A stretch of DNA of 60,796 nucleotides, taken from positions 1 through 60,796 of IMG/VR virus record IMGVR_UViG_3300033143_007105; one strand, written 5' to 3'. This document shows positions 1-60,796 of this stretch, piece by piece. The position numbers were made by a program, and so were the translations under genes. The stretch comes from a virus. The notes under the pieces were generated by a model that was not told the origin of the DNA, made no database searches, and worked only from the letters and a program-made list of their open reading frames with translations. Each line of letters begins with the position of its first letter. Position 1 is the stretch's first letter.

Positions 1-8
1 AAAAAATA

Positions 9-128
9 ATGGAAATAATAATAGATGAAAAAAGAATAAAAGAAGAAACACAAGAATATGTTGATAAATAGGTAAGGGATTTTGTTGATGATAAATTAAA
101 ACATATGATTAGATTGTTGGAGATGTAA
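9..128 (+). pseudogene. Possible broken short ORF at window edge
   Basis: An ATG at 9 opens a 20-codon frame that stops at TAG (69-71). The same frame then stays open for 18 more plausible codons to TAA at 126-128. It may be a small gene with a nonsense mutation, or just a short ORF plus chance continuation. TAG is used as a normal stop elsewhere in this window, so recoding is unlikely. No function is recognisable. Confidence 0.25.
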
Positions 129-159
129 TATTGAAGATTAAATAAGAGGAGTAAAAGTA

Positions 160-1830
160 ATGGAACTAACACAAGAACAAAAACTTATAATTCAGAAAGA
201 TTTGTATGATAGAGAAATTATGAAAATTAATGCTTATGCCGGGGTGGGAAAAACTTCTACTCTCTATGAATATGCTAAAGTAAGGCCATATCAAAAGTTT
301 CTTTATGTTGCATTTAATAAATCAGTTCAAGAAGAAGCAAAGAGTAAATTTCCACCTAATGTTGAATGTAGAACATCTCATTCATTGGCATGGTGGGGTT
401 TTGGATCTGAATATCAACATAAATTAGTAACAAACATAAAAGCTAATGAAATAAGAAGATTGTTTAACTTGGATAACTACAGGATAGCTAAAGATATTTT
501 GGATACTGTAAACAAATATATAGTATCAGCAGATACTTCCATTTCTTCAATCCATTTTCCTGTTTCAGTAAATATTGAGTTAAAAAAATTAGTACCAATT
601 GAACTAAAGAAAGCACTCAGTGAAGCTAAAACAGAAGAGAGAAAAAAAGATGTTAATGAGATTATCCAAAGAGGTATGAATAAAGAAGCTGAAAAGGTGA
701 TTTCATATGCAAATGAGTTGTGGAATATAATGTGTGATAAAGAAAATACTCAGATTGGTATGATTCATGACGGTTATTTGAAACTTTTTGCATTATCAAG
801 TCCTAATTTGTATAAATATGATTCAATATTATTTGATGAATTTCAGGACGCAAATGCAGTGACGGTAGATTTTGTTATGCAGCAAAGAGCTTCAAAAATC
901 TGTATCGGGGATTTTTTTCAACAAATTTATCAATTTCGTGGAGCAGTAAACGCTTTAGAGAGGATTAACGCTGATTATGATTTTTATCTTACTAATTCAT
1001 TCAGATTAGGGCAACCTATAGCTAATCTTGCAAACAACCTTTTATCCACTTTCAAAAAGGAAACTCATAAAATTATAGGGAAAAATACTACTGGAGAATT
1101 GGGATATGTTGATGGTAAACATACAATCATTAGTAGGACTAATGCCAATCTTTTTAAAAATGCTATTAGAAATCTTGGTAAAAAACTTGGTTTTGTTGGT
1201 GGTGTTTATGGTTATAAGTTTGATCTTTTAGAAGATACTTATTATTTGGAATGTGGTGAACACAGTTCAATAAAGAATGGATATATAAGAAGTTTCAGTT
1301 CATTTGAAGATTTTGAAAGTTTTGCAAAGGATACTCAAGATGCTGAATTGTTAATGAGGATCAGGATTGTCAAAGAATTTGGATCAGAGATACCTATATT
1401 GATAAAAAGAATACAAAAACAAACACAGAGAGATATTAAAGATGCTGATATAATTTTTACTACTGCACATAAATCAAAAGGTTTGGAATTTGATAATGTA
1501 AAACTTTCTAATGATTTTACAAGTCTTATAACAGATACTAATCAGATTGATTTAAAATTACCTCCAGAGGAGTTGAATTTGATTTATGTTGCTTTGACCA
1601 GGACATTGAAAATACTTCAAATTAATCAGAAATTAGATGATTTTTTGAATTTTAAAGAAGGTGTTGTAAAAGAGAAAGTAAAGATTAGGGATAGGTTTAT
1701 AAAAAATGAGAAAAGATTTCAAAGAGAGTATTTAGAGGATGATTATAAAGAAAGATCATCTGATGATAGAAAACCGGATCATTTTTTAGGAAATTATTTT
1801 GATAGATATGATGAAGATGATGATTATTGA
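160..1830 (+). CDS. UvrD/Rep-like SF1 DNA helicase
   Basis: Predicted ATP-dependent 3'-5' DNA helicase of superfamily 1A, acting in phage replication or recombination. Visible motifs in order: Walker A AGVGKTST (K31), Walker B DEFQD (residues 226-230), motif III-like GDFFQQIYQFRGA, motif IV-like SFRLGQPIA, motif V TTAHKSKGLEFD, motif VI YVALTRT. The tail after about residue 500 is charged and low-complexity and ends acidic. At 556 residues it is shorter than cellular UvrD and closer to compact phage or FBH1-like helicases. The start at 160 is preceded by AGAGGAG at good spacing. It heads a block of replication-type genes with the DNA ligase downstream. The helicase family call is firm; the exact role is inferred. 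Confidence 0.9.
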   Translation: MELTQEQKLIIQKDLYDREIMKINAYAGVGKTSTLYEYAKVRPYQKFLYVAFNKSVQEEAKSKFPPNVECRTSHSLAWWGFGSEYQHKLVTNIKANEIRRLFNLDNYRIAKDILDTVNKYIVSADTSISSIHFPVSVNIELKKLVPIELKKALSEAKTEERKKDVNEIIQRGMNKEAEKVISYANELWNIMCDKENTQIGMIHDGYLKLFALSSPNLYKYDSILFDEFQDANAVTVDFVMQQRASKICIGDFFQQIYQFRGAVNALERINADYDFYLTNSFRLGQPIANLANNLLSTFKKETHKIIGKNTTGELGYVDGKHTIISRTNANLFKNAIRNLGKKLGFVGGVYGYKFDLLEDTYYLECGEHSSIKNGYIRSFSSFEDFESFAKDTQDAELLMRIRIVKEFGSEIPILIKRIQKQTQRDIKDADIIFTTAHKSKGLEFDNVKLSNDFTSLITDTNQIDLKLPPEELNLIYVALTRTLKILQINQKLDDFLNFKEGVVKEKVKIRDRFIKNEKRFQREYLEDDYKERSSDDRKPDHFLGNYFDRYDEDDDY

Positions 1831-1839
1831 AAGGAATAA

Positions 1840-1983
1840 ATGGGAATAAATAAGATACATACTTGTTTTAAATGTAATTGTAAATTAGTTTTTATTAAAT
1901 CTTACAATAAGGGATATTCATGGACTAATAAGGATTTTGAATTATGGAAATGCCCTAAATGTAATGAAGAGTGGGAGTATTAA
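1840..1983 (+). CDS. Small zinc-ribbon protein (47 aa)
   Basis: Short ORF with two CxxC-type pairs (CFKC near the N-terminus, CPKC near the C-terminus), the pattern of a zinc ribbon. It is preceded by AAAGGA and ends one base before the next gene's ATG at 1985, so the two are probably translationally coupled. The function is unknown. Confidence 0.6.
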   Translation: MGINKIHTCFKCNCKLVFIKSYNKGYSWTNKDFELWKCPKCNEEWEY

Positions 1984-1984
1984 A

Positions 1985-2347
1985 ATGGATCTTAAAAATA
2001 AATTTGAAATTGAGTGGAAAAAATTAATCAAAGAAGTATTTTTTACAACAGGTGTTTCAAATAAACTTCCTGCTATAATTCCTATTTCTTTCTGTGAAGA
2101 ACTTAGTAAGAATAGTTGTAAACAATGTAATGGAAAAGGGTTTTTTGAAATTAATAGAAATGTTATATATAGAAATTCTAAAACTCAGGAAAAAACAAAT
2201 AAACCAGAGAAAGTAATAAGTATTTGTACTTGTGTAGAGAAAAAATTTAAAAAGATGGATGATTCTAAAAAAATAGAATTTTTTAAAAGAATTAAGGATC
2301 ATTATTTTAAAGCTTATGAAGAAGAATTTGAATCAAAAAATAGATAA
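1985..2347 (+). CDS. Small protein with DnaJ-type Cys motif
   Basis: Protein of 120 residues. The start at 1985 is preferred over the in-frame ATG at 1937 because it follows GGGAG and directly abuts the upstream stop. It contains CKQCNGKGFF, like one repeat of the DnaJ cysteine-rich domain (CxxCxGxG), and a CTC pair about 40 residues later, so it probably binds zinc. Both ends are lysine-rich and helical. It lies between helicase and ligase genes. The function is unknown. Confidence 0.6.
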   Translation: MDLKNKFEIEWKKLIKEVFFTTGVSNKLPAIIPISFCEELSKNSCKQCNGKGFFEINRNVIYRNSKTQEKTNKPEKVISICTCVEKKFKKMDDSKKIEFFKRIKDHYFKAYEEEFESKNR

Positions 2348-2378
2348 ATAAGAAAAAAGAGAGTAAGAGGTAATTGAT

Positions 2379-4358
2379 ATGAATTTTAAAATTTATACTA
2401 ATGATAGGAAAATTGTTTATCTCCAAAATTGTAATTGTTCAATTGCGGATTTTAAACCAGATCAAAAAACAATTCAATGTCCTATATGTCAGATTTTTTT
2501 TCTCAAATATGATAAAGAGAAATGTGATAAAGCATATTCAAAAGGTGATTCTATAATTAGTGATAATTTATATGATGAATTATTTGGTATTCAAGCTACT
2601 GGAGAATATTTAGATCAGGATTCTCCCTGGGAAAAATTCAAACACATTTATCCTGGTTGTGGTATTAGTCTTTCAAAAGTTGAATTATTTGATAAAAAAG
2701 GGGATATTTTTTGGGATAATGTTGAAAAGTGGTTAATAAATAATCCTGATAAAGAAGGATATCTTTTACCTTGGAAGTATGATGGTCTTAGTATTACTTT
2801 ATATTATAAGAATGGAAATTTTACTAATGCTGTGACAAAAGGTAAAAATGGGATAGGAGAGGATATATTAAGAAATGTCCTTAAGATGAAGAATGTAAAA
2901 ACCCATATTGAAGGTTTTACTGGAGCATTAAAAGCAGAAATTATGATTACTATTCCAGTTTTTGAGAAAGAAATTAAACAAATCAAAGAAAAAATATATA
3001 AAAATCCAAGAAATGCTGCTGCTGGTATTGCAAGAAAGTTTAAAGGTAAAATATATGCTAAATTTTGTTCTTTGAAGTATCATGGTGTTTTTTCAGATTG
3101 TAATATTAAATTTAGTAGTGAAATTGAAAAATTCAGGTGGTTAAAATCATTAGGTTTTGAAGTTGATATGCCAGTTTATATTAATAACATTGAGCAATTG
3201 AAAACAGTTTATTTTAATAGGCAAAAAAAGAGAGATAAACTTAAATTTGAAGTTGATGGTTTGGTACTTATTTCTAATTCAGAAAGTGGTGGTATGCCAG
3301 ATTTTGCAACTGCTTTGAAATTTCCTGCTGTTAGAAAAGAATCAACAGTAGAAAATATCATTCTCCAAGGTGGAAGAACAGGTAGATGGAATCCAGTAGC
3401 AAAGATTGAACCTGTTGAAATTGGAGGTGTGACAGTCAGAAGTGCTACTCTGTGTAGTGTTGATGAAATGAATAGACTTGAGATTAAAATAGGAGATAGG
3501 ATCATTGTTTCAAGAGCAGGGGACACCATACCAAAAATTGAAGAATCTTTAACCAAACATGATGATTATAAAGTTGAATTTCCAGATAATTGTCCAATGT
3601 GTGGACAAAAACTTGAGATTTATGGAGCTTTTCTTGTTTGTTTTAATGAAGAATGTGATTCCCGGAAAATAGGTAATTTAAAAAGATGGGTTGAGGTTCT
3701 AAAAGAAGAGTTTGGTTTTAGAAGCCTTGGAGAAAAGAGAATTGAAGAAATGTATGAAAGAAAGTTAGTGGTTAATATTGCTGATTTTTACAAACTTACT
3801 CCAGAAATTTTAATGAAGAATCTTAAAAATGTGAAAGAGAAAAGTGCTGAGAAGATACTTGTTTTTAAAAAATATAAAGAGTGGACTGTTTCAGTGTTTT
3901 TTGGAGCATTAAGTATTCCTTATATCTCAAAGAAAATTTTTAAATTGATAACTGATGCAGGATATAATTCTATTGATGCAATTATGGGTATTTCAGTAGA
4001 ACAATTAAAAGAAATAAAAGGGATTAAAAAGGAAAGAGCTGGGGTTATTGTTGATTGGCTTGAGAAGAAAATATCCACAATCAATGAAGCATCAAAATAT
4101 ATTAACATTATTCCAGAAAAAGAACCATCTTCAAATAAATTACAAGGGAAAACATTTTGCGTAACAGGTACACTTACAAAAGATCGTGATGAATTTAAAG
4201 TTATTATTGAGGATAATGGAGGTAAATTTAGAACAAGTGTTTCCGGGAAACTTGATTATTTGATTGTTGGAGAAGGTGGTGGTGGAAAGAGAAGCAAAGC
4301 AGAAGGTTTAGGTGTAAAAGTAATAAATGAAAATGAATTTATGGAGATGATAAAATGA
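2379..4358 (+). CDS. ligA: NAD-dependent DNA ligase
   Basis: Seals 3'-OH/5'-phosphate nicks in DNA using NAD+. The domain order of bacterial LigA is visible. A Ia-like segment (GDSIISDNLYDELFG) should bind the NMN half of NAD+. The adenylation domain has the lysine motif KYDG (K133), followed by an OB-fold. A zinc finger (CPMCGQKLE...CFNEEC), helix-hairpin-helix repeats and a C-terminal BRCT domain beginning GKTFCVTGTLT complete it. At 659 residues it is close to full-length bacterial LigA (about 670). The N-terminus has an extra cysteine pair (CPIC) not typical of LigA. An AGAGG-type ribosome binding site precedes the ATG. Phages that encode their own LigA are usually large; cofactor use follows from the Ia motif and was not tested. 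Confidence 0.95.
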   Translation: MNFKIYTNDRKIVYLQNCNCSIADFKPDQKTIQCPICQIFFLKYDKEKCDKAYSKGDSIISDNLYDELFGIQATGEYLDQDSPWEKFKHIYPGCGISLSKVELFDKKGDIFWDNVEKWLINNPDKEGYLLPWKYDGLSITLYYKNGNFTNAVTKGKNGIGEDILRNVLKMKNVKTHIEGFTGALKAEIMITIPVFEKEIKQIKEKIYKNPRNAAAGIARKFKGKIYAKFCSLKYHGVFSDCNIKFSSEIEKFRWLKSLGFEVDMPVYINNIEQLKTVYFNRQKKRDKLKFEVDGLVLISNSESGGMPDFATALKFPAVRKESTVENIILQGGRTGRWNPVAKIEPVEIGGVTVRSATLCSVDEMNRLEIKIGDRIIVSRAGDTIPKIEESLTKHDDYKVEFPDNCPMCGQKLEIYGAFLVCFNEECDSRKIGNLKRWVEVLKEEFGFRSLGEKRIEEMYERKLVVNIADFYKLTPEILMKNLKNVKEKSAEKILVFKKYKEWTVSVFFGALSIPYISKKIFKLITDAGYNSIDAIMGISVEQLKEIKGIKKERAGVIVDWLEKKISTINEASKYINIIPEKEPSSNKLQGKTFCVTGTLTKDRDEFKVIIEDNGGKFRTSVSGKLDYLIVGEGGGGKRSKAEGLGVKVINENEFMEMIK

Positions 4359-4615
4359 AGAGAGCATTGGATAATTATTATCTTAATTCTATAATACAGG
4401 TGATAAAGAAAAATAATTCTTTAGAACCAACTACATCTGATAATTATGGGGATGAAGTTTTAATATTAAAAGGAAAACATAAAGGAAAGATTGGGGTATA
4501 TGATGGGGATGAAGGTATAAATGCAATTATTCTTTTAGAAAATGAAAAAGATTTATATATTCCAAGTAAATATTTAATACTTTGGGAGAGAAAACATGCC
4601 ACAAATAATCAATAA
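4355..4615 (+). CDS. KOW-like small protein
   Basis: Starts within the ligA stop (ATGA overlap), so it is translationally coupled to the ligase. The centre (DEVLILKGKHKGKIGVYDG) resembles a KOW motif, a short beta-barrel segment that contacts RNA or protein in NusG and ribosomal proteins. At 86 residues it could be a minimal single-domain protein. The KOW resemblance is by eye only. Confidence 0.5.
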   Translation: MKRALDNYYLNSIIQVIKKNNSLEPTTSDNYGDEVLILKGKHKGKIGVYDGDEGINAIILLENEKDLYIPSKYLILWERKHATNNQ

Positions 4616-4751
4616 CCATACTATTTCTGTGTCAGAAATGATAATTGATGTTTTTGAATTTTACGATAAAAAAATTAAAGCACTAGAAGCTGAAAGCACA
4701 ATGAGAGAAGTTGAAAGCACAATGAGAGAAGTTGAAAGAAGAGGAATATAA
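4596..4751 (+). CDS. Small helical protein with internal heptad repeat
   Basis: A 51-residue ORF overlapping the end of the KOW-like gene by 20 bases and ending directly before the next ATG. The C-terminal third repeats the heptad ESTMREV, encoded by a perfect 21-bp tandem repeat, which suggests a growing coiled coil. The N-terminal part is hydrophobic/helical. The function is unknown. Confidence 0.5.
   Translation: MPQIINNHTISVSEMIIDVFEFYDKKIKALEAESTMREVESTMREVERRGI
4692..4738 (+). repeat. 21-bp perfect tandem repeat in coding sequence
   Basis: Two perfect 21-bp copies (4692-4712, 4713-4733) plus five bases of a third. The unit length is a multiple of three, so copy-number change would add or remove one heptad without breaking the frame. 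Confidence 0.9.
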
Positions 4752-4988
4752 ATGAAATGGTCAGGTGAATTTTGTAAAAAATGTGGTAGGGAACAGAGGA
4801 TTGCCTGGAGTGTTACCAATAGTGTTTGGTTTCGGGTTATACCATTGCTATATAATAATCAAGTTATTTGTTTAGAGTGTTTTTTGAAGTATTGTGATAA
4901 AAATAAAATTAATATTTCTAAAACTGATTTTTTATTTTTTGGTATGATTGGGGATAGTTTTAAAGGGGTTATATTAATTGATAAATAA
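4752..4988 (+). CDS. Small putative zinc-binding protein (78 aa)
   Basis: The ATG follows the upstream TAA with no gap. CKKCG near the N-terminus and CLEC about 35 residues later form a likely four-cysteine zinc site, followed by a hydrophobic C-terminal half. The function is unknown. Confidence 0.55.
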   Translation: MKWSGEFCKKCGREQRIAWSVTNSVWFRVIPLLYNNQVICLECFLKYCDKNKINISKTDFLFFGMIGDSFKGVILIDK

Positions 4989-5014
4989 AACAATTATAAA
5001 TGATATAAAAAGAA

Positions 5015-5179
5015 ATGGTGGAAATTTTGGGTAAATTTAAAAATCTTCAAATATTGAATATGAAACACAAAATACGTAAATTTTATTATAAGATATTTGG
5101 ACACAATTGTTTAGACAGTGATTTAATATTTGTTTCTGAGAATAAAGCAGTAAGAACCAACAACAGAAGAAAATACTGA
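5015..5179 (+). CDS. Small basic ORF (54 aa)
   Basis: ATG-initiated ORF rich in Lys, Arg and aromatic residues, filling an otherwise empty gap. A weak AAAAGAAA purine stretch precedes it. There is no recognisable domain, and coding status is supported only by position and codon flow. Confidence 0.35.
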   Translation: MVEILGKFKNLQILNMKHKIRKFYYKIFGHNCLDSDLIFVSENKAVRTNNRRKY

Positions 5180-5225
5180 TAATATGGATTTTTCAAAGAC
5201 ATTCAATAAGATAAAGGAGAATAAA

Positions 5226-5483
5226 ATGATTATAAAAAAACAATGGGAAAATTATTTTAAATTAACTTTTAAGGGTGGAAATTATGGAACAGGATTTTCA
5301 GATATTCAAATTGATGAATGTAGAAAAGTATTTTATGCAGCATATGGATCAGCTTTAATTTATTTTAGGAATGATCTTGTTGAATTATCTGAAGGGGAAA
5401 GTGTAAAAATATTACAAAACATGGTGGATGAAGTTGAAAGATTTTTTGAAGATGAAGTTAAAAAGTATAATAAAAATGGATAA
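5226..5483 (+). CDS. Hypothetical protein (85 aa)
   Basis: The ATG at 5226 is chosen over the in-frame ATG at 5184 because AAGGAG lies at ideal spacing before it. The product is a small mixed alpha/beta protein with an acidic, helical C-terminus. No family is recognised. Confidence 0.6.
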   Translation: MIIKKQWENYFKLTFKGGNYGTGFSDIQIDECRKVFYAAYGSALIYFRNDLVELSEGESVKILQNMVDEVERFFEDEVKKYNKNG

Positions 5484-5492
5484 TTACAAAAA
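5467..5492 (+). repeat. 26-bp direct repeat, copy 1 (orphan gene start)
   Basis: Identical to 5834-5859. In this copy the repeated ATG (5476) reads MDNYKNF and then stops, whereas the second copy opens a real gene (MDNYKKFYEK). It looks like a duplicated gene start left behind after recombination. Confidence 0.7.
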
Positions 5493-5533
5493 TTTTTAGA
5501 AAATAGTAATATATTAGGGAAATGGAGGAAATA

Positions 5534-5821
5534 ATGGGAGCATATATAAATTCTGAGGATCAAGAGAATGAACGGTGGTTGGGAGATAATGGTATTAGAA
5601 TTAATTATGAAGATGCTATTAGATATGATGATTATGAGGATTGTTTTTTGGTTGTATTAATTCACAATTTTATGTTTACCACAGCAGGAATTGCTTTTAA
5701 CCAAGAAGAAAGAGATTATTTTTTAGATGGAAATGATATGAAAATAAAGACTTATTATATAGTTGAGAAGGAAAAATTATTACCTGTTAGTAATTTAGAA
5801 CATTATTTGAAAAGGAAATAA
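5534..5821 (+). CDS. Hypothetical acidic protein (95 aa)
   Basis: The ATG at 5534 follows GGAGG by 5 bases. An in-frame ATG at 5522 overlaps the ribosome binding site itself and is less likely. The sequence is rich in Asp, Glu and Tyr, with a hydrophobic stretch in the middle. No family is recognised. Confidence 0.6.
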   Translation: MGAYINSEDQENERWLGDNGIRINYEDAIRYDDYEDCFLVVLIHNFMFTTAGIAFNQEERDYFLDGNDMKIKTYYIVEKEKLLPVSNLEHYLKRK

Positions 5822-5833
5822 GATTAAAAAAGG

Positions 5834-5859
5834 ATAATAAAAATGGATAATTACAAAAA
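5834..5859 (+). repeat. 26-bp direct repeat, copy 2
   Basis: Second copy of the sequence at 5467-5492, spanning the start codon of the 5843 gene. Confidence 0.7.
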
Positions 5860-6526
5860 ATTTTATGAAAAAGTGGAAAAACAATTAGAAACAATTATTC
5901 CAGAAAATCATCAAGTGAATGTACTTAAATCTCACTTACTTGAAATTAAGGATCTTCTTTTTGAATATAGGAATATAGATGATTATGAATTACTTGATCC
6001 TGAATATCTTGGTTTGTTGTTGATGATGAGAAAAAATCTTGATTCTATTAAAGAAGTAAAATTTGAGAATAGTGACTTTCCAAAACACGAGTATACTAAT
6101 GTAGGTTTTGGTAAGAAATATGCTTTGTCTAATATAGGTTTTTGTAATAAAGATTATTTTATTACAAACAGGAAAGGACAAGTAAAGCGTTTAAAAGATC
6201 ATCAAAGATGTCCTTTAGATATGAGAAAAGAAATAAAAGATGTTGGGTTGAGTTGTTTTCTCAATTGTAAATTGTTTCAAAAAAATTTAACTGATATTGA
6301 AGAAATCAAAAAGTTGTATGACGAACAAATTAAATATTTCAAAGAGGAAATGAGAAAAAAGAGTCCTATTGTTAAAACCAGCAATACTCTGATTAAAACT
6401 TGTAAAGTTTGTCATTATTATGAAAAGGATTTTGAAACTTATGTTGAGGGTTATAAATTTGGTTGTATAATGCAGTTTCATCTTGGAAAAGAGAAAGGTT
6501 TTGAAAAAGAACCTTCTGATTTTTAA
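5843..6526 (+). CDS. Hypothetical Cys-rich protein, possible premature stop
   Basis: 227 residues with scattered cysteines (CPLD, SCFLNC, CKVCHYY, GCIMQ) that may bind a metal. No domain is recognised. The frame stops at TAA (6524-6526) but then stays open for 22 codons to TAA at 6593-6595. The extension includes PADCPNLGKYE, which reads like a natural end for a small cysteine protein, so a nonsense mutation may have trimmed the C-terminus. The gene start is also repeated 367 bases upstream. Confidence 0.6.
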   Translation: MDNYKKFYEKVEKQLETIIPENHQVNVLKSHLLEIKDLLFEYRNIDDYELLDPEYLGLLLMMRKNLDSIKEVKFENSDFPKHEYTNVGFGKKYALSNIGFCNKDYFITNRKGQVKRLKDHQRCPLDMRKEIKDVGLSCFLNCKLFQKNLTDIEEIKKLYDEQIKYFKEEMRKKSPIVKTSNTLIKTCKVCHYYEKDFETYVEGYKFGCIMQFHLGKEKGFEKEPSDF

Positions 6527-6690
6527 TTACCAGCAGATTGTCCAAATCTAGGAAAATATGAGATTTTAAAGACAATTTGGGAAAAGAAGAAGTAATAGAA
6601 TACAGCCTGAGAGTTTCTATATGTACTCAGGTTAAGTTTAAATTGGTTAATAAGGTGTTTGGGTTAGAAATAGTAAAATGGAGGTTTTAA

Positions 6691-6888
6691 ATGTCTGATG
6701 ATAATAAAAAACCGGATAAAATAACTTGTTTTTTATACGTATTAATGAAGGACTATCTTCCAGCAGGAAAAATTGAGGAAATAATTGAAGACAGAATTAT
6801 GCCTGGAGTAAAGTCAAATTGGTTTTCAAATCCACATATATATCAATATGCTAAGGAATTAGCTGATAAATTGAAAAAAGAAGATTAA
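6691..6888 (+). CDS. Hypothetical protein (65 aa)
   Basis: Good GGAGG ribosome binding site at 8-base spacing. Small, charged, probably helical. No recognised family. Confidence 0.6.
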   Translation: MSDDNKKPDKITCFLYVLMKDYLPAGKIEEIIEDRIMPGVKSNWFSNPHIYQYAKELADKLKKED

Positions 6889-6890
6889 TT

Positions 6891-6918
6891 TTGTTTCTTG
6901 AATTTTTATTGCTATAAT
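6891..6918 (+). promoter_or_regulatory. Possible sigma70 promoter with extended -10
   Basis: TTGTTT, 16-bp spacer, then TGC-TATAAT. The perfect -10 hexamer with an upstream TGn is a classic extended -10 arrangement. It lies in the short gap before the 6944 ORF. Confidence 0.5.
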
Positions 6919-6943
6919 GATATTAAATATTTAGTGGGGATAA

Positions 6944-7072
6944 ATGAGTGATCTTGGTAAAAAACCTGTTCCGGGTATTTCTACAAAAGACAAGAAGAAA
7001 TCCAGGGCAAGGGAGATATTTGATTTAATTAAAAATTGGAAATTAGTAAATAAACAGGAGAAAAAACAATGA
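6944..7072 (+). CDS. Small ORF with class A leader-like segment
   Basis: 42 residues, GGGG purine run before ATG, ATGA overlap with the next gene. Its second half contains SRAREIFDLIKNWK, very like the class A leader of the head region (SKAREILEKIRNFK). Here the motif is internal rather than at the N-terminus. It could be a distant member of the leader family or a small adaptor. Confidence 0.5.
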   Translation: MSDLGKKPVPGISTKDKKKSRAREIFDLIKNWKLVNKQEKKQ

Positions 7073-7326
7073 ATGGTAAAGATTCAAGAGCAGTAGAAAT
7101 ATTGAAAAAATTGAAAGATGGGAATCAGGAAACTAATGAAGCTGTAGATGCAAAGAAAATTATCAAGGAGCTGATAGAAACGGGATGGTCAGGCTCAGAC
7201 AAGGAACAAGGTAAAGCCGTGCAATTACTTCGTGGGCTTGCTTTTTCAGAGGAAGAGGTTTCTAATAAATTTATGAAAAAAATTGATGAATTTACATCTT
7301 CTTTAGATCCAAAAGATTTTGAGTAA
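7069..7326 (+). CDS. Small protein with class A leader-like N-terminus
   Basis: 85 residues, overlapping the previous stop. Residues 5-16 (DSRAVEILKKLK) resemble the class A leader. The remainder is helical and charged. The adjacent ORF also carries the motif, so the pair may be outlying members of the family concentrated at 17.9-36 kb. Confidence 0.5.
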   Translation: MNGKDSRAVEILKKLKDGNQETNEAVDAKKIIKELIETGWSGSDKEQGKAVQLLRGLAFSEEEVSNKFMKKIDEFTSSLDPKDFE

Positions 7327-7332
7327 TTTAAA

Positions 7333-7491
7333 ATGAGAACAAAAAAAGACAATAAATGTCCTTTTTGTGGATTAGTTGGAAAGCATATAAGGAACTGTCA
7401 TTTTTTCATAAAGGTTCCTCCAGAAAAGAAAATCAAACAAGAATCCCTAAAGAACAAAAGAGCAATAATCTTAGACACTGATACCAAATAA
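7333..7491 (+). CDS. Small zinc-finger protein (52 aa)
   Basis: CPFCG followed by a His and a Cys (HIRNC) makes a likely zinc knuckle near the N-terminus; the tail is basic. It is followed by an AT-rich gap (7492-7608) with TTGACT at 7553 but no convincing -10 box. Confidence 0.5.
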   Translation: MRTKKDNKCPFCGLVGKHIRNCHFFIKVPPEKKIKQESLKNKRAIILDTDTK

Positions 7492-7608
7492 TTCTCTTGT
7501 TAATTTAATCTTAATAACTTATAACTTAATGCGTTATTTTACTGAAAAAATATTGACTAATAATAATATATATATTAGAAATAAAGAAATAATTATTTGA
7601 TAGAAATC

Positions 7609-8004
7609 ATGATAACAATATTTACAGGATCAAGACATATTACTGATTATGAATTCTTTAAACAAACTGAAATTGTAGAAGGTGAATGTTGGGGTGTTGA
7701 TCTTTTAGCAAAAAAGTATGGATGGGAAAATAATATTTCAGTGATCCCTTTTCCTGCTGATTGGGAAAATTTCTCTCATTCAGATGCAATTATTAGAACA
7801 AATAAATATGGAAAACATTATGATGTAATGGCAGGGATGAGAAGAAATAGAAAAATGGGTGATTTTGTAGTATCTCAAGGTGGAGGTGGTTTAATTGCTG
7901 TTTGGGATGGTAAGAGTAAAGGTACTCGGAATATAATAATTTATGCTAAAGAAATAGGTTTGAAGGTATATTTGGAAATTTATAAAGGGAAACAAAATGT
8001 CTAA
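7609..8004 (+). CDS. DUF2493/SLOG-like (YspA-type) nucleotide-binding protein
   Basis: Protein of 131 residues. GSRHITDY near the start, a GVDLLAKKYGW segment, PADWENF, the signature GMRRNRKMGDF and a final AVWDGKSKGTRNII are the conserved blocks of the DUF2493 family. This is a Rossmann-like SLOG fold thought to bind nucleotide or ADP-ribose-type ligands. The ATG at 7609 is chosen because the family starts with a short strand before GSR; the TTG at 7597 is the alternative, and neither has a clear ribosome binding site. It sits with an HD hydrolase and a macro-domain gene, all overlapping. The ligand and role are inferred. Confidence 0.8.
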   Translation: MITIFTGSRHITDYEFFKQTEIVEGECWGVDLLAKKYGWENNISVIPFPADWENFSHSDAIIRTNKYGKHYDVMAGMRRNRKMGDFVVSQGGGGLIAVWDGKSKGTRNIIIYAKEIGLKVYLEIYKGKQNV

Positions 8005-8551
8005 AGAAATCATTTTTAATAATCTTATGAAATATGTAGTAGAGGATTATGGACAAGAAAATGTGGATAAGTTTGTTAATTGGATAAAGACTGATACATA
8101 TTATCTAACAGCTCCAGCTTCAACAAGATATCATAATAATTTTGAAGGTGGTTTATTAAAACATTGTATAAATGTTACTAATCTTCTTATTAAACATAAT
8201 GCAATCCTTGGAAAACCTTTTAAGATGTCTGATGTTGTAATTGCAGGATTATTTCATGATCTTGGTAAAGGACATAAAGAATATTATATTAAAACTAAAA
8301 CTGGAAAATATAAATATGGTCCTATTGTCAAAGAAGTTCAACATGCTGTTTTATCAAAAGAAGCATTGGAGAATCATTTTCCAGTGAAACTTAGTGATGA
8401 ATTATTAGAAGCTGTCTTAATTCATAATGGGATGTATACAAACGATGGTTATATGATATTTAAGAATCATAAACATTCCTTATTGGCTTGGGTATTACAT
8501 AGTTGTGATATGATTTCTTTAAAAATAGAGAAGGTGGAAAAGGATGGTTAA
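7997..8551 (+). CDS. HD-domain phosphohydrolase
   Basis: 184 residues with HD-superfamily metal ligands: His in the early GGLLKHC segment (H56), the central HDLGKGH (H87/D88), His in HAVLSKE, and a later Asp in HSCDM. Such enzymes hydrolyse phosphoester or phosphoanhydride bonds of nucleotides or nucleic acids. It overlaps the SLOG-like gene upstream by 8 bases and the macro-domain gene downstream by 8 bases, so all three are probably co-translated. The substrate is unknown. Confidence 0.85.
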   Translation: MSKEIIFNNLMKYVVEDYGQENVDKFVNWIKTDTYYLTAPASTRYHNNFEGGLLKHCINVTNLLIKHNAILGKPFKMSDVVIAGLFHDLGKGHKEYYIKTKTGKYKYGPIVKEVQHAVLSKEALENHFPVKLSDELLEAVLIHNGMYTNDGYMIFKNHKHSLLAWVLHSCDMISLKIEKVEKDG

Positions 8552-8846
8552 ATTTATTTTTAAAAAAGGTGATATGTTAGACCCAAATAATATAAATCAT
8601 CTGGATATTTTTCTTCATGTTTGTAATGCACAAGGTAAATGGGGTGCAGGTATAGCAAAACAATTTAAAAAAATATTCCCTCAAGCTTTTCTATATTACA
8701 TGTCATATCAGAATAAACATGGACAAAAGGTGCTATCAAAAAAGCATGTTATGAAGTTAATGAAAAGCATGTTACTTGGTATGTCTGGAGTTTATGAAAA
8801 TGTTATTATTATATTATACAGATTACAGGGAAAGGGAAAAGCATGA
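8544..8846 (+). CDS. Macro-domain protein, C-terminus short
   Basis: The N-terminal half has a clear macro-domain signature (HVCNAQGKWGAGIAKQFKK then FPQAF...Y), the ADP-ribose-binding loops of phosphatase or hydrolase-type macro proteins. Usual length is about 140-160 residues; this has 100, and the segment after residue 60 does not resemble the family. Another frame across 8740-8810 reads GAIKKACYEVNEKHVTWYVW before its own stop, so the gene may be frameshifted. Activity on ADP-ribose is inferred from the family. Confidence 0.65.
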   Translation: MVKFIFKKGDMLDPNNINHLDIFLHVCNAQGKWGAGIAKQFKKIFPQAFLYYMSYQNKHGQKVLSKKHVMKLMKSMLLGMSGVYENVIIILYRLQGKGKA

Positions 8847-8863
8847 AAAGGAGTTAATGAGAT

Positions 8864-9175
8864 ATGATAACTAAGAAAGAATTTAAACATAAGATTAAAG
8901 AGAGGATTAAGGATTTCTTCAAAGTATCAGATCTTCCTTATATTTTAAGAGGTAGGATAACTGCATTTGAGGATGTTTTAAGATGGTTGGAAGATTTGGA
9001 GTGGACAGGTAGTGAATTGAAGGAATATGCAAGTAAATTTGAGAGATGCAAAGGTTGTGATTTACCAACTATTCAAGGTAGTGATGATTGTTTTAAGGAT
9101 GATTGCCCTAGACATTGGGATATAGAAAAGATTGATAAAATAATTAAAGGTGGATTAAATAAAAAAATTAACTAA
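8864..9175 (+). CDS. Hypothetical Cys-containing protein; likely frame break at its end
   Basis: 103 residues with a probable zinc site (CKGCDL...CFKDDCP). AAAAGGAG precedes the ATG. The stop comes right after an A7 run (9161-9167). In the +1 frame the sequence continues without a start codon for about 37 codons to 9278 (LTNEQLTELVDYEDH onward), which reads like real protein. A one-base homopolymer change would join the two. No family is recognised. Confidence 0.55.
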   Translation: MITKKEFKHKIKERIKDFFKVSDLPYILRGRITAFEDVLRWLEDLEWTGSELKEYASKFERCKGCDLPTIQGSDDCFKDDCPRHWDIEKIDKIIKGGLNKKIN

Positions 9176-9314
9176 TGAGCAATTAACTGAATTAGTTGAC
9201 TATGAGGATCATGTTATTGTAGTTACTCCTGAAAGAGTGTTTAAAGTTGAAGATTTAACAGATCATAAGGGAATTTAACAATTTCAAAATTATGAAAATT
9301 AGGGGTTTGTAGTT

Positions 9315-9566
9315 ATGGAACATAAAGAATTGTTTGATAAATTTATAAAAGAAAATGAAATTAACGTGGAGTTGTCTGACTATGAATTGATAGTTATGGT
9401 ATGGGAGAGGGTGGAATATATATATGAAAAAAGAACTTGTGAGAATTGTAAATATTCATTGGATTTTTGTACTGAGAATTTGGAATGTAAAAAAGGTGTT
9501 GATGAACTTAAATTTTCGGAAAGAGGTATAGTGTCAAGAGGGTTTTGTTGTAATAAGTGGGGATAG
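9315..9566 (+). CDS. Small cysteine-rich protein (83 aa)
   Basis: Six or more cysteines in the second half (CENCKYS, FC, LEC, FCCNKWG), typical of small phage zinc-binding proteins of unknown role. The N-terminal half is acidic and helical. Confidence 0.6.
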   Translation: MEHKELFDKFIKENEINVELSDYELIVMVWERVEYIYEKRTCENCKYSLDFCTENLECKKGVDELKFSERGIVSRGFCCNKWG

Positions 9567-9603
9567 TGAAAGTTTAAAAATATAAATTAATTAGGAATGT
9601 ATT

Positions 9604-10065
9604 ATGAACGAATGGAAAAAATTATATGAAATTGAGAACTGGGAAAAGAAACAAATAGAAACAACAGCCAATCAAAAAAACAGAAGGGAGACAATAGATT
9701 TTAGCAAAGGCGTAATTCACAATCAAGATGTAAGAGATAAAATAGCTCATTATTTTGACAAACCTGTTTGGCGTGAAATAGAAACAGAATTACCAAGTTT
9801 TGTGGAATATGATAAAAAACATTATGCTGCCCCTACTCGAAAAGATTTACTACACCGCTATATTGAGCATCTTGCAGGAATTGTTGGAAAAGGGGTTTTT
9901 GTTATACTATATGATACAGATAAAAAAGAATTTGTGCCTGTATACTCAAGCACAATGCTTTCAAGCGAATCACGGTTTATATCTGGAAAAGCTGCACAGC
10001 GTGTAATAAACCATGCGAATAAAGAACTCAAAGAACTTTATGGAGTTAAAAAAAATGATAATTGA
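9604..10065 (+). CDS. Hypothetical protein with atypical codon use
   Basis: 153 residues, no recognised domain; mixed alpha/beta with a central VFVILYDTDKKEF strand-turn. Five of its arginines use CGN codons, while neighbouring genes use AGA or AGG almost exclusively, which hints at recent acquisition. It overlaps the next ORF's start by 11 bases. Confidence 0.6.
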   Translation: MNEWKKLYEIENWEKKQIETTANQKNRRETIDFSKGVIHNQDVRDKIAHYFDKPVWREIETELPSFVEYDKKHYAAPTRKDLLHRYIEHLAGIVGKGVFVILYDTDKKEFVPVYSSTMLSSESRFISGKAAQRVINHANKELKELYGVKKNDN

Positions 10066-10228
10066 AAATGAAGAAGAATACAAAAATCTTATATACGTTA
10101 GGGATAATTGTGAAAATAAAAAAACTGATGCGTGTGATGATTGTCATTTCAGGCACTATTTAGTGTCTTGCATGAAGGAGAATACTGAAAATGAATATTA
10201 CTCTTTATACTCCGGATATTGGTATTAA
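10055..10228 (+). CDS. Small Cys-containing protein (57 aa)
   Basis: The start at 10055 follows GGAG and overlaps the upstream stop; an earlier in-frame ATG at 10013 lies deep in the upstream gene. It contains CENKKTDACDDCHF, a likely metal site. Its last 38 bases overlap the radical SAM gene. Confidence 0.5.
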   Translation: MIIENEEEYKNLIYVRDNCENKKTDACDDCHFRHYLVSCMKENTENEYYSLYSGYWY

Positions 10229-11096
10229 GACAAAATTACCAATGTTTCAGAATTTGGCATTAATGAAGATATCTGCTTTTTATAAGCAAAGAGGTTGTAG
10301 TGTTGAGTGGTATAATACAGATAAAAAATATGATAAAGTTTATACTTCATCAGTTTTTACATTTTCTAATAAATCAAAAGTTCCAGAAAATTCTATTTGT
10401 GGAGGATCAGCATTTGATTTTAAGTTAAAATTACCTTTAATAATTGATAATACTAAACCAGATTATACACTTTATCCAAACATTAAGACAGATTTGGGAT
10501 ATCTCACAAGGGGTTGTATAAGAAAATGTTCAACTTGTATTGTTCCTCAAATAGAAGGTGATATTTATCCATATAGAGATATTGAACAAGTCATAAAAAG
10601 AAAAGATGGTGTTGTTCTTTTAGATAATAATATATTAGCTTCAGAATATGGAATACATCAAATTGAAAAAATTGTTAAATTGAAAATTAGAGTTGATTTT
10701 AACCAGGGATTAGATGCAAGATTAATTGATGATTCTATTGCAAAATTACTATCAAAAGTTAAATGGTTATCTCCCTTAAGAATGGCCTGTGATTCTTTAA
10801 AGATGATTGAACCAATAAGAAAAGCTACTGAATTATTAAGGTGGTATAATACTGTCCCAAGTCAATTTTTCGTATATGTACTTTTAAAGGATAGTTTGGA
10901 TGATGTTATTGAGATAGTAAGATTTTTAAAAGGGATGAGACTTGACCCTTTTGTTCAACCTTATAGGGATAGAAATAACACCAAACCCCCTAAATTACAT
11001 AAAAGATTTGCAAGGTGGGTGAATTGGAAACCAGAATTTAGAAAACAAACTTGGGAAGAATATTATAAAAGAATGTGTGAACATTTAGAGGAGTAA
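10191..11096 (+). CDS. Radical SAM superfamily protein
   Basis: 301 residues. The sequence GCIRKCSTC gives the CxxxCxxC cluster (C109, C113, C116) that holds the 4Fe-4S cluster used to cleave S-adenosylmethionine. The LTRGC context resembles the B12-binding-like/MiaB-type branch. An N-terminal segment of about 100 residues precedes it and may be a degenerate cobalamin-like or substrate domain. AAGGAG precedes the ATG. The neighbours are small cysteine proteins, which give no substrate clue. Confidence 0.8.
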   Translation: MNITLYTPDIGIKTKLPMFQNLALMKISAFYKQRGCSVEWYNTDKKYDKVYTSSVFTFSNKSKVPENSICGGSAFDFKLKLPLIIDNTKPDYTLYPNIKTDLGYLTRGCIRKCSTCIVPQIEGDIYPYRDIEQVIKRKDGVVLLDNNILASEYGIHQIEKIVKLKIRVDFNQGLDARLIDDSIAKLLSKVKWLSPLRMACDSLKMIEPIRKATELLRWYNTVPSQFFVYVLLKDSLDDVIEIVRFLKGMRLDPFVQPYRDRNNTKPPKLHKRFARWVNWKPEFRKQTWEEYYKRMCEHLEE

Positions 11097-11100
11097 AATT

Positions 11101-11382
11101 ATGAGTTGGGGAGAAAGAAGTTGTAAAAATAAACCTTGTCCAATACCTGATAAATGTACTTATGAAACTTGTGATGTAGATTGTCCTAGATATCAATGGG
11201 ATGGGAAAACGAAACCTGATTCTGTATCAAAAAACAGATTGAATAATACTTGTAATGAAAACGCAAATGCTAATTTGGAGGATTTTATAAGACAACAGCG
11301 AATGGAGGAAAACAAGAAGAAGTCTATTCCTAAAAATTGGAGAAAGATAGTAAAAAAAGGTACATTGAAGAGGAAAAAATGA
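11101..11382 (+). CDS. Hypothetical protein with N-terminal cysteines
   Basis: 93 residues. Cysteines at CKNKPCP, KCTYETC and DCPRY suggest a small metal-bound N-terminal domain, followed by a polar linker and a very basic tail. It directly follows the radical SAM gene and overlaps the next ORF. Confidence 0.5.
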   Translation: MSWGERSCKNKPCPIPDKCTYETCDVDCPRYQWDGKTKPDSVSKNRLNNTCNENANANLEDFIRQQRMEENKKKSIPKNWRKIVKKGTLKRKK

Positions 11383-11507
11383 TATCTAATATTATGGAAA
11401 AATTAGAAAAAGAAGTATTGGGATTTGAGAAAAAGTGTGGCGTGTTTATGATAAGTGATATAGAGATAAAGTTGTTTGGAAATATAAGAAAGTTAATAAT
11501 TAGATAA
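11379..11507 (+). CDS. Small ORF (42 aa)
   Basis: ATGA overlap with the upstream gene; short helical product with a charged N-terminal half. No recognised family. Confidence 0.4.
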   Translation: MISNIMEKLEKEVLGFEKKCGVFMISDIEIKLFGNIRKLIIR

Positions 11508-11522
11508 AATGAGGGGTGTGTT

Positions 11523-12338
11523 ATGAAGAAAAAGAAAACAATAAAGAAAAAGAAAACAATAAAGAAAGTTAATAAGAACTTAACAGAAGCTCTAAATTTC
11601 TTTGAGAAAAAGAAAACTGTTAAGAAGAAGAAAATTGTAAGAAAACATACTAAGAAGATATTGAAAAAGAATAAAGTAGTATCTAATGAAATAGTTAATA
11701 ATAACAAAGAAATAACTAAAGAAAATAATAAGATATTAAAGCCTTTAGTGCCACAACAACAATCATTTTGTAATCATTTTGTAGAGAATTTCAATGCAAC
11801 AAAGTCAGCAAAATTAGCAGGTTACAGTGAGAAGAGTGCAGGAGTGCAGGGTTGTTCTTTACTTAAGATACCTAAGGTTAAAGAGGAAATCAAACGTCTG
11901 AAGAAAATTAAATTAGATGAATTGGGTGTTACTAAGGAATCAGTATTAAAAAGACTTTATGATATTGGTTTTGGTAATATAGGAGATTATGTTGATTGGG
12001 AAAATGATCCTAAGTTAGAAAAAGAACATGGTGTCAAAAAAGGTGTTGTTTCATTGAAACCGGGTGATTCTTTATCTGATCATCAAAAATCTTTGGTAAA
12101 TGAGATATCCCAAACAAAGGAAGGATGGAAACTAAAATTAAAGGATTCATTAAAAGCATTGGAAATGTTAGGTAGACACTTTGGTATGTTTATTGAAAAA
12201 CATGAAGTTTCTGGAAGAGATGGAGAACCTATTCAACATTCAACACAAATTGATCTTGATAAACTGAATATAGATCAACTAAGGTTGTTAAAATCAGTAT
12301 TTAATGTTGGTAAGATAAAGGATAATAAAAAAGATTAA
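11523..12338 (+). CDS. terS: Terminase small subunit
   Basis: DNA-recognition subunit of the packaging motor. Residues about 80-120 show the Terminase_2-type pattern: a Q..F...F..N.T.SA..AGYS.KSA helix-turn-helix followed by a LLK.PKV.EEI.RL helix. The extreme N-terminus is a lysine-rich low-complexity tail containing a tandem KKKKTI repeat, which could contact DNA nonspecifically. Length (271) is within the family range. Four to five small ORFs and 2 kb separate it from the large subunit, instead of the usual adjacency. Confidence 0.85.
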   Translation: MKKKKTIKKKKTIKKVNKNLTEALNFFEKKKTVKKKKIVRKHTKKILKKNKVVSNEIVNNNKEITKENNKILKPLVPQQQSFCNHFVENFNATKSAKLAGYSEKSAGVQGCSLLKIPKVKEEIKRLKKIKLDELGVTKESVLKRLYDIGFGNIGDYVDWENDPKLEKEHGVKKGVVSLKPGDSLSDHQKSLVNEISQTKEGWKLKLKDSLKALEMLGRHFGMFIEKHEVSGRDGEPIQHSTQIDLDKLNIDQLRLLKSVFNVGKIKDNKKD

Positions 12339-12353
12339 AGATGGTATTTGAAA

Positions 12354-12524
12354 ATGAATAAAAAAACTTGTCATACTTGTAAACATAAAAGAAATAAGTA
12401 TATTAGAAAAGGTAATTATGATATTTTTGCTAAATTTGGATGTTCTTTTTATGGTAGAAATAGATTTAGATCAATATCAAATTGTCCGTATTGGCAAGGG
12501 TTAAAGAATAAGGAGATTGGATGA
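12354..12524 (+). CDS. Small Cys protein (56 aa)
   Basis: CHTCKHK, then single cysteines at GCSFYG and NCPYW, resembling a small zinc-binding domain. It ends in an ATGA overlap with the next gene. Confidence 0.5.
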   Translation: MNKKTCHTCKHKRNKYIRKGNYDIFAKFGCSFYGRNRFRSISNCPYWQGLKNKEIG

Positions 12525-12817
12525 AAGTAAATTTACATGAAGTAATACATGAATTAGAAGAGTGTTTTAAAATCACAGATAATAATAGACATAAATATGA
12601 AGCAATGTATCAAAGATTAGGGAGTCTTTTCAGTGATGAGAAGACATTTGGTGATGGGGTGCTTTATTCTGTATGTAGAATTGTTGAGATAGCTAATGAA
12701 CCTGGACTAGCCGCAGAAATTCTTTCAACAGCAATGAATGTGGAAGATTTAAGTTTAAAATTAGTAGATATAAGTGACAGAAAATTTATGAAAAAAATAT
12801 TGAAGGAAATAAAATGA
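12521..12817 (+). CDS. Hypothetical protein (98 aa)
   Basis: Helical, acidic protein with GGAG upstream; overlaps both neighbours by four bases. No family recognised. Confidence 0.55.
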   Translation: MKVNLHEVIHELEECFKITDNNRHKYEAMYQRLGSLFSDEKTFGDGVLYSVCRIVEIANEPGLAAEILSTAMNVEDLSLKLVDISDRKFMKKILKEIK

Positions 12818-13485
12818 ATCCATACAGAGAATACACTGATAAACTAGGGTTTATTCATCTTTATAAGAACCCACAAGGACCAAGTGATAATGCTAGATTA
12901 TACACTGCACAAGCTTATATGTTGGATATATTGAATAAAGAGTTTTTATTCAATGATCAGGAAAGAATATTAAACTATGGAAGTGTTGATTTTGGATTGT
13001 TTGATAAATATCCCGGACTTAACAAGTTGAATTCACATGATAATCAAATAGGTTATCTCTCTACTGCAAAGATTTTAAGGAAAAAATCTATGATAAGGGG
13101 TGTTTATACTTATGGTGAAATGTTTGGGTATTGTTATAACAATTTAAAACCTGGAAAATTTGATATTAAAGCACAGAGACAGGGTAACTTTGTTGCATTT
13201 TGTAAGATGTGTTATCATAAAATACCTAACCTTTGGTTATTATTGTGGTTTTATGGTGCAATTACTGTTTCAATTTATAAGTGGAAAAAGAGGAAGGAAA
13301 CATCAACAGCTATTCTTTCAAAAATGATGTTGATAGTTTTAGATAAGTGGCATACAAAACTCTTTGAAAAATTATTTGATTGGTTGGTTGATTTTAAAAA
13401 GGTAGTAAACATATACTATCCCAAGAATCATCCATTAATTGCAGCTTGGGAAAAATATATAATGAGGAAAAATGATAACATTTAA
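12814..13485 (+). CDS. Hypothetical protein with hydrophobic segment
   Basis: 223 residues, rich in Tyr and Trp, with a possible membrane-spanning stretch near residue 140 (LWLLLWFYGAITVSIY) followed by a basic KWKKRK. The topology suggests an inner-membrane protein or a hydrophobic-core helix. It lies between the terminase genes, and that context gives no specific role. Confidence 0.5.
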   Translation: MNPYREYTDKLGFIHLYKNPQGPSDNARLYTAQAYMLDILNKEFLFNDQERILNYGSVDFGLFDKYPGLNKLNSHDNQIGYLSTAKILRKKSMIRGVYTYGEMFGYCYNNLKPGKFDIKAQRQGNFVAFCKMCYHKIPNLWLLLWFYGAITVSIYKWKKRKETSTAILSKMMLIVLDKWHTKLFEKLFDWLVDFKKVVNIYYPKNHPLIAAWEKYIMRKNDNI

Positions 13486-13654
13486 AGAGTTTCAAAAAGA
13501 AATTATGGTTGATGATTCTGGAGCATATATAACTCCAGATATTTTTGAAAATCTTACAAAGAGAGTATATGAACTTTATGTAGAAAAAGAAAAATTAGAT
13601 AAACAGATAGTTTCTTTGGAATATGATATTGAAACATTAAAAAGTATGACATAG
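13472..13654 (+). CDS. Small coiled-coil protein (60 aa)
   Basis: Overlaps the previous gene by 14 bases with GAGG upstream. The C-terminal 30 residues form a likely coiled coil. Function unknown. Confidence 0.45.
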   Translation: MITFKEFQKEIMVDDSGAYITPDIFENLTKRVYELYVEKEKLDKQIVSLEYDIETLKSMT

Positions 13655-13662
13655 GGGTGTAT

Positions 13663-13845
13663 ATGAATGAATTAAATAATTTTTTAGAAGAAATGGAAGA
13701 AGATAAAGAATTTGCTAAACAGGAAAGGCTTCAGGAGAGTCGTGCAAGTAATTATGAAGCCGGAGCTTATGAATTTGATTATGATGAAGAAGATGAGTGT
13801 GATGAAGATTATGATTATGATAGTGAATATGAAGAGGATGAATGA
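13663..13845 (+). CDS. Small, extremely acidic protein (60 aa)
   Basis: The ATG at 13663 follows AGGGG. The C-terminal half is almost entirely Asp, Glu and Tyr, giving a very low pI. Such proteins can mimic DNA or act as charge buffers, but nothing here proves either. Confidence 0.5.
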   Translation: MNELNNFLEEMEEDKEFAKQERLQESRASNYEAGAYEFDYDEEDECDEDYDYDSEYEEDE

Positions 13846-14042
13846 CTAAACAAAAGAGAATAAATAAGATAATAGACTTATCTTATAAATTACAAAGAGC
13901 TGAAGCTTATCTTAAATATTATAATAAAAGTAAGGCAATAGAGGATGTTATTAGAATTTCAAAGACAATAAAACAATTTAAAAAAACTATTGCACAACAT
14001 GAAAAAATTTATACAAGAGAATTTGGAGAAGTGGAATTATAA
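13842..14042 (+). CDS. Small basic helical protein (66 aa)
   Basis: Starts inside the acidic gene's stop (ATGA). Strongly basic and helical. Its pairing with the acidic ORF upstream may be functional, but this is speculative. Confidence 0.45.
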   Translation: MTKQKRINKIIDLSYKLQRAEAYLKYYNKSKAIEDVIRISKTIKQFKKTIAQHEKIYTREFGEVEL

Positions 14043-14043
14043 T

Positions 14044-14238
14044 ATGGAAGCTGAAAATTATAAAAGTAGGTCATTTTGTAGAAAAATTAATTGTCCTGCA
14101 CAAAAGGAAATTGATATTGCTGATACACCTTCATTAAAAGAAATAATTAAAAATAAGAGATGTGTTGATTGTATGGCACACAGATTTCATCAATTTTTAA
14201 AAGAAGAAGGTTATATGGTTATTAGAGAAGAGATATAG
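14044..14238 (+). CDS. Small Cys protein (64 aa)
   Basis: The start at 14044 is preferred over the in-frame ATG at 13990, which lies inside the upstream gene. Cysteines at FCRKINCP and RCVDC probably hold zinc. Function unknown. Confidence 0.5.
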   Translation: MEAENYKSRSFCRKINCPAQKEIDIADTPSLKEIIKNKRCVDCMAHRFHQFLKEEGYMVIREEI

Positions 14239-14248
14239 AGAGTAAATT

Positions 14249-14275
14249 ATGATTTATTGTGATTTAATAAAATAA
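14249..14275 (+). CDS. 8-codon leader ORF coupled to terminase
   Basis: MIYCDLIK with GAGAG upstream, ending in TAATG with the terminase start at 14275. The terminase ATG lacks its own clear ribosome binding site, so initiation may depend on ribosomes ending this leader. Confidence 0.35.
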   Translation: MIYCDLIK

Positions 14276-16383
14276 TGAATGAATCAAAAATACCAATTTC
14301 AGAACATCAACTTGATATTCGTATTGCTAGAAATAATCTTCTTGATTTCACTACATTCACAAAACATGATTATGAAGTAAATTGGCATCATGCAAAACTT
14401 TGTCATTATCTTGATAAATTTATAGCCGGAGAAATAAAGAGATTATTAGTATTCATGCCCGTTCGAACAGGTAAGCAAATAGCTGATTCTACTATTATTT
14501 TAACAACTAAAGGTTGGAGAAAGCACGGAGGGTTAAAAGTAAATGATTATGTTTTTGGTTCTGATGGGAAACCTACAAAAATTATAGCTTTATCCCCTAA
14601 ATCAGTTTCTAAAATGAAAGTAATATTTGGTGATGGAGAAGAAATTTTATGTCATGAGAATCATGAATGGAAAGTTTATGATAGAAAAGATAAAAAGATA
14701 AAATTATTGGAGACTAAGGAAATTTTTGAGAATTTTTCAAAAATGGATATTTTTAAAAAAGAAGCAGTTGGGAGATTTTTAATTCTTACTGAACCATATG
14801 GTGTGCCAAAAAATTATAGTTTTTATAAGGTTAAAGACTTTACTACTGAGTTAAAAGAGCTTCCAAAATTCGGTTTTTTGGCAGGAACTAGAATAATAAA
14901 AAATGTAAAACATCTTATATATTCTAAAGAGCAGGGAAATTGTATACAAGTTGATAATAAAGATGGATTATACTTGGTAGGAAAAAAATTAATACCAACA
15001 CATAATTCTGAACTTGTTTCCAGGAGACTTCCAGCTTTTTTATTTGGAAAAGATCCTAATGCCAGTATTATTTCAACTTCCTATGGAGCTACCTTAGCAT
15101 CAAGAATGAATAGGGATGTTCAAAGAATAATTGAATCAAAAGAATATCAACAACTTTTTCCTGATACTAAACTTTTTGGTAAAAATGTTCAAACCCTCGC
15201 AGATGGGACATATCTTAAAAATTCAGAGATATTTGAGATTGTAGATCATAAAGGTTATTATATATCAGCAGGGATTGGAGGAGCAATAACTGGAAGTGGT
15301 GGAAAATATCTTTTGTGTGATGATCCTATTAAGAACAGAAAAGAAGCTAACTCTAAAACTTACAGAGAAGCTATTTGGGAATGGTATGGTTCAACTTTCT
15401 ATACTAGACAGGAAAAGGATGCATCTATTCTCATAACTCAAACCAGATGGCATGAGGATGATATGTCAGGTAGGTTGTTAGAAAAATCATTATCAGATGA
15501 GGATGCAGATCAGTGGACTGTTATTAATTTTCCTGCTATTAAAGATCAAGAAGATCCATACATTAGATTTCAACCAGAAGGTTTTGAAGATCCTAGAGAA
15601 GATGGTGAAGCTCTTTGGGAGAATAAATATTCCAGAAAGAAATTAAAAGCTATTAGAGCATCCATTTCATCAAAGGATTGGAACTCTATTTTTCAACAAA
15701 GACCTAAACCAGACAAAGGTGATATCATTCACAGGGAGTGGTATAGATTTTACAGGGTTGTTCCAGGAGATCTTGAAACAATTACTCTTAGTTGGGATAT
15801 GAATTTTAAAGAGAGTGTTAATTCATCTTTTGTTGAAGGTCAGGTTTGGGGTAAAAAGGGAGCAAATAGATATCTTCTTGATGAATTTAGAGAACAGGTA
15901 GGTTTTGTTCAGACTATAAAGGCTATGATTTCCTTTAATAAAAAATGGGATAAATTATCAAGGGTGATATTAAAGAATTCAGATTCTTCTTTTATTAGAG
16001 AAAATATTGTTGAAGAAAAAGCTAATGGTTCTGCTGTCATTGACACATTAAAAACAAAAATACCAGGACTTATTCCTTATAATCCAACAGAAAGCAAGGA
16101 AGCAAGAATGAATGCTGTAGCTCCACAAATTGCAGCAGGGAATGTTTTTCTACCTGATCCTAATGTTGACCACGAACACACTGATATGGATGTCCATGAT
16201 TTCATTGAGGAGACTGTAGGCTTTCCATCAGCAAAGTTTTCTGATAGATGTGATGCAATGAGTCAACTTTTGATAAGATTGAGAGAAACAACTTGGTTGG
16301 ATATTTTGGAAAGTGATGAAGATGAAAATGATTCTGGGATGAGTGATGATTTAAAAGAATTATTTTGGGGGGATAAATTTTGA
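14275..16383 (+). CDS. terL: Terminase large subunit, intein-interrupted
   Basis: ATPase-nuclease that pumps DNA into the prohead. The extein matches the Terminase_6-type family: N-terminal MPVRTGK joined after splicing to SELVSRRLPAFLFG forms the Walker A loop. LLCDDP is Walker B, ITQTRWHEDD the coupling segment, and TLSWDMNF starts the RNase H-like nuclease domain. A 177-residue intein (codons 68-244) splits Walker A between Lys67 and Ser245, so the ATPase should be dead until splicing. Mature length would be 525 residues, normal for the family. Translation may be coupled to the short leader ORF at 14249. Confidence 0.93.
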   Translation: MNESKIPISEHQLDIRIARNNLLDFTTFTKHDYEVNWHHAKLCHYLDKFIAGEIKRLLVFMPVRTGKQIADSTIILTTKGWRKHGGLKVNDYVFGSDGKPTKIIALSPKSVSKMKVIFGDGEEILCHENHEWKVYDRKDKKIKLLETKEIFENFSKMDIFKKEAVGRFLILTEPYGVPKNYSFYKVKDFTTELKELPKFGFLAGTRIIKNVKHLIYSKEQGNCIQVDNKDGLYLVGKKLIPTHNSELVSRRLPAFLFGKDPNASIISTSYGATLASRMNRDVQRIIESKEYQQLFPDTKLFGKNVQTLADGTYLKNSEIFEIVDHKGYYISAGIGGAITGSGGKYLLCDDPIKNRKEANSKTYREAIWEWYGSTFYTRQEKDASILITQTRWHEDDMSGRLLEKSLSDEDADQWTVINFPAIKDQEDPYIRFQPEGFEDPREDGEALWENKYSRKKLKAIRASISSKDWNSIFQQRPKPDKGDIIHREWYRFYRVVPGDLETITLSWDMNFKESVNSSFVEGQVWGKKGANRYLLDEFREQVGFVQTIKAMISFNKKWDKLSRVILKNSDSSFIRENIVEEKANGSAVIDTLKTKIPGLIPYNPTESKEARMNAVAPQIAAGNVFLPDPNVDHEHTDMDVHDFIEETVGFPSAKFSDRCDAMSQLLIRLRETTWLDILESDEDENDSGMSDDLKELFWGDKF
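14476..15006 (+). other. Mini-intein in terminase Walker A
   Basis: In-frame insertion of 177 codons. Block A reads QIADSTIILTTKGW, with Gln where Cys or Ser normally starts an intein. Block B-like sequence is GEEILCHENHEWKVY. The end reads VDNKDGLYLVGKKL then IPTHN followed by Ser+1, the canonical His-Asn/Ser C-terminal junction. The size leaves no room for a homing endonuclease domain. Gln1 inteins are rare and their first step cannot be a simple N-S acyl shift. Confidence 0.9.
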
Positions 16384-16420
16384 TTAAACATAATAATATT
16401 CATGGATTAAAATCTTAAAA

Positions 16421-16437
16421 TATCCTATTTACTATAG
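16421..16437 (+). promoter_or_regulatory. TATCCTATTTACTAT motif, copy 1
   Basis: First of four related sequences (also 16821-16837, 16886-16902, 17795-17811) with consensus TATCYTATTTAYTAT (copy 3 begins TGTTC). All lie close to promoters in this cassette, so it is a candidate operator. Confidence 0.4.
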
Positions 16438-16481
16438 TGTCATTATAATTATTTGTATTCATTATATTATTCACTTTTGTA

Positions 16482-16510
16482 TTGACAAAATTATTGAATT
16501 ATGTTAAGAT
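16482..16510 (+). promoter_or_regulatory. Strong sigma70-like promoter
   Basis: TTGACA, 17-bp spacer, TAAGAT. Drives the 16542 gene and probably those downstream. Confidence 0.8.
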
Positions 16511-16541
16511 TAAGACATAATAAGGAAAAGGAGAAAATGTT

Positions 16542-16781
16542 ATGAAATATTTATTAATAAGAAATGATCGCTGTTTCGGAGTAACAGAGACTGAAGATAA
16601 TATCAAAAATTGTAGTGTAAATTACGGAAAATTTATTAATGGTGGTCCTAGGCTTCATCAATTTGGTAGAGCAACAGCAAGAGCAATCAACAAAACAAAT
16701 TTAAAGAAATTTCTTGGTGGACACAGTACTAAAGAAAGAGAATGGCTGCTCTTAAATAAAGATTATTATGATGTTAATTAA
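16542..16781 (+). CDS. Hypothetical cassette protein (79 aa)
   Basis: AAGGAG ribosome binding site behind a strong promoter. The small basic protein has a mixed fold and no recognised domain. Its placement between terminase and head genes with a private promoter is typical of a moron-type gene expressed apart from the late operon. Confidence 0.6.
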   Translation: MKYLLIRNDRCFGVTETEDNIKNCSVNYGKFINGGPRLHQFGRATARAINKTNLKKFLGGHSTKEREWLLLNKDYYDVN

Positions 16782-16820
16782 GAAAAAGGGTTTATTATGA
16801 AAAAAGAAAAAATAGAAAAA

Positions 16821-16837
16821 TATCTTATTTACTATTT
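16821..16837 (+). promoter_or_regulatory. TATCYTATTTAYTAT motif, copy 2
   Basis: Reads TATCTTATTTACTAT and lies just upstream of the second promoter module. Confidence 0.35.
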
Positions 16838-16850
16838 GATAATTTCAATC

Positions 16851-17006
16851 AAACATAATAATATGCATGAATTAAAATTTTAAACTGTTCTATTTATTAT
16901 AGTGTCATTACAACCATTTGTATTCATTATATTATTCATTTTTGTATTGACAAAATTATTGAATTATGTTAAGATTAAGATATAATAAGGAAAAGGAGAT
17001 AATGTT
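16851..17006 (+). repeat. 156-bp duplicated promoter module, copy 2
   Basis: Second copy of 16386-16541, ending at the ATG of the 17007 gene. It contains motif copy 3 (16886-16902). Confidence 0.85.
16947..16975 (+). promoter_or_regulatory. Strong sigma70-like promoter
   Basis: TTGACA, 17-bp spacer, TAAGAT; identical in core to the promoter at 16482. Confidence 0.8.
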
Positions 17007-17402
17007 ATGAAAATATGTGAAATTTGTGGAGAAGATCACAGCTTAGAGCGAATTTGTGATAGTCAAGATATTTGTATAGATTGTTATAATAATCTGGAGA
17101 TGAAAACATGTGATGAACAGATGAAAAATATTTTTAGTTTTTCCCCGGATTATATCAATGAAATTCCAGTAGAAAATTGTGACAAAGTAACAGCAGAATA
17201 TGGGAAATCTTGGTTCAGGGACGAGGTGAGAGAATATTATTTTGATCCACACAATCCAGTTTGGGACATAGTTTTTCATGATCCCACAAGCGGGGAATGG
17301 TGGAAAATGAAAAAAAGTGAACAGAAAAAACTCGATGAAATTTTGTTATCTATAGATAGCATGTTGGAATGGAGGAGAAAATGTTATGAAAAAATATTAT
17401 AA
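17007..17402 (+). CDS. Hypothetical zinc-ribbon protein (131 aa)
   Basis: N-terminal CEICGEDHS, then CDSQDICIDC, forms a treble-clef or ribbon-type metal site. The remainder includes a Trp-rich segment and a helical C-terminus. It overlaps the next gene by 17 bases. Function unknown. Confidence 0.6.
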   Translation: MKICEICGEDHSLERICDSQDICIDCYNNLEMKTCDEQMKNIFSFSPDYINEIPVENCDKVTAEYGKSWFRDEVREYYFDPHNPVWDIVFHDPTSGEWWKMKKSEQKKLDEILLSIDSMLEWRRKCYEKIL

Positions 17403-17580
17403 AATTGATGATAAATACACAGAATGGTGCTTAGAATCCTGGGTATATGTAAACAAGAAAGGGATAAAACGCATAAAAACATATCGTGCTAACGGGAGCG
17501 GTTTTAAAGAAACAAAATATTTCAATTTTGAGGATCTAACGCATGAAGATCAACTTTTTTGGACTAGCAGATTAAAATAA
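17386..17580 (+). CDS. Hypothetical protein (64 aa)
   Basis: AGGAG within the upstream gene precedes the ATG. Small, Tyr/Trp-rich and basic. Uses CGC and CGT arginine codons, unlike most of this genome. Confidence 0.55.
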   Translation: MKKYYKIDDKYTEWCLESWVYVNKKGIKRIKTYRANGSGFKETKYFNFEDLTHEDQLFWTSRLK

Positions 17581-17591
17581 GGAAATAAATT

Positions 17592-17768
17592 ATGAACAAG
17601 AAAGAAATATTAAAACAAATTAAAAACCAGAAAATTACTCGTATTCGTGCTGGGTTTTTTCTGAATGAAGATTTGTTAAAAGAATTTAAAACAAAGTGTG
17701 ACAAGTTGGAAGTCTCACAATCTGTACTTTTAGAAATTATTATGAAAGATTTTCTCAGTTTAAAATAA
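17592..17768 (+). CDS. Ribbon-helix-helix (CopG-like) DNA-binding protein
   Basis: 58 residues. A short strand (ITRIRAGFFL) followed by helix NEDLLKEFKTKCDKL, a turn and helix SQSVLLEIIMKDFL is the pattern of the ribbon-helix-helix fold, which binds DNA as a dimer. AAGGAAA precedes the ATG. It sits beside the repeated promoter motifs, so it is the natural candidate for their regulator; this is inference from proximity. Confidence 0.6.
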   Translation: MNKKEILKQIKNQKITRIRAGFFLNEDLLKEFKTKCDKLEVSQSVLLEIIMKDFLSLK

Positions 17769-17794
17769 TCCTTTAACTTACTTTAATTAATAAA

Positions 17795-17811
17795 TATCCT
17801 ATTTATTATTG
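17795..17811 (+). promoter_or_regulatory. TATCYTATTTAYTAT motif, copy 4
   Basis: Reads TATCCTATTTATTAT and lies directly before the next -35 box. Confidence 0.4.
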
Positions 17812-17841
17812 TTGACTTTTGTGTTACTTTATTAATAGTAT
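17812..17841 (+). promoter_or_regulatory. Possible sigma70 promoter
   Basis: TTGACT, 18-bp spacer, TAGTAT, upstream of the first leader-family gene at 17905. Weaker than the two promoters before it. Confidence 0.4.
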
Positions 17842-17904
17842 TATTTGTTTGATAAAGAGTTCTAAAGTAATTTCTTTTAAAAACATAATATTTGGAGATA
17901 TATT

Positions 17905-18615
17905 ATGAGTAAAGCAACAGAATTATTAGAAAAGATAAGGGAATTAAAAGAATCAGTTGTTAAAGTTAGAATGATTGATGATAAAATTGCTGTTGAATCA
18001 CCTTATAATTCTGATTTTGTTAAGAAAGCAAGACAGATGCAGGGCAAATGGGATTCCAAAAATAAAGTATGGGTTTTTGATAATGAAGATAGGAGTTTAG
18101 TTTTAGATATACTTCGTTCAGTTTATGGTTATGAGGAAAGTGGTGAGTTAGTTACAGTGGAAGTAGGGGGTGATGCTCTTAAATCTGGTGATAAATACGA
18201 TCATATTGTTTTATTTGGACAGGATTTAGCAAAACGGTGGGATAGGGATAGTGAGGTTAAATTGCCAAAAAATGTAAGAGTGATTAAAGGTGATTTTGCT
18301 TCTAGTGGTGGTTCTAGGAAAAGTCCTGCTATTGGAGATATTGTTGGAGTGGTTTTAAAAGTAAAAGATGTGTCAAAGATGAAAGCAGAAGAACTTTTAA
18401 ATGAATATCCAAAAGATGTTAAAATTATTACAAAACTTGCTCCTATTATCAAAAAGAATGACTTAAAAAAAGCAGGTGTTTGGGATGATTTAATTAAGGA
18501 AATAAAATCATTATCGGATAAATATGATATTGCTTTTTCTGGTAAGATTACTATTGGTAAAATTAAACCTAAATATGTAATAGATCAGAATACTGGAAAT
18601 ATTTCATTTGAATAA
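17905..18615 (+). CDS. Class A leader protein with HARP-like domain
   Basis: 236 residues. The N-terminus is the archetypal class A leader (MSKATELLEKIRELKE, residues 1-16). Residues about 20-75 (ending in the SVYGYEE segment) carry SPYNSDFVKKARQM, then GKWDSKNKVWVF, resembling the small HARP-type domain of SMARCAL1-like proteins and many phage proteins. That domain may bind DNA structures. The rest is unassigned. It lies between the cassette and the portal. By analogy with T4 internal proteins, the leader may direct it into the head and be cut after the leader glutamate. Confidence 0.65.
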   Translation: MSKATELLEKIRELKESVVKVRMIDDKIAVESPYNSDFVKKARQMQGKWDSKNKVWVFDNEDRSLVLDILRSVYGYEESGELVTVEVGGDALKSGDKYDHIVLFGQDLAKRWDRDSEVKLPKNVRVIKGDFASSGGSRKSPAIGDIVGVVLKVKDVSKMKAEELLNEYPKDVKIITKLAPIIKKNDLKKAGVWDDLIKEIKSLSDKYDIAFSGKITIGKIKPKYVIDQNTGNISFE

Positions 18616-18650
18616 TATATCTAAAACAACTATTAACATTTAAGGAAAAT

Positions 18651-20393
18651 ATGGGATTTTTAGATTCTTTACAATTTTGGAAAAGTAAAAATATTACATT
18701 GAATCAAGCACAAGCTACCTTACTTGAGAAAATGTTTCCAGGTTTTAAAAACATTAAATCTGAAGAGGATCTTAATAAATTATCTGAAAGGGTTATTGCA
18801 GGGGTGAACGATACTGATGCAATGGATGATTTCAGAGAAGCTATTAAGGAAAATCTCCAATCCGGTAATCTTAAAAATTATCATGTTGCTGCTGCTTTGT
18901 CTGCTGTTTATACAAAAGTTTCTCGGTATTGGAAGGATATAATAAGAGAAATTGATAAAGTTAGGAACAACTATTTAGTTGATCTTATTATTAATCAGAT
19001 TACAGAGGATGCTCTTGCTCCGGATGTATCAACCGGGGAAATATTAAATGTTTTTTCTAAGAATACAAAAATCAATAAAGAATTAAAATATTTAGATGAG
19101 AAATTTAAGTTTGATGATTTTGTTGCTGATTTTACTCCGGACCTTTGTGCTTATGGTGAACAAACATTTTCAACTAAAATAAGGACAAAGAATAATAAAG
19201 AGAAACAAGAATCCATTACTGAAAAAATGAGGAAGAAGTTTGAAAAGGATTCTAATATAAATGAGGAAAAATCTGAATTAGATAATAATGAGGAGGAAGG
19301 CAGTTTAGGTTTAGTTGAACTGAATGATGATGTTCCTCATGGAACTGTTATTGGAATTTCAAAAGGTATTGAAATTGATGGATATTTAGTTATTAATGAT
19401 AAAGATAAAATAGAGAAAAGATCAAATTGGGATTATGTTAAATTCAGGCTTGGTAAATCTAAAATAAGAATTGATCTACATCAAGAGTTTGCTCATGCAA
19501 ATAAGAATTTAAAACAGGCAATGAAAGATATTCCTAGATTTGTTAGAATTGGGAAAGGTTTTATATATCCTATTATTGCAAAACTCAAAGAATTAGAACT
19601 TTTAGAAGTTCTTGTTCCAGCAACAAAAATCAATAAACTTTCATCAGGTACTTTAATTGGAATGAACGTACCTTCAGGAACAAAAATTGAAGATGCTATG
19701 AAAGCATCAAGGAAATTAGAAGGGATAATAAATAAGAAAGTTGGTATTGATACACAGAAAGAGGAGATATCACTTGTCAATATAATGTCCTCAGCAGGAA
19801 GGGTAAAAATAGTTCCTCAGTTTGGTGAAAAAGGCAGTCTTTCAAAATTAGATCATCATTCTGAGGAACCTGATGATTTGTTAAGTTCTATCAGGGATAT
19901 TAGAGAAGTAGTATCAACAACAATTGGTATTCCTTTTGAAATCTTATTTCTTTCTGATACCGATAAAAAAGTTGAGATCTTAAAACGCTATGCAAGATAT
20001 ATAAGGAAATTGAAAAGTGTCCAGAAAGCAATTTCTGATGGTATCAGACAAATTATCTATGTTCATCTTGTCAATGTTGGTATTTCATTTACTCCAAAAG
20101 ATATTGAAATTGAATTTAGGAATAAATTAGTTGAAGTGGATCAATTAGATAAATTGGAATTTGCCGACACTGTTGTTAGTATGTTGGGTAATATAAAGAG
20201 CTTCTTTTATGAATTAGCAGAAGAGGATTCTCCACTTGCAGGATATGTTAATTTTGAAGGGTTAGTAAAAGTGTTAAACGAGTATTTGAAAAGTATTGGA
20301 TTATCAGGAGCAATAAGAGATAAACCACTAAAAGAACCTGAAACTGTACCGGATGAAGAGGATGATGAAGAAGAAACTCAAAGAAAAGTTTAA
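18651..20393 (+). CDS. Portal protein (T4 gp20-like)
   Basis: 580 residues. Forms the dodecameric ring at the head vertex through which DNA passes. The long central region (IPRFVRIGKGFIYPIIAKL, VPHGTVIG) and the IGIPFEILFLSDTDKK stretch preceding a long helix fit myovirus portals of the gp20 type, which are slightly shorter (T4, 524). The C-terminus is highly acidic. It lies downstream of terL and upstream of protease/scaffold/capsid, as expected. AAGGAAA precedes the ATG. Confidence 0.8.
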   Translation: MGFLDSLQFWKSKNITLNQAQATLLEKMFPGFKNIKSEEDLNKLSERVIAGVNDTDAMDDFREAIKENLQSGNLKNYHVAAALSAVYTKVSRYWKDIIREIDKVRNNYLVDLIINQITEDALAPDVSTGEILNVFSKNTKINKELKYLDEKFKFDDFVADFTPDLCAYGEQTFSTKIRTKNNKEKQESITEKMRKKFEKDSNINEEKSELDNNEEEGSLGLVELNDDVPHGTVIGISKGIEIDGYLVINDKDKIEKRSNWDYVKFRLGKSKIRIDLHQEFAHANKNLKQAMKDIPRFVRIGKGFIYPIIAKLKELELLEVLVPATKINKLSSGTLIGMNVPSGTKIEDAMKASRKLEGIINKKVGIDTQKEEISLVNIMSSAGRVKIVPQFGEKGSLSKLDHHSEEPDDLLSSIRDIREVVSTTIGIPFEILFLSDTDKKVEILKRYARYIRKLKSVQKAISDGIRQIIYVHLVNVGISFTPKDIEIEFRNKLVEVDQLDKLEFADTVVSMLGNIKSFFYELAEEDSPLAGYVNFEGLVKVLNEYLKSIGLSGAIRDKPLKEPETVPDEEDDEEETQRKV

Positions 20394-20610
20394 TAAAACA
20401 ATGAATGATATAGTTGATAAAGTAAAAGAGAATAATATAAAACTTGATAATTGTTCTAGGCATAATTTTGTTTGTGTTAGTTCAGATCAAAATACATTTA
20501 AAAGATATCAATGTTTAAATTGTGGAGGATTTGTTTCCAATTCCGATAAGACTTGGTACGAAAAAGGTTTAGAACATGGATTAAAAACAGGGGAGAATGG
20601 AGATGATTAA
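20365..20610 (+). CDS. Small Cys protein overlapping portal end
   Basis: About 81 residues. The start is uncertain (ATGs at 20353, 20362, 20365 and 20401 share the frame); 20365 is chosen as it lies closest after AGAGG. CSRHNFVCV and CLNCGG suggest a zinc site. It overlaps the portal by about 29 bases in another frame. Confidence 0.5.
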   Translation: MKKKLKEKFNKTMNDIVDKVKENNIKLDNCSRHNFVCVSSDQNTFKRYQCLNCGGFVSNSDKTWYEKGLEHGLKTGENGDD

Positions 20611-20857
20611 TACAAAAGAGATGATTGATTTTTTGGATGAAAAATCTAGTACAGACAAATGGGTTGATAAACATCTTAAGGAAATAAAGCCAAATGAAAA
20701 TGAAATTGATGATGTTACGTATGTATTGGATCTTATAAAGAAAGGTTCAGTAAGAATTTCTTTTAGTAAAAATATTGAGAAATATCGGGATATTCTTTTA
20801 AAAATTGGAAAAAAGGAAATTCCTAATTTAGTTTTTGTTGGACAAGAGACAAAATAG
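20603..20857 (+). CDS. Class B leader protein (84 aa)
   Basis: The ATG at 20603, 7 bases after GGGAG, gives the N-terminus MINTKEMIDFLDE, a class B leader; the ATG at 20597 would add two residues. The cargo is about 70 residues with no recognised domain. First of a run of such genes after the portal. Confidence 0.65.
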   Translation: MINTKEMIDFLDEKSSTDKWVDKHLKEIKPNENEIDDVTYVLDLIKKGSVRISFSKNIEKYRDILLKIGKKEIPNLVFVGQETK

Positions 20858-20906
20858 TAGATTTTTATTTTAATTAAAAAGAGGTGGATTTTCAGGGAAA
20901 GTAAGG

Positions 20907-21320
20907 ATGATTAATAAATTAAAAATTATTACTTCAAGAGAAATGCTTTTATTTTTAGAAGCTAAAGATAAATATATTTTAGTAATGGAAGATGAAGATG
21001 GTATTTTAGATCTATTGAAAATTTATCTTAGTAAATACAAAGCATTAAAGGTTGAAGTTTTTTCTCAATTTAAGGAGGGTTTGTTTTTTCTTGCAGAGTA
21101 TTTTAAGAAGGTTGAATTAGTCATTGTGGATGGCATTGGTCCAGGTGATCCTAGAATTAGTCAAAAAATTTATTTATTGTGTAAAGATAAAGAAATTCCT
21201 GTTATTTATTCTACGGGTTCAAGCAGACCAAAATTTGTTGATGAAGAGGATTATTTAGGAAAACCTTTTAAGAGCAAAGATTTAATTTCATTAATAAAGA
21301 CAAAGAATATAGAGGTATAA
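20907..21320 (+). CDS. Class B leader fused to receiver-like domain
   Basis: 137 residues. The leader (ITSREMLLFLE, residues 8-18) precedes a compact receiver fold. YILVMEDED supplies acidic residues, VIVDG provides the likely phospho-acceptor D75, YSTGS the conserved Ser/Thr (T103), and GKPF the conserved lysine (K119). No output domain follows. Receiver domains normally take phosphate from histidine kinases. A phage copy with a putative head-targeting leader could titrate or mimic a host response regulator after injection; that is a hypothesis. Confidence 0.7.
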   Translation: MINKLKIITSREMLLFLEAKDKYILVMEDEDGILDLLKIYLSKYKALKVEVFSQFKEGLFFLAEYFKKVELVIVDGIGPGDPRISQKIYLLCKDKEIPVIYSTGSSRPKFVDEEDYLGKPFKSKDLISLIKTKNIEV

Positions 21321-21322
21321 AT

Positions 21323-21495
21323 ATGAAAACAGCAAAAAAGACACTTTAGAGAGATTGAGGGATATGAGTCCAGGATCATTAAAAGAATGTTATACAGAGG
21401 AATCTAGGATGTCTCAGATGCTATCTGAATCCTTTAAGAAAAGAAAAGAGAATATAAAGAGTAGTGCAATGGATTTAATGGAATCTATGAGCTAA
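21323..21495 (+). pseudogene. Leader-family ORF split by a -1 frame break
   Basis: ATG at 21323 reads MKTAKKTL and stops. A -1 shift at the heptamer A-AAA-AAG (21334-21340), in the correct phase for classical tandem slippage, gives MKTAKK then DTLERLRDMSPGS and onward, 57 residues ending at TAA 21493-21495. Either it is a degenerate gene or translation uses programmed frameshifting. An internal ATG at 21364 could make a 43-residue product. Confidence 0.45.
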
Positions 21496-21511
21496 GTTAT
21501 TGGAGAAGATG

Positions 21512-21955
21512 ATGATTACTTCAAAAGAAATGCTTTTATTTTTAGAAGGAAAGATAAAGAGTTTGCTTAACAAAGAACTTGATATAAATATAATAGGTTT
21601 CACTAAACTTAAAAAATGGAAGCTTGAAAAGAATGTTCATAATATTTATTGGCTTCAATCTCAAGATAAAAAAGATGTAAGGTTTCCGGTAATAGATGGA
21701 GAGGTTTTTGGTTTAAAAGAAAAAAGGAATACAGCTACTTTTATTATTCTCACTATTCCAGAAAATTTGAAAAACATTACTGCTAATATGAGAGGTCCAA
21801 TTATTATGGATCTTGATTCTATGTCTGCTGACCAGAGTGAAACAATAAATAAGAAAGCTGAATCTAGTTTCAAAGCTTATGATATTCTTATAAAACATTA
21901 TGAGAAACAAGGTAAAGAAGGGGAAGAAATTTTAAGGATTTTAAATAAGAAATAA
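21512..21955 (+). CDS. Class B leader protein (147 aa)
   Basis: The ATG at 21512, 6 bases after GGAG, gives MITSKEMLLFLEGK. Its first 45 bases are nearly identical to the leader DNA of the receiver gene, showing recent copying of the leader. The cargo is unassigned; a segment RGPIIMDLDSMSAD hints at an alpha/beta fold. Confidence 0.65.
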   Translation: MITSKEMLLFLEGKIKSLLNKELDINIIGFTKLKKWKLEKNVHNIYWLQSQDKKDVRFPVIDGEVFGLKEKRNTATFIILTIPENLKNITANMRGPIIMDLDSMSADQSETINKKAESSFKAYDILIKHYEKQGKEGEEILRILNKK

Positions 21956-21968
21956 GGAGATAGGTACA

Positions 21969-22346
21969 ATGTCTAAGGCAACAGAATTGTTGGAAAAGAT
22001 AAGGGAATTGAAGGAAGAAAACACTGATAATGATAAAGCTGAATTTCAGAAATATTTAGATGATTTTGAAAAAGAGTTGTCTAAAAAAGGTTTTGATAAA
22101 AATATTAAAATGGAACCAAGATACAGTTTACCAGTTGGTAATTTCAGTATTGATATTAGTAGTATCAAGTATCCGGAAACATCTGTTACAGTTTATAAAA
22201 AGGGTTGGAGTGTTAGTATTTCTCTTACACAAGGAAAAATGAGAGGTGGCCTTGTTATGGATAGGGGGGAATTTAGATCTAGGAAATTAAAAAATGTTCC
22301 CAAAATGTTGAAGCATGTATTAGATTTTGTGAAAGAAAAAATTTAA
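21969..22346 (+). CDS. Class A leader protein (125 aa)
   Basis: AAGGAG-driven. N-terminus MSKATELLEKIRELKE is identical to that of the 17905 protein, but the cargoes are unrelated. The cargo has several beta strands and no recognised domain. Confidence 0.65.
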   Translation: MSKATELLEKIRELKEENTDNDKAEFQKYLDDFEKELSKKGFDKNIKMEPRYSLPVGNFSIDISSIKYPETSVTVYKKGWSVSISLTQGKMRGGLVMDRGEFRSRKLKNVPKMLKHVLDFVKEKI

Positions 22347-22366
22347 GAAATGAGGAGAATAACAAT

Positions 22367-22990
22367 ATGTCTAAAGCAAGAGAAATCTTAGAAAAAATAA
22401 AAGATTTTAAAGCTTTAATAGAAAGTAAATCTATTAATGACATAACAACCTTGGATGATTTAAAAAATATTGATTATAATAATTTAACAATCTTAAATAA
22501 GATTGTTAAATGTCAAGAAGTTGAAAGTATGATTTCTCCTAGAACTGTTGAAAAATTTTATAATATAAAAAACATACTACTGGACAAAGGTGAGGTTGTT
22601 CAAAAACACAAGGGATTATATTCATATTATTTAGTTATTAAATATAAAGGAGATCTTTTTCATAAACCAGTGAGTGAGAGTGAGTATAATTTATATAGCG
22701 TACCATCAGGTTCATTAAAAACTGGATTGAAATTTTTTCTTAGCAGTGTTAGTGGTAACACAAAAGATAAAATTGAAATAATTAAAGGGAAATTGAAAAA
22801 ATTTATTAGTTCTCATGATTCTAAGATTAAATCCATAAAAATAATACCAAGGAAGAATAAAGCTAAAAAAATGGTAAAAGAATTAGGTGATGTAGCTAAA
22901 TTAATAAAAGATGATGGTTTGGATTATGTTTTAGAATTTCCAGGAAAAATTTTTAAGAGAATAGATAAAAAACAAATAAAGATATTATAG
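22367..22990 (+). CDS. Class A leader protein (207 aa)
   Basis: Leader MSKAREILEKIKDFK. The upstream AGGAGAATAACAATATG is shared almost exactly with the next gene, so ribosome binding site and leader move as a unit. The cargo is lysine-rich and unassigned. Stops at TAG. Confidence 0.65.
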   Translation: MSKAREILEKIKDFKALIESKSINDITTLDDLKNIDYNNLTILNKIVKCQEVESMISPRTVEKFYNIKNILLDKGEVVQKHKGLYSYYLVIKYKGDLFHKPVSESEYNLYSVPSGSLKTGLKFFLSSVSGNTKDKIEIIKGKLKKFISSHDSKIKSIKIIPRKNKAKKMVKELGDVAKLIKDDGLDYVLEFPGKIFKRIDKKQIKIL

Positions 22991-23002
22991 GAGAATAACA
23001 AT

Positions 23003-23749
23003 ATGTCTAAGGCAAAAGAAATTTCAAAAAAGATACATGAATTTTGGGACGGAGATACTTCCATCATTCCAATAAAACCAAACAATGTTAAAAAAGCTTT
23101 TCAAAAAAGATTAGCATATTTTGAAATGGATGGAGTATCAGTTGATGAAGTTGATATTGATCTGGAAGGGAATATTAGGGTAACTTTCTCTGATTATGAA
23201 GATGATGTTATGGAAGTTCTTTTTGGTTATGATGAGGATAATGATGAAGGTTCCTACGCAATGATTCTTGGTGAAGATGATGATGAAGATTATTTCATTA
23301 TGGATCTTGATCCTATGAATCCAGTAATTCTTCAAACTGAACAATTTGGAAAGTATGTAAACCTTACTGATCTATCTTGGGTTAATAAAAGTATGTTTGC
23401 TTCTATGTTCTCAATTGGTGAGATTGATTTTTTCACAGAGAGTAAAGTAAGGGAAGGTTATGAAGGAAATTTATCTGATGATTTTAAGGGGTATGAGAAG
23501 ATCAAGGATGAAGCATTTAAGACAGTTGTGAGGGGAGGTAAAAAGATTAAACTTCCAGTTGTAAGAAGAAAAAGGAAAAAAGTATTAACATCAAAACAGA
23601 GAGCAGGGATTGTAAGGGCAAAGAGAAAAAGAAAAATGACTATGAAAAAAAGTTCAACAAAATTAAAAAGAGCCAAATCGTTAAAGATCAGGAAGAGGTT
23701 AGGGTTGAAGAAAAAGAGTCTTCCTAAAGGGTACAAAGTGAGAAGATGA
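23003..23749 (+). CDS. Class A leader protein with acidic core and very basic tail
   Basis: 248 residues. Leader MSKAKEISKKIHEF, then an Asp/Glu-rich region (about residues 40-110), then a C-terminal 70 residues dominated by Lys and Arg (RRKRKK, RAKRKRK, KRLGLKKKSLPKGYKVRR). A basic tail of this kind would bind packaged DNA. The charge split resembles proteins that condense or accompany DNA in capsids. Its stop overlaps the next ATG. Confidence 0.65.
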   Translation: MSKAKEISKKIHEFWDGDTSIIPIKPNNVKKAFQKRLAYFEMDGVSVDEVDIDLEGNIRVTFSDYEDDVMEVLFGYDEDNDEGSYAMILGEDDDEDYFIMDLDPMNPVILQTEQFGKYVNLTDLSWVNKSMFASMFSIGEIDFFTESKVREGYEGNLSDDFKGYEKIKDEAFKTVVRGGKKIKLPVVRRKRKKVLTSKQRAGIVRAKRKRKMTMKKSSTKLKRAKSLKIRKRLGLKKKSLPKGYKVRR

Positions 23750-24987
23750 TTACTTCAGAAGAAATGTTGGATTTCTTAGATGAAAAACAAATAGAGGAGG
23801 GACAAGTAATTTCATATAAGACTATCCTTAAATGGAAGCAAGATTTGAATACTATTATTAAAGGTATTCGGCAAACAAGATATAAGAACATCAAGGATGC
23901 TATATCAGATTATTCAAAAATAGAGAAAATGATTAATGTCTATTTTAAGAATCTTAAGGAATTCTTGGAACGTGATTTAGGTTTCATATTTGATGCAAAG
24001 GACTATCACACACTCCGGGGAATTCCAAAGATTGAGAGGATAATTGATAATTATAGAAAATTGAGAACTGCTTTTTCACAAGGTCTATCTGATCCTGAGC
24101 ATTGGATTAGTTCTTATAACTTAGATGCAGAAATAAATAAAAAACGGCTTGATAATGAGGAGGAGATTGATTGTGGAGAATATGGAATGGTTAAGGCTAT
24201 TGATTACTATGTGAATGGGAGGTATAGAGATTTTGGAAAAACACTTTCCAAACAACAACAATTTAATCCAGAAACAAGAAGGTGGGGTAAAGATAAAAGT
24301 ATTGAAGAAATAGCAGAACAGCTTTGGACAGTAATTAGGGATTGGATAAAAAAACATTCTAAAGATGGGGACAAAAAAGAATTTGATAATCCTATTACTG
24401 CTCCACTAAAGTATACATTGGGGAAATTGATATTTGTAAATTCCATGAAGCTCGGTATTGGTAGTCTCAAAAACATAATGAAAGGTATTAAACCTGCTAT
24501 TGCTAAACTAAAAAGAGTTCTTCCAGAGGTTCTTTATGGTGATGTTTATATAACTGAGAAACCGGAAAGAGAGATAACCATTAAAGTTACTGGAAGAAAA
24601 TCAGGAGTAGCAGGGATATATAATATAGCAAAGGATAATGTTAGTCTTTATTTTAAAAAGCTTTCAATGAGTGAAATTGCCTATGTTGAAAATGTATTAA
24701 TACATGAGCTTGCTCACAGGTATTATTACAAGTTTATGGACTCATCCAAAAGACAACAATGGGAGCATTTCTTTCAGGACCTAAGAAAAGAAGGAGTATC
24801 TGATTATAGTTCTCAGAACCCTGCTGAGGATTTTGCTGAAACCATGATGGATTATATTATGAAGAAAGGCCAATTGAAACAAAAGGATGCTAGAGATAGA
24901 CTTAAGGTAATATTAAAGGGAAAGAAATATTTTGAAAGTAAAGCAAAAGAAATACTATATAAAATACAGGAATTAAGGGAGATTTAA
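23746..24987 (+). CDS. Putative HExxH metallopeptidase with leaders at both ends
   Basis: 413 residues. Class B leader at the N-terminus (MITSEEMLDFLDE) and a class A motif at the extreme C-terminus (SKAKEILYKIQELREI). Residues 320-324 are HELAH, the zincin motif, and AEDFAETMMDY about 37 residues later could supply the third ligand (Glu). A zinc-dependent protease acting in the head or in the infected cell is the simplest reading. Catalysis and substrates are unknown. Confidence 0.7.
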   Translation: MITSEEMLDFLDEKQIEEGQVISYKTILKWKQDLNTIIKGIRQTRYKNIKDAISDYSKIEKMINVYFKNLKEFLERDLGFIFDAKDYHTLRGIPKIERIIDNYRKLRTAFSQGLSDPEHWISSYNLDAEINKKRLDNEEEIDCGEYGMVKAIDYYVNGRYRDFGKTLSKQQQFNPETRRWGKDKSIEEIAEQLWTVIRDWIKKHSKDGDKKEFDNPITAPLKYTLGKLIFVNSMKLGIGSLKNIMKGIKPAIAKLKRVLPEVLYGDVYITEKPEREITIKVTGRKSGVAGIYNIAKDNVSLYFKKLSMSEIAYVENVLIHELAHRYYYKFMDSSKRQQWEHFFQDLRKEGVSDYSSQNPAEDFAETMMDYIMKKGQLKQKDARDRLKVILKGKKYFESKAKEILYKIQELREI

Positions 24988-24988
24988 T

Positions 24989-26539
24989 ATGATTACTTCA
25001 AAGGAGATGTTAGATTTTCTTGAACAACAAATGTCTATAGATACTGCTTTAGATTTTCTTGATCTAACAGCAGATGATTTAGGAGATGTTGATAAAATTA
25101 AAAAAGCATACAAAAAAGCAGCAGTAAAAAATCATCCGGATCATGGTGGATCTGATGATGCTATGAAGAATGTTAATCTTGCCTATGAACTTTTAAAAGC
25201 TTCTAAGGTTTCATTTGTTAAACATGAATATGATTTTGATAAGATGAATAAGGAGTATCAAGAACTTGGAAAAAAGGTTAAAGATGAACTTGTCAATGCT
25301 TTTAGACCAGAAATATTTACAAGTTATTTTCAAGATATTTTTAAGAAGGAATTCAAAGGAGAAATCACATCTACTTTTCCCAAGGAAAGTCAAAGAAATC
25401 CTACTAATGCTGGTTTTAGTGCTGAAATATTCACTTTGGACAAGAGAATAGTTTTTAGTATATATGTGTCAGTTTATCTTGTTGATGTTAAATATGGCCA
25501 GTCTCTTGGTGGAGGTTCTGGGGGAATAGATTATACAGTGGATGTTACAGCTCATGGTTTATATGACAGAAGAAAGCAAAAGATCTCTAGGAGAGATTAT
25601 AAAAGAATATCAAACCAAGTGGTATTACTTGATCCAAAGGTTATTTTTCCAAAAGCAAAGATTACAAAAATAGTTAAAGAACCAAAAAGAAAATCTTTCA
25701 AAAGAAGGGATATGTATTTATCTCTTCAAAAAGAACTCAAAGCAAAGACTGTTGATGAATGGGTTTATATCCCTTTAAATGATAAAGGATGGGAGCTTGT
25801 TATCTTTAGAATGACTTTTCGCAGAGTTGCAGGTTGGATGATTAATGGACTATATCTGAGGACAGGTAAATTGGGTAGCAGTTCAAGAAAATATCAGCTT
25901 AAGACAAAATCTTTCCCAGAAAAGGAAGAACTTATTGAATTTATAAAAGAACTTCAAAAGAAATCAAAAAATCTTGAAGATAAAAAACTTGCTGGTATGT
26001 TAGATAAGGAAATCCAAGCAAAGGAAATAAAACATGATGAGGGGTTTAATATGAGTAGAGCAAGAGAAGTGTTAGAAAAAATAAGGGAATTAAAAGAATC
26101 CTCTTATCCAACATACAAAAAAGGAGATTGGAAAAAGAATCCTCCAGATACAATTTATTTTGATAAGGAATTTGGTGTGTGTATGGCTTATAAAGATTTT
26201 CTTTATCAACCAGGAACAGGTGGTACTATGAATTATCAAACTCCTGGAGGAAAATTCAAGTATGTTAAAGTTAAATCAGATGATGATTTTAAAAAAATGA
26301 TTGATAAGGGAGAAATCAAAGAATCTCTAACAGAAGCAAACTTTAAAACAGCAAATATGGTTGAACTTGCAAAAGATATTGAAGTTAAAGGTAGGAAGTT
26401 TTTAAAAGGAACTGTACTTGATATTCTCAAAGTTGATACTTCTCCAAAGGAAGTGATAATATCAGTGGAATCCCCCGGAGGAATAAAATTTGATTTGAAA
26501 TGTAAATCTGAAAAGGATTTTGAACATAAGTTGTTTTAA
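24989..26539 (+). CDS. Class B leader J-domain protein fused to second leader protein
   Basis: 516 residues. Leader MITSKEMLDFLEQQ, then a J-domain (about residues 22-72; HPD at 49-51, ending NLAYELLK), which normally stimulates Hsp70/DnaK ATPase. The middle is unassigned. At residue 355 a complete class A leader begins (MSRAREVLEKIRELKE), preceded by GAGGGG 7 bases before its ATG at 26051. So the last 162 residues may also be made alone. It looks like two leader genes joined in frame by loss of a stop. If the leader protease cuts internally, the fusion would release two products. Confidence 0.75.
   Translation: MITSKEMLDFLEQQMSIDTALDFLDLTADDLGDVDKIKKAYKKAAVKNHPDHGGSDDAMKNVNLAYELLKASKVSFVKHEYDFDKMNKEYQELGKKVKDELVNAFRPEIFTSYFQDIFKKEFKGEITSTFPKESQRNPTNAGFSAEIFTLDKRIVFSIYVSVYLVDVKYGQSLGGGSGGIDYTVDVTAHGLYDRRKQKISRRDYKRISNQVVLLDPKVIFPKAKITKIVKEPKRKSFKRRDMYLSLQKELKAKTVDEWVYIPLNDKGWELVIFRMTFRRVAGWMINGLYLRTGKLGSSSRKYQLKTKSFPEKEELIEFIKELQKKSKNLEDKKLAGMLDKEIQAKEIKHDEGFNMSRAREVLEKIRELKESSYPTYKKGDWKKNPPDTIYFDKEFGVCMAYKDFLYQPGTGGTMNYQTPGGKFKYVKVKSDDDFKKMIDKGEIKESLTEANFKTANMVELAKDIEVKGRKFLKGTVLDILKVDTSPKEVIISVESPGGIKFDLKCKSEKDFEHKLF
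26051..26539 (+). CDS. Internal in-frame start: class A leader protein
   Basis: Nested 162-residue product of the J-domain gene starting at its own ATG with a good ribosome binding site. The cargo has no recognised domain. Confidence 0.45.
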   Translation: MSRAREVLEKIRELKESSYPTYKKGDWKKNPPDTIYFDKEFGVCMAYKDFLYQPGTGGTMNYQTPGGKFKYVKVKSDDDFKKMIDKGEIKESLTEANFKTANMVELAKDIEVKGRKFLKGTVLDILKVDTSPKEVIISVESPGGIKFDLKCKSEKDFEHKLF

Positions 26540-26679
26540 TGAAAAGGAAAAAGGTAATTTGTCCTAAATGTGGAAAAGAAACATTTATTAATTATGAATA
26601 TAGTGATAAAGAATTTGTAATGCTTGGTTGTGAATGTGAGGTTAAAATAAGTGACATTAAAGAAGAAAAAAGTAAATGA
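26539..26679 (+). CDS. Small zinc-ribbon protein (46 aa)
   Basis: TAATG overlap with the upstream gene. CPKCGKE and CECEV pairs suggest a zinc ribbon. Confidence 0.5.
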   Translation: MKRKKVICPKCGKETFINYEYSDKEFVMLGCECEVKISDIKEEKSK

Positions 26680-26887
26680 AGAGGAAGAAAAGGAAAGCTT
26701 ACAAAAAAGAATTGTAAGACAGATTATCCGGATCTCTTCTCAGTATTTAATAGCAAAAGAAGAGAAAAGGAAAGTTGATCTTAATACTTCATTAGTCCTT
26801 CTTCAATCAGCTTTACAAATAACTGATGATAGACAAGCTGATAGAGTTTTAAAAACAGCGTTAAAGATAGAGAGGAAAAGAAAATGA
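26651..26887 (+). CDS. Hypothetical helical protein (78 aa)
   Basis: GTG is the only plausible start in the frame; GAGG lies about 9 bases before it. Lys/Glu-rich N-terminus, then amphipathic helices. Overlaps both neighbours. No leader. Confidence 0.45.
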   Translation: MTLKKKKVNEEEEKESLQKRIVRQIIRISSQYLIAKEEKRKVDLNTSLVLLQSALQITDDRQADRVLKTALKIERKRK

Positions 26888-27140
26888 TTAAAGCACAAGA
26901 AATGTTAAAATTTTTGGGTGAGAAAGGGCAATATAGTCCGGATATAGAGGGACTTGATTCTTTAGTGGATGATTTGGGTATGGATTTAGCCACATTAGAA
27001 TTTAAATTGTCTAAAGAATTTTCAGGGGATAAAAGGAAAAAGATTTTTATGCAAAATTTTTAAGCACTTTGATTGGTTATGCTGTAAGAATAGGGGAAAT
27101 AAAAAGTCAAATAGATAAGGATTATAAAAGGATAAAATAA
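26884..27140 (+). pseudogene. Class B leader ORF with -1 frame break
   Basis: N-terminus MIKAQEMLKFLGE is a class B leader. The zero frame stops at 27061-27063 (59 aa). A -1 shift at AAA-AAG (27037-27042) continues as KKDFYAKFLSTLIGYAVRIG and ends at 27138-27140, total 85 residues. That is the size of its siblings at 28199 and 28437, and FYAKFLSTLIG resembles FYRLLVGIM near the end of the 28199 protein. It is either a frameshifted gene or a recoded one. Confidence 0.55.
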
Positions 27141-27142
27141 AA

Positions 27143-27844
27143 ATGATATTTCAAACTGACCAGGATGCAAAACTTTTTTGTATTGAGATTGGTAAACCTG
27201 AACTTATAGAAAAAGCAAATAAAGATTGGAAACCAGAATCTAGTCATATCAAGCTTTTTGTTAAGAAGAGAAAAGATCTTGTTGGTAAATTAAAGAATTT
27301 TAGGAAATCTCAAAACACAAAAGCAGAGTGGAGAAAATACAGATATAAACTTATGAAGGGGATTAGACGTTTTCATAAATCCACTAAAGGGAAACGGTTT
27401 CATAGAAATCTTGGAAAGTTTTTAATTAGGCATATTGTTGATAAAGGAGAAGCATCAAAAAAAAGTAAAGATAATAGATATGAATCCTTGTATAGTGGAA
27501 GTGCTATATATGAAGTTTTAAAATCTCTTTCTAGTATTAAAACTCATTTTTATATTGAACAACAATATTATATGCCTATTAGTGAAGAAGTTGAATTTTC
27601 TTTTCTTTTTGAGGAGGTGAGAGAGTCTATAGAGGAGGTTGAGAGATCTATTTTAGTGAAAAATAATAATTTTAAAGAAAAAAATATTTTTTGGTTATCA
27701 GAAGTAGTTGAAAAAGACAACCTCCTTAAAACTATAAGTGAATTGTTAGGAAAAGAACTTGAAGAAGTTGAAAAAAGGTATAATATTTTAGAAAAAAATG
27801 ATTTAAGTGTTATTGAAATTTTAAGAAAACTGTTAAAGAAATGA
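27143..27844 (+). CDS. Hypothetical basic protein (233 aa)
   Basis: No leader. The N-terminal half is highly basic and the C-terminal half is acidic and helical, with a coiled-coil tendency. No family recognised. Overlaps the nuclease gene by four bases. Confidence 0.55.
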   Translation: MIFQTDQDAKLFCIEIGKPELIEKANKDWKPESSHIKLFVKKRKDLVGKLKNFRKSQNTKAEWRKYRYKLMKGIRRFHKSTKGKRFHRNLGKFLIRHIVDKGEASKKSKDNRYESLYSGSAIYEVLKSLSSIKTHFYIEQQYYMPISEEVEFSFLFEEVRESIEEVERSILVKNNNFKEKNIFWLSEVVEKDNLLKTISELLGKELEEVEKRYNILEKNDLSVIEILRKLLKK

Positions 27845-28242
27845 ATAAAAATAATATTTGTAAGATTTGTGGTTATATTGGTGCTGAGGTTGGAGGTGAT
27901 ATTTCTTATCATGTTAAAAAAATCCATAAACTAAAACCACATGATTATTTTGATAAGTTTATTCTTGAAAATAAAATTCCAACTTGTATGAAACAAGGTT
28001 GTGAAATTAATTTACCTTATAGGAAAAGATATACTCCTGATTTTTATTTACCAGATTTTGATTTTTGGATAGAAGTAAAACCTTTTTGTTTTCAGGATAA
28101 TATGATGGATTTTATAATGAGTATGCAAAGATGCCATCATAAACAACTTATATATCTGGACAAAAAACAATTTGAATATTTTTTGTGGAGTTTATTAGAT
28201 GCTCAAAGCGAAGGAAATGTTGGAGTTTTTAGGAATAAATGA
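27841..28242 (+). CDS. Homing-type PD-(D/E)xK nuclease, probably shortened
   Basis: 133 residues. N-terminal Cys2-His2 finger (C7, C10, H24, H29) followed by the HDYFDKF motif, as in phage homing nucleases. Residues 66-80 carry PDFYLP...WIEVK (D67, E78, K80), a PD-(D/E)xK catalytic pattern. Compared with the relatives at 47677 and 56373 it lacks the segment containing W.YEP..F between the finger and the catalytic strand, so it may be internally deleted. Its last 44 bases overlap the next leader gene. Confidence 0.7.
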   Translation: MNKNNICKICGYIGAEVGGDISYHVKKIHKLKPHDYFDKFILENKIPTCMKQGCEINLPYRKRYTPDFYLPDFDFWIEVKPFCFQDNMMDFIMSMQRCHHKQLIYLDKKQFEYFLWSLLDAQSEGNVGVFRNK

Positions 28243-28432
28243 AACATCAGCATTGGTAAATGATTTTGCTGATAAGACAGGGAAGAGTGTTGAAGAAATT
28301 GAAAATATGTGGAAAGCAATAAAAGCAAGTTTAATAAAACAGGGCAATGATGAAGAAAGTCCTAATTTTTATAGATTACTTGTTGGGATAATGAAAAAGA
28401 ATCTAGGTTTAATAAAAAATAAGGGGAAATAA
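28199..28432 (+). CDS. Class B-like leader protein (77 aa)
   Basis: N-terminus MLKAKEMLEFLGINE is a diverged class B leader. It starts inside the nuclease gene, as if that gene was inserted just upstream. The cargo is helical. Confidence 0.6.
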   Translation: MLKAKEMLEFLGINETSALVNDFADKTGKSVEEIENMWKAIKASLIKQGNDEESPNFYRLLVGIMKKNLGLIKNKGK

Positions 28433-28436
28433 AATT

Positions 28437-28697
28437 ATGAAAACAAAAGCACAAGAAATGTTGGATTTTTTGGATGAGAAAGAGTTTCCTAAATTTGGAG
28501 ATGATGTTAAAAAAGCTTTAAAATCTTTAGTGGGGGAAACTGAAGATGATTTGGGTGTGCTTGTGAATCTTGAGGCAAGGATGGATGATGAAGATTTTGA
28601 TTCAACAAAAGAAAAAGATATTAGAAAATATTTATTAAAGTATAAAATAGATAAAAATATAATTGATAAATATATCAAAGCTTGGAAAAAGATATAA
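28437..28697 (+). CDS. Class B leader protein (86 aa)
   Basis: Leader MKTKAQEMLDFLDE. GGGGAAAT purine run upstream. Acidic, helical cargo with no family. Confidence 0.6.
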   Translation: MKTKAQEMLDFLDEKEFPKFGDDVKKALKSLVGETEDDLGVLVNLEARMDDEDFDSTKEKDIRKYLLKYKIDKNIIDKYIKAWKKI

Positions 28698-28731
28698 AAT
28701 AACATTTTTTGCTTGCTGCATTATAATAATA

Positions 28732-28760
28732 TTGATAAATTAATAAATGCTTGATAAGAT
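28732..28760 (+). promoter_or_regulatory. Sigma70-like promoter inside head region
   Basis: TTGATA, 17-bp spacer, TAAGAT. The -10 hexamer is the same as in the 16482 and 16947 promoters. Followed by a perfect 14-bp palindrome TATAAATATTTATA (28773-28786), then the 28805 gene. Confidence 0.6.
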
Positions 28761-28804
28761 TAGAAATAATGATATAAATATTTATAAGAAATGAGGATGG
28801 TAAT

Positions 28805-29176
28805 ATGAAAACTAAAGCACAGGAAATGTTGGATTTTTTGAATGAAGATAAACATGAACAAAAATTGGGTGATTCTTTAGTATTTTTTGATATTAAGGAT
28901 TTAACTTTTTTATCTAAGGATATTTTGGAAATAGAAGAAGGTTTTGCAGATACTTGGGATTCTAAATGGACACCACCTGAAGGTTTGTCAGATAAAAAAG
29001 CAGGGACAATAGCAAAAATAATAGCTGCTACTGGTAAAACATTAAAAAATGCTACTGATAAATTAAATTTTTTTATTAACAGGGCAGGTAATAAGATGGA
29101 TCCGGACAAATTGATAAAAATGAAACGTGTTCTTGATATTTTGAGTGATATGAAAAAATTTAAAAAGAAAAAATAA
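28805..29176 (+). CDS. Class B leader protein (123 aa)
   Basis: Leader MKTKAQEMLDFLNE. Expressed behind its own promoter directly ahead of the prohead protease gene. The cargo is unassigned with a basic C-terminus. Confidence 0.6.
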   Translation: MKTKAQEMLDFLNEDKHEQKLGDSLVFFDIKDLTFLSKDILEIEEGFADTWDSKWTPPEGLSDKKAGTIAKIIAATGKTLKNATDKLNFFINRAGNKMDPDKLIKMKRVLDILSDMKKFKKKK

Positions 29177-29203
29177 TATTTTATAAGGAATGGAGATTTA
29201 GAT

Positions 29204-30580
29204 TTGGAAAATAAACCTATACCAGTACAGGATATTTTTGAACCAGATGTAAGTTTTGTTATTGAAGAAGCATCCGGTGAAGTTGATGGTATTCATATAC
29301 TTGCTAAAATCTCAGGAACCTTTTTTGTACCTGATGGAATTTCCAGAAATAAAAGGCATTATTCAGAATCTCTTTGGAAAAAACAATTAGCAAGAAAAGA
29401 AATAAAAGAACTTCTTGAGTCCAGAAGAATGTTTGGAACTATTTCCCATGAACAAGAACTTAATGATAAGGCTTTGCTTGAGGGTAAAGTTTCTCATATT
29501 ATAACTAAACTATCCATTAATGAAAAAGATGGAAAAAAACAGGGATATGGTGAAGCACTTATTCTAAATACTCCTGCTGGACAACTTTTAAATACTTATT
29601 ACCGGGCTGGATCAAAACTGTTTACATCTTCTCGCGCAGGTGGAACTTTTAAAGGCACACACTCAGGAATACCTTCTGTAGATGAAGATACTTATAGATT
29701 AAAAACATTTGATTTTATTGGTGATCCTGGTTTTTTAGAAGCTAATCCAGATCTTGTTGAAAGTTATAATGAAATTTTTAAACCTAAATTAAATGAAAAT
29801 TCCAATGAGGAGGAAAACGATATGGATAAGGAAATGACTGATCTACTTAGTAAATCAATGAATGAAAATTCTACTTTACAGGCTGATCTAAAAAATACTT
29901 TGAATGAAGTTGAAACTCTTAAGGGTAATAATACTGTACTTACAGAAGAGAATACTCACATCAAAGGTGAGATTGAAAATCTTAAAAAAATAAATGAAAA
30001 CATCAAGGTTTATGAGGAGCTTGGAAAAGCTGATGAATTAAAAGAAAAACTTGCAAAAAATGAAGAACTTTTAAAAAAGTTTGAAAATCTTGGTACTCCT
30101 GAAGCTATTGGTAAAGTTTTTGAAGAATGCAAAACAAAGGTTACAAGTTTGGAAGAGGAGCTTAACAATTTCAAAAAGATTGGAACATTTGAAGAAATTC
30201 AAAATGTTTTTGAAAAATCTAAAGAAGAGATTGGAAAGTATCGTCCCCTTGGTACACCGGAAGAAATTGAAGAAACTAATAATGAAATTGTTACTGTTAT
30301 TGATGATATGAAAAAAAGCAAGAATTCTGTTAGAATCAAAGCACTTGCAGAGGAATTAAAGATTCCAGAAGAAAAAATCGAAAAAATCTATGAGACAATG
30401 AAAGATGAAGAAGAGATCAAAGAATTTTTCAAAGATCTTTCTGAATCTTCTAAGATAAAAAAGAAATTCCAAAAAACTAATGAAGATGTAAATGGTGACA
30501 ACAAAGATGGAAATACAGAAGATGAAAATCCATTTGCAAACAAGACATCTGCTGAAAGTTTGATGGAACAATTTAACTAA
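29204..30580 (+). CDS. Prohead protease fused to scaffold
   Basis: 458 residues, TTG start after GGAG. Residues 1-200 resemble T4 gp21-type prohead (assemblin-fold) proteases: H82 in GTISHEQ, the EALILNTPAGQLL strand, and S142/S143 in LFTSSRAGG as nucleophile candidates. Residues 207-458 are a long Glu/Lys coiled coil, the expected scaffold (gp22-type). T4 encodes the two separately (212 and 269 residues). An internal start separates them here too. The protease would cut scaffold, capsid and probably the leader proteins during maturation. Confidence 0.8.
   Translation: MENKPIPVQDIFEPDVSFVIEEASGEVDGIHILAKISGTFFVPDGISRNKRHYSESLWKKQLARKEIKELLESRRMFGTISHEQELNDKALLEGKVSHIITKLSINEKDGKKQGYGEALILNTPAGQLLNTYYRAGSKLFTSSRAGGTFKGTHSGIPSVDEDTYRLKTFDFIGDPGFLEANPDLVESYNEIFKPKLNENSNEEENDMDKEMTDLLSKSMNENSTLQADLKNTLNEVETLKGNNTVLTEENTHIKGEIENLKKINENIKVYEELGKADELKEKLAKNEELLKKFENLGTPEAIGKVFEECKTKVTSLEEELNNFKKIGTFEEIQNVFEKSKEEIGKYRPLGTPEEIEETNNEIVTVIDDMKKSKNSVRIKALAEELKIPEEKIEKIYETMKDEEEIKEFFKDLSESSKIKKKFQKTNEDVNGDNKDGNTEDENPFANKTSAESLMEQFN
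29822..30580 (+). CDS. Nested scaffold protein (internal start)
   Basis: In-frame ATG at 29822 with AGGAGG at 29808-29813, the best ribosome binding site in the gene, predicts a separate 252-residue scaffold. This mirrors lambda C/Nu3 and herpesvirus UL26/UL26.5. Confidence 0.7.
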   Translation: MDKEMTDLLSKSMNENSTLQADLKNTLNEVETLKGNNTVLTEENTHIKGEIENLKKINENIKVYEELGKADELKEKLAKNEELLKKFENLGTPEAIGKVFEECKTKVTSLEEELNNFKKIGTFEEIQNVFEKSKEEIGKYRPLGTPEEIEETNNEIVTVIDDMKKSKNSVRIKALAEELKIPEEKIEKIYETMKDEEEIKEFFKDLSESSKIKKKFQKTNEDVNGDNKDGNTEDENPFANKTSAESLMEQFN

Positions 30581-30661
30581 AAAATATTTGAACCTGTAAT
30601 TTCTGCACTTCAGATCTTACCATTAATTTTTAAAACAACTTAAAAAGAGAGGTATATTACT

Positions 30662-32098
30662 ATGACTAATGAAGAAAAACTTGCTCTACAGGAAAGCAAT
30701 ATGAACAAAGGTGCAGAAAAATTATATGAAAAATATCGTCCACAAATGGATGCTCTTTCAAAATCTCCACTTGTAAAAGCAAGAAAAAGGCTTTTACCAG
30801 TGGATGTTTATTCTTTGGGGAAACAACTTGAACAATTTGAAGCATATCGTGATTTCCAAGAAGACGCAGGAAATTTGAATCAATTAGGTAAATTACCTAC
30901 AATTGCCCTTGATGTTATTACCGCTACTATGGGTGTTAGTATTCTTCCTTTAATTGCATTAACACAACCACTTGAAGAAGAGGAAGGGATTGTTTGGTAT
31001 AAGAATGTAAGATCAGCTACAACCCGAGGATCTCAAACAGCAGGTGATGTTGTTATTAATCCAATAACAGGTATTGTAACTCCACAAGGTTATGCATCAA
31101 ACAAAATGGAAAATGTTGATATAGGTGATACTGGTGGAACCCCTGTAACTCATTATGAATTTACACTTCCAGCTTCAGCTATTCCAATTAGATCTGAAAG
31201 TCTAAAAATTTGGGTAGCAGATGCTCCATTGATTTATTGTCAAGATATTGGTGGTGTTGGTATTGGTCAATTATTAGGTGCTGGTGTTTCTGGAACAGTT
31301 AATTATCTTACAGGTGATGTTATTATTGATTTTGCAGTAGCTCCAACAGCAAGTAAGGATATTTTAGGTAGTTGGCAACAAAATTATGAACTTTCAACCG
31401 ATATTCCAAAAATTGATTTTTACTTAGCTCATAAATCAATCAAATGCCATACTTATGCTCTTAAGACTGAAATTAGTATGTTGCAAAATTTTGGCCTTAA
31501 AAAGAGATTTGGTATGAACTTAGATGATGAAGCTGGTAAAGATTTGGTACAGGAAATTAACCGGGAAATTGGTGGAGATTTAGTAAGAAAAGTTAAAGCT
31601 GCTGCAATGGGAGTAACCCAATTTGATATTAAACAACCTCAGTATATTTCTGAATCAGATCATCGTAGAGCTTACAAAAACAGACTTGCTGATGCTGAAG
31701 CTATCTTGGTTGGTAATGCAGGGCGTGGAACAGTTAATCTTATTATTGCTGGTACAGAACAGAGTGCTATTATTTCAACTCTTCCAGGATTTGAAAAAAT
31801 CTTTGATGGAAATTCATTAGGTGCTCATGTTTTTGGTACTTTGGATGGTACAGTTGTTATCCGAGTAAATGAAACTGCAATTCTTCCTTCAAAGGAAGGT
31901 ATTGTTCTTTGGAAAGGTAAAGGAATCTTTGAGGGTCCAGCAAGTTATTGTCCATATATGCCACTTGTTATGACTGACAAACTTCCTGTTAGTCCTAATC
32001 CACTTGGATCACAAAAAGCTGTTGCTGTTATGGCTGGAGTAGAAGCACTTGTTCCTGAATTTATTTCTAAATTAGATATTATTGATACTACTCCATAA
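30662..32098 (+). CDS. Major capsid protein
   Basis: 478 residues, starting after AGAGAGG. Position directly after protease/scaffold and before a strong terminator, length near T4 gp23 (521), and an HK97-like organisation support the call. That organisation is a helical N-terminal arm, SATTRGSQTAG, a strand-rich middle and an E-rich spine helix near NLDDEAGKDLVQEINREIGG. The N-terminal 60-70 residues may be removed by the prohead protease. The family call rests on context and pattern, not on a signature motif. Confidence 0.8.
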   Translation: MTNEEKLALQESNMNKGAEKLYEKYRPQMDALSKSPLVKARKRLLPVDVYSLGKQLEQFEAYRDFQEDAGNLNQLGKLPTIALDVITATMGVSILPLIALTQPLEEEEGIVWYKNVRSATTRGSQTAGDVVINPITGIVTPQGYASNKMENVDIGDTGGTPVTHYEFTLPASAIPIRSESLKIWVADAPLIYCQDIGGVGIGQLLGAGVSGTVNYLTGDVIIDFAVAPTASKDILGSWQQNYELSTDIPKIDFYLAHKSIKCHTYALKTEISMLQNFGLKKRFGMNLDDEAGKDLVQEINREIGGDLVRKVKAAAMGVTQFDIKQPQYISESDHRRAYKNRLADAEAILVGNAGRGTVNLIIAGTEQSAIISTLPGFEKIFDGNSLGAHVFGTLDGTVVIRVNETAILPSKEGIVLWKGKGIFEGPASYCPYMPLVMTDKLPVSPNPLGSQKAVAVMAGVEALVPEFISKLDIIDTTP

Positions 32099-32114
32099 AA
32101 GTAGTTAAGTTTTT

Positions 32115-32142
32115 AAGGGGGGGTAACCCCCCTTTGTTTTTT
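32115..32142 (+). terminator. Strong intrinsic terminator after capsid gene
   Basis: Stem AAGGGGGG / CCCCCCTT with GTAA loop, followed by TGTTTTTT. It stands out in this AT-rich sequence and should cap the capsid transcript. Confidence 0.9.
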
Positions 32143-32165
32143 AAACAGAAAAAGGAGAAAAAACA

Positions 32166-32504
32166 ATGTATGCTAAGATCACTAGTCTTAGAGATGGAAA
32201 TATCACATTAAGTACATTAGGTGCTAAGAGAATCCCTTTAGAGAAAAAAGGTTCTTTTCATGAGTTTAATACTGCTGAAGATTATAAGAGATTTCAAGCT
32301 GTAATTGAAAGATATAGAATTAAACAAAGTATCAAACTTGAAATTTTTGGTAAAAAAGGACAAGAAAATAAACCAGTACCGGAAAAAACTAAAGTGGTTA
32401 ATAAACCTGTACCTGAGAAACTAAAAACTGATAGTAAACCAGTATTAGAACCGGAAAAACCAAAAGTAATTGATAATAAGAAGAAAAAGAAAAAATTTCT
32501 TTAG
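32166..32504 (+). CDS. Hypothetical protein with Pro-Glu-Lys repeats
   Basis: 112 residues. The N-terminal 60 residues are compact; the C-terminal half repeats KPVPEK-like units and ends in polylysine. Probably a virion-associated protein given its place after the capsid gene. AAAGGAG upstream. Confidence 0.5.
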   Translation: MYAKITSLRDGNITLSTLGAKRIPLEKKGSFHEFNTAEDYKRFQAVIERYRIKQSIKLEIFGKKGQENKPVPEKTKVVNKPVPEKLKTDSKPVLEPEKPKVIDNKKKKKKFL

Positions 32505-32517
32505 GGAGTAAAGCCTT

Positions 32518-33183
32518 GTGAATATAAAGGATATGTTTGAAAAGGTTTTATTGGATTCAGGGCAATTTTTTATTGATGATGGTAATGTTGAAATTAATCC
32601 GGATAAATTTGTTATTATTGTTAAGAGTGTTTTAGCTTTATATAGTAATCATTATCCTCATGATTTAAAATTCAATATTGATATTTCTAATAAAATGTTT
32701 GAATTTACTGAAATCAGTAAGACAGTTTTAGGAGCCAACACAGGTATTCCCACTTGGATATCTGATGTTATTCCTATAAGAATTTCAGGTGTTTATCCAT
32801 ATCAATTATTTAAAACATCCCCTAATACAGAATTATCAGATAAAAAACAATATATTTGGGAGTATAGGAAACCAAATCTTTATATTCCTATACCCGGAGT
32901 ACATGAAATTCATGCAGTATTTAAACATACAATTATTGAAGAGGAAGTTGAAAGTAAGAAATCATATAGAGTAGACACTGTTGATTATGAAGATGTTATA
33001 TTCTTCCAACTCCTTCAGGCTGCATTTTTAAAAGGAGTTGGTAGGTCAAGGAGGGCTTTTACCTTAGAAGCTCTCCCATTAGCTACAGACGCTTCTGAAT
33101 TGATAGGGGAAGCTGAGTCCTTAGAAGAAAGAGCAAGAGAAGATTTGGAAGAAAAGCATGATAAATGGTGGTTAGCTTTTTAA
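32518..33183 (+). CDS. Putative head-tail connector/neck protein
   Basis: 221 residues, GTG start after GGGAG. No motif is recognised. Mixed beta protein with GVHEIHAVFKHTI and an acidic, helical C-terminus. Position after the capsid suggests a neck or head-completion role, but this is context only. Confidence 0.4.
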   Translation: MNIKDMFEKVLLDSGQFFIDDGNVEINPDKFVIIVKSVLALYSNHYPHDLKFNIDISNKMFEFTEISKTVLGANTGIPTWISDVIPIRISGVYPYQLFKTSPNTELSDKKQYIWEYRKPNLYIPIPGVHEIHAVFKHTIIEEEVESKKSYRVDTVDYEDVIFFQLLQAAFLKGVGRSRRAFTLEALPLATDASELIGEAESLEERAREDLEEKHDKWWLAF

Positions 33184-33196
33184 TAGGAGTAATAAT

Positions 33197-33598
33197 ATGT
33201 CTAAAGCAAGGGAAATATTGGAAAAGATAAGGAACTTTAAAATTAATGAAGTTTTAAAATGGGGTTTTGATCTTACTGGTTTTAAAAGTGCTGAAGATTG
33301 GAAAAAGGTTCTTAAATCTGTAGGAATTTCTGATGAAGGTAAACTTACCACAGAGAAAGTATCAGGAATTGAAAATGTTTATTGGGTATGGAAAGGTAAA
33401 GGTATTACAATTTATACTGGTAATAATCCGGTTACAGGTGAATATCTTTATCCTAAGAGAAGAGAACCTGAAGTTGGTTATGCAAGTTACATTGGAATTG
33501 AGGGGAATGAAGATAAAGTTAAAAAAGTTGTTAAGACAATTAAATCACTTACAAATGATATAAAAGCTGAATCTCCAAATAAAAGGGATTTTATATAA
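33197..33598 (+). CDS. Class A leader protein (133 aa)
   Basis: Leader MSKAREILEKIRNFK behind AGGAG. The cargo is about 115 residues with a Trp-rich strand region and no recognised family. Confidence 0.65.
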   Translation: MSKAREILEKIRNFKINEVLKWGFDLTGFKSAEDWKKVLKSVGISDEGKLTTEKVSGIENVYWVWKGKGITIYTGNNPVTGEYLYPKRREPEVGYASYIGIEGNEDKVKKVVKTIKSLTNDIKAESPNKRDFI

Positions 33599-33610
33599 AA
33601 AATAAAATGT

Positions 33611-34243
33611 ATGGCAACATTACTAAAATATATAAAAACAGACCTACAGAAGTTTGGAAGAAATGTTACTGGTTATCCAAAGTATCCAGTGACAAATCTA
33701 ACAACAATGGCTTCTGTTGGGATAAAAAGTATAACGTATAAAGGTGTTGTAAAAGGGGAAGATGGAAATTATATTGTTTTTGTTCAATTTTTTGATGTTA
33801 AGTTTTCAAAGAAAAAAGTTGAAGGTTGGCACCCTATTAAAGTTGAAAGAAAACTTTGGTATTATAAAACTCCAACTGTGAGGTTTAATCCAGTGAAAAT
33901 GCGCTGTCAATGTTTAGATTTTCGTATGAGATTTGAGCGAGAATTGTTTATGGATAAGGCTCTTATAGGAAATTGGAGAAGATATGATGCAAGGAAAATT
34001 GACAAAGGAACAGATATTGATATTAAGGATAGAATAAAAGATCCTAGAACACAGGATTATTTTCCTTTGGGAAAAAGTTATGTTAGGAAAACACCACCCC
34101 CAGGAAGAACAGTTTTTGGTAAGAAAAGTGGAAGGTGGATCAAGGGTAGGGAGTTTGTTAACCCCTTGGAATACCGAGGGATATGCAAACATGTGTGGAG
34201 TTTTCTCTGGTATTTAAGAGGTGCTAAGCTTTTAGTAAGCTAA
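33611..34243 (+). CDS. SWIM-type zinc-finger protein
   Basis: 210 residues. C99-x-C101 ... C192-x-H194 (RCQC and GICKHVWSFLWYL) is the CxCx(n)CxH arrangement of SWIM fingers, which bind DNA or protein. The spacing between halves is long. No leader. It lies among leader genes in the head/neck region. Confidence 0.6.
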   Translation: MATLLKYIKTDLQKFGRNVTGYPKYPVTNLTTMASVGIKSITYKGVVKGEDGNYIVFVQFFDVKFSKKKVEGWHPIKVERKLWYYKTPTVRFNPVKMRCQCLDFRMRFERELFMDKALIGNWRRYDARKIDKGTDIDIKDRIKDPRTQDYFPLGKSYVRKTPPPGRTVFGKKSGRWIKGREFVNPLEYRGICKHVWSFLWYLRGAKLLVS

Positions 34244-34256
34244 TAGGAGATATATC

Positions 34257-34475
34257 ATGAGTAAAGCAACAGAAATTTTAAAGAAGTTAAAGGAATCAAA
34301 AACAAATAAAGAAAAAATCAATGAAGATTTTATTAAAGATGTGAAAAAGATTATTGATGATTCTACTAAAATATATATCCTTCTTGATACAATAGGTGGA
34401 ATTGTTGAAGATCAAAAAATTGTTAAAATTATTTTGAAAGCAGCAAGAGATCTTGAGAAGATTGAAAAGGGATAA
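34257..34475 (+). CDS. Class A leader protein (72 aa)
   Basis: Leader MSKATEILKKLKESK after AGGAGATATATC. Short helical cargo. Confidence 0.6.
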   Translation: MSKATEILKKLKESKTNKEKINEDFIKDVKKIIDDSTKIYILLDTIGGIVEDQKIVKIILKAARDLEKIEKG

Positions 34476-34476
34476 T

Positions 34477-34512
34477 ATGTCTAAAGCAAAAGAGGTATTA
34501 ACAGGAATATAA
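34477..34512 (+). pseudogene. Orphan class A leader (11 codons)
   Basis: Begins one base after the previous stop: MSKAKEVLTGI then TAA. It contains the leader start with no cargo, apparently a remnant of a deleted leader gene or a landing site for new cargo. Confidence 0.6.
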
Positions 34513-34547
34513 AAGAATTTTATTATAATAAATAGGAGAATAAAATC

Positions 34548-34883
34548 ATGACTACTAAAGCACAAGGAATGTTAAAATTTTTGAATGAAGGTAAACTTAA
34601 AATTAACCTGGAATCTGCTGAAAAGATTGTAGCTTTACTTAAGAAGAATGGTTATAGTAATGCTTCTTATGATACAGAATATGGTTTTAGTGGAATATAT
34701 AACCAAAGCAGATATGCTCAGCTTACATCTGATAACAAGGGGTTTTGTTGTTCTCTGAGAGGTTGTAGTGGTCTTAATAATTTGATTATGAATTCTGCTG
34801 AAGTTAATATTTTGACTGAAGAAATAAATGAAGTGAAAAAGATCCTTGATGGAATTAGGGGTGTTGATTCAACTTTAGTATAG
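34548..34883 (+). CDS. Class B leader protein (111 aa)
   Basis: Leader MTTKAQGMLKFLNE after AGGAG. The cargo contains YSNASYDTEYGFSG and GFCCSLRGCSG segments; not assigned. Confidence 0.6.
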   Translation: MTTKAQGMLKFLNEGKLKINLESAEKIVALLKKNGYSNASYDTEYGFSGIYNQSRYAQLTSDNKGFCCSLRGCSGLNNLIMNSAEVNILTEEINEVKKILDGIRGVDSTLV

Positions 34884-34895
34884 AGGGATAAAAAT

Positions 34896-35090
34896 ATGAA
34901 AACAGCAAAAGAGATGTTGGATTTTTTGGATGAAGGTGAAGATAAGGAAGCTCTTTTCAAAAAGAAATTCAAGGAACTTGAGTATTGGGATTCAAGAAAT
35001 ACAACAACAAGTGTTCAATGTGATAATTTGAAAAGAGCCAAAGCTATTATTAAAAATTCAGGTATTGAACAGACAATAAAGGAAGTATGA
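34896..35090 (+). CDS. Class B leader protein (64 aa)
   Basis: Leader MKTAKEMLDFLDE. Short basic cargo. Stops four bases before the next gene. Confidence 0.55.
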   Translation: MKTAKEMLDFLDEGEDKEALFKKKFKELEYWDSRNTTTSVQCDNLKRAKAIIKNSGIEQTIKEV

Positions 35091-35094
35091 AAAT

Positions 35095-35526
35095 ATGAAA
35101 ACTAAAGCACAAGAAATGTTAAAATTTTTAGAAATGAGAGGACAAGGTACAGGACCAGAAGGTATGGCTGGTACATCCTTGTGTATTTGTCCTTCATGTA
35201 AGCATGAAGTTTCTCACAATAGAGGAGTTCCTTGTAATGAAATGAAATGTCCTAAATGTCAAACTCCAATGACAGGTAAAGGAACTGTTGGATCAAAAGT
35301 TGGAGATGAGAGTAAAGCACAAGAAATATTAGATAAGTTGAATAGGGTTGAAGAAAAAGTTAAAATAGGTTCTGTTGCTGCAACAATTAATGGTATTGTC
35401 AGTAAAATAGAAAAAGAAAAAATACCAGAACAAGAAAAAATTGGAAATAAAGATACTGTAAAAGCTTTAAAGGATGCAGTTAAATTTTTGGATAAAGCTA
35501 CTGATATATTATTTGATATATCTTAA
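35095..35526 (+). CDS. Class B leader protein with zinc ribbon and internal leader-like motif
   Basis: 143 residues. Leader MKTKAQEMLKFLE, then a four-cysteine ribbon (CICPSC...CNEMKCPKC, about residues 26-58), then SKAQEILDKLNRVEEK, which resembles a class A leader in the middle of the protein, then a helical tail. It may be a second case of two leader proteins fused, or a protein with an internal processing site. Confidence 0.6.
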   Translation: MKTKAQEMLKFLEMRGQGTGPEGMAGTSLCICPSCKHEVSHNRGVPCNEMKCPKCQTPMTGKGTVGSKVGDESKAQEILDKLNRVEEKVKIGSVAATINGIVSKIEKEKIPEQEKIGNKDTVKALKDAVKFLDKATDILFDIS

Positions 35527-35535
35527 AAGTAAACT

Positions 35536-35931
35536 ATGCCAACTTTTTATGAAGAAATTGAACAACACATTAAGAACAACAACCATGTTTTTCTTAAGAC
35601 TCTAATAAAGAGATATGGTATTTGGGTTAAGGTTTATGAGATTCAGAAAAACCGATATAGTAAGGTTTATGGTAGCCAATCAGGAGAGGTTAAAGAGAAG
35701 AATCCAAAGAAGCTTAAAGTTATTGTTATTGGTGATGATTTCTTTCCTAGTGGACAAGCTTTTCAAGAAGGATGGTTGTATACAACTTCTGATTATATAA
35801 AGGTAGGTCAAACAATTGAAATAATAAGAAAAGATGATATAATAAGAAGGTATAAAATTGATACTTCTGATATTATAGGAACAACCGATACAGTATTTAA
35901 ACGCTGGAAACTTTCAGCATTGGGGAGTTAA
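35536..35931 (+). CDS. Hypothetical, possible tail-completion protein
   Basis: 131 residues, no leader, no recognised motif. The C-terminal half is strand-rich (VGQTIEIIRKDDIIRRYKI). Location between head and tail genes suggests a joining or completion role; this is context only. Confidence 0.4.
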   Translation: MPTFYEEIEQHIKNNNHVFLKTLIKRYGIWVKVYEIQKNRYSKVYGSQSGEVKEKNPKKLKVIVIGDDFFPSGQAFQEGWLYTTSDYIKVGQTIEIIRKDDIIRRYKIDTSDIIGTTDTVFKRWKLSALGS

Positions 35932-35933
35932 AA

Positions 35934-36320
35934 ATGATTAATACAAAAGAAATGTTGGATTTTTTGAATGAGGGTAAACATCCAATGCTTGATGATTATT
36001 TAGTTTCTGCATTATGGTCTTCCAGTGATGATGAGGGTAATCCTTTAGATGATGATTATGATGTTTCTGATGTAAGTAAAGAAGCAATTAAGAAATCTGA
36101 AAAAGATTTAAAAGATTTTGAGAAAAAGGCTGGAAAGTTATTAGATGGATTAGATCCAAAACAAATAGCACATGATTTTTGGTTGACTAGAAATGGTCAT
36201 GGTGCAGGTTTTTTGGATAGGGATTATGATGGTAAGGAAAAGAAGTTGGATAAAATTGCGAGTTCTTTTGGTAGTGTGATGGCTTATGTTGGGGATGATA
36301 AAAAGATTTATATGGATTAA
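35934..36320 (+). CDS. Class B leader protein (128 aa)
   Basis: Leader MINTKEMLDFLNE. The cargo is very acidic with a Gly-rich segment HGAGFLDRDYDGKEK. Last leader gene before the tail module. Not assigned. Confidence 0.6.
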   Translation: MINTKEMLDFLNEGKHPMLDDYLVSALWSSSDDEGNPLDDDYDVSDVSKEAIKKSEKDLKDFEKKAGKLLDGLDPKQIAHDFWLTRNGHGAGFLDRDYDGKEKKLDKIASSFGSVMAYVGDDKKIYMD

Positions 36321-36326
36321 TAAACA

Positions 36327-36974
36327 ATGTCTAAAGCAGGAAAAGAAACAATAGGGAATTTTGCTATAGTAATAGAGAAGTTCCTTGATAATCTCAATAC
36401 TCATATGCCTAATATGCAATATGTGTATTGTGAGAAATTGGATTATGAATCAGTATTGAAAAAATTCAAAGCTGATAATAATATGAATGAAAATGAAGAA
36501 GTTCCTTTTCCTCTTTTTTCATTTAAAAGATCAGTCCTAAGACATTCAGATCATGGAATGTCAAGAAGGGCAGTAACACAAAGGGTTTTAAAGAAACAGG
36601 ATGATGATTATACAGCAGTATATAAAATGGTTTATGGTGAGTTTGATATTGATTTTCTTTTTATTGTCAAGGAAGCTCATGAATCAGAAATCTTTGAAAT
36701 CAATTACTTAGCTGAAGAAGGTATAGCAAGCCAAAAAGAAATAAAAGTTACTCTTGGTGATTTGGGAGAATTTCCTTATCAATTTCAATATGAACCTTTG
36801 ACTGACAAGGAAATGGAAAAAGAAATTAATTATTATAAGGGAATTACTGGAAGTGTTAGAGCATCTGGTTTATACTTTATCCATGATTCAGTTAAACCAC
36901 ATATCAAACATATTAATTTTATGATTAAAAATTTTAATGATAAAGTTTTAAGACAAAAAACAATAGAGTTATAA
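36327..36974 (+). CDS. Putative neck/tail-terminator protein
   Basis: 215 residues just upstream of the sheath gene region. Mixed alpha/beta, no motif recognised. The first four residues (MSKA) match class A but the rest does not, so it is not counted as a leader protein. Confidence 0.4.
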   Translation: MSKAGKETIGNFAIVIEKFLDNLNTHMPNMQYVYCEKLDYESVLKKFKADNNMNENEEVPFPLFSFKRSVLRHSDHGMSRRAVTQRVLKKQDDDYTAVYKMVYGEFDIDFLFIVKEAHESEIFEINYLAEEGIASQKEIKVTLGDLGEFPYQFQYEPLTDKEMEKEINYYKGITGSVRASGLYFIHDSVKPHIKHINFMIKNFNDKVLRQKTIEL

Positions 36975-36988
36975 AGGAGAAATAAATT

Positions 36989-37273
36989 ATGTCAAAGGTA
37001 AATGGAAAAGACAAAGAGAAAATAACTGAAAAACCTTCTGTTATTCCTCCTATAAAGACAAATGATAAAAAGAAAAAATACAGCAAGATAACTGATATTC
37101 CAGCTTTTAAACAAGCTGATAGACCAAAACCAGGATTGCTTATCTCAAGACTTCCCCAACCCGTTGAAATTCCTTACAATGGAGCATCACTTATGCTTCC
37201 TTCCAGGGGTAGGAAAACAATACCAAATAGGGATAAATTGGGTGCAATTCCTCATGGAGTCTTTTTAAAATAA
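36989..37273 (+). CDS. Small proline/lysine-rich virion protein
   Basis: 94 residues with GGAG upstream. Lys-rich disordered N-terminus, then a compact C-terminal segment (ISRLPQPVEIPYNG). It precedes the sheath gene. Function unknown. Confidence 0.45.
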   Translation: MSKVNGKDKEKITEKPSVIPPIKTNDKKKKYSKITDIPAFKQADRPKPGLLISRLPQPVEIPYNGASLMLPSRGRKTIPNRDKLGAIPHGVFLK

Positions 37274-37310
37274 ATAATAAATTGATTTTATATCATATTG
37301 GAGGTGTTTA

Positions 37311-39293
37311 ATGGAGGGTAGTGCAGGTGTAAACCGAAAAGAAGTAGATTTATCTACAAGAATACCAAGCTTTCCTGGAGTTTATGGAGGTATGCCAATA
37401 CCAGCAGTAAAGGGTATTCCTTTTAAACCAAGACTAGTTACAGATGAGAGTGATTTATTAAAATATTTTACTCAGGATGAAAGAATAGAAATTGGATATG
37501 ATAATGCTTATTTTTCAGCTCTTGCTTTTCTCCAAAAGTCAAATAAACTTTGGGTTGTTAGAGCTTGTCTTAATGCACTATATGGTGGTTTAGTAGTAAA
37601 GAGTTCAACATCAAGTTACGATAATTTCTCTCTTCCCGTGGGCATGAGTGATCCCACAGCTTATGTTTTTGATGAATTACCTGATGTTCCAGGAGTTAAG
37701 GAAAAAACAGAAGCTAAACAACCTGCTGGTACTTCGCTTGATGGAAAATATTGGGAGCTTTGGGGTTATAATTCTGGAGAAAAAGAATATTATGTTTGGT
37801 TTAATACTGGATCTTCCACAGAACCAACACATACAGGAACAGGGATTGAAGTAGCAGTTCTTGTTGGAGATACTGCTATTCAAGTTGCAACAAAAGTAAA
37901 AACAGCTATTGATTTAGTTGTTGATTTTGGAGCAACAATAAAAACAGGTGAAGAAGATACTGTAGTTATTGAAAATGCTAAGGTGGGGTTGGTAACTGAT
38001 GCAGTTGATGGAGATGCTGGGGTAACAATTGATGTAATAACTCAAGGTGTCAATCCTATTTCAGACACAGATGATTGTTTATTGATTTATGGTTCCAATC
38101 CTGGAAATCATAATAATGATATTAGACTTAAGATTGTTACATATGAAGATGAGCCTGATATTGTAAAAGAAGAGGATGCTTTTTTGGTTTATGTTTATAA
38201 GAGTGCAAATCTTAATGTTCCAATTGAAGATCCTTGGTTATGTTCAAGGAAACAAAAGAAAGATGGATATGGTAAAAATATTTATGTTGAAGATGTTTTA
38301 GAAGGTTCAAATTATATAAGAGCAATTGATAATGTTCTTATTGATGAAAGTGTCTATCCAAAAACTCAAACAATTGCTCCATTAGCTTTTGTTGGTGGTG
38401 ATGATGGTGATGTTGTAACAGACACAGAAATGATCCTTGCAGCAGAGAAATTAAGCAATGTTGATGATCTCAACCTTACTGTTCTTATGGATGGTGGCTG
38501 GACAACTCCAGCATATCAGAAAGCTTTAGATACAATTGTTAAAACAAGAGGGGATAGTGTAGTATTAGATTCAATTCCTTATTCAGCAGAAGCAAGTAAT
38601 GATTATCTAAATGAAATTGTAGATTACAGAAAAATAACTCTTAATTTGAATTCAAGTTATTCTGCAATTTATACACCACATGCTAAAGTGTATGATAAAT
38701 TTAATAATAGAAATCTTTATGTTTCTCCAGATGGATATGCAGGTGCAGCAATAAGTCTAAGTGCATCAAATTTTGAGATTTGGTATCCTCCTGCTGGATG
38801 GACTAGAGGGAAGATGAATGTACTGGATCTTAGAAGAAGATTTAAGAAGGGTGAGAGGGATATTCTTTATGATGCAGGTATTAATCCAAATAGATTTAAA
38901 CCTGGAAAGGGGATTGCTATTTGGGGACAAAAAAATATGCTTACTAGACCTTCTCTTCTTAATAGATTAAATGTAAGATTGTTAATGTGTGTAATTGGTC
39001 CAGCTAATGAAGCTGCATTAGATGATTATACTTTTGATCTTAATGATAAAGCGTCAAGAAGTCTCGCAACGTCAAAGATTAGAAGTTATATGGATAAAAT
39101 TGTTGCAAAAAGAGGTTGTACTGATTTTAGACCTGTGAGTGATAAAACAAATAATAGTGATGCTGATATTGATGCACATAAAATGAATGTTTGGTTGTTT
39201 GTTAAACCAACTCCTTCACTTGAGGAAATTCCATTTAGTATTATAATCACTTCAACAGGTACATCATTTGAATTAGCAGAACAATTATTGTAA
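37311..39293 (+). CDS. Tail sheath protein (T4 gp18-like)
   Basis: 660 residues (T4 gp18, 659). Contractile sheath subunit. RIPSFPGVYGGM near the N-terminus and a C-terminal domain (DLRRRFKKGERDILYDAGINP, followed by a long helix and IPFSIIITSTG) fit sheath proteins. Residues about 137-250 look like an inserted domain (LDGKYWEL, YYVWFNTG, GDTAIQVATKVKTAI), a module also seen in other phage surface proteins, probably displayed on the outside of the tail. GGAGGT ribosome binding site. The tube gene follows. Confidence 0.88.
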   Translation: MEGSAGVNRKEVDLSTRIPSFPGVYGGMPIPAVKGIPFKPRLVTDESDLLKYFTQDERIEIGYDNAYFSALAFLQKSNKLWVVRACLNALYGGLVVKSSTSSYDNFSLPVGMSDPTAYVFDELPDVPGVKEKTEAKQPAGTSLDGKYWELWGYNSGEKEYYVWFNTGSSTEPTHTGTGIEVAVLVGDTAIQVATKVKTAIDLVVDFGATIKTGEEDTVVIENAKVGLVTDAVDGDAGVTIDVITQGVNPISDTDDCLLIYGSNPGNHNNDIRLKIVTYEDEPDIVKEEDAFLVYVYKSANLNVPIEDPWLCSRKQKKDGYGKNIYVEDVLEGSNYIRAIDNVLIDESVYPKTQTIAPLAFVGGDDGDVVTDTEMILAAEKLSNVDDLNLTVLMDGGWTTPAYQKALDTIVKTRGDSVVLDSIPYSAEASNDYLNEIVDYRKITLNLNSSYSAIYTPHAKVYDKFNNRNLYVSPDGYAGAAISLSASNFEIWYPPAGWTRGKMNVLDLRRRFKKGERDILYDAGINPNRFKPGKGIAIWGQKNMLTRPSLLNRLNVRLLMCVIGPANEAALDDYTFDLNDKASRSLATSKIRSYMDKIVAKRGCTDFRPVSDKTNNSDADIDAHKMNVWLFVKPTPSLEEIPFSIIITSTGTSFELAEQLL

Positions 39294-39325
39294 ATTAAAC
39301 TATTAATAGATAGAGAGGGTATAAA

Positions 39326-39850
39326 ATGGCAAGACCAACAATGGATAATGTAAGAACCCTTCCAAATAAAACTCAACTTTTTAGATGGAAGTTATATTTT
39401 TCAAAATTTCCAACCGCAGTAGGGGGATTTAATTCTGATGATTTGGATTTACGCTGTGAATCAACAACTCTTCCAAAGAAAACTTCTGAAATTGTAGAAA
39501 CTGTAATAAGAGGGCATACAGTAAGGGAAAATGGAAGAATGACAGTTGAAGGAACTTTAACTTTAAATTTTATAGAAGCTGTTGATTATCTTGCGAGTCA
39601 ATTTATTGACCAATGGCAAAAAGCTTGTTGGGAATTTAAAACAGGCAAAAGTAAAAACAAGGAAGAGATTGAAGCTGAACTTAAACTTCATCTTTTGGAT
39701 AATCAAGATGAGCCTGTATGGGAATATGATATTGTTGGAGTTATTTTTCAAGATGAAGATCCAGGTGGTTCTCCTGATGGAGCTACTTCTGATCCATTGA
39801 AACCTGTATTAACACTTGCATATGATGATTTTGATAAAAGAAAAATTTAA
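39326..39850 (+). CDS. Tail tube protein (T4 gp19-like)
   Basis: 174 residues. Directly after the sheath, with the LRCESTTLP...V.RG.TV segment and a C-terminal LTLAYDDF strand typical of myovirus tube proteins (T4, 163). Forms the rigid inner tube. A terminator follows. Confidence 0.85.
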   Translation: MARPTMDNVRTLPNKTQLFRWKLYFSKFPTAVGGFNSDDLDLRCESTTLPKKTSEIVETVIRGHTVRENGRMTVEGTLTLNFIEAVDYLASQFIDQWQKACWEFKTGKSKNKEEIEAELKLHLLDNQDEPVWEYDIVGVIFQDEDPGGSPDGATSDPLKPVLTLAYDDFDKRKI

Positions 39851-39867
39851 AGAATAGTACATATCTT

Positions 39868-39924
39868 AAAGGGAAAAAAGAAAAATAAGATAAATTCATT
39901 TCATTTCACTTTCCCTTTTTTATT
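39868..39924 (+). terminator. Probable intrinsic terminator after tube gene
   Basis: AAAGGGAAA (39868-39876) pairs with TTTCCCTTT (39910-39918) across a loop of about 33 bases, followed by TTTTATT. Less compact than the 32115 terminator. Confidence 0.55.
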
Positions 39925-39949
39925 AAAATATTTATAAGAAGAGATAATA

Positions 39950-40483
39950 ATGCCTGGTTTAAAAGATATTAATCAAATTAGAGCTGTAAATTTTGGCCGG
40001 GGATATCTTTGGGATATATTTTTTGAGAATATTGATGATCCAAACCATCCAAAATTACCTGATCCTTGGAATGAATGGCTCCCTGCTAATGATATTGAAG
40101 AGGGGGTAGCTAATCTTACCCATTACAAGTTTAATACATTCCTGAGTACATTTAGTATCCCACAGAGTACAAATATTAAAGAGTTAAAGATGACTTTTGT
40201 TGATGATGCTGCATATACTCTTTTTTCTTTCTTTGACCAGTGGATAAACAAAACTATTTTAAACAATGAACAATATGTTTCCACTTTATCAGAATGTATT
40301 AAAATGATTCATATTCATAAATTAAACAAACAAAAAGAAGTAACTATTACTTCTTCATATTGGGTTGTTCCAGAAGGTGATCTTACATTTCATGGTTCCA
40401 GTGCATCAGATCCTCATAATTATTCAATATCATTAGTAATAGTTGGAACAGTTGAAAAAAATGAAGGTTTAAATTTATTATAA
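39950..40483 (+). CDS. Tube-like baseplate junction protein (gp54/gp19 fold)
   Basis: 177 residues. FGRGYLWDIFF, FLSTFSIPQSTNIKEL and the final strand-rich region resemble tube-fold proteins that start the tube on the baseplate (T4 gp54/gp48 class). Its place directly after the tube gene supports this. Confidence 0.6.
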   Translation: MPGLKDINQIRAVNFGRGYLWDIFFENIDDPNHPKLPDPWNEWLPANDIEEGVANLTHYKFNTFLSTFSIPQSTNIKELKMTFVDDAAYTLFSFFDQWINKTILNNEQYVSTLSECIKMIHIHKLNKQKEVTITSSYWVVPEGDLTFHGSSASDPHNYSISLVIVGTVEKNEGLNLL

Positions 40484-40504
40484 AAAAGAAAGGAAAGTAA
40501 AACA

Positions 40505-41341
40505 ATGGCAAAATTCATTCCCAAATCAAAAGGAGATAATAATACTAGTAACAATGTTAGTGATAATAAGCATTTACCAGAAACTAATATTGAAGTAAAA
40601 GCTTTACCATCAAAATCTATTCCTTATCCAAAAGATTGTGTGATTAAACATAGACCTTATACTTTTGGAGAAATTAAAACAATTGCTCAATCAAAATTAA
40701 ATGTTAAAGATAAATTTGATAGAGTTCTCAAAGGAATAGATACAAGTTTTGATAAATTAGATTTAACTGTTCCTGATCTAATTTATCTTGCTTTTTTAAG
40801 GAAGATTTCAACTTTTGGTGTAACTGATCTAAAAATCTCAACTAAATGTCCTGTATGCAATGGTAATGTTGATTTTAAGATATCATTAGAAGATTTTGAT
40901 TTTAATGAATTAAAAGCTCCTAAACTTCCTGTTATTGTACCAATAAAAAATGAAGATTACATGTTCAAACCTATTTCAATTGGAAAGTATTTTCAGCTCT
41001 TAGACAAGAAAAAAGAAGATGATGAAATTGCACTTATGGCAATGTGTTGTATTAGTAAAAAGTTTGAAGATGCTTATGATTACTTTTATAATGCTGTTCC
41101 AGGTGAGGTTATTGTTTTGCAGGAAGTTGATAAATATCTGGATCATGGCCTAAAACCTATTGAAGAAATAGCTGATCCAAAAGATTCAAAGAAGAGGATT
41201 AAACTTAGGTGTCAAAATAAAGTTAAAGGTAAATTATGTAATACAAAGTTATCAGTTGAGCTTGATGGAGGTCAAGCTCTTATGCTTCCTTTTCGCAAAC
41301 ATAGGGAATCTTCTGGATATGGAATTCGTTTTGGCAATTAA
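40505..41341 (+). CDS. Baseplate/tail assembly chaperone, gp26-like
   Basis: 278 residues. LPSKSIPYPKDCVIKHRPYT followed by a FGEIK helix matches the T4_baseplate (gp26) family opening. A CPVCNGNVDFKI half and a later CQNK...C half form a zinc ribbon. These proteins act in hub/tape-measure assembly and may not remain in the virion. It is followed by an overlapping small ORF, as is common for chaperone pairs. Confidence 0.7.
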   Translation: MAKFIPKSKGDNNTSNNVSDNKHLPETNIEVKALPSKSIPYPKDCVIKHRPYTFGEIKTIAQSKLNVKDKFDRVLKGIDTSFDKLDLTVPDLIYLAFLRKISTFGVTDLKISTKCPVCNGNVDFKISLEDFDFNELKAPKLPVIVPIKNEDYMFKPISIGKYFQLLDKKKEDDEIALMAMCCISKKFEDAYDYFYNAVPGEVIVLQEVDKYLDHGLKPIEEIADPKDSKKRIKLRCQNKVKGKLCNTKLSVELDGGQALMLPFRKHRESSGYGIRFGN

Positions 41342-41438
41342 GAATATAGTTAATATCCATGATATCAATTATATTGATTATGCCGAGATTAAACATCAAT
41401 ATGATGAATTGGTGAAATTTATGAAAGGTAAAAAATAG
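41319..41438 (+). CDS. Small overlapping chaperone-partner ORF
   Basis: About 39 residues from an ATG at 41319, overlapping the end of the gp26-like gene in another frame and ending at the tape-measure start (TAGTG). A C-terminal extension made by frameshifting is an alternative. Helical and acidic-basic mixed. Confidence 0.5.
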   Translation: MEFVLAIKNIVNIHDINYIDYAEIKHQYDELVKFMKGKK

Positions 41439-43756
41439 TGGCAATAGAATTATCAAAGACAAAATCTTTAATTGGGAAAATAAAGGGTACTTTTTCAAGT
41501 AAAGAAGAAACTCCGGAGGAATTAGATATAAGAAGAACTATGATAAAAATTGGTGCTCAACAAGCTACTACAACTAATATCCTCATGGAAAATATTGATG
41601 AAATTCAAAATCTTGCTAATGAAGGGGATCAAAGAGCTGCTAGTTTAGTTGAGTTATTACATAGTGATGAAGCAAAAAGAGCAAAAGAAATCCAGGACCA
41701 GATTAATCAAGGAAAAGAGGTAAATCAAGAACAAGCAAAATTCCTAATTGATTTCCTGGAGAAATCCACTTCTGCTACAAAAGGATTGGAATTAAAATTA
41801 GATGCCAGGTTATCTACTGTTGCTACTCACATATCTGATCTTGTTATGAATGAAAATCTTGGTAGAGAAGATAGAAGGAAAATGTTGAATGAACTTGTCA
41901 CTATTTCCAAGGAAACTCATGATACTGCTGAAGCTACAAAAGAAGGTACAGGTTTAAGTCAAGAAACATTAGAAGCTCTTGATAAAATTGAAGAAATTAA
42001 TAAAAAAGAAGGTAATTTTACCAGGGATGAATTAAATGAACTTCAAGGATATATGGAAAAAGTAGCTGATCCTGTTTCAAAGGCAAAACTTAGAGGTACA
42101 CTTGATGAATTAGAAAATCGAATGGAATCAAGTATTATTACTGATAGAAATTTGAATGAATCCCTTGAAGAACAAATGGAGTCAGGATTATCTTTAAAAG
42201 ATCAATTTTCTAAAATGGGACTTGGTGAAGCTGGTAGGACAGTAAAAGGTGGATTGATTGATATGCTTGCAGGACAAGTTGGTCTTGGTGGAATGGGTAT
42301 TGGGGCGGCACTTACTCCGTTATTGGATAAGGGATTAGATAAATTTAAGAGTGGTATAAGTACAGCCATGGGTTTTGCTTTAACAGGTTCAAAGAAACTT
42401 TTAACAAAATTAACTGGAGGTATTAGTTCTCTTGTTAAAAATATGGGTGCTGAGATGTTATCCAAGACTAGCTCAGTTTTGGGAAAAGTTGGAAAAATGA
42501 CAATGACAGGATTATCATCAATAGTAGGAGGAGTTTCAAAATTAGCATCAAAAGCGTTTTTGGCAATATCATCCGGGTTATCATCTGTAATAGCAAAAAT
42601 AGGAGCTATGGGATTAGCGCAAAAAGCACAAGCGGCATGGACAGGAGTTGTTACAGCAGCGCAATGGTTGTGGAATGCTGCAATGACAGCTAATCCAATT
42701 GGGTTAATTGTTACTGCTGTTGGCGCATTAATAGCAGCCGGAGTTCTTCTTTATAAAAATTGGGATAAGGTATCTGCTGCATTAGAGGTTGGTTGGGAGT
42801 GGATGAAGAAAATAGGTACAATAATATGGGACAATTTGATTGGCGCATTTACAAAAGTATGGGAATGGATCAAGGTTATATCAGATAAACTAGGTAATTG
42901 GAAAATACTTATTGGTGTATTAATGGGACCAATAGGTTGGTTGGTTACGGCTGGAGTTCTTCTTTATAAAAATTGGAATAAAGTAATTGGTGTATTTGAA
43001 AATCTATGGGAGTGGGTGAAGAAAATAACAACAATAGGTTGGGAATCTATTACGTCTCTTCCTGAGAAGATTATAGAAGGAGTATCTGGTTTATTTGGAG
43101 GAATTAATGAATGGTTGGAAAAATATTTGGGTGAATTTTGGACTGGAATAAAAGCAGCTTTTTCTACTATATTTGATTATTCAATTTTAGGAGCAATTTT
43201 TGATCCTTCTGCATTTTGGGATAGGATAAAAACATTACCTGGAAAAATTCTTGATGGGATAACTGGTTTGTTTACTGGTATTTCAGAATTTTTATTTGGT
43301 GAAGAAGGTATGCTTTCATTGAAAAACCTTAAAAAAGCTGCAAAAATAATCTTAAAATCTATTCCTGGTATTGGAAAAATTTTCAGTTTCTTTGGAGGGG
43401 ATGAAGAGGAAACTAAAACAGCGAAAAAAATAAAAGAGAAGAGTGAAACTTTATTGCCAAGTACTTTCACATCCACAGTTCCAAAAGAAATAACTGAAAT
43501 TCCTACTAAAATAGAAAAAGTATCTGCAAAAGAAATAACTGAAACCCCTGCTAAAATATCTCAGGAAGGGAAAACTTTAGCTTTAGAAGAAAGTAAATTA
43601 ATGAAAGCTGCTGCTGCAAAAACAATGGAAGAAAAAGGACCGGAAAAACCAATCATTGTAATTCCAGAAACAAAAGAAACAGCAGCTCCGAATAGAAATC
43701 CACAAATTGATGATTATGGAATTGCTTTTATGAATTCAATGTCAATGGGAGTCTAA
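41438..43756 (+). CDS. Tape measure protein
   Basis: 772 residues, GTG start overlapping TAG. Sets tail length and helps DNA entry. The N-terminal 280 residues are charged helices. The middle is hydrophobic, with two near-repeats of a TAGVLLYKNWNKV-type segment (about residues 418-445 and 497-517) characteristic of tape-measure proteins. The C-terminus is a low-complexity Lys/Glu/Thr stretch. At about 1.5 angstrom per residue the helical length implies a tail of roughly 115 nm (family rule, not measured). Confidence 0.8.
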   Translation: MAIELSKTKSLIGKIKGTFSSKEETPEELDIRRTMIKIGAQQATTTNILMENIDEIQNLANEGDQRAASLVELLHSDEAKRAKEIQDQINQGKEVNQEQAKFLIDFLEKSTSATKGLELKLDARLSTVATHISDLVMNENLGREDRRKMLNELVTISKETHDTAEATKEGTGLSQETLEALDKIEEINKKEGNFTRDELNELQGYMEKVADPVSKAKLRGTLDELENRMESSIITDRNLNESLEEQMESGLSLKDQFSKMGLGEAGRTVKGGLIDMLAGQVGLGGMGIGAALTPLLDKGLDKFKSGISTAMGFALTGSKKLLTKLTGGISSLVKNMGAEMLSKTSSVLGKVGKMTMTGLSSIVGGVSKLASKAFLAISSGLSSVIAKIGAMGLAQKAQAAWTGVVTAAQWLWNAAMTANPIGLIVTAVGALIAAGVLLYKNWDKVSAALEVGWEWMKKIGTIIWDNLIGAFTKVWEWIKVISDKLGNWKILIGVLMGPIGWLVTAGVLLYKNWNKVIGVFENLWEWVKKITTIGWESITSLPEKIIEGVSGLFGGINEWLEKYLGEFWTGIKAAFSTIFDYSILGAIFDPSAFWDRIKTLPGKILDGITGLFTGISEFLFGEEGMLSLKNLKKAAKIILKSIPGIGKIFSFFGGDEEETKTAKKIKEKSETLLPSTFTSTVPKEITEIPTKIEKVSAKEITETPAKISQEGKTLALEESKLMKAAAAKTMEEKGPEKPIIVIPETKETAAPNRNPQIDDYGIAFMNSMSMGV

Positions 43757-43759
43757 AGA

Positions 43760-44485
43760 ATGTCTGTAAACGCAAGATTAGATATTGAAAAATTAGCAAA
43801 TAATCCTAATGCTTTAATGGTAATTGCAGGATTAGCAGGGGGAAAACCATTAAAGGCATTTATCCAAAGTGAAATTACTATATCTGGAGGTAATGAATAT
43901 AATTCTCCATTTGAATCAGAGAGACAAAGCAGTTTAAGTACATTGTTTACTAAAATTCAAACAGCAGCAGGCAAATGGTTTGATATGGGTCAATTTAATC
44001 TTAAATCTTTTGCTCAAACAGCAATGTCCTGGACAAGCAGCCAAAAACCAACATTCAATATGAATATGACTTTTGTTGCATTAAATCCTGAAGATGATGT
44101 GACAAAAGATGTAGAAACTATAATGAGTGCTGTTTATCCAGGAGAAGCTAGAGGAGAGGTGGATATACCTATAGCTGGAAAATTTAGTGCAGGTATTATG
44201 AAAGCTCCTCTTGGTTATGGTTTTGGCATGGATATTAGAACAGGTAAATTAACAAAAGTTAGAGGAACATTAGCAATTGGAGTTGGTAAATGGTTCAGGG
44301 CAAGACAACAAATAATAAGAACGGCAAATTTTACATTTTCAAAAGAGGTAATTGGATCAGGGAAACCTTTATTTGCTTCTGGAAGTATTTCATTTGAACC
44401 TTTTAGAGCAATAACATATTGGGAATTAAAACAGTATTTTAGACTTCATGCAGGTTCTCCACTTGAAAAATCTTTAGGATATTAA
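43760..44485 (+). CDS. Tube-cap/baseplate tube protein (gp48-like)
   Basis: 241 residues. The strand-rich pattern and position between tape measure and gp53-like wedge suggest a tube initiator (T4 gp48 class). The family resemblance is weak, so the role rests mainly on synteny. Confidence 0.5.
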   Translation: MSVNARLDIEKLANNPNALMVIAGLAGGKPLKAFIQSEITISGGNEYNSPFESERQSSLSTLFTKIQTAAGKWFDMGQFNLKSFAQTAMSWTSSQKPTFNMNMTFVALNPEDDVTKDVETIMSAVYPGEARGEVDIPIAGKFSAGIMKAPLGYGFGMDIRTGKLTKVRGTLAIGVGKWFRARQQIIRTANFTFSKEVIGSGKPLFASGSISFEPFRAITYWELKQYFRLHAGSPLEKSLGY

Positions 44486-44833
44486 ATGAGTCAATTTTTT
44501 ATAAATTTAGATTTAGAGACTGAAAAAAGATTTGATATGTCTAAATTTTTGGAATTTACTGATAATTATGATTCTTTAACTTCAAAATTTTTACTTGATC
44601 TTAAAAAACTAAAACCGATATTTACTTTTGTTATTACTCATGAAGAGAAAAAACCTGATCTAATTAGTCAATTAATTTATGGAGATACTCAATATTGGTG
44701 GATTATTTTATATTATAATGACATTACTGAAATTGATGAATTGGTATCTGGGAAAATTCTCCAATATCCAAGTTTAGAGGATTTGGAAGATTTGTATTTT
44801 TCACTAAGATCCGAAGAGGTAGCTACAGAATAA
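44486..44833 (+). CDS. Baseplate wedge protein, gp53-like
   Basis: 115 residues. KPDLISQLIYGDTQYWWIILYYN and later a LQYPSLEDLE segment match the gp53/LysM-like wedge core. Shorter than T4 gp53 (196). TAATG overlap with the hub gene. Confidence 0.8.
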   Translation: MSQFFINLDLETEKRFDMSKFLEFTDNYDSLTSKFLLDLKKLKPIFTFVITHEEKKPDLISQLIYGDTQYWWIILYYNDITEIDELVSGKILQYPSLEDLEDLYFSLRSEEVATE

Positions 44834-45966
44834 TGATTGGATTAGAAAATCAATATTTATTTAAGTTTAGTATTGCAGACAAACATGATTTTATTCAAGA
44901 AGGTGATTTAACTCTTTTTAAGATTGTTGAAGAAGCTGGAAATACATTACCAAAATTTGAACTCATCTTCTCCACTCAAGATGAAAAGGTTTTTGGTTGT
45001 CTAAATGAAGGAAATGTTCTTAAAATATCTTATGGTAAAGATAAAAATGATTTAATAGATAGTTCATTAATAATTGCAAGTAGTAATGGAGCTAGAAGTG
45101 GTCAAAAGAAAAGGCAAATAAGGTTAGTTGGGTTGTTAGCAAAAACAGGTTATATTTCTGATACCAAAAAGAAGATTACAGATAAGATCTCAGGAATAGA
45201 AGCTCTGAAAGAAACTGTTGAACCTTATTTTAAAACTGATTTCAATATAGAAAAATCTAATGATTCTCAGTATTGGATACAACCAAACACTACAGATAAA
45301 ATGTTTGTAAATGATTGTTGGTTACATAGCAATCTAAATAAATCTTTTCCTGTTTGTGGAATTACAATGGATGGTATATTTATTCTAAAGGATCTCAAAA
45401 AGGATTTAAAGAATAAATTTAAATGGAGATTCATTTCTACTCCGTCAGCTTCCAATGACATTAGATATGATGAAGATTTCGGTATTGATATAAATTCAGG
45501 TTTTCTAAACAATCTTATTGGTTATGGGAGGGAAAAATTAATTTATAATTTTGAGGAAGGTACAGAAGAATATAAAGTAGAAGAAATGACTTCTATTCTT
45601 GCTCTTACAAAGAAATTGGGGAGAAGAAAAGATGCAATAAATAGATTTTCCTCAATTGGTATACATAATGAGAATAAGCATGAAAATTATGAAAATACTT
45701 ATCTTAAAAACCTAACACATCTTGCCATGTTTGGTAGTTTAAAAATTTCAGTATCATTCCAGAATAATTTTGTTCCAATAAAAATATTGGATTCTGTAAT
45801 GTTTAAAGATGATGATGTTAATGAGAACAATAATGCTTCTTCTGAATATCATTCAGGATTATATTATGTTGGATTGGTGGCAAGAATACTACAACATAAA
45901 CAATTTGTAACTACAGTCCATTTAGGTAGAGAATCTTTGAATCAATTAAAAGGAGATTTAAAATAA
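44833..45966 (+). CDS. Baseplate hub protein, gp27/gpD-like
   Basis: 377 residues (T4 gp27, 391). Central hub trimer linking tube and spike. The succession of hub-type strands (NTLPKFELIFSTQDEKVFGCL, then NVLKISYG) and a C-terminal ISVSFQNNFVPIKILDSV fit this group, and the spike gene follows after one inserted gene. Confidence 0.75.
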   Translation: MIGLENQYLFKFSIADKHDFIQEGDLTLFKIVEEAGNTLPKFELIFSTQDEKVFGCLNEGNVLKISYGKDKNDLIDSSLIIASSNGARSGQKKRQIRLVGLLAKTGYISDTKKKITDKISGIEALKETVEPYFKTDFNIEKSNDSQYWIQPNTTDKMFVNDCWLHSNLNKSFPVCGITMDGIFILKDLKKDLKNKFKWRFISTPSASNDIRYDEDFGIDINSGFLNNLIGYGREKLIYNFEEGTEEYKVEEMTSILALTKKLGRRKDAINRFSSIGIHNENKHENYENTYLKNLTHLAMFGSLKISVSFQNNFVPIKILDSVMFKDDDVNENNNASSEYHSGLYYVGLVARILQHKQFVTTVHLGRESLNQLKGDLK

Positions 45967-45967
45967 T

Positions 45968-46462
45968 ATGATTACTTCAAATGAGATGTTAATTTTTTTG
46001 AATGAAGGTAAAAATATAGCTAAAATTATTATCCATAAATTTTTATTTAATACACAATTACCGGAGGCTAATTTTTTAAGGAAAGTAGTTCATGAAGAGA
46101 TATTGAAAGGAAAAATAGATCAATCTTTTATAAAGAAGAATAGGATTGCTAAAATATCTTTTGTTGATGAAAATTTAGATAAATATATAGAAGATACTTA
46201 TAATATTAATATTAATGATTTAAAAAAAGATATAATAAAAATTTATGAAAAAAACCAAAAAAAATTAAAAAAAGAATTTCCTGAAAAAATAAAACTGTAC
46301 AGAGGATCTCAAAGTAAAATTGATGATACAATATCTTTTTGGACAACAAAAGAATCTGTTGCTAAAACTTTTGGTGGTATAGTAAGTATGATACTTACTT
46401 GTTATAAAATTAATAAAGAGATGGTAAAAGAACATGAAGAATATTTGGTTATATCTAAATAA
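45968..46462 (+). CDS. Class B leader ADP-ribosyltransferase-like protein
   Basis: 164 residues. Leader MITSNEMLIFLNE. The C-terminal half matches the R-S-E class of ADP-ribosyltransferases: KLYRGSQ (R112), SFWTTKESVAKTFGG (Ser/Thr motif) and EHEEYLVI (E157/E158). T4 packages the ADP-ribosyltransferase Alt in its head through an N-terminal targeting sequence and injects it to modify host RNA polymerase. This gene sits between hub and spike genes, away from the other leader genes. Activity and target are inferred. Confidence 0.7.
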   Translation: MITSNEMLIFLNEGKNIAKIIIHKFLFNTQLPEANFLRKVVHEEILKGKIDQSFIKKNRIAKISFVDENLDKYIEDTYNININDLKKDIIKIYEKNQKKLKKEFPEKIKLYRGSQSKIDDTISFWTTKESVAKTFGGIVSMILTCYKINKEMVKEHEEYLVISK

Positions 46463-46490
46463 ATAGGAGTATCTTATTTTTATAAAATTG

Positions 46491-47612
46491 ATGGAATTTT
46501 TAAAAAAGGAAGCAAATCTCAATGTCCCATACCGGGGGATAGTTGTAGTAAATGATGATCCTAGAGAAATTGGAAGAGTTAAATGTATTATTCAGGGACT
46601 TATGGAAGAAACAGATTATAACAAGCTTCCCTGGTTAGGAAGAAAATCTTCTGCTTTTCCCTTATTTTATGTTCCTGAGATTAATTCTGAATTAGAGATC
46701 CAATTTCCTTTTAATGGTGATACCTATTCAGGACAATATACAGGGTGTTGGGAATCAGATACTACACATCAAGGTATTTTTAATGAAGATTATCCTGAAT
46801 CCTATGGTTTTCGAGATTCACAAAATACTTATTTTAAAGTTAATAAAAAGAAAAAATACATGGAGTTGCATCATACTTCAGGTTCAAGTTTAAAATTTTT
46901 AAGTCAGGGAGAAATAGAATTAAGAGGAAAGAAATATATAAAATTTATATCCGAGGATGGAAAAACTGAAATTAATTTTGATATGAATACTGGAGCAATT
47001 AATTTAAATCCAAAAGAAGGGGTAACAACAGGAGGATCACAAACATTTATTAATTCTAAGAAATTAAAAATTGATGTTTCCAGTAAAGATGAAAGGATTA
47101 AGGGTTCCTCTGAATCAAACATAGGTGGGGGGAGAAAAGTAAAAATTGGAGGAGGGGATTCATTATCAGTTGTTGGTAATAGAGCTATTTCTACAGGGGG
47201 GGATAAATCTGAACTTATTGCAGGAGAAACAGAAATTACTTATGGTTCAGGGCAAAAAGAACAAGTTGTTCTAGGTGATCTTGTAAGAGAGATAATTAAA
47301 GGGAATTTTAAAGTTGATATTGTGGCAGGGAATATTATATTAAAAACTACTTTGGGTGATTTAAATATAGGAAACTCAATGGCAGGGATTGGTATTTCAA
47401 AAATAGGTAGTATTGATATGGAATCAATGATGAGTACAAATATCAAGGCTTCTATGAACGCTACTGTTCAAGCTTCTATTGTAGCTACTTTAAAGGGTGC
47501 ATTGACAAAGATAGGACCAGGAATGTTTCCGAATGTAACAATAGGATCAGATCCTATTGAAGATTTTGTGACGGGAAAAATCAAAGTTGGACAATGTTCT
47601 GTACTTTCATAA
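46491..47612 (+). CDS. Baseplate spike protein, gp5/gpV-like
   Basis: 374 residues. N-terminal OB-fold (YRGIVVVNDDPREIGRVKC, then PEINSELEIQF) and C-terminal triple-beta-helix with short repeats (IGGGRKVKIGGGDSLSVVGN). No lysozyme domain (T4 gp5 has one). Forms the membrane-piercing tip. The ATG at 46491 is chosen over TTG at 46488; both lack a close ribosome binding site. Confidence 0.85.
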   Translation: MEFLKKEANLNVPYRGIVVVNDDPREIGRVKCIIQGLMEETDYNKLPWLGRKSSAFPLFYVPEINSELEIQFPFNGDTYSGQYTGCWESDTTHQGIFNEDYPESYGFRDSQNTYFKVNKKKKYMELHHTSGSSLKFLSQGEIELRGKKYIKFISEDGKTEINFDMNTGAINLNPKEGVTTGGSQTFINSKKLKIDVSSKDERIKGSSESNIGGGRKVKIGGGDSLSVVGNRAISTGGDKSELIAGETEITYGSGQKEQVVLGDLVREIIKGNFKVDIVAGNIILKTTLGDLNIGNSMAGIGISKIGSIDMESMMSTNIKASMNATVQASIVATLKGALTKIGPGMFPNVTIGSDPIEDFVTGKIKVGQCSVLS

Positions 47613-47676
47613 TATTGACTTTTTTGGAAAGGTGTAGTAGATGCATACTTATAAAACAATTATTTTAGGAGTTTTT

Positions 47677-48765
47677 ATGAGTATTCTTATTTGTCAGATT
47701 TGTAGTAAAGAGTGTAAAAATTTAATGAGACATATTCAACAACATGGAATTTCCAAGAAAGATTATTATGATAAATATTTGAAAAAACCAAAAGAGGGTA
47801 TTTGTAAAAGGTGTGGAAAAGAGACAAAATGGAATGATAGAAAAACTATATATACAATTTATTGTTCTAAAGCTTGTGGCATTGCTTCCAGAAATGAAAT
47901 TTATTGGCAAAATCCAGAAAATAAACAAAAACAAAAAGAATTTTTTAAAACAAAAGAATACATAAATAAACACAAAGAGGGGTTGAAAAACTATCATTCC
48001 AATCCTGAGAATAAAAAAGCTTTTTCTCAAAGTTTAAAAAATAGTTGGAAAGATGAAGGAAGAAAAGAAGAAATTAAGGAGAGAATGATAAAACGTCATA
48101 AGGATAATCCTGAAATTGGAAAAAAACTTTCTATTGATACAAGTAAGAGGAACAGAGAAAATTGGAAAAAACCTGAGTACCGAGAAAGAATGACAAAAAT
48201 TTTTAATGAAACTCAAGCTAAGTTAAAATCTGATCCTGGATATGTGAAAAATCAAAAAGAACGAGCAAGTAGACATATGAAAAATTTTTGGGAGAATGAG
48301 AATTTTAAAGAAGAAAGGGAGAAAAGACTTAAAAATTATTATAAAGGGATAAAAAATTATTGGGATAAGGATGATAGTATTGAAAAAGCATCATTAAAAG
48401 CAGTTTCACAGAATAAAGATCCAAAAAATAAATTTGGTAATAGAATGTTGAGAAAAGATTATATTTATAAAAATATTCAAATGAAATCTATATATGAAAT
48501 TGTCTTTGCAAAATTGTGTAACAAAAATAAGATAGAATGGCTATATGAACCTAGAACTTTTCAGATAAATTTATCTTATAGGAAAAGATATACTCCTGAT
48601 TTTTATTTAACTGAATTAGATTTATGGATTGAGATTAAATTAAAAACTTATAAAACTAAAAAAATACTGGAATTAAAACATAAATTTAAAGAAATTACTA
48701 ACAATGATTTAATAGTTATTCCAAGTAATAGGATAACTAATTTTTTTGAACATTTAATAGGTTAA
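47677..48765 (+). CDS. Homing-type nuclease with helical repeats
   Basis: 362 residues from ATG 47677, which follows AGGAG; an upstream in-frame ATG at 47641 would add 12. Order: Cys-His finger with KDYYDKYLKK, second CKRCGK...CSKACG finger, then a long basic helical region with NUMOD-like repeats (about residues 90-225). Last comes a PD-(D/E)xK core, SYRKRYTPDFYL then LWIEIK. Its catalytic-site DNA is identical over 35 bp to that of the 27841 gene. Likely a free-standing homing endonuclease parasitic on the tail operon. Confidence 0.8.
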   Translation: MSILICQICSKECKNLMRHIQQHGISKKDYYDKYLKKPKEGICKRCGKETKWNDRKTIYTIYCSKACGIASRNEIYWQNPENKQKQKEFFKTKEYINKHKEGLKNYHSNPENKKAFSQSLKNSWKDEGRKEEIKERMIKRHKDNPEIGKKLSIDTSKRNRENWKKPEYRERMTKIFNETQAKLKSDPGYVKNQKERASRHMKNFWENENFKEEREKRLKNYYKGIKNYWDKDDSIEKASLKAVSQNKDPKNKFGNRMLRKDYIYKNIQMKSIYEIVFAKLCNKNKIEWLYEPRTFQINLSYRKRYTPDFYLTELDLWIEIKLKTYKTKKILELKHKFKEITNNDLIVIPSNRITNFFEHLIG

Positions 48766-48768
48766 TCA

Positions 48769-48942
48769 ATGGATAATAATTGGACAAAACCAAAATTTCA
48801 AAAGCTTGAAAGGATTAGTAAAACTTTTCAGGAGATTGTTGATTTAGAATTTGAAAAAGATAAAAGAAAATTGGATAAAATAAAACTTATTTTAGAATTA
48901 AAAAAGAAGAAGAAAGATGAGCTGGAAAAAACAAACCCTTAG
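48769..48942 (+). CDS. Small charged helical ORF (57 aa)
   Basis: Coiled-coil-like, Lys/Glu rich. Overlaps the next gene start by 26 bases. No family recognised. Confidence 0.4.
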   Translation: MDNNWTKPKFQKLERISKTFQEIVDLEFEKDKRKLDKIKLILELKKKKKDELEKTNP

Positions 48943-49861
48943 ATTTCCAATACCAAAAGAAGTAACATCCATAGTGGATACTGTTGGAATAATCCCTACA
49001 ACGTTATCTCCTATCCTCTCTGTAGTATCTTCCCTTCTCACAGTTGCTAAATTTATTTATGGTGGATCTTTTGATCTTTTTAAGAAATTGGTTGGTGGTC
49101 TTATTGGAGAGTTAGAAGATTTGATTAATGATCTTTTTGGTACTGGGATGTTTATGTTGGTTGTTCAACCTTTTGATGCAGAGGGTAAACTTACATATGA
49201 TAGTGAGGGGATACCAATAATAACTCCAGCGCAAGCTATAAAAACAGCGCAAGATTCATTTGATGATTTAGGGGATGAAAATAGACCAATTTTTTCTGAT
49301 GATGCTGTAGTTGTTGGATTTGGTTTTTTAATTACAGCTCCAGACCTTCCAACATTTAAATATACTCTTGATTCAGTATTAAATATTTTTGATATTCCAC
49401 AACTTAGATTTACTCTTAAAAAATTTGAAGAAACAGAACCTACACCAAAACCACCATCAGTAAAACCAGATTGGGATGGTTTAAAATTTAATTCAATTGA
49501 TGGTCTAAAAGAAGTTCAAGAGAAACTTTTAGGTGTAGTTGGATTGCTTAATGGGATGATGGTAACTCCAGATGATAATGTAAATGATCTTATTGATTCT
49601 ATTGGTGAAAAAGTAACAAATTTACAAAATACAGTTGATGAATTTCAGGCTTTACTTGACCAACTAAAAGGTAGTATAAATATTGATGGATTATATATGT
49701 GGAGTGCTGATAAATTAAGTGGTGGTACTAATTACTTAAAAGAACAATTAAGTAGTTCTAAAATGAATGAAATTAAAGATACTTATTCTGCAATGGTACT
49801 TTTTGTTGGAGGAGGGCCAAGTTTGATTCCAGTTAATGCCATGAAAGAATTAATAATGTGA
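48917..49861 (+). CDS. Baseplate-associated structural protein (unassigned)
   Basis: 314 residues. The hydrophobic N-terminal 70 residues (two likely helices) are followed by a mixed domain and an acidic helix; the GGGPSLIPVNAMKELI end is distinctive. Its place between spike and gp25-like genes suggests a virion or assembly protein. No family named. Confidence 0.5.
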   Translation: MSWKKQTLRFPIPKEVTSIVDTVGIIPTTLSPILSVVSSLLTVAKFIYGGSFDLFKKLVGGLIGELEDLINDLFGTGMFMLVVQPFDAEGKLTYDSEGIPIITPAQAIKTAQDSFDDLGDENRPIFSDDAVVVGFGFLITAPDLPTFKYTLDSVLNIFDIPQLRFTLKKFEETEPTPKPPSVKPDWDGLKFNSIDGLKEVQEKLLGVVGLLNGMMVTPDDNVNDLIDSIGEKVTNLQNTVDEFQALLDQLKGSINIDGLYMWSADKLSGGTNYLKEQLSSSKMNEIKDTYSAMVLFVGGGPSLIPVNAMKELIM

Positions 49862-49870
49862 GGAGGTAAT

Positions 49871-50224
49871 ATGAGTGTTACTTGGGTTTGTGATATTTGT
49901 GGTAAACAAACTTTTATCAATCCTCCAGTAGAATTTCTTACTGAAGAAAAAGAATTCAAAACAAAGGATGAAAAAGGGAAAACAAAAAAGATTAAACAAA
50001 CTGTTCCAAAAATGGCAACAATGAAAAGACAAAATTCTCAAACTGGAAAAATTGAAGATGTTCCAATTCAAGATATGAAAGATCTTAAACCAAGAACATA
50101 TATTGTAAGGCTTGAAATTGGAAGAGAATTAATACAAAAGGATTTTTGTAAAGAATGTTTAGGCAAAGTTCTTCCAGAGATAAAACAACTATGGAATAAA
50201 TTAGAAAGTATAAAGAGTAAATAA
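49871..50224 (+). CDS. Zinc-binding tail-operon protein (117 aa)
   Basis: CDICGKQ at the N-terminus and CKECLGK near the C-terminus probably share a zinc ion. The intervening region is Lys-rich. AGGAGG upstream. Role unknown. Confidence 0.55.
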   Translation: MSVTWVCDICGKQTFINPPVEFLTEEKEFKTKDEKGKTKKIKQTVPKMATMKRQNSQTGKIEDVPIQDMKDLKPRTYIVRLEIGRELIQKDFCKECLGKVLPEIKQLWNKLESIKSK

Positions 50225-50824
50225 ATGAGCTTATCAGGGTCAAGGCAAGGTTTAGAGCTTAAAAGTAATCTTGAAGGAAAAGGTATGGTAGGTAGTGATC
50301 TTGGAAAATTCTGTAATGCGATAGGAAATGGCAGTGAGAAGAGCGTTGTTGGTAAAACCTTTACTACTATGGATGTTGGATTATTACCAGGTGCAGGGGT
50401 GGGAGTAGGTTCAGGTCTTACAGGCATTGTTTCTGCAATTATTTCCTCAGCTATTATTTCTGCTGGAATTAGTATGGGTTTGGTGGGATCTGATTTTCCA
50501 AAAATAGCTGATGCTGCTGCAATAACATTAGAACAAGAAATGTTACAAGCAACTTTAAGTTCAACACATACTCCTATTTTTGAAGGAATAGGGAATATTG
50601 TTCCTGGTTCTATACCTGTTCAATTGGAAGAATGGGCAAATAATATAAATACTGAAGGTATTAAATCTGGTTTTGTAGGTCAAGATTGGAATAAAGTAGC
50701 TAAAGCAATTGCTACAGGATTTATTAATGGATTTTTAACAGCAACAGGACAAGTAACAATAACAGGGACTTGTTCTTTTATACCTTTTAGTGGAACAGGT
50801 GTTGGTTCAGGTGTAATAAGTTGA
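50225..50824 (+). CDS. Gly-rich hydrophobic virion protein with internal repeats
   Basis: 199 residues. The unit G-x-V-G-x-D-x-x-K recurs about three times (GMVGSDLGKF, GLVGSDFPKI, GFVGQDWNKV). A hydrophobic Ala/Ile stretch lies in the middle. Probably a baseplate component. No firm family. Confidence 0.5.
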   Translation: MSLSGSRQGLELKSNLEGKGMVGSDLGKFCNAIGNGSEKSVVGKTFTTMDVGLLPGAGVGVGSGLTGIVSAIISSAIISAGISMGLVGSDFPKIADAAAITLEQEMLQATLSSTHTPIFEGIGNIVPGSIPVQLEEWANNINTEGIKSGFVGQDWNKVAKAIATGFINGFLTATGQVTITGTCSFIPFSGTGVGSGVIS

Positions 50825-50843
50825 TTAAAAGGATAGAAAAGTA

Positions 50844-51212
50844 ATGACTGTACTTATTTCAGATATTAATCAATATTCTCCTACAATTAAACCTATGTTG
50901 AAAAATATTGAAGTAATTTTTCAATCATTGCACAATATTCTTGTAACAAAAAAAGGGGAATGTTCTTTTAATTTAGATTATGGTATTGATTTTGAAGATT
51001 CATTGTTTGAATTAATAGATGAAATAAATGCTGTTGAAATTTTTAGAGTAGTAACTGAGGAAATTGAAATTCAGGAACCAAGAATTGAAATTGACGCATC
51101 TGAGACTGATATATTTCCTGATCCGGATAACAACAAATACGAATTAAAATTAGTTTTTAGACTCAAGGGAGAAGAAGAAAAGCAATTATTTGAAGGGAGT
51201 ATTACAAAGTGA
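50844..51212 (+). CDS. Baseplate wedge protein, gp25-like
   Basis: 122 residues (T4 gp25, 132). The pattern of I.QSLHNIL.TKKGE.SFNLDYG followed by an acidic EPRIEI segment is the gp25/GpW family core. It initiates sheath assembly. Overlaps the next GTG. Confidence 0.85.
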   Translation: MTVLISDINQYSPTIKPMLKNIEVIFQSLHNILVTKKGECSFNLDYGIDFEDSLFELIDEINAVEIFRVVTEEIEIQEPRIEIDASETDIFPDPDNNKYELKLVFRLKGEEEKQLFEGSITK

Positions 51213-54200
51213 GTTTTATAATTGACACAAACTTAGTTTCTTTTGAAGCAATAAGAGATAAGCTTAATACATTTATTGATTCTAGTCCGGATGAAGCAAA
51301 ATGGAAGGGTTTTTTCAATTCTCCAGTAGGTATGAAGGTTGTTGAATTAATCGCTGCTCTAGGAACATATGGAGCCTTTCAGAACATAACTGCAAGAAGG
51401 GAGACATATCATCAGTATTCACTAAAAAGAAGTTCAAAAATAGCTAATTCTCAAAATTTAGGATATTCAGTTTTTCGTGGTCTAAATGAAAGATTAAAAT
51501 TTACAATTGTTCCGGATTTCACAGGTATTTTTGAAAAGTATCAGATTGTTGGTTCAGTAAAAGATCAAGATCTTATAATATTAGAAGAAACTCCTGTAAA
51601 TGTTGGTATTGAAACAGATATTGAAATCACTTTTGGTAAGCTGAAAGAAGAAGAAATAACAATAAGTAGTGAAGATCCAGGGAGATTCAGGTTTAGTATA
51701 GACAATATCTCAGAAGATATTAGAATTTTCTTAAACAATATTGAAGTTGAAAAATCTAATATTATATTAGATCTTATAAATGATAAATTTACAATATTAA
51801 CAAATGTTTATGGTTCAATTGATGTTTTTTCTTTAAATCGTGAAACAGCAAATATCAAATATATGACAAATGATAAAATTAAGGCTGTTGCAATTGAACT
51901 TAATAATCTTGATTATGAAACAAAACATCTTATTTTTGATTATGGAACTATAAATAATATTGAAAAATTAACTGATTATCAAATACCTGAAACAAAAGAA
52001 CAAATAACAATAAATGCCCCACTTTATCATGAAACACAATCTTTAATTAAGGCCAGGGAAGATTATGCAAAAGTTTTCAAACTTCTTGATACTTCCATTG
52101 TTGATACTAATTGGAGAAGCATAACTGCTGCTGTTTTAGAGTTAGTCTATGTTAGGTTAAAGAGACAAGTATTTACAAGTACAGAAATTGATAATTTAAA
52201 AACTTTACTTAGTAACCAAAGAACAATGGGTTTAAAACCTCCAACAATTACATATCCAATTAGAAATTTATTAAAATTAAAAATTATTTTAAAACTTTTA
52301 ACTAATGGCAATTCTATATTGGATATTGAAAATATAATTGTGGATTATGAAAAGGTTTTAGAACAGGAACTTGATTTTAGTACTCTTGAAAATTTAATTG
52401 AAGCTTTAAGCTACGTAAAAACAGCAAGATTGGAAATTAAAGGAGATGTTTGGGAAAGTGAAGGGGTTTATGAAAAAGGTCAATTCTTAGTACCGACAGA
52501 AGGTAATGAAACAGATTTTATATATCAAATAACAAAGTTTTTAAGAAAATCAGGAGAATTAGAACCTGATTGGGATTTAGATAGTAATCCAGGAAATAAC
52601 AATAGTACAACTTCAGTGAATGTTTCAGTTTCAACAATAATAGTGGGTAGTGGGATTCATAATGAAGTTCAAAAAATATCTTTTGATTTATTGCCGGGTG
52701 TTGGAAATTGGAAATTAAAATTTGATACTGAAACAACTTCATCTTTATCCTATAATGCTCCATCAAGTGAAATTAAAACAGCTCTTGAGTTATTAAGTAA
52801 CATTAGTGTTAATGATGTTTTGGTTACTGGTAATTATATTGATGGGTTTTCAATTGCTTTTCAGGGAAATTTAGGCAATTTAGATGTTTCTGAACTTGAA
52901 ATAATTGACAACACTCTTTTACATTATAACACTCCTGCTATTGGTGATTTGTTTACTGATTCTTTTCTGCAATGGGAGTGTATTCAACTTCCAGACAATT
53001 ACACAATGGATGAAATCAATGAATGGGAACCAGAAAAACATTATGATATTGATGGATTAATTAAACCTGGACCATTATTTATTGGAATAAACTCTAATAA
53101 AATTTTTAAGGTAAAAAAGTATTACAACTTTTCTTATGCAGTATCAGAAATTCAAAAAATAATATTTGATTCCTTACCAGCATTAGGAAAGTGGAGAATT
53201 GATTTTGATACTAAAATTACAGAGGAACTTGATTTCAATGCTCCAGCAAGTGAAATTAAATTAAAATTAGAAGTTCTTGAAAATATTGGTATTGGAAATA
53301 TTGATGTAAGTGGTGATTATATTAATGGTTTTATTGTTAAATTTATTAATGAATTAAAGAATAGAACAATTTCACCATTAGATTTTCTTTTTTCAGGAAT
53401 TAATGAAGTACAAAAAATATCTTTTGACTTTGAACCTGAAGTAGGGGGATGGAAAATTAATTATGATGGTCAAATAACTACAATTCTTTCATATAATACA
53501 ATAGTTTCTGAAATTCAAACTGCATTGGAAGATTTAAATAATATTGGAGTTGGGAATGTTTTGGTTACTGGTAATTATTTGGATGGAATAGCAATAACTT
53601 TTCAAAACAATCTTGGTAAACGTGAAATTGTACCATTATTGGTTGTTGATAGTACATTAATTAATACTAATGCAGAAGTATCTGGAGAAGTAAGTACAAC
53701 AATAGAAGGAAAAATTGATATTTTAGATCAAAATGAAATTCAAAAAATTGAATTTAGTTTGGTCCCAAATAAAGGTTATTGGAGTATTTTATTTGATGGG
53801 AAAGTTACTGATCTTTTATTATTTGATGCTTCTATTGATGAAATTAAAACAGCACTTGAAGATTTACCAAATATTAACACTAATGATATTTCAATTATAG
53901 GAAATTATACAGATGGGTTCTCAGTTGAGTTTAAAGGTACATTAGAGAACAAACCTGTGATTGAATTAAGTGCATCATATAATTCATTAGAATATGATAA
54001 AATAATTGGTCAAATAATTGAACCTAATATTTCTACAATACAAAAAGGCAGTAATGGAGCTAAAAATGAAATCCAACATTTAGGATTTACTTTAGTTCCT
54101 GACAATGGTAATTGGAAATTAAAATTTGAGGGAGAAACAACAAATACTTTTGCTTATAATCTACCAGCAAGTAATATAAAAACAGAATTAGAAAATTTAT

Positions 54201-55780
54201 CCTCCATTGGTGTTGGCAATGTTAATGTTGCTGGAAATTATACAAATGGTTTTATTGTCGAATTTAAGGGTATTTTAAGCAATTTTGATGTATCTCAACT
54301 TGTAGTTATTGATAATTTCTTATATCAGGGTGTTACAAAAGTTGAAATAATGACAGGTAATGAAGTTCAGAAAGCAAATTTTAATATTTCTCCTGTCAGT
54401 GGTGATTGGAAATTAAGATTTAAAGGAGAAACAACAACAGCAATTCCATATAATGCTTCTTCAAATAATATTAAAACAGCTCTTGAGTTATTGAATACAA
54501 TTGGCAATGGAAATATCTTTGTTACAGGTAATTATGATGTAGAAAAAGAATTTTATTTTATTTTTCAAGGTGATTTAGAAAATATTCAAGTACCTGAATT
54601 GGAAGTAATAGATAATAATTTATCACCTACAACAAGTATAACAATATCTACAATAACACAATATGGTAGTGATGATACATATAATGAAATTCAAAAAATT
54701 GATTTTTTGGAAGTACCAACTGAGGGTTTATGGAGTATCATTTTTGATGATGAAGTTACAACTCCAATTTATTACAATGCTACAACTGTGATAATTCAAG
54801 AAGTTTTAGAAAATTTATCAAATATTGGTGTTAATGATGTTTTGGTTACTGGTAGTTATACAAATGGATTTTCTATTGAATTTAAAAATGCTCTTGGCAA
54901 TAAGGATCTTCCACAAATAACAATAACAAAGAATAGTTTGAAATATAAAGGTGGTACATCACAATTGGTTAATTTATCAGTTTCAACAACACAAGAAGGA
55001 CAAGCTGCTGCTCTTGGTAATAATGAAATTCAAAAAATAACATTTCAAACTGTTCCGGATAGTGGAACTTTTAAAATTAAATTTGATACAGAAACAACAA
55101 ATGCTATTCCCTATGATACTTTGGTAGGTAATATAAAAACAGAATTGGAATTTTTTTCAAGTATTGGTGTTGGAAATATTAATGTGAGTGGTGATTTCTC
55201 CACTGGTTTTTCCTTGGAATTTATTGGAAGTCTTGCAAAACAAGATATTCAAAATGAATTTGAAATTGTTGATAATTTATTATTTAGAACTAATGCTCCG
55301 GTAAGTGTGGAGATAATAGAAGAACTTAAAGGAACTTCTTCAGCAAATACTTTAAGGGATGCTGGAGGTGATATTGTTAACATCACTTCTGAAACATTGA
55401 TTGATGCTGAAAATCCTGAACCTGTTTGGCCTACAGTGGAAAATGAATTGATTAAAGATAACCAAATTTTATGGTTGTCTGTTCCTATTAATGGAACACC
55501 TCCATATTGGAAATCCAATCAAAATTATGAAATAGGTGAATATGTTGTACCAAGTGATCCTGAAGTTGCTGAAGGTTTAATGTTTCAGTGTGTTGGTTTC
55601 ACCTCAAAAGCAGCAAAAAATGAACCTGGAATTAATGGAGAAGATGAATGGACTGAAGTTTTAGATAAAAGTTTAAATAATGGTGATTTGGAATTGACTG
55701 CAAGAGATCCACAATCAAATCCAACTAAATTGGATTTTAATGAATATTATGAAATAGAACAAGATATTGAAGTGATTTAA
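51209..55780 (+). CDS. Giant baseplate wedge protein, gp6/J-like with eight domain repeats
   Basis: 1523 residues, GTG start in the gp25 stop. Residues 1-470 resemble gp6/Baseplate_J (NAPLYHETQSLIKAREDYAK is typical). From residue 485 to about 1365 come eight repeats of a strand-rich domain, each beginning NE(V/I)QKI.F. They start near residues 485, 646, 732, 842, 953, 1051, 1159 and 1272 and share a F..P..G.W...F..E.T core, then a YNA...IK..LE segment and VTGNY..GF. T4 gp6 has 660 residues and no such repeats. The repeats may decorate the wedge and bind glycans. Confidence 0.85.
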   Translation: MSFIIDTNLVSFEAIRDKLNTFIDSSPDEAKWKGFFNSPVGMKVVELIAALGTYGAFQNITARRETYHQYSLKRSSKIANSQNLGYSVFRGLNERLKFTIVPDFTGIFEKYQIVGSVKDQDLIILEETPVNVGIETDIEITFGKLKEEEITISSEDPGRFRFSIDNISEDIRIFLNNIEVEKSNIILDLINDKFTILTNVYGSIDVFSLNRETANIKYMTNDKIKAVAIELNNLDYETKHLIFDYGTINNIEKLTDYQIPETKEQITINAPLYHETQSLIKAREDYAKVFKLLDTSIVDTNWRSITAAVLELVYVRLKRQVFTSTEIDNLKTLLSNQRTMGLKPPTITYPIRNLLKLKIILKLLTNGNSILDIENIIVDYEKVLEQELDFSTLENLIEALSYVKTARLEIKGDVWESEGVYEKGQFLVPTEGNETDFIYQITKFLRKSGELEPDWDLDSNPGNNNSTTSVNVSVSTIIVGSGIHNEVQKISFDLLPGVGNWKLKFDTETTSSLSYNAPSSEIKTALELLSNISVNDVLVTGNYIDGFSIAFQGNLGNLDVSELEIIDNTLLHYNTPAIGDLFTDSFLQWECIQLPDNYTMDEINEWEPEKHYDIDGLIKPGPLFIGINSNKIFKVKKYYNFSYAVSEIQKIIFDSLPALGKWRIDFDTKITEELDFNAPASEIKLKLEVLENIGIGNIDVSGDYINGFIVKFINELKNRTISPLDFLFSGINEVQKISFDFEPEVGGWKINYDGQITTILSYNTIVSEIQTALEDLNNIGVGNVLVTGNYLDGIAITFQNNLGKREIVPLLVVDSTLINTNAEVSGEVSTTIEGKIDILDQNEIQKIEFSLVPNKGYWSILFDGKVTDLLLFDASIDEIKTALEDLPNINTNDISIIGNYTDGFSVEFKGTLENKPVIELSASYNSLEYDKIIGQIIEPNISTIQKGSNGAKNEIQHLGFTLVPDNGNWKLKFEGETTNTFAYNLPASNIKTELENLSSIGVGNVNVAGNYTNGFIVEFKGILSNFDVSQLVVIDNFLYQGVTKVEIMTGNEVQKANFNISPVSGDWKLRFKGETTTAIPYNASSNNIKTALELLNTIGNGNIFVTGNYDVEKEFYFIFQGDLENIQVPELEVIDNNLSPTTSITISTITQYGSDDTYNEIQKIDFLEVPTEGLWSIIFDDEVTTPIYYNATTVIIQEVLENLSNIGVNDVLVTGSYTNGFSIEFKNALGNKDLPQITITKNSLKYKGGTSQLVNLSVSTTQEGQAAALGNNEIQKITFQTVPDSGTFKIKFDTETTNAIPYDTLVGNIKTELEFFSSIGVGNINVSGDFSTGFSLEFIGSLAKQDIQNEFEIVDNLLFRTNAPVSVEIIEELKGTSSANTLRDAGGDIVNITSETLIDAENPEPVWPTVENELIKDNQILWLSVPINGTPPYWKSNQNYEIGEYVVPSDPEVAEGLMFQCVGFTSKAAKNEPGINGEDEWTEVLDKSLNNGDLELTARDPQSNPTKLDFNEYYEIEQDIEVI
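52661..55290 (+). repeat. Eight tandem protein-domain repeats in wedge gene
   Basis: About 85-110 codons per unit (the first is followed by a longer spacer), diverged at the DNA level. Repeat cores keep NEIQKI, YNA and VTGNY. Confidence 0.85.
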
Positions 55781-56367
55781 TGAGTAATGATATTTTTAAA
55801 AATATAGATTTATTTATTCCTGAAGATTTAAGGGAACTTGAGTTTTATCCAAAACTTGTTTCAATGCTTGAATTTATTATGGATGGTGTGGTTAATGATT
55901 TAAAGGATGTAAAATATAAATATGCTGATCCTAGTCAGCTCAGTGAAGATGCAATAACAGAAACAATCAATGAATATGGGTTTAGTTATATTTCAGAATT
56001 AATGGGAACTCTTACTGATATTGAAATTGATACTCTTGTTTATTTTCTTGGTTTGATTCATTATTTGAAGGGACATAGAACAGGATTAGAGCTTGTACTT
56101 AAAATTCTTGGTTTGGAAACTTCAATTACAGAATGGTGGGAGACTGATCCCAAGGGTGAACCTATGAGTTTTTGTATGGTTGTTTTCATGGATGAAAATG
56201 TAAAAAATATATATTTAACACTTGATAAAATTAAAAAATTTGTTAGACATTATGTTTATCCTAGATTTGAAAAAGTAGAAATTACATTCACTTTTCCTTT
56301 AGCTGAAAAAAATATAATTGTTGCAGGTTTTGTTGATAAAATTTACTATGGAACAATAACGGGGTAA
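55780..56367 (+). CDS. Baseplate wedge/tail protein, gpI-like
   Basis: 195 residues, TAATG overlap with the wedge gene. LIPEDLRELEFYPKLVSMLE-type opening and a central GLIHYLKGHRTGLELVLKILG helix fit P2 gpI-type tail proteins, which bridge baseplate and fibres. The next intact virion gene is the fibre. Confidence 0.7.
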   Translation: MSNDIFKNIDLFIPEDLRELEFYPKLVSMLEFIMDGVVNDLKDVKYKYADPSQLSEDAITETINEYGFSYISELMGTLTDIEIDTLVYFLGLIHYLKGHRTGLELVLKILGLETSITEWWETDPKGEPMSFCMVVFMDENVKNIYLTLDKIKKFVRHYVYPRFEKVEITFTFPLAEKNIIVAGFVDKIYYGTITG

Positions 56368-56372
56368 TTAAG

Positions 56373-56798
56373 ATGATTGGTATTTTTACAAATATCTGTA
56401 AAATTTGTAAACAAAAAACTATAGATTCCTGCGGTAGAAATATTATTGGTTCCCATGTAAAAGAAAAACATAATCTTTCAAGACAACAATATTATGATCT
56501 TTATTTCAAAAAAAGAAAAGATGGATTATGTAAAATCTGTGAAGAAAAAAAGATAAAATGGAAATATGAACCAAAACGATTTTCCTTACAAAATTGCCGG
56601 AAATTAAATTATTTACCTGATTTTTATTTGCCTAAGCATAAACTCTATATAGAAATTAAACCAAAAAAATTCATAACAAAAGAATTATTTGATATTAAAA
56701 AATGTTTTAAACAACAACATAAAAAAACATTAGAAATATTATCTCTTGAAAATTTTCAAGATTTTTTTAATAATTTATTAAAAAGGAATTTAAAATGA
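56373..56798 (+). CDS. Homing-type PD-(D/E)xK nuclease (141 aa)
   Basis: Finger C9/C12...H28/H33 with RQQYYDLYFKKR, second CKICEEK, linker IKWKYEPKRF, and PDFYLP...LYIEIK catalytic core (D83, E94, K96). Its first seven residues (MIGIFTN) resemble the start of the fibre gene just downstream (MIGILTD), as if the insertion captured or duplicated that start. Ends in an ATGA overlap with the fibre. Confidence 0.75.
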   Translation: MIGIFTNICKICKQKTIDSCGRNIIGSHVKEKHNLSRQQYYDLYFKKRKDGLCKICEEKKIKWKYEPKRFSLQNCRKLNYLPDFYLPKHKLYIEIKPKKFITKELFDIKKCFKQQHKKTLEILSLENFQDFFNNLLKRNLK

Positions 56799-59419
56799 TA
56801 GGCATCCTAACCGATATAGGTGTTGCTCAGTCAATAACTGCTCAGAACAATGAAGGTTTTTTCATATACCCATATACTTTTGGGGTTTCTAATATTAAAG
56901 GGACAATTACTCCTCCAGATGGTCCAGCAAGGACTGGAGCTAATGCAGGACTTTGGTATCAGGCAGCAGTAAGTAGTAGACTTAAAATTAATAATAACAC
57001 AGTTGAGTTTATTTGTACTATTCCTCCAAATGTCCCTGAAGCTGGAGGAAATTTTCAGGATATTGAAGAAATTTATATTTGGGGTAGAACAGATCCATTA
57101 AATCCTGCCACTGAATTTTTACTTGCAATTGGTCAACCTCAACCAACTAAAATTGAATACAGGCCATTAACCGGAGCTGTAACCTTCAAGCTTCAGTTGT
57201 CTCTTACAAATGTTGATTTAAGTGCTCAATATATATTTGCATATACACAAGCTTTTGAAATATCAGAACATAATGTTGATCCCAATGCACATCCGGAAAT
57301 TATAGATGTTGCAAATAAAGCAGGATTATTTCTTGATGCAGGAGGAAAACCCTTTAGTTATATGGGTCAAGGATTTGATGATAAAGCTGCTTTTGATTCA
57401 GTAATTGAAAATGGAGAACTTGGATATTGGAATGAATCTGAAAAACGATTTGAAAGAGCTTTAGCTGATGGGACAGTAAAACAAAAAGTAGTTGGGGTAA
57501 TTGAAATTACTGATACTACAAATCATAAGGGTATTGTAAGAACTAATGGTTTAATTAATGTTTCCTTTGTTAAATTTGAAACTGGAACTGTTTTAGATGC
57601 AGGTACTAGGCTTTATTTATCTTCAACAAATGCAGGAAAGTTCACAGATAAGATAACCAATATTCCAATAGGTAGAATTATAACAAAAGGGAATTATCCA
57701 TCCTATCCTGATTATTTATTATTATCATTAGAAGCATCAGATCATAATATTGATTCTCACGCTCACCCAAATCTAAATAAACTTTTTATAGGATCTCAAT
57801 TTAGTTTTAAAGGTGGTGGGTTAGTTGATTTCATATCAAATGACTTAACGTGGACAGAAGAATTTTATTTAGTCAATCCCTTTTATGGGGAATACAAAAT
57901 TGATCCGGGGAGTTTACTTAATTTTGCTAATGCTGATCTTTTGTATACCAATATCTATAAATCCCATAAATTTCTCACTGATGGTGATGTTACGGGAGAA
58001 ATTCAACTTGTTAATATTTCAGATTTTAATGATAATGATTTAGTTACTATTGGTGATAAAAACTCTAATAAAATAACAGGTTATATTAAAGGAACACCTT
58101 CTGGAAATAATATTATTGTTGATGATGGTGTTGGTAATGTTCTTGATCTAAGCAGTTTTACTTTAGATCAAGGTTCATGGATAATGCGATTAAATACTTC
58201 ACTAAAGAAAGATAGAGTCAATAAAGGAGAATTAAGACCTGATGAAGAGGGCAATATTAATTCATCTGTTTTTGTAGTTGGGGTTTGTGTTTCCAATTCT
58301 ATTTTTCTAATTGATGGGAGGGAGATTACAAAAAGATGGATTTATGAAGAATCAGTGCAAACAATCACTGATATTAATCCAGGTGATAATATTGTGATTC
58401 CTGTAGATTCAAGAAATGGTGATGCTGAAAAGAAATACAGGAATGGGACCGGAGATTTTGAATTATCAATTGATGGAGAGGAACAAGAAAGATATAAGAT
58501 AGAAATTATTTCTTCATTTCAACCAACATCCTATACTTCTGGAACTGGGGTTGTGTCAATACCGGATTCAGTTGATTTATCAAAAATCGGTAGAGGATGT
58601 TGGTTTGTTGATTTAGATGGAAATGATTTTATAATAATTGGTGATGTTTCTAATGAAACTGGAAATAAACAATTTAGAATTGCAACAGGTCAAACAGTTA
58701 ATCTTGGGGATGGTGCAACAATTTGTTACCAGGATTATGAAGAAACTGGAAGTTTTCATGATTTTAGAAACAATATAACATCAAAAAAGTATATTCCTGC
58801 TGGAGCAATCTTAAAATTTAAGATATATCCTCTTATTGGTGGTTCAGGTAGTGGTGGGGGTGGTTCAGGTGAAATAAATACTGCTATAAATATTGGTGAT
58901 TCTGGATTGGGAGTATATCATCAAAAAAGTGGAGTTCAATTTCAATTTAAGAAAATTAAATCTGGAACAAATGTAAGTATAGTTGAAACACCAAGTCATG
59001 AACTTGAAATTAATGCAAGTGGAGGTGGTAGTGGTGTTGGAGTTGATTTTAAAATACAATTAGGTAGTGGTAATACTATTACAGATAAAGTTTCAAATGC
59101 TCCTGTTGGGGGTGTTCCTAGTGGGTGGACTATTGTTGACTCAACGCATGGTCTAGTTCATGCTCAATTATCTGGAAATCTTGACGATATAGTATTTATA
59201 CATGGTCAAAATAAAATAGCAGTTATAGCAGGTTTGGTGTCTCAAAGTGCTTTTGGTGGTTATGAGCATAAAATCCCTAGTGGAGCTGATACTTTTCAAC
59301 CTGCTGATATTAAAACTGAAGATGAAAATGCAAATCAAACTCGAATTAAAAATTTTAATACTTTGGTTGGTAATCAAAAATCTTGGATTTGGATTAAATT
59401 ATTACCAATTTTATCATAA
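56795..59419 (+). CDS. Tail-collar fibre protein
   Basis: 874 residues. The N-terminal 150 residues (YTFGVSNIKGTITPP, LWYQAAVSSRLKI, EEIYIWGRT) fit the phage tail-collar fibre N-terminal family that attaches to the baseplate. The middle has strand-rich segments. A Gly/Ser linker lies near residues 684-696, with a C-terminal domain of about 170 residues that is the likely receptor-facing part. Confidence 0.8.
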   Translation: MIGILTDIGVAQSITAQNNEGFFIYPYTFGVSNIKGTITPPDGPARTGANAGLWYQAAVSSRLKINNNTVEFICTIPPNVPEAGGNFQDIEEIYIWGRTDPLNPATEFLLAIGQPQPTKIEYRPLTGAVTFKLQLSLTNVDLSAQYIFAYTQAFEISEHNVDPNAHPEIIDVANKAGLFLDAGGKPFSYMGQGFDDKAAFDSVIENGELGYWNESEKRFERALADGTVKQKVVGVIEITDTTNHKGIVRTNGLINVSFVKFETGTVLDAGTRLYLSSTNAGKFTDKITNIPIGRIITKGNYPSYPDYLLLSLEASDHNIDSHAHPNLNKLFIGSQFSFKGGGLVDFISNDLTWTEEFYLVNPFYGEYKIDPGSLLNFANADLLYTNIYKSHKFLTDGDVTGEIQLVNISDFNDNDLVTIGDKNSNKITGYIKGTPSGNNIIVDDGVGNVLDLSSFTLDQGSWIMRLNTSLKKDRVNKGELRPDEEGNINSSVFVVGVCVSNSIFLIDGREITKRWIYEESVQTITDINPGDNIVIPVDSRNGDAEKKYRNGTGDFELSIDGEEQERYKIEIISSFQPTSYTSGTGVVSIPDSVDLSKIGRGCWFVDLDGNDFIIIGDVSNETGNKQFRIATGQTVNLGDGATICYQDYEETGSFHDFRNNITSKKYIPAGAILKFKIYPLIGGSGSGGGGSGEINTAINIGDSGLGVYHQKSGVQFQFKKIKSGTNVSIVETPSHELEINASGGGSGVGVDFKIQLGSGNTITDKVSNAPVGGVPSGWTIVDSTHGLVHAQLSGNLDDIVFIHGQNKIAVIAGLVSQSAFGGYEHKIPSGADTFQPADIKTEDENANQTRIKNFNTLVGNQKSWIWIKLLPILS

Positions 59420-59431
59420 AAGGATTATAAA

Positions 59432-60325
59432 ATGTTAAATATCCCAATTGGTATATTAAACCCTTCATCTCTTGGTGGAGGACAATATCAAATTTCATTA
59501 TATTTTCAAGATGGTGTAAAAGCAAAATATTTGAGAGTTGGAGATTTTGTAAAAGCAAATAATGATAATGAATATGAAGTAGTTTCATGGGTAGGATTAC
59601 CTGATGATTTTGTTTCTGGTAATAATGTAATTGTCAGTTATATTACAGAGGATTCTATACCCCCTGCTGATGGAGGGTATTTTTCTTTGGTATATACTCC
59701 GGATCAAAAAAACTATGAACCTGAACTACAAACATCCGGTCAAATTGGTAATATTTCTCAGTATTCTGGACAAGATTATGAATATACACTAGAAGGTTCT
59801 TGGAATGATAGCATACAAGCTTTACAAGCAATTGTTGGTGATAAAATAGCAGATTCTAATGGAAAAGAGTTTGAAATTACTTATATGACTGTCAATAAGT
59901 TTGATGATCTTTTCAGGGTTAATGAAGTTGAAAAGATTGGACAACCCCCTTCTGCTGGAGAAGCCACTTTATATAGATCAACTAAGGATTATAACTTTTA
60001 TCAAGGCTCTGTACTTACACATCAAGCAAGAACAAATATTTTTAATAGGGATAAGATTTTAATTGATGAATATTTAGCTCTTAGTTTAGAATCAGGTACG
60101 TGGAATGTTGAGGAAAGGGTTATTACTTCAGGTGAGGAAATAGCAGAAGAATTAACACTTGCTAAAACTCCAAAAGTATCAGATAAAGTAATAGCTGATG
60201 TTATTGAAGGGACAACACAGATAAATGGAGAAGATTTCACTGTTTCAGGAAACACTTTTTCTTGGAGTGGTTTAGGTTTAGGGCTTTCTGAGGGGGATTG
60301 TATTAGAATAGCCTATTTTTATTAA
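59432..60325 (+). CDS. Tail-fibre-associated protein (unassigned)
   Basis: 297 residues with AAAGGA upstream. Strand-rich throughout, with no recognised signature. Follows the collar fibre and precedes another fibre-like gene, so it is probably an adaptor or fibre segment. Confidence 0.5.
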   Translation: MLNIPIGILNPSSLGGGQYQISLYFQDGVKAKYLRVGDFVKANNDNEYEVVSWVGLPDDFVSGNNVIVSYITEDSIPPADGGYFSLVYTPDQKNYEPELQTSGQIGNISQYSGQDYEYTLEGSWNDSIQALQAIVGDKIADSNGKEFEITYMTVNKFDDLFRVNEVEKIGQPPSAGEATLYRSTKDYNFYQGSVLTHQARTNIFNRDKILIDEYLALSLESGTWNVEERVITSGEEIAEELTLAKTPKVSDKVIADVIEGTTQINGEDFTVSGNTFSWSGLGLGLSEGDCIRIAYFY

Positions 60326-60347
60326 ACAATAAACAGGAGAAAGAACA

Positions 60348-60796
60348 ATGAAACAAATTAGTTCAAAATGGTTACAGGATTCTGTGGTAACAGAAGCTAA
60401 AATTAACGCCGCTGCTGTAACAGCAGAGAAAATTGGAGCTTTGGCTGTTACTGATGCAAAAATGAATGATTCTGCTAAACAAGCTGCACTTCAACACAAA
60501 CTTTATCCATCAAGGACAGGGGTTTTGAATTTTAGTGTATCTAATGATTCAAGTGATGCTGTAACAACTGAAGTAAATGGAGCTGCAACAGATGATACTC
60601 CAAGAGATGATCTTACTACTGGAAAGGGTATTTATAAGGGTGCTGTCTCAGGTGCAATAGATCCTAAGAAAGTTCTTATCAGGGATGCAGGAACAGACAA
60701 TGGTATAGATGATGATAGTGGTGATGAAGTTTATGGTGTTTTAAGCTGGGCTGCTGATGTTTTTACATTATCATACAAGAAAGCTAATGGTAATGC
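60348..60796 (+). CDS. Tail fibre/spike-like protein, partial (N-terminus)
   Basis: ATG at 60348 after CAGGAG; the frame is open to the window end (149 complete codons). SVVTEAKINAAAVTAEKIGA-type repeats are common at the start of phage fibres and spikes. Truncated by the window. Confidence 0.6.
   Translation, partial: MKQISSKWLQDSVVTEAKINAAAVTAEKIGALAVTDAKMNDSAKQAALQHKLYPSRTGVLNFSVSNDSSDAVTTEVNGAATDDTPRDDLTTGKGIYKGAVSGAIDPKKVLIRDAGTDNGIDDDSGDEVYGVLSWAADVFTLSYKKANGN

Follow-up and report, generated by a model that had tools for sequence, protein, structure and literature searches.

The window analysed here, a stretch of 60,796 nucleotides of viral DNA, belongs to a T4-like contractile phage. 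This phage encodes a head maturation protease, a major head protein and baseplate genes, and its tail sheath is distantly related to those of Vibrio phage GR11A, Rhizobium phage TM30, Thermus phage phiLo and E. coli phage IME392. Between two baseplate genes lies an ORF whose product, P0001, joins a short N-terminal leader to a C-terminal domain of predicted ADP-ribosyltransferase (ART) type (Table 1). The ORF begins one base past the stop of the preceding gene, with AAGGAG 12 bases 5' of it, and an open frame of at least 150 codons was obtained in none of 2000 shuffles of its own bases. The sequence-only reading had described an ORF with a class B leader inside the baseplate operon; the ORF, the leader and the three motifs quoted for it, LYRG (residues 110-113), SFWTTKES (123-130) and EHEEYLVI (155-162), were all confirmed.

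Table 1. Features of the window, in order of position.
Feature	Position	Strand	Basis or remarks
Class A leader ORF, leader MSKATELLEKIRE	17905..18615	+	shared start, LxE list
Class B leader ORF, leader at 20603	20597..20857	+	PSSM, LxE list
Class B leader ORF, response-regulator receiver-like (below Pfam cut-off)	20907..21320	+	PSSM, domain search
Class B leader ORF, FliW domain	21500..21955	+	PSSM; Pfam FliW 4.6e-16
Class A leader ORF	21969..22346	+	shared start, LxE list
Class A leader ORF	22367..22990	+	shared start, LxE list
Class A leader ORF	23003..23749	+	LxE list
Class B leader ORF, SprT/metallopeptidase-like; class A-like tag KAKEILYKIQELREI at C-terminus	23746..24987	+	PSSM, domain search
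Class B leader ORF, DnaJ domain	24989..26539	+	PSSM, domain search
Class B leader ORF	26884..27063	+	PSSM, LxE list
Class B leader ORF	28199..28432	+	PSSM, LxE list
Class B leader ORF	28437..28697	+	PSSM, LxE list
Class B leader ORF	28805..29176	+	PSSM, LxE list
Head maturation protease, presumed leader-cleaving enzyme	29204..30580	+	phrog_207, E=4e-26
Class A leader ORF	33197..33598	+	shared start, LxE list
Class A leader ORF	34257..34475	+	shared start, LxE list
Class B leader ORF	34548..34883	+	PSSM, LxE list
Class B leader ORF	34896..35090	+	PSSM, LxE list
Class B leader ORF	35095..35526	+	PSSM, LxE list
Class B leader ORF	35934..36320	+	PSSM, LxE list
Upstream conserved baseplate hub-like gene	44833..45966	+	phrog_25710; synteny in 30 loci
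Shine-Dalgarno-like AAGGAG	45950..45955	+	sequence; within 3' end of upstream hub gene
CDS, leader-tagged ART-like protein (P0001)	45968..46462	+	ATG start, 164 aa
Class B leader MITSNEMLIFLNE, 13 aa	45968..46006	+	PSSM rank 14/62,185; [LI]xE prohead-protease-type motif LNE at residues 11-13
Putative ART-like core, residues 105-164, PHROG 4776 family	46280..46459	+	profile and hhalign matches
Arg112 of LYRG, predicted NAD-binding Arg on strand 1	46301..46303	+	YRG invariant in family alignments A7, A8
SFWTT, Ser123-Thr127	46334..46348	+	counterpart of family SW[TS]T and T4 ModB SFTT; Ser one residue out of register
Glu155-His-Glu157, predicted catalytic ExE	46430..46438	+	family alignments
Downstream gp5-like baseplate hub gene	46488..47612	+	phrog_430; synteny

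The leader of P0001 was left out of a PSSM that was trained on the 13 other class B leaders. Scored over all six-frame windows, it reached 23.1 bits and came directly behind the 13 training leaders (28.7-38.3 bits), the next windows scoring 16.1 and then 8.9. All 14 class B leaders are starts of forward-strand ORFs. The class A leader, with consensus MSKAxE[IL]LEKI, begins six more ORFs, which brings the tagged total to about 20. Apart from the gene of P0001, all of these are grouped about the head genes, from 17.9 to 36.3 kb. The tag is common to otherwise unrelated folds, as FliW, receiver, DnaJ and SprT/metallopeptidase-like bodies are recognisable behind it. An [LI]xE motif occurs within the first 16 residues in 16 of the 20 leader ORFs vs 14 of 59 other ORFs (P 1e-5, an optimistic value since the leaders are interrelated); by class, it was found in 10 of 14 class B leaders, four being without it, and in 6 of 6 class A leaders. 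The strict class B pattern has no wide distribution in IMG/VR, where only two of 38 matches, in L139 and L166, resemble an N-terminal tag.

Several further observations concern these leaders. The two IMG/VR contigs have a common ORF start, MEMLEFLNEG (L139:2705 and L166:7785). An internal leader-like stretch, KAQEILDKLNR at 35314 inside ORF 35095-35526, is the top non-N-terminal match in the window (16.1 bits). The metallopeptidase-like protein is tagged at both termini, which recalls Alt, a protein processed at both ends. In bacteria, the partners of FliW are CsrA and flagellin; because FliW binds CsrA, the product of ORF 21500-21955 could, once injected, regulate the CsrA of the host.

The C-terminal part of P0001 is, by sequence, a divergent member of PHROG 4776, an unannotated phage and plasmid family with the signature YRG...SW[TS]T...A..F...ExE. 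Among 38,880 PHROGs, phrog_4776 was the best match of the protein (E=0.0036, residues 67-135). Searches with the whole protein found no homologue in IMG/VR, GTDB genomes, phages or plasmids, and Pfam and NCBIfam gave no match above cut-off; only the C-terminal 61 residues (104-164) reached ORF1 of Pseudomonas phage PfAC05 (LYRG...SWTTKESVAHKFA...EPEFEV), with a database E of 4 and a pairwise E of 4e-6. PfAC05 led on to plasmid proteins (best E=2e-16) and to seven more IMG/VR loci. Typical members of this chain score as phrog_4776 (L111, 2e-71; L114, 1e-76; L109, 1e-68), in agreement with the independent first match. When 11,603 ORFs were ranked by a family profile built without P0001, this protein came out on top (E=1.2e-4, or 0.0011 when PfAC05 was also left out), and its score was reached by none of 5000 shuffles. 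With hhalign and the family profile, P0001 was again first, of 291 ORFs (P=1.7e-6, score 39.4 vs 21.7 for the next). It shares with the family the order of YRG, W[TS]T, A..F and ExE, and differs from it by its divergence, its SFWTT, its extra leader and an unrelated N-terminal region. No phrog_4776 was found on the contigs of the 50 relatives searched. Matches to interleukin-1 alpha obtained with phmmer in the PDB were due to chance, and a second weak phage match, Aeromonas TS9 (H52), was dropped for its in-frame stops. A PHROG 4776-type domain was also seen in a large pentapeptide-repeat protein (L126:1373-2968) flanked by two multidomain phage proteins, an arrangement with the look of a polyvalent effector.

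In all likelihood the PHROG 4776 family is ART-like, as judged from its sequences and from predicted topology. A profile of five family sequences, P0001 included, had a single PDB match, the NAD-arginine ADP-ribosyltransferase Vis (E=0.19), and the alignment was in register, with SWT on STS and ExE on ExE. Enlarged to 10 rows, the profile no longer matched Vis in the PDB and gave four weak PDB matches instead, two of which, 5urp (Toxin 2A) and 2kxi, we take to be ARTs. The AlphaFold model of family member L111, built on a nine-row alignment, was confident over residues 57-220, with core pLDDT of about 70-94. The model shows a strand at 157-165 (Arg162), a strand at 174-176 (Ser174), a helix at 179-187 and strands at 193-201, 205-209 and 216-219 (Glu216). 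This puts Arg on strand 1, Ser on strand 2 and Glu on strand 5, the arrangement of R-S-E ADP-ribosyltransferases, and ExE opens strand 5. Structure prediction, as run on L111, supported an R-S-E-like topology in this way, but Foldseek with the family model gave no significant ART match, or any other, in the PDB, KptA and PARP1 being listed weakly. Against viral models it returned two significant matches, both uncharacterised, followed by large polyvalent proteins with non-significant E-values. The AlphaFold model of P0001 itself, made from a single sequence, was unusable (pLDDT 46).

The R-S-E type fold proposed for P0001 was supported as an ART-like family assignment by the profiles and by the strand order and residue placement in L111; the full triad was not. 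The three motifs fall on conserved family columns, except that the Ser column is occupied by Phe124, Ser123 standing one residue earlier. Also, relatives have about six more residues in the ARTT loop before ExE, and the core from Arg to Glu spans 45 residues vs 54 in L111. Arg112 and Glu155/Glu157 are kept. Among the homologues, YRG is invariant in both alignments, ExE is found in the family and the Ser of SW[TS]T in most members, but the plasmid homologue L107 has AWST and lacks this Ser.

An Alt-like activity had also been put forward; this kinship is not specific: PHROG 4776 is the family closest to P0001, and the part of the core that can be aligned is larger for ModB than for Alt. In the hhalign comparison, T4 Alt ranked second, at the catalytic Arg, ModB seventh and ModA 21st, and the alignments of ModB and ModA to the family profile were in motif register. 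Alt, an enzyme of R-S-E type, resembles P0001 in the region of its catalytic Arg, where only 14-15 columns of its ART domain align. It differs in length (682 vs 164 aa) and in its propeptide, MELITE, which is unlike the class B leader. By these alignments, P0001 is not an Alt homologue. ModB and ModA present LYRG...SFTT...A..F...EQE in register with P0001, but have no such leader and show low sequence similarity to it. Both are made in the cell and are not packed.

For the leader, the closest parallel is found in the T4 internal proteins IPI-III: both here and there, unrelated proteins bear a short N-terminal tag that opens with M-[KI]-T-x-x-E-[FM] and closes with IxE/LxE. The T4 capsid-targeting sequence MKTYQEFIAE resembles the class B leader MKTAKEMLDFLDE. 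Prohead protease gp21 cuts after [LI]xE, consistent with the LIE example in PMC9026906. Like the T4-type sequences, the tag described here is carried by unrelated proteins and includes [LI]xE, in a genome with a phrog_207 head protease. It differs in that about 20 proteins are tagged, in two tag classes, with a tag of 13 residues and bodies of several enzyme and regulator folds. In T4, the internal proteins enter the prohead via a 10-residue N-terminal capsid-targeting sequence removed by gp21, and Alt is a packaged ART whose N-terminal propeptide is taken off by the head protease (PMC9026906).

The two genes that flank the ORF, one hub-like and one gp5-like, adjoin each other in 22 of 30 related loci, these being the loci in which both genes could be located (alignment gap of 15-70 bases). 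Exceptions hold inserted genes, namely an endonuclease-like ORF in L065 and a 294-aa ORF in L026, L027 and L070. In L042/L043, two ORFs with the starts MIKAPDVLALFEKK and MTKATEILSLFEKE occupy exactly the same site; they are leader-tagged ORFs of a different phage. As the flanking genes abut in most of these loci, the gene of P0001 is a cassette in a conserved operon, and it probably entered there as cargo. Elsewhere in the window, a large protein of the baseplate region (51209-55780) contains numerous tandem repeats of a unit resembling NEIQKISFD..GNWKLKFDTETT...IKTALE, and three ORFs (27841-28242, 47641-48765 and 56373-56798) have similar Cys-rich starts (ICKICG...HGISKKDYYDKYLKK) and are possibly free-standing insertions of endonuclease type.

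The idea of tagged effectors gained support from G032, a relative by its tail sheath (loci L092 and L093), which puts its own leader on three proteins that have both YRG and SWT. All three begin with MEY[VI]NI, the shared start of that phage; two match the family profile (E=3e-4 and 0.002), and the third, which is paralogous and 49% identical to the first, has a weaker score. This phage also puts similar tags on a NUDIX protein and on an NAD-dependent DNA ligase, which suggests an NAD-centred set of cargo. Two shared starts proper to G032 (MEYVNI... and IPASVA...NI[EN]S) are distributed over its ART-like, NUDIX and ligase proteins. In G006, the leader-like start MTSRAAQVLERV stands on a zeta-toxin-like kinase (L100:1587-2315), and shared starts such as MSKAKKLLELIE were found in other relatives. 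The tagged genes of relatives likewise cluster near head genes. Thus, tag sequences vary by phage while the tag-plus-effector design recurs.

As a leader common to about 20 unrelated proteins is joined in P0001 to an ART-type domain, the protein is probably cargo for host takeover, injected as T4 does with Alt. On balance, we favour a virion-packaged, injected effector of mono-ADP-ribosyltransferase type, for which we infer packaging, cleavage, injection, NAD chemistry and target as follows. The 13-residue leader would act like a T4 capsid-targeting sequence and bring the protein into the prohead core, where the head-maturation protease would clip it after LNE. The freed ART-like domain would be ejected along with the DNA and, early in infection, would modify a host macromolecule using NAD. 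Packaging in the head is favoured because the leaders resemble the T4 tag, because [LI]xE is enriched in them and because ARTs, which are enriched in myophages, are often near head genes (PMC9503650). The location of this gene, in the baseplate and not the head region, counts against it. Such a position between two baseplate genes, together with the pair of tagged ORFs that one relative has in this place, would suit a leader that docks its protein in another virion compartment (tail tube, tape or baseplate), the ART being delivered through the tail. However, the other tagged genes of the window surround the head protease and capsid genes, those of relatives are also near head genes and the leader motif fits a head-protease site, and we consider docking in the tail distinctly unlikely.

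Catalysis by P0001 is uncertain because of its shifted Ser and its short ARTT segment. The domain might be a pseudoenzyme that keeps the family shape for ligand or partner binding only, and the AWST of L107 also points that way. Against this, the Arg and ExE are kept, the active T4 enzyme ModB has SFTT, and Glu, rather than Ser, has been described as essential to NAD cleavage (PMC7827354). The SFTT of ModB and the AWST of the plasmid protein indicate therefore that the Ser position tolerates change, and we regard a non-catalytic role as unlikely. It would be a very unlikely outcome that the leaders have no targeting role, being relics of gene duplication or translation-enhancing starts, and that the ART takes effect late, inside the producing cell, or targets superinfecting phages: the same tag is common to folds as unrelated as FliW, receiver, DnaJ and metallopeptidase, and different relatives put different tags on comparable cargo.

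Beyond this locus, we give about even weight to the view that an open cargo system is at work in a clade of T4-like myophages, whereby phage-specific N-terminal tags, often of two classes per phage, make the product of almost any gene head-packaged and injected, with cassettes at recurrent sites between structural genes and a cargo of ARTs (P0001 being one), NUDIX, NAD-dependent ligase, FliW, receiver, DnaJ, metallopeptidase and zeta-toxin-like kinase proteins. Should the tag be a capsid-targeting sequence, the first 13 residues could serve to recognise injected effectors in phage genomes, even those with an enzyme domain too diverged for Pfam. PHROG 4776, now of 'unknown function', would gain an assignment of ADP-ribosyltransferase type, the packaging question would become directly testable, and the strategy of T4 Alt would be extended to a large uncultivated clade.
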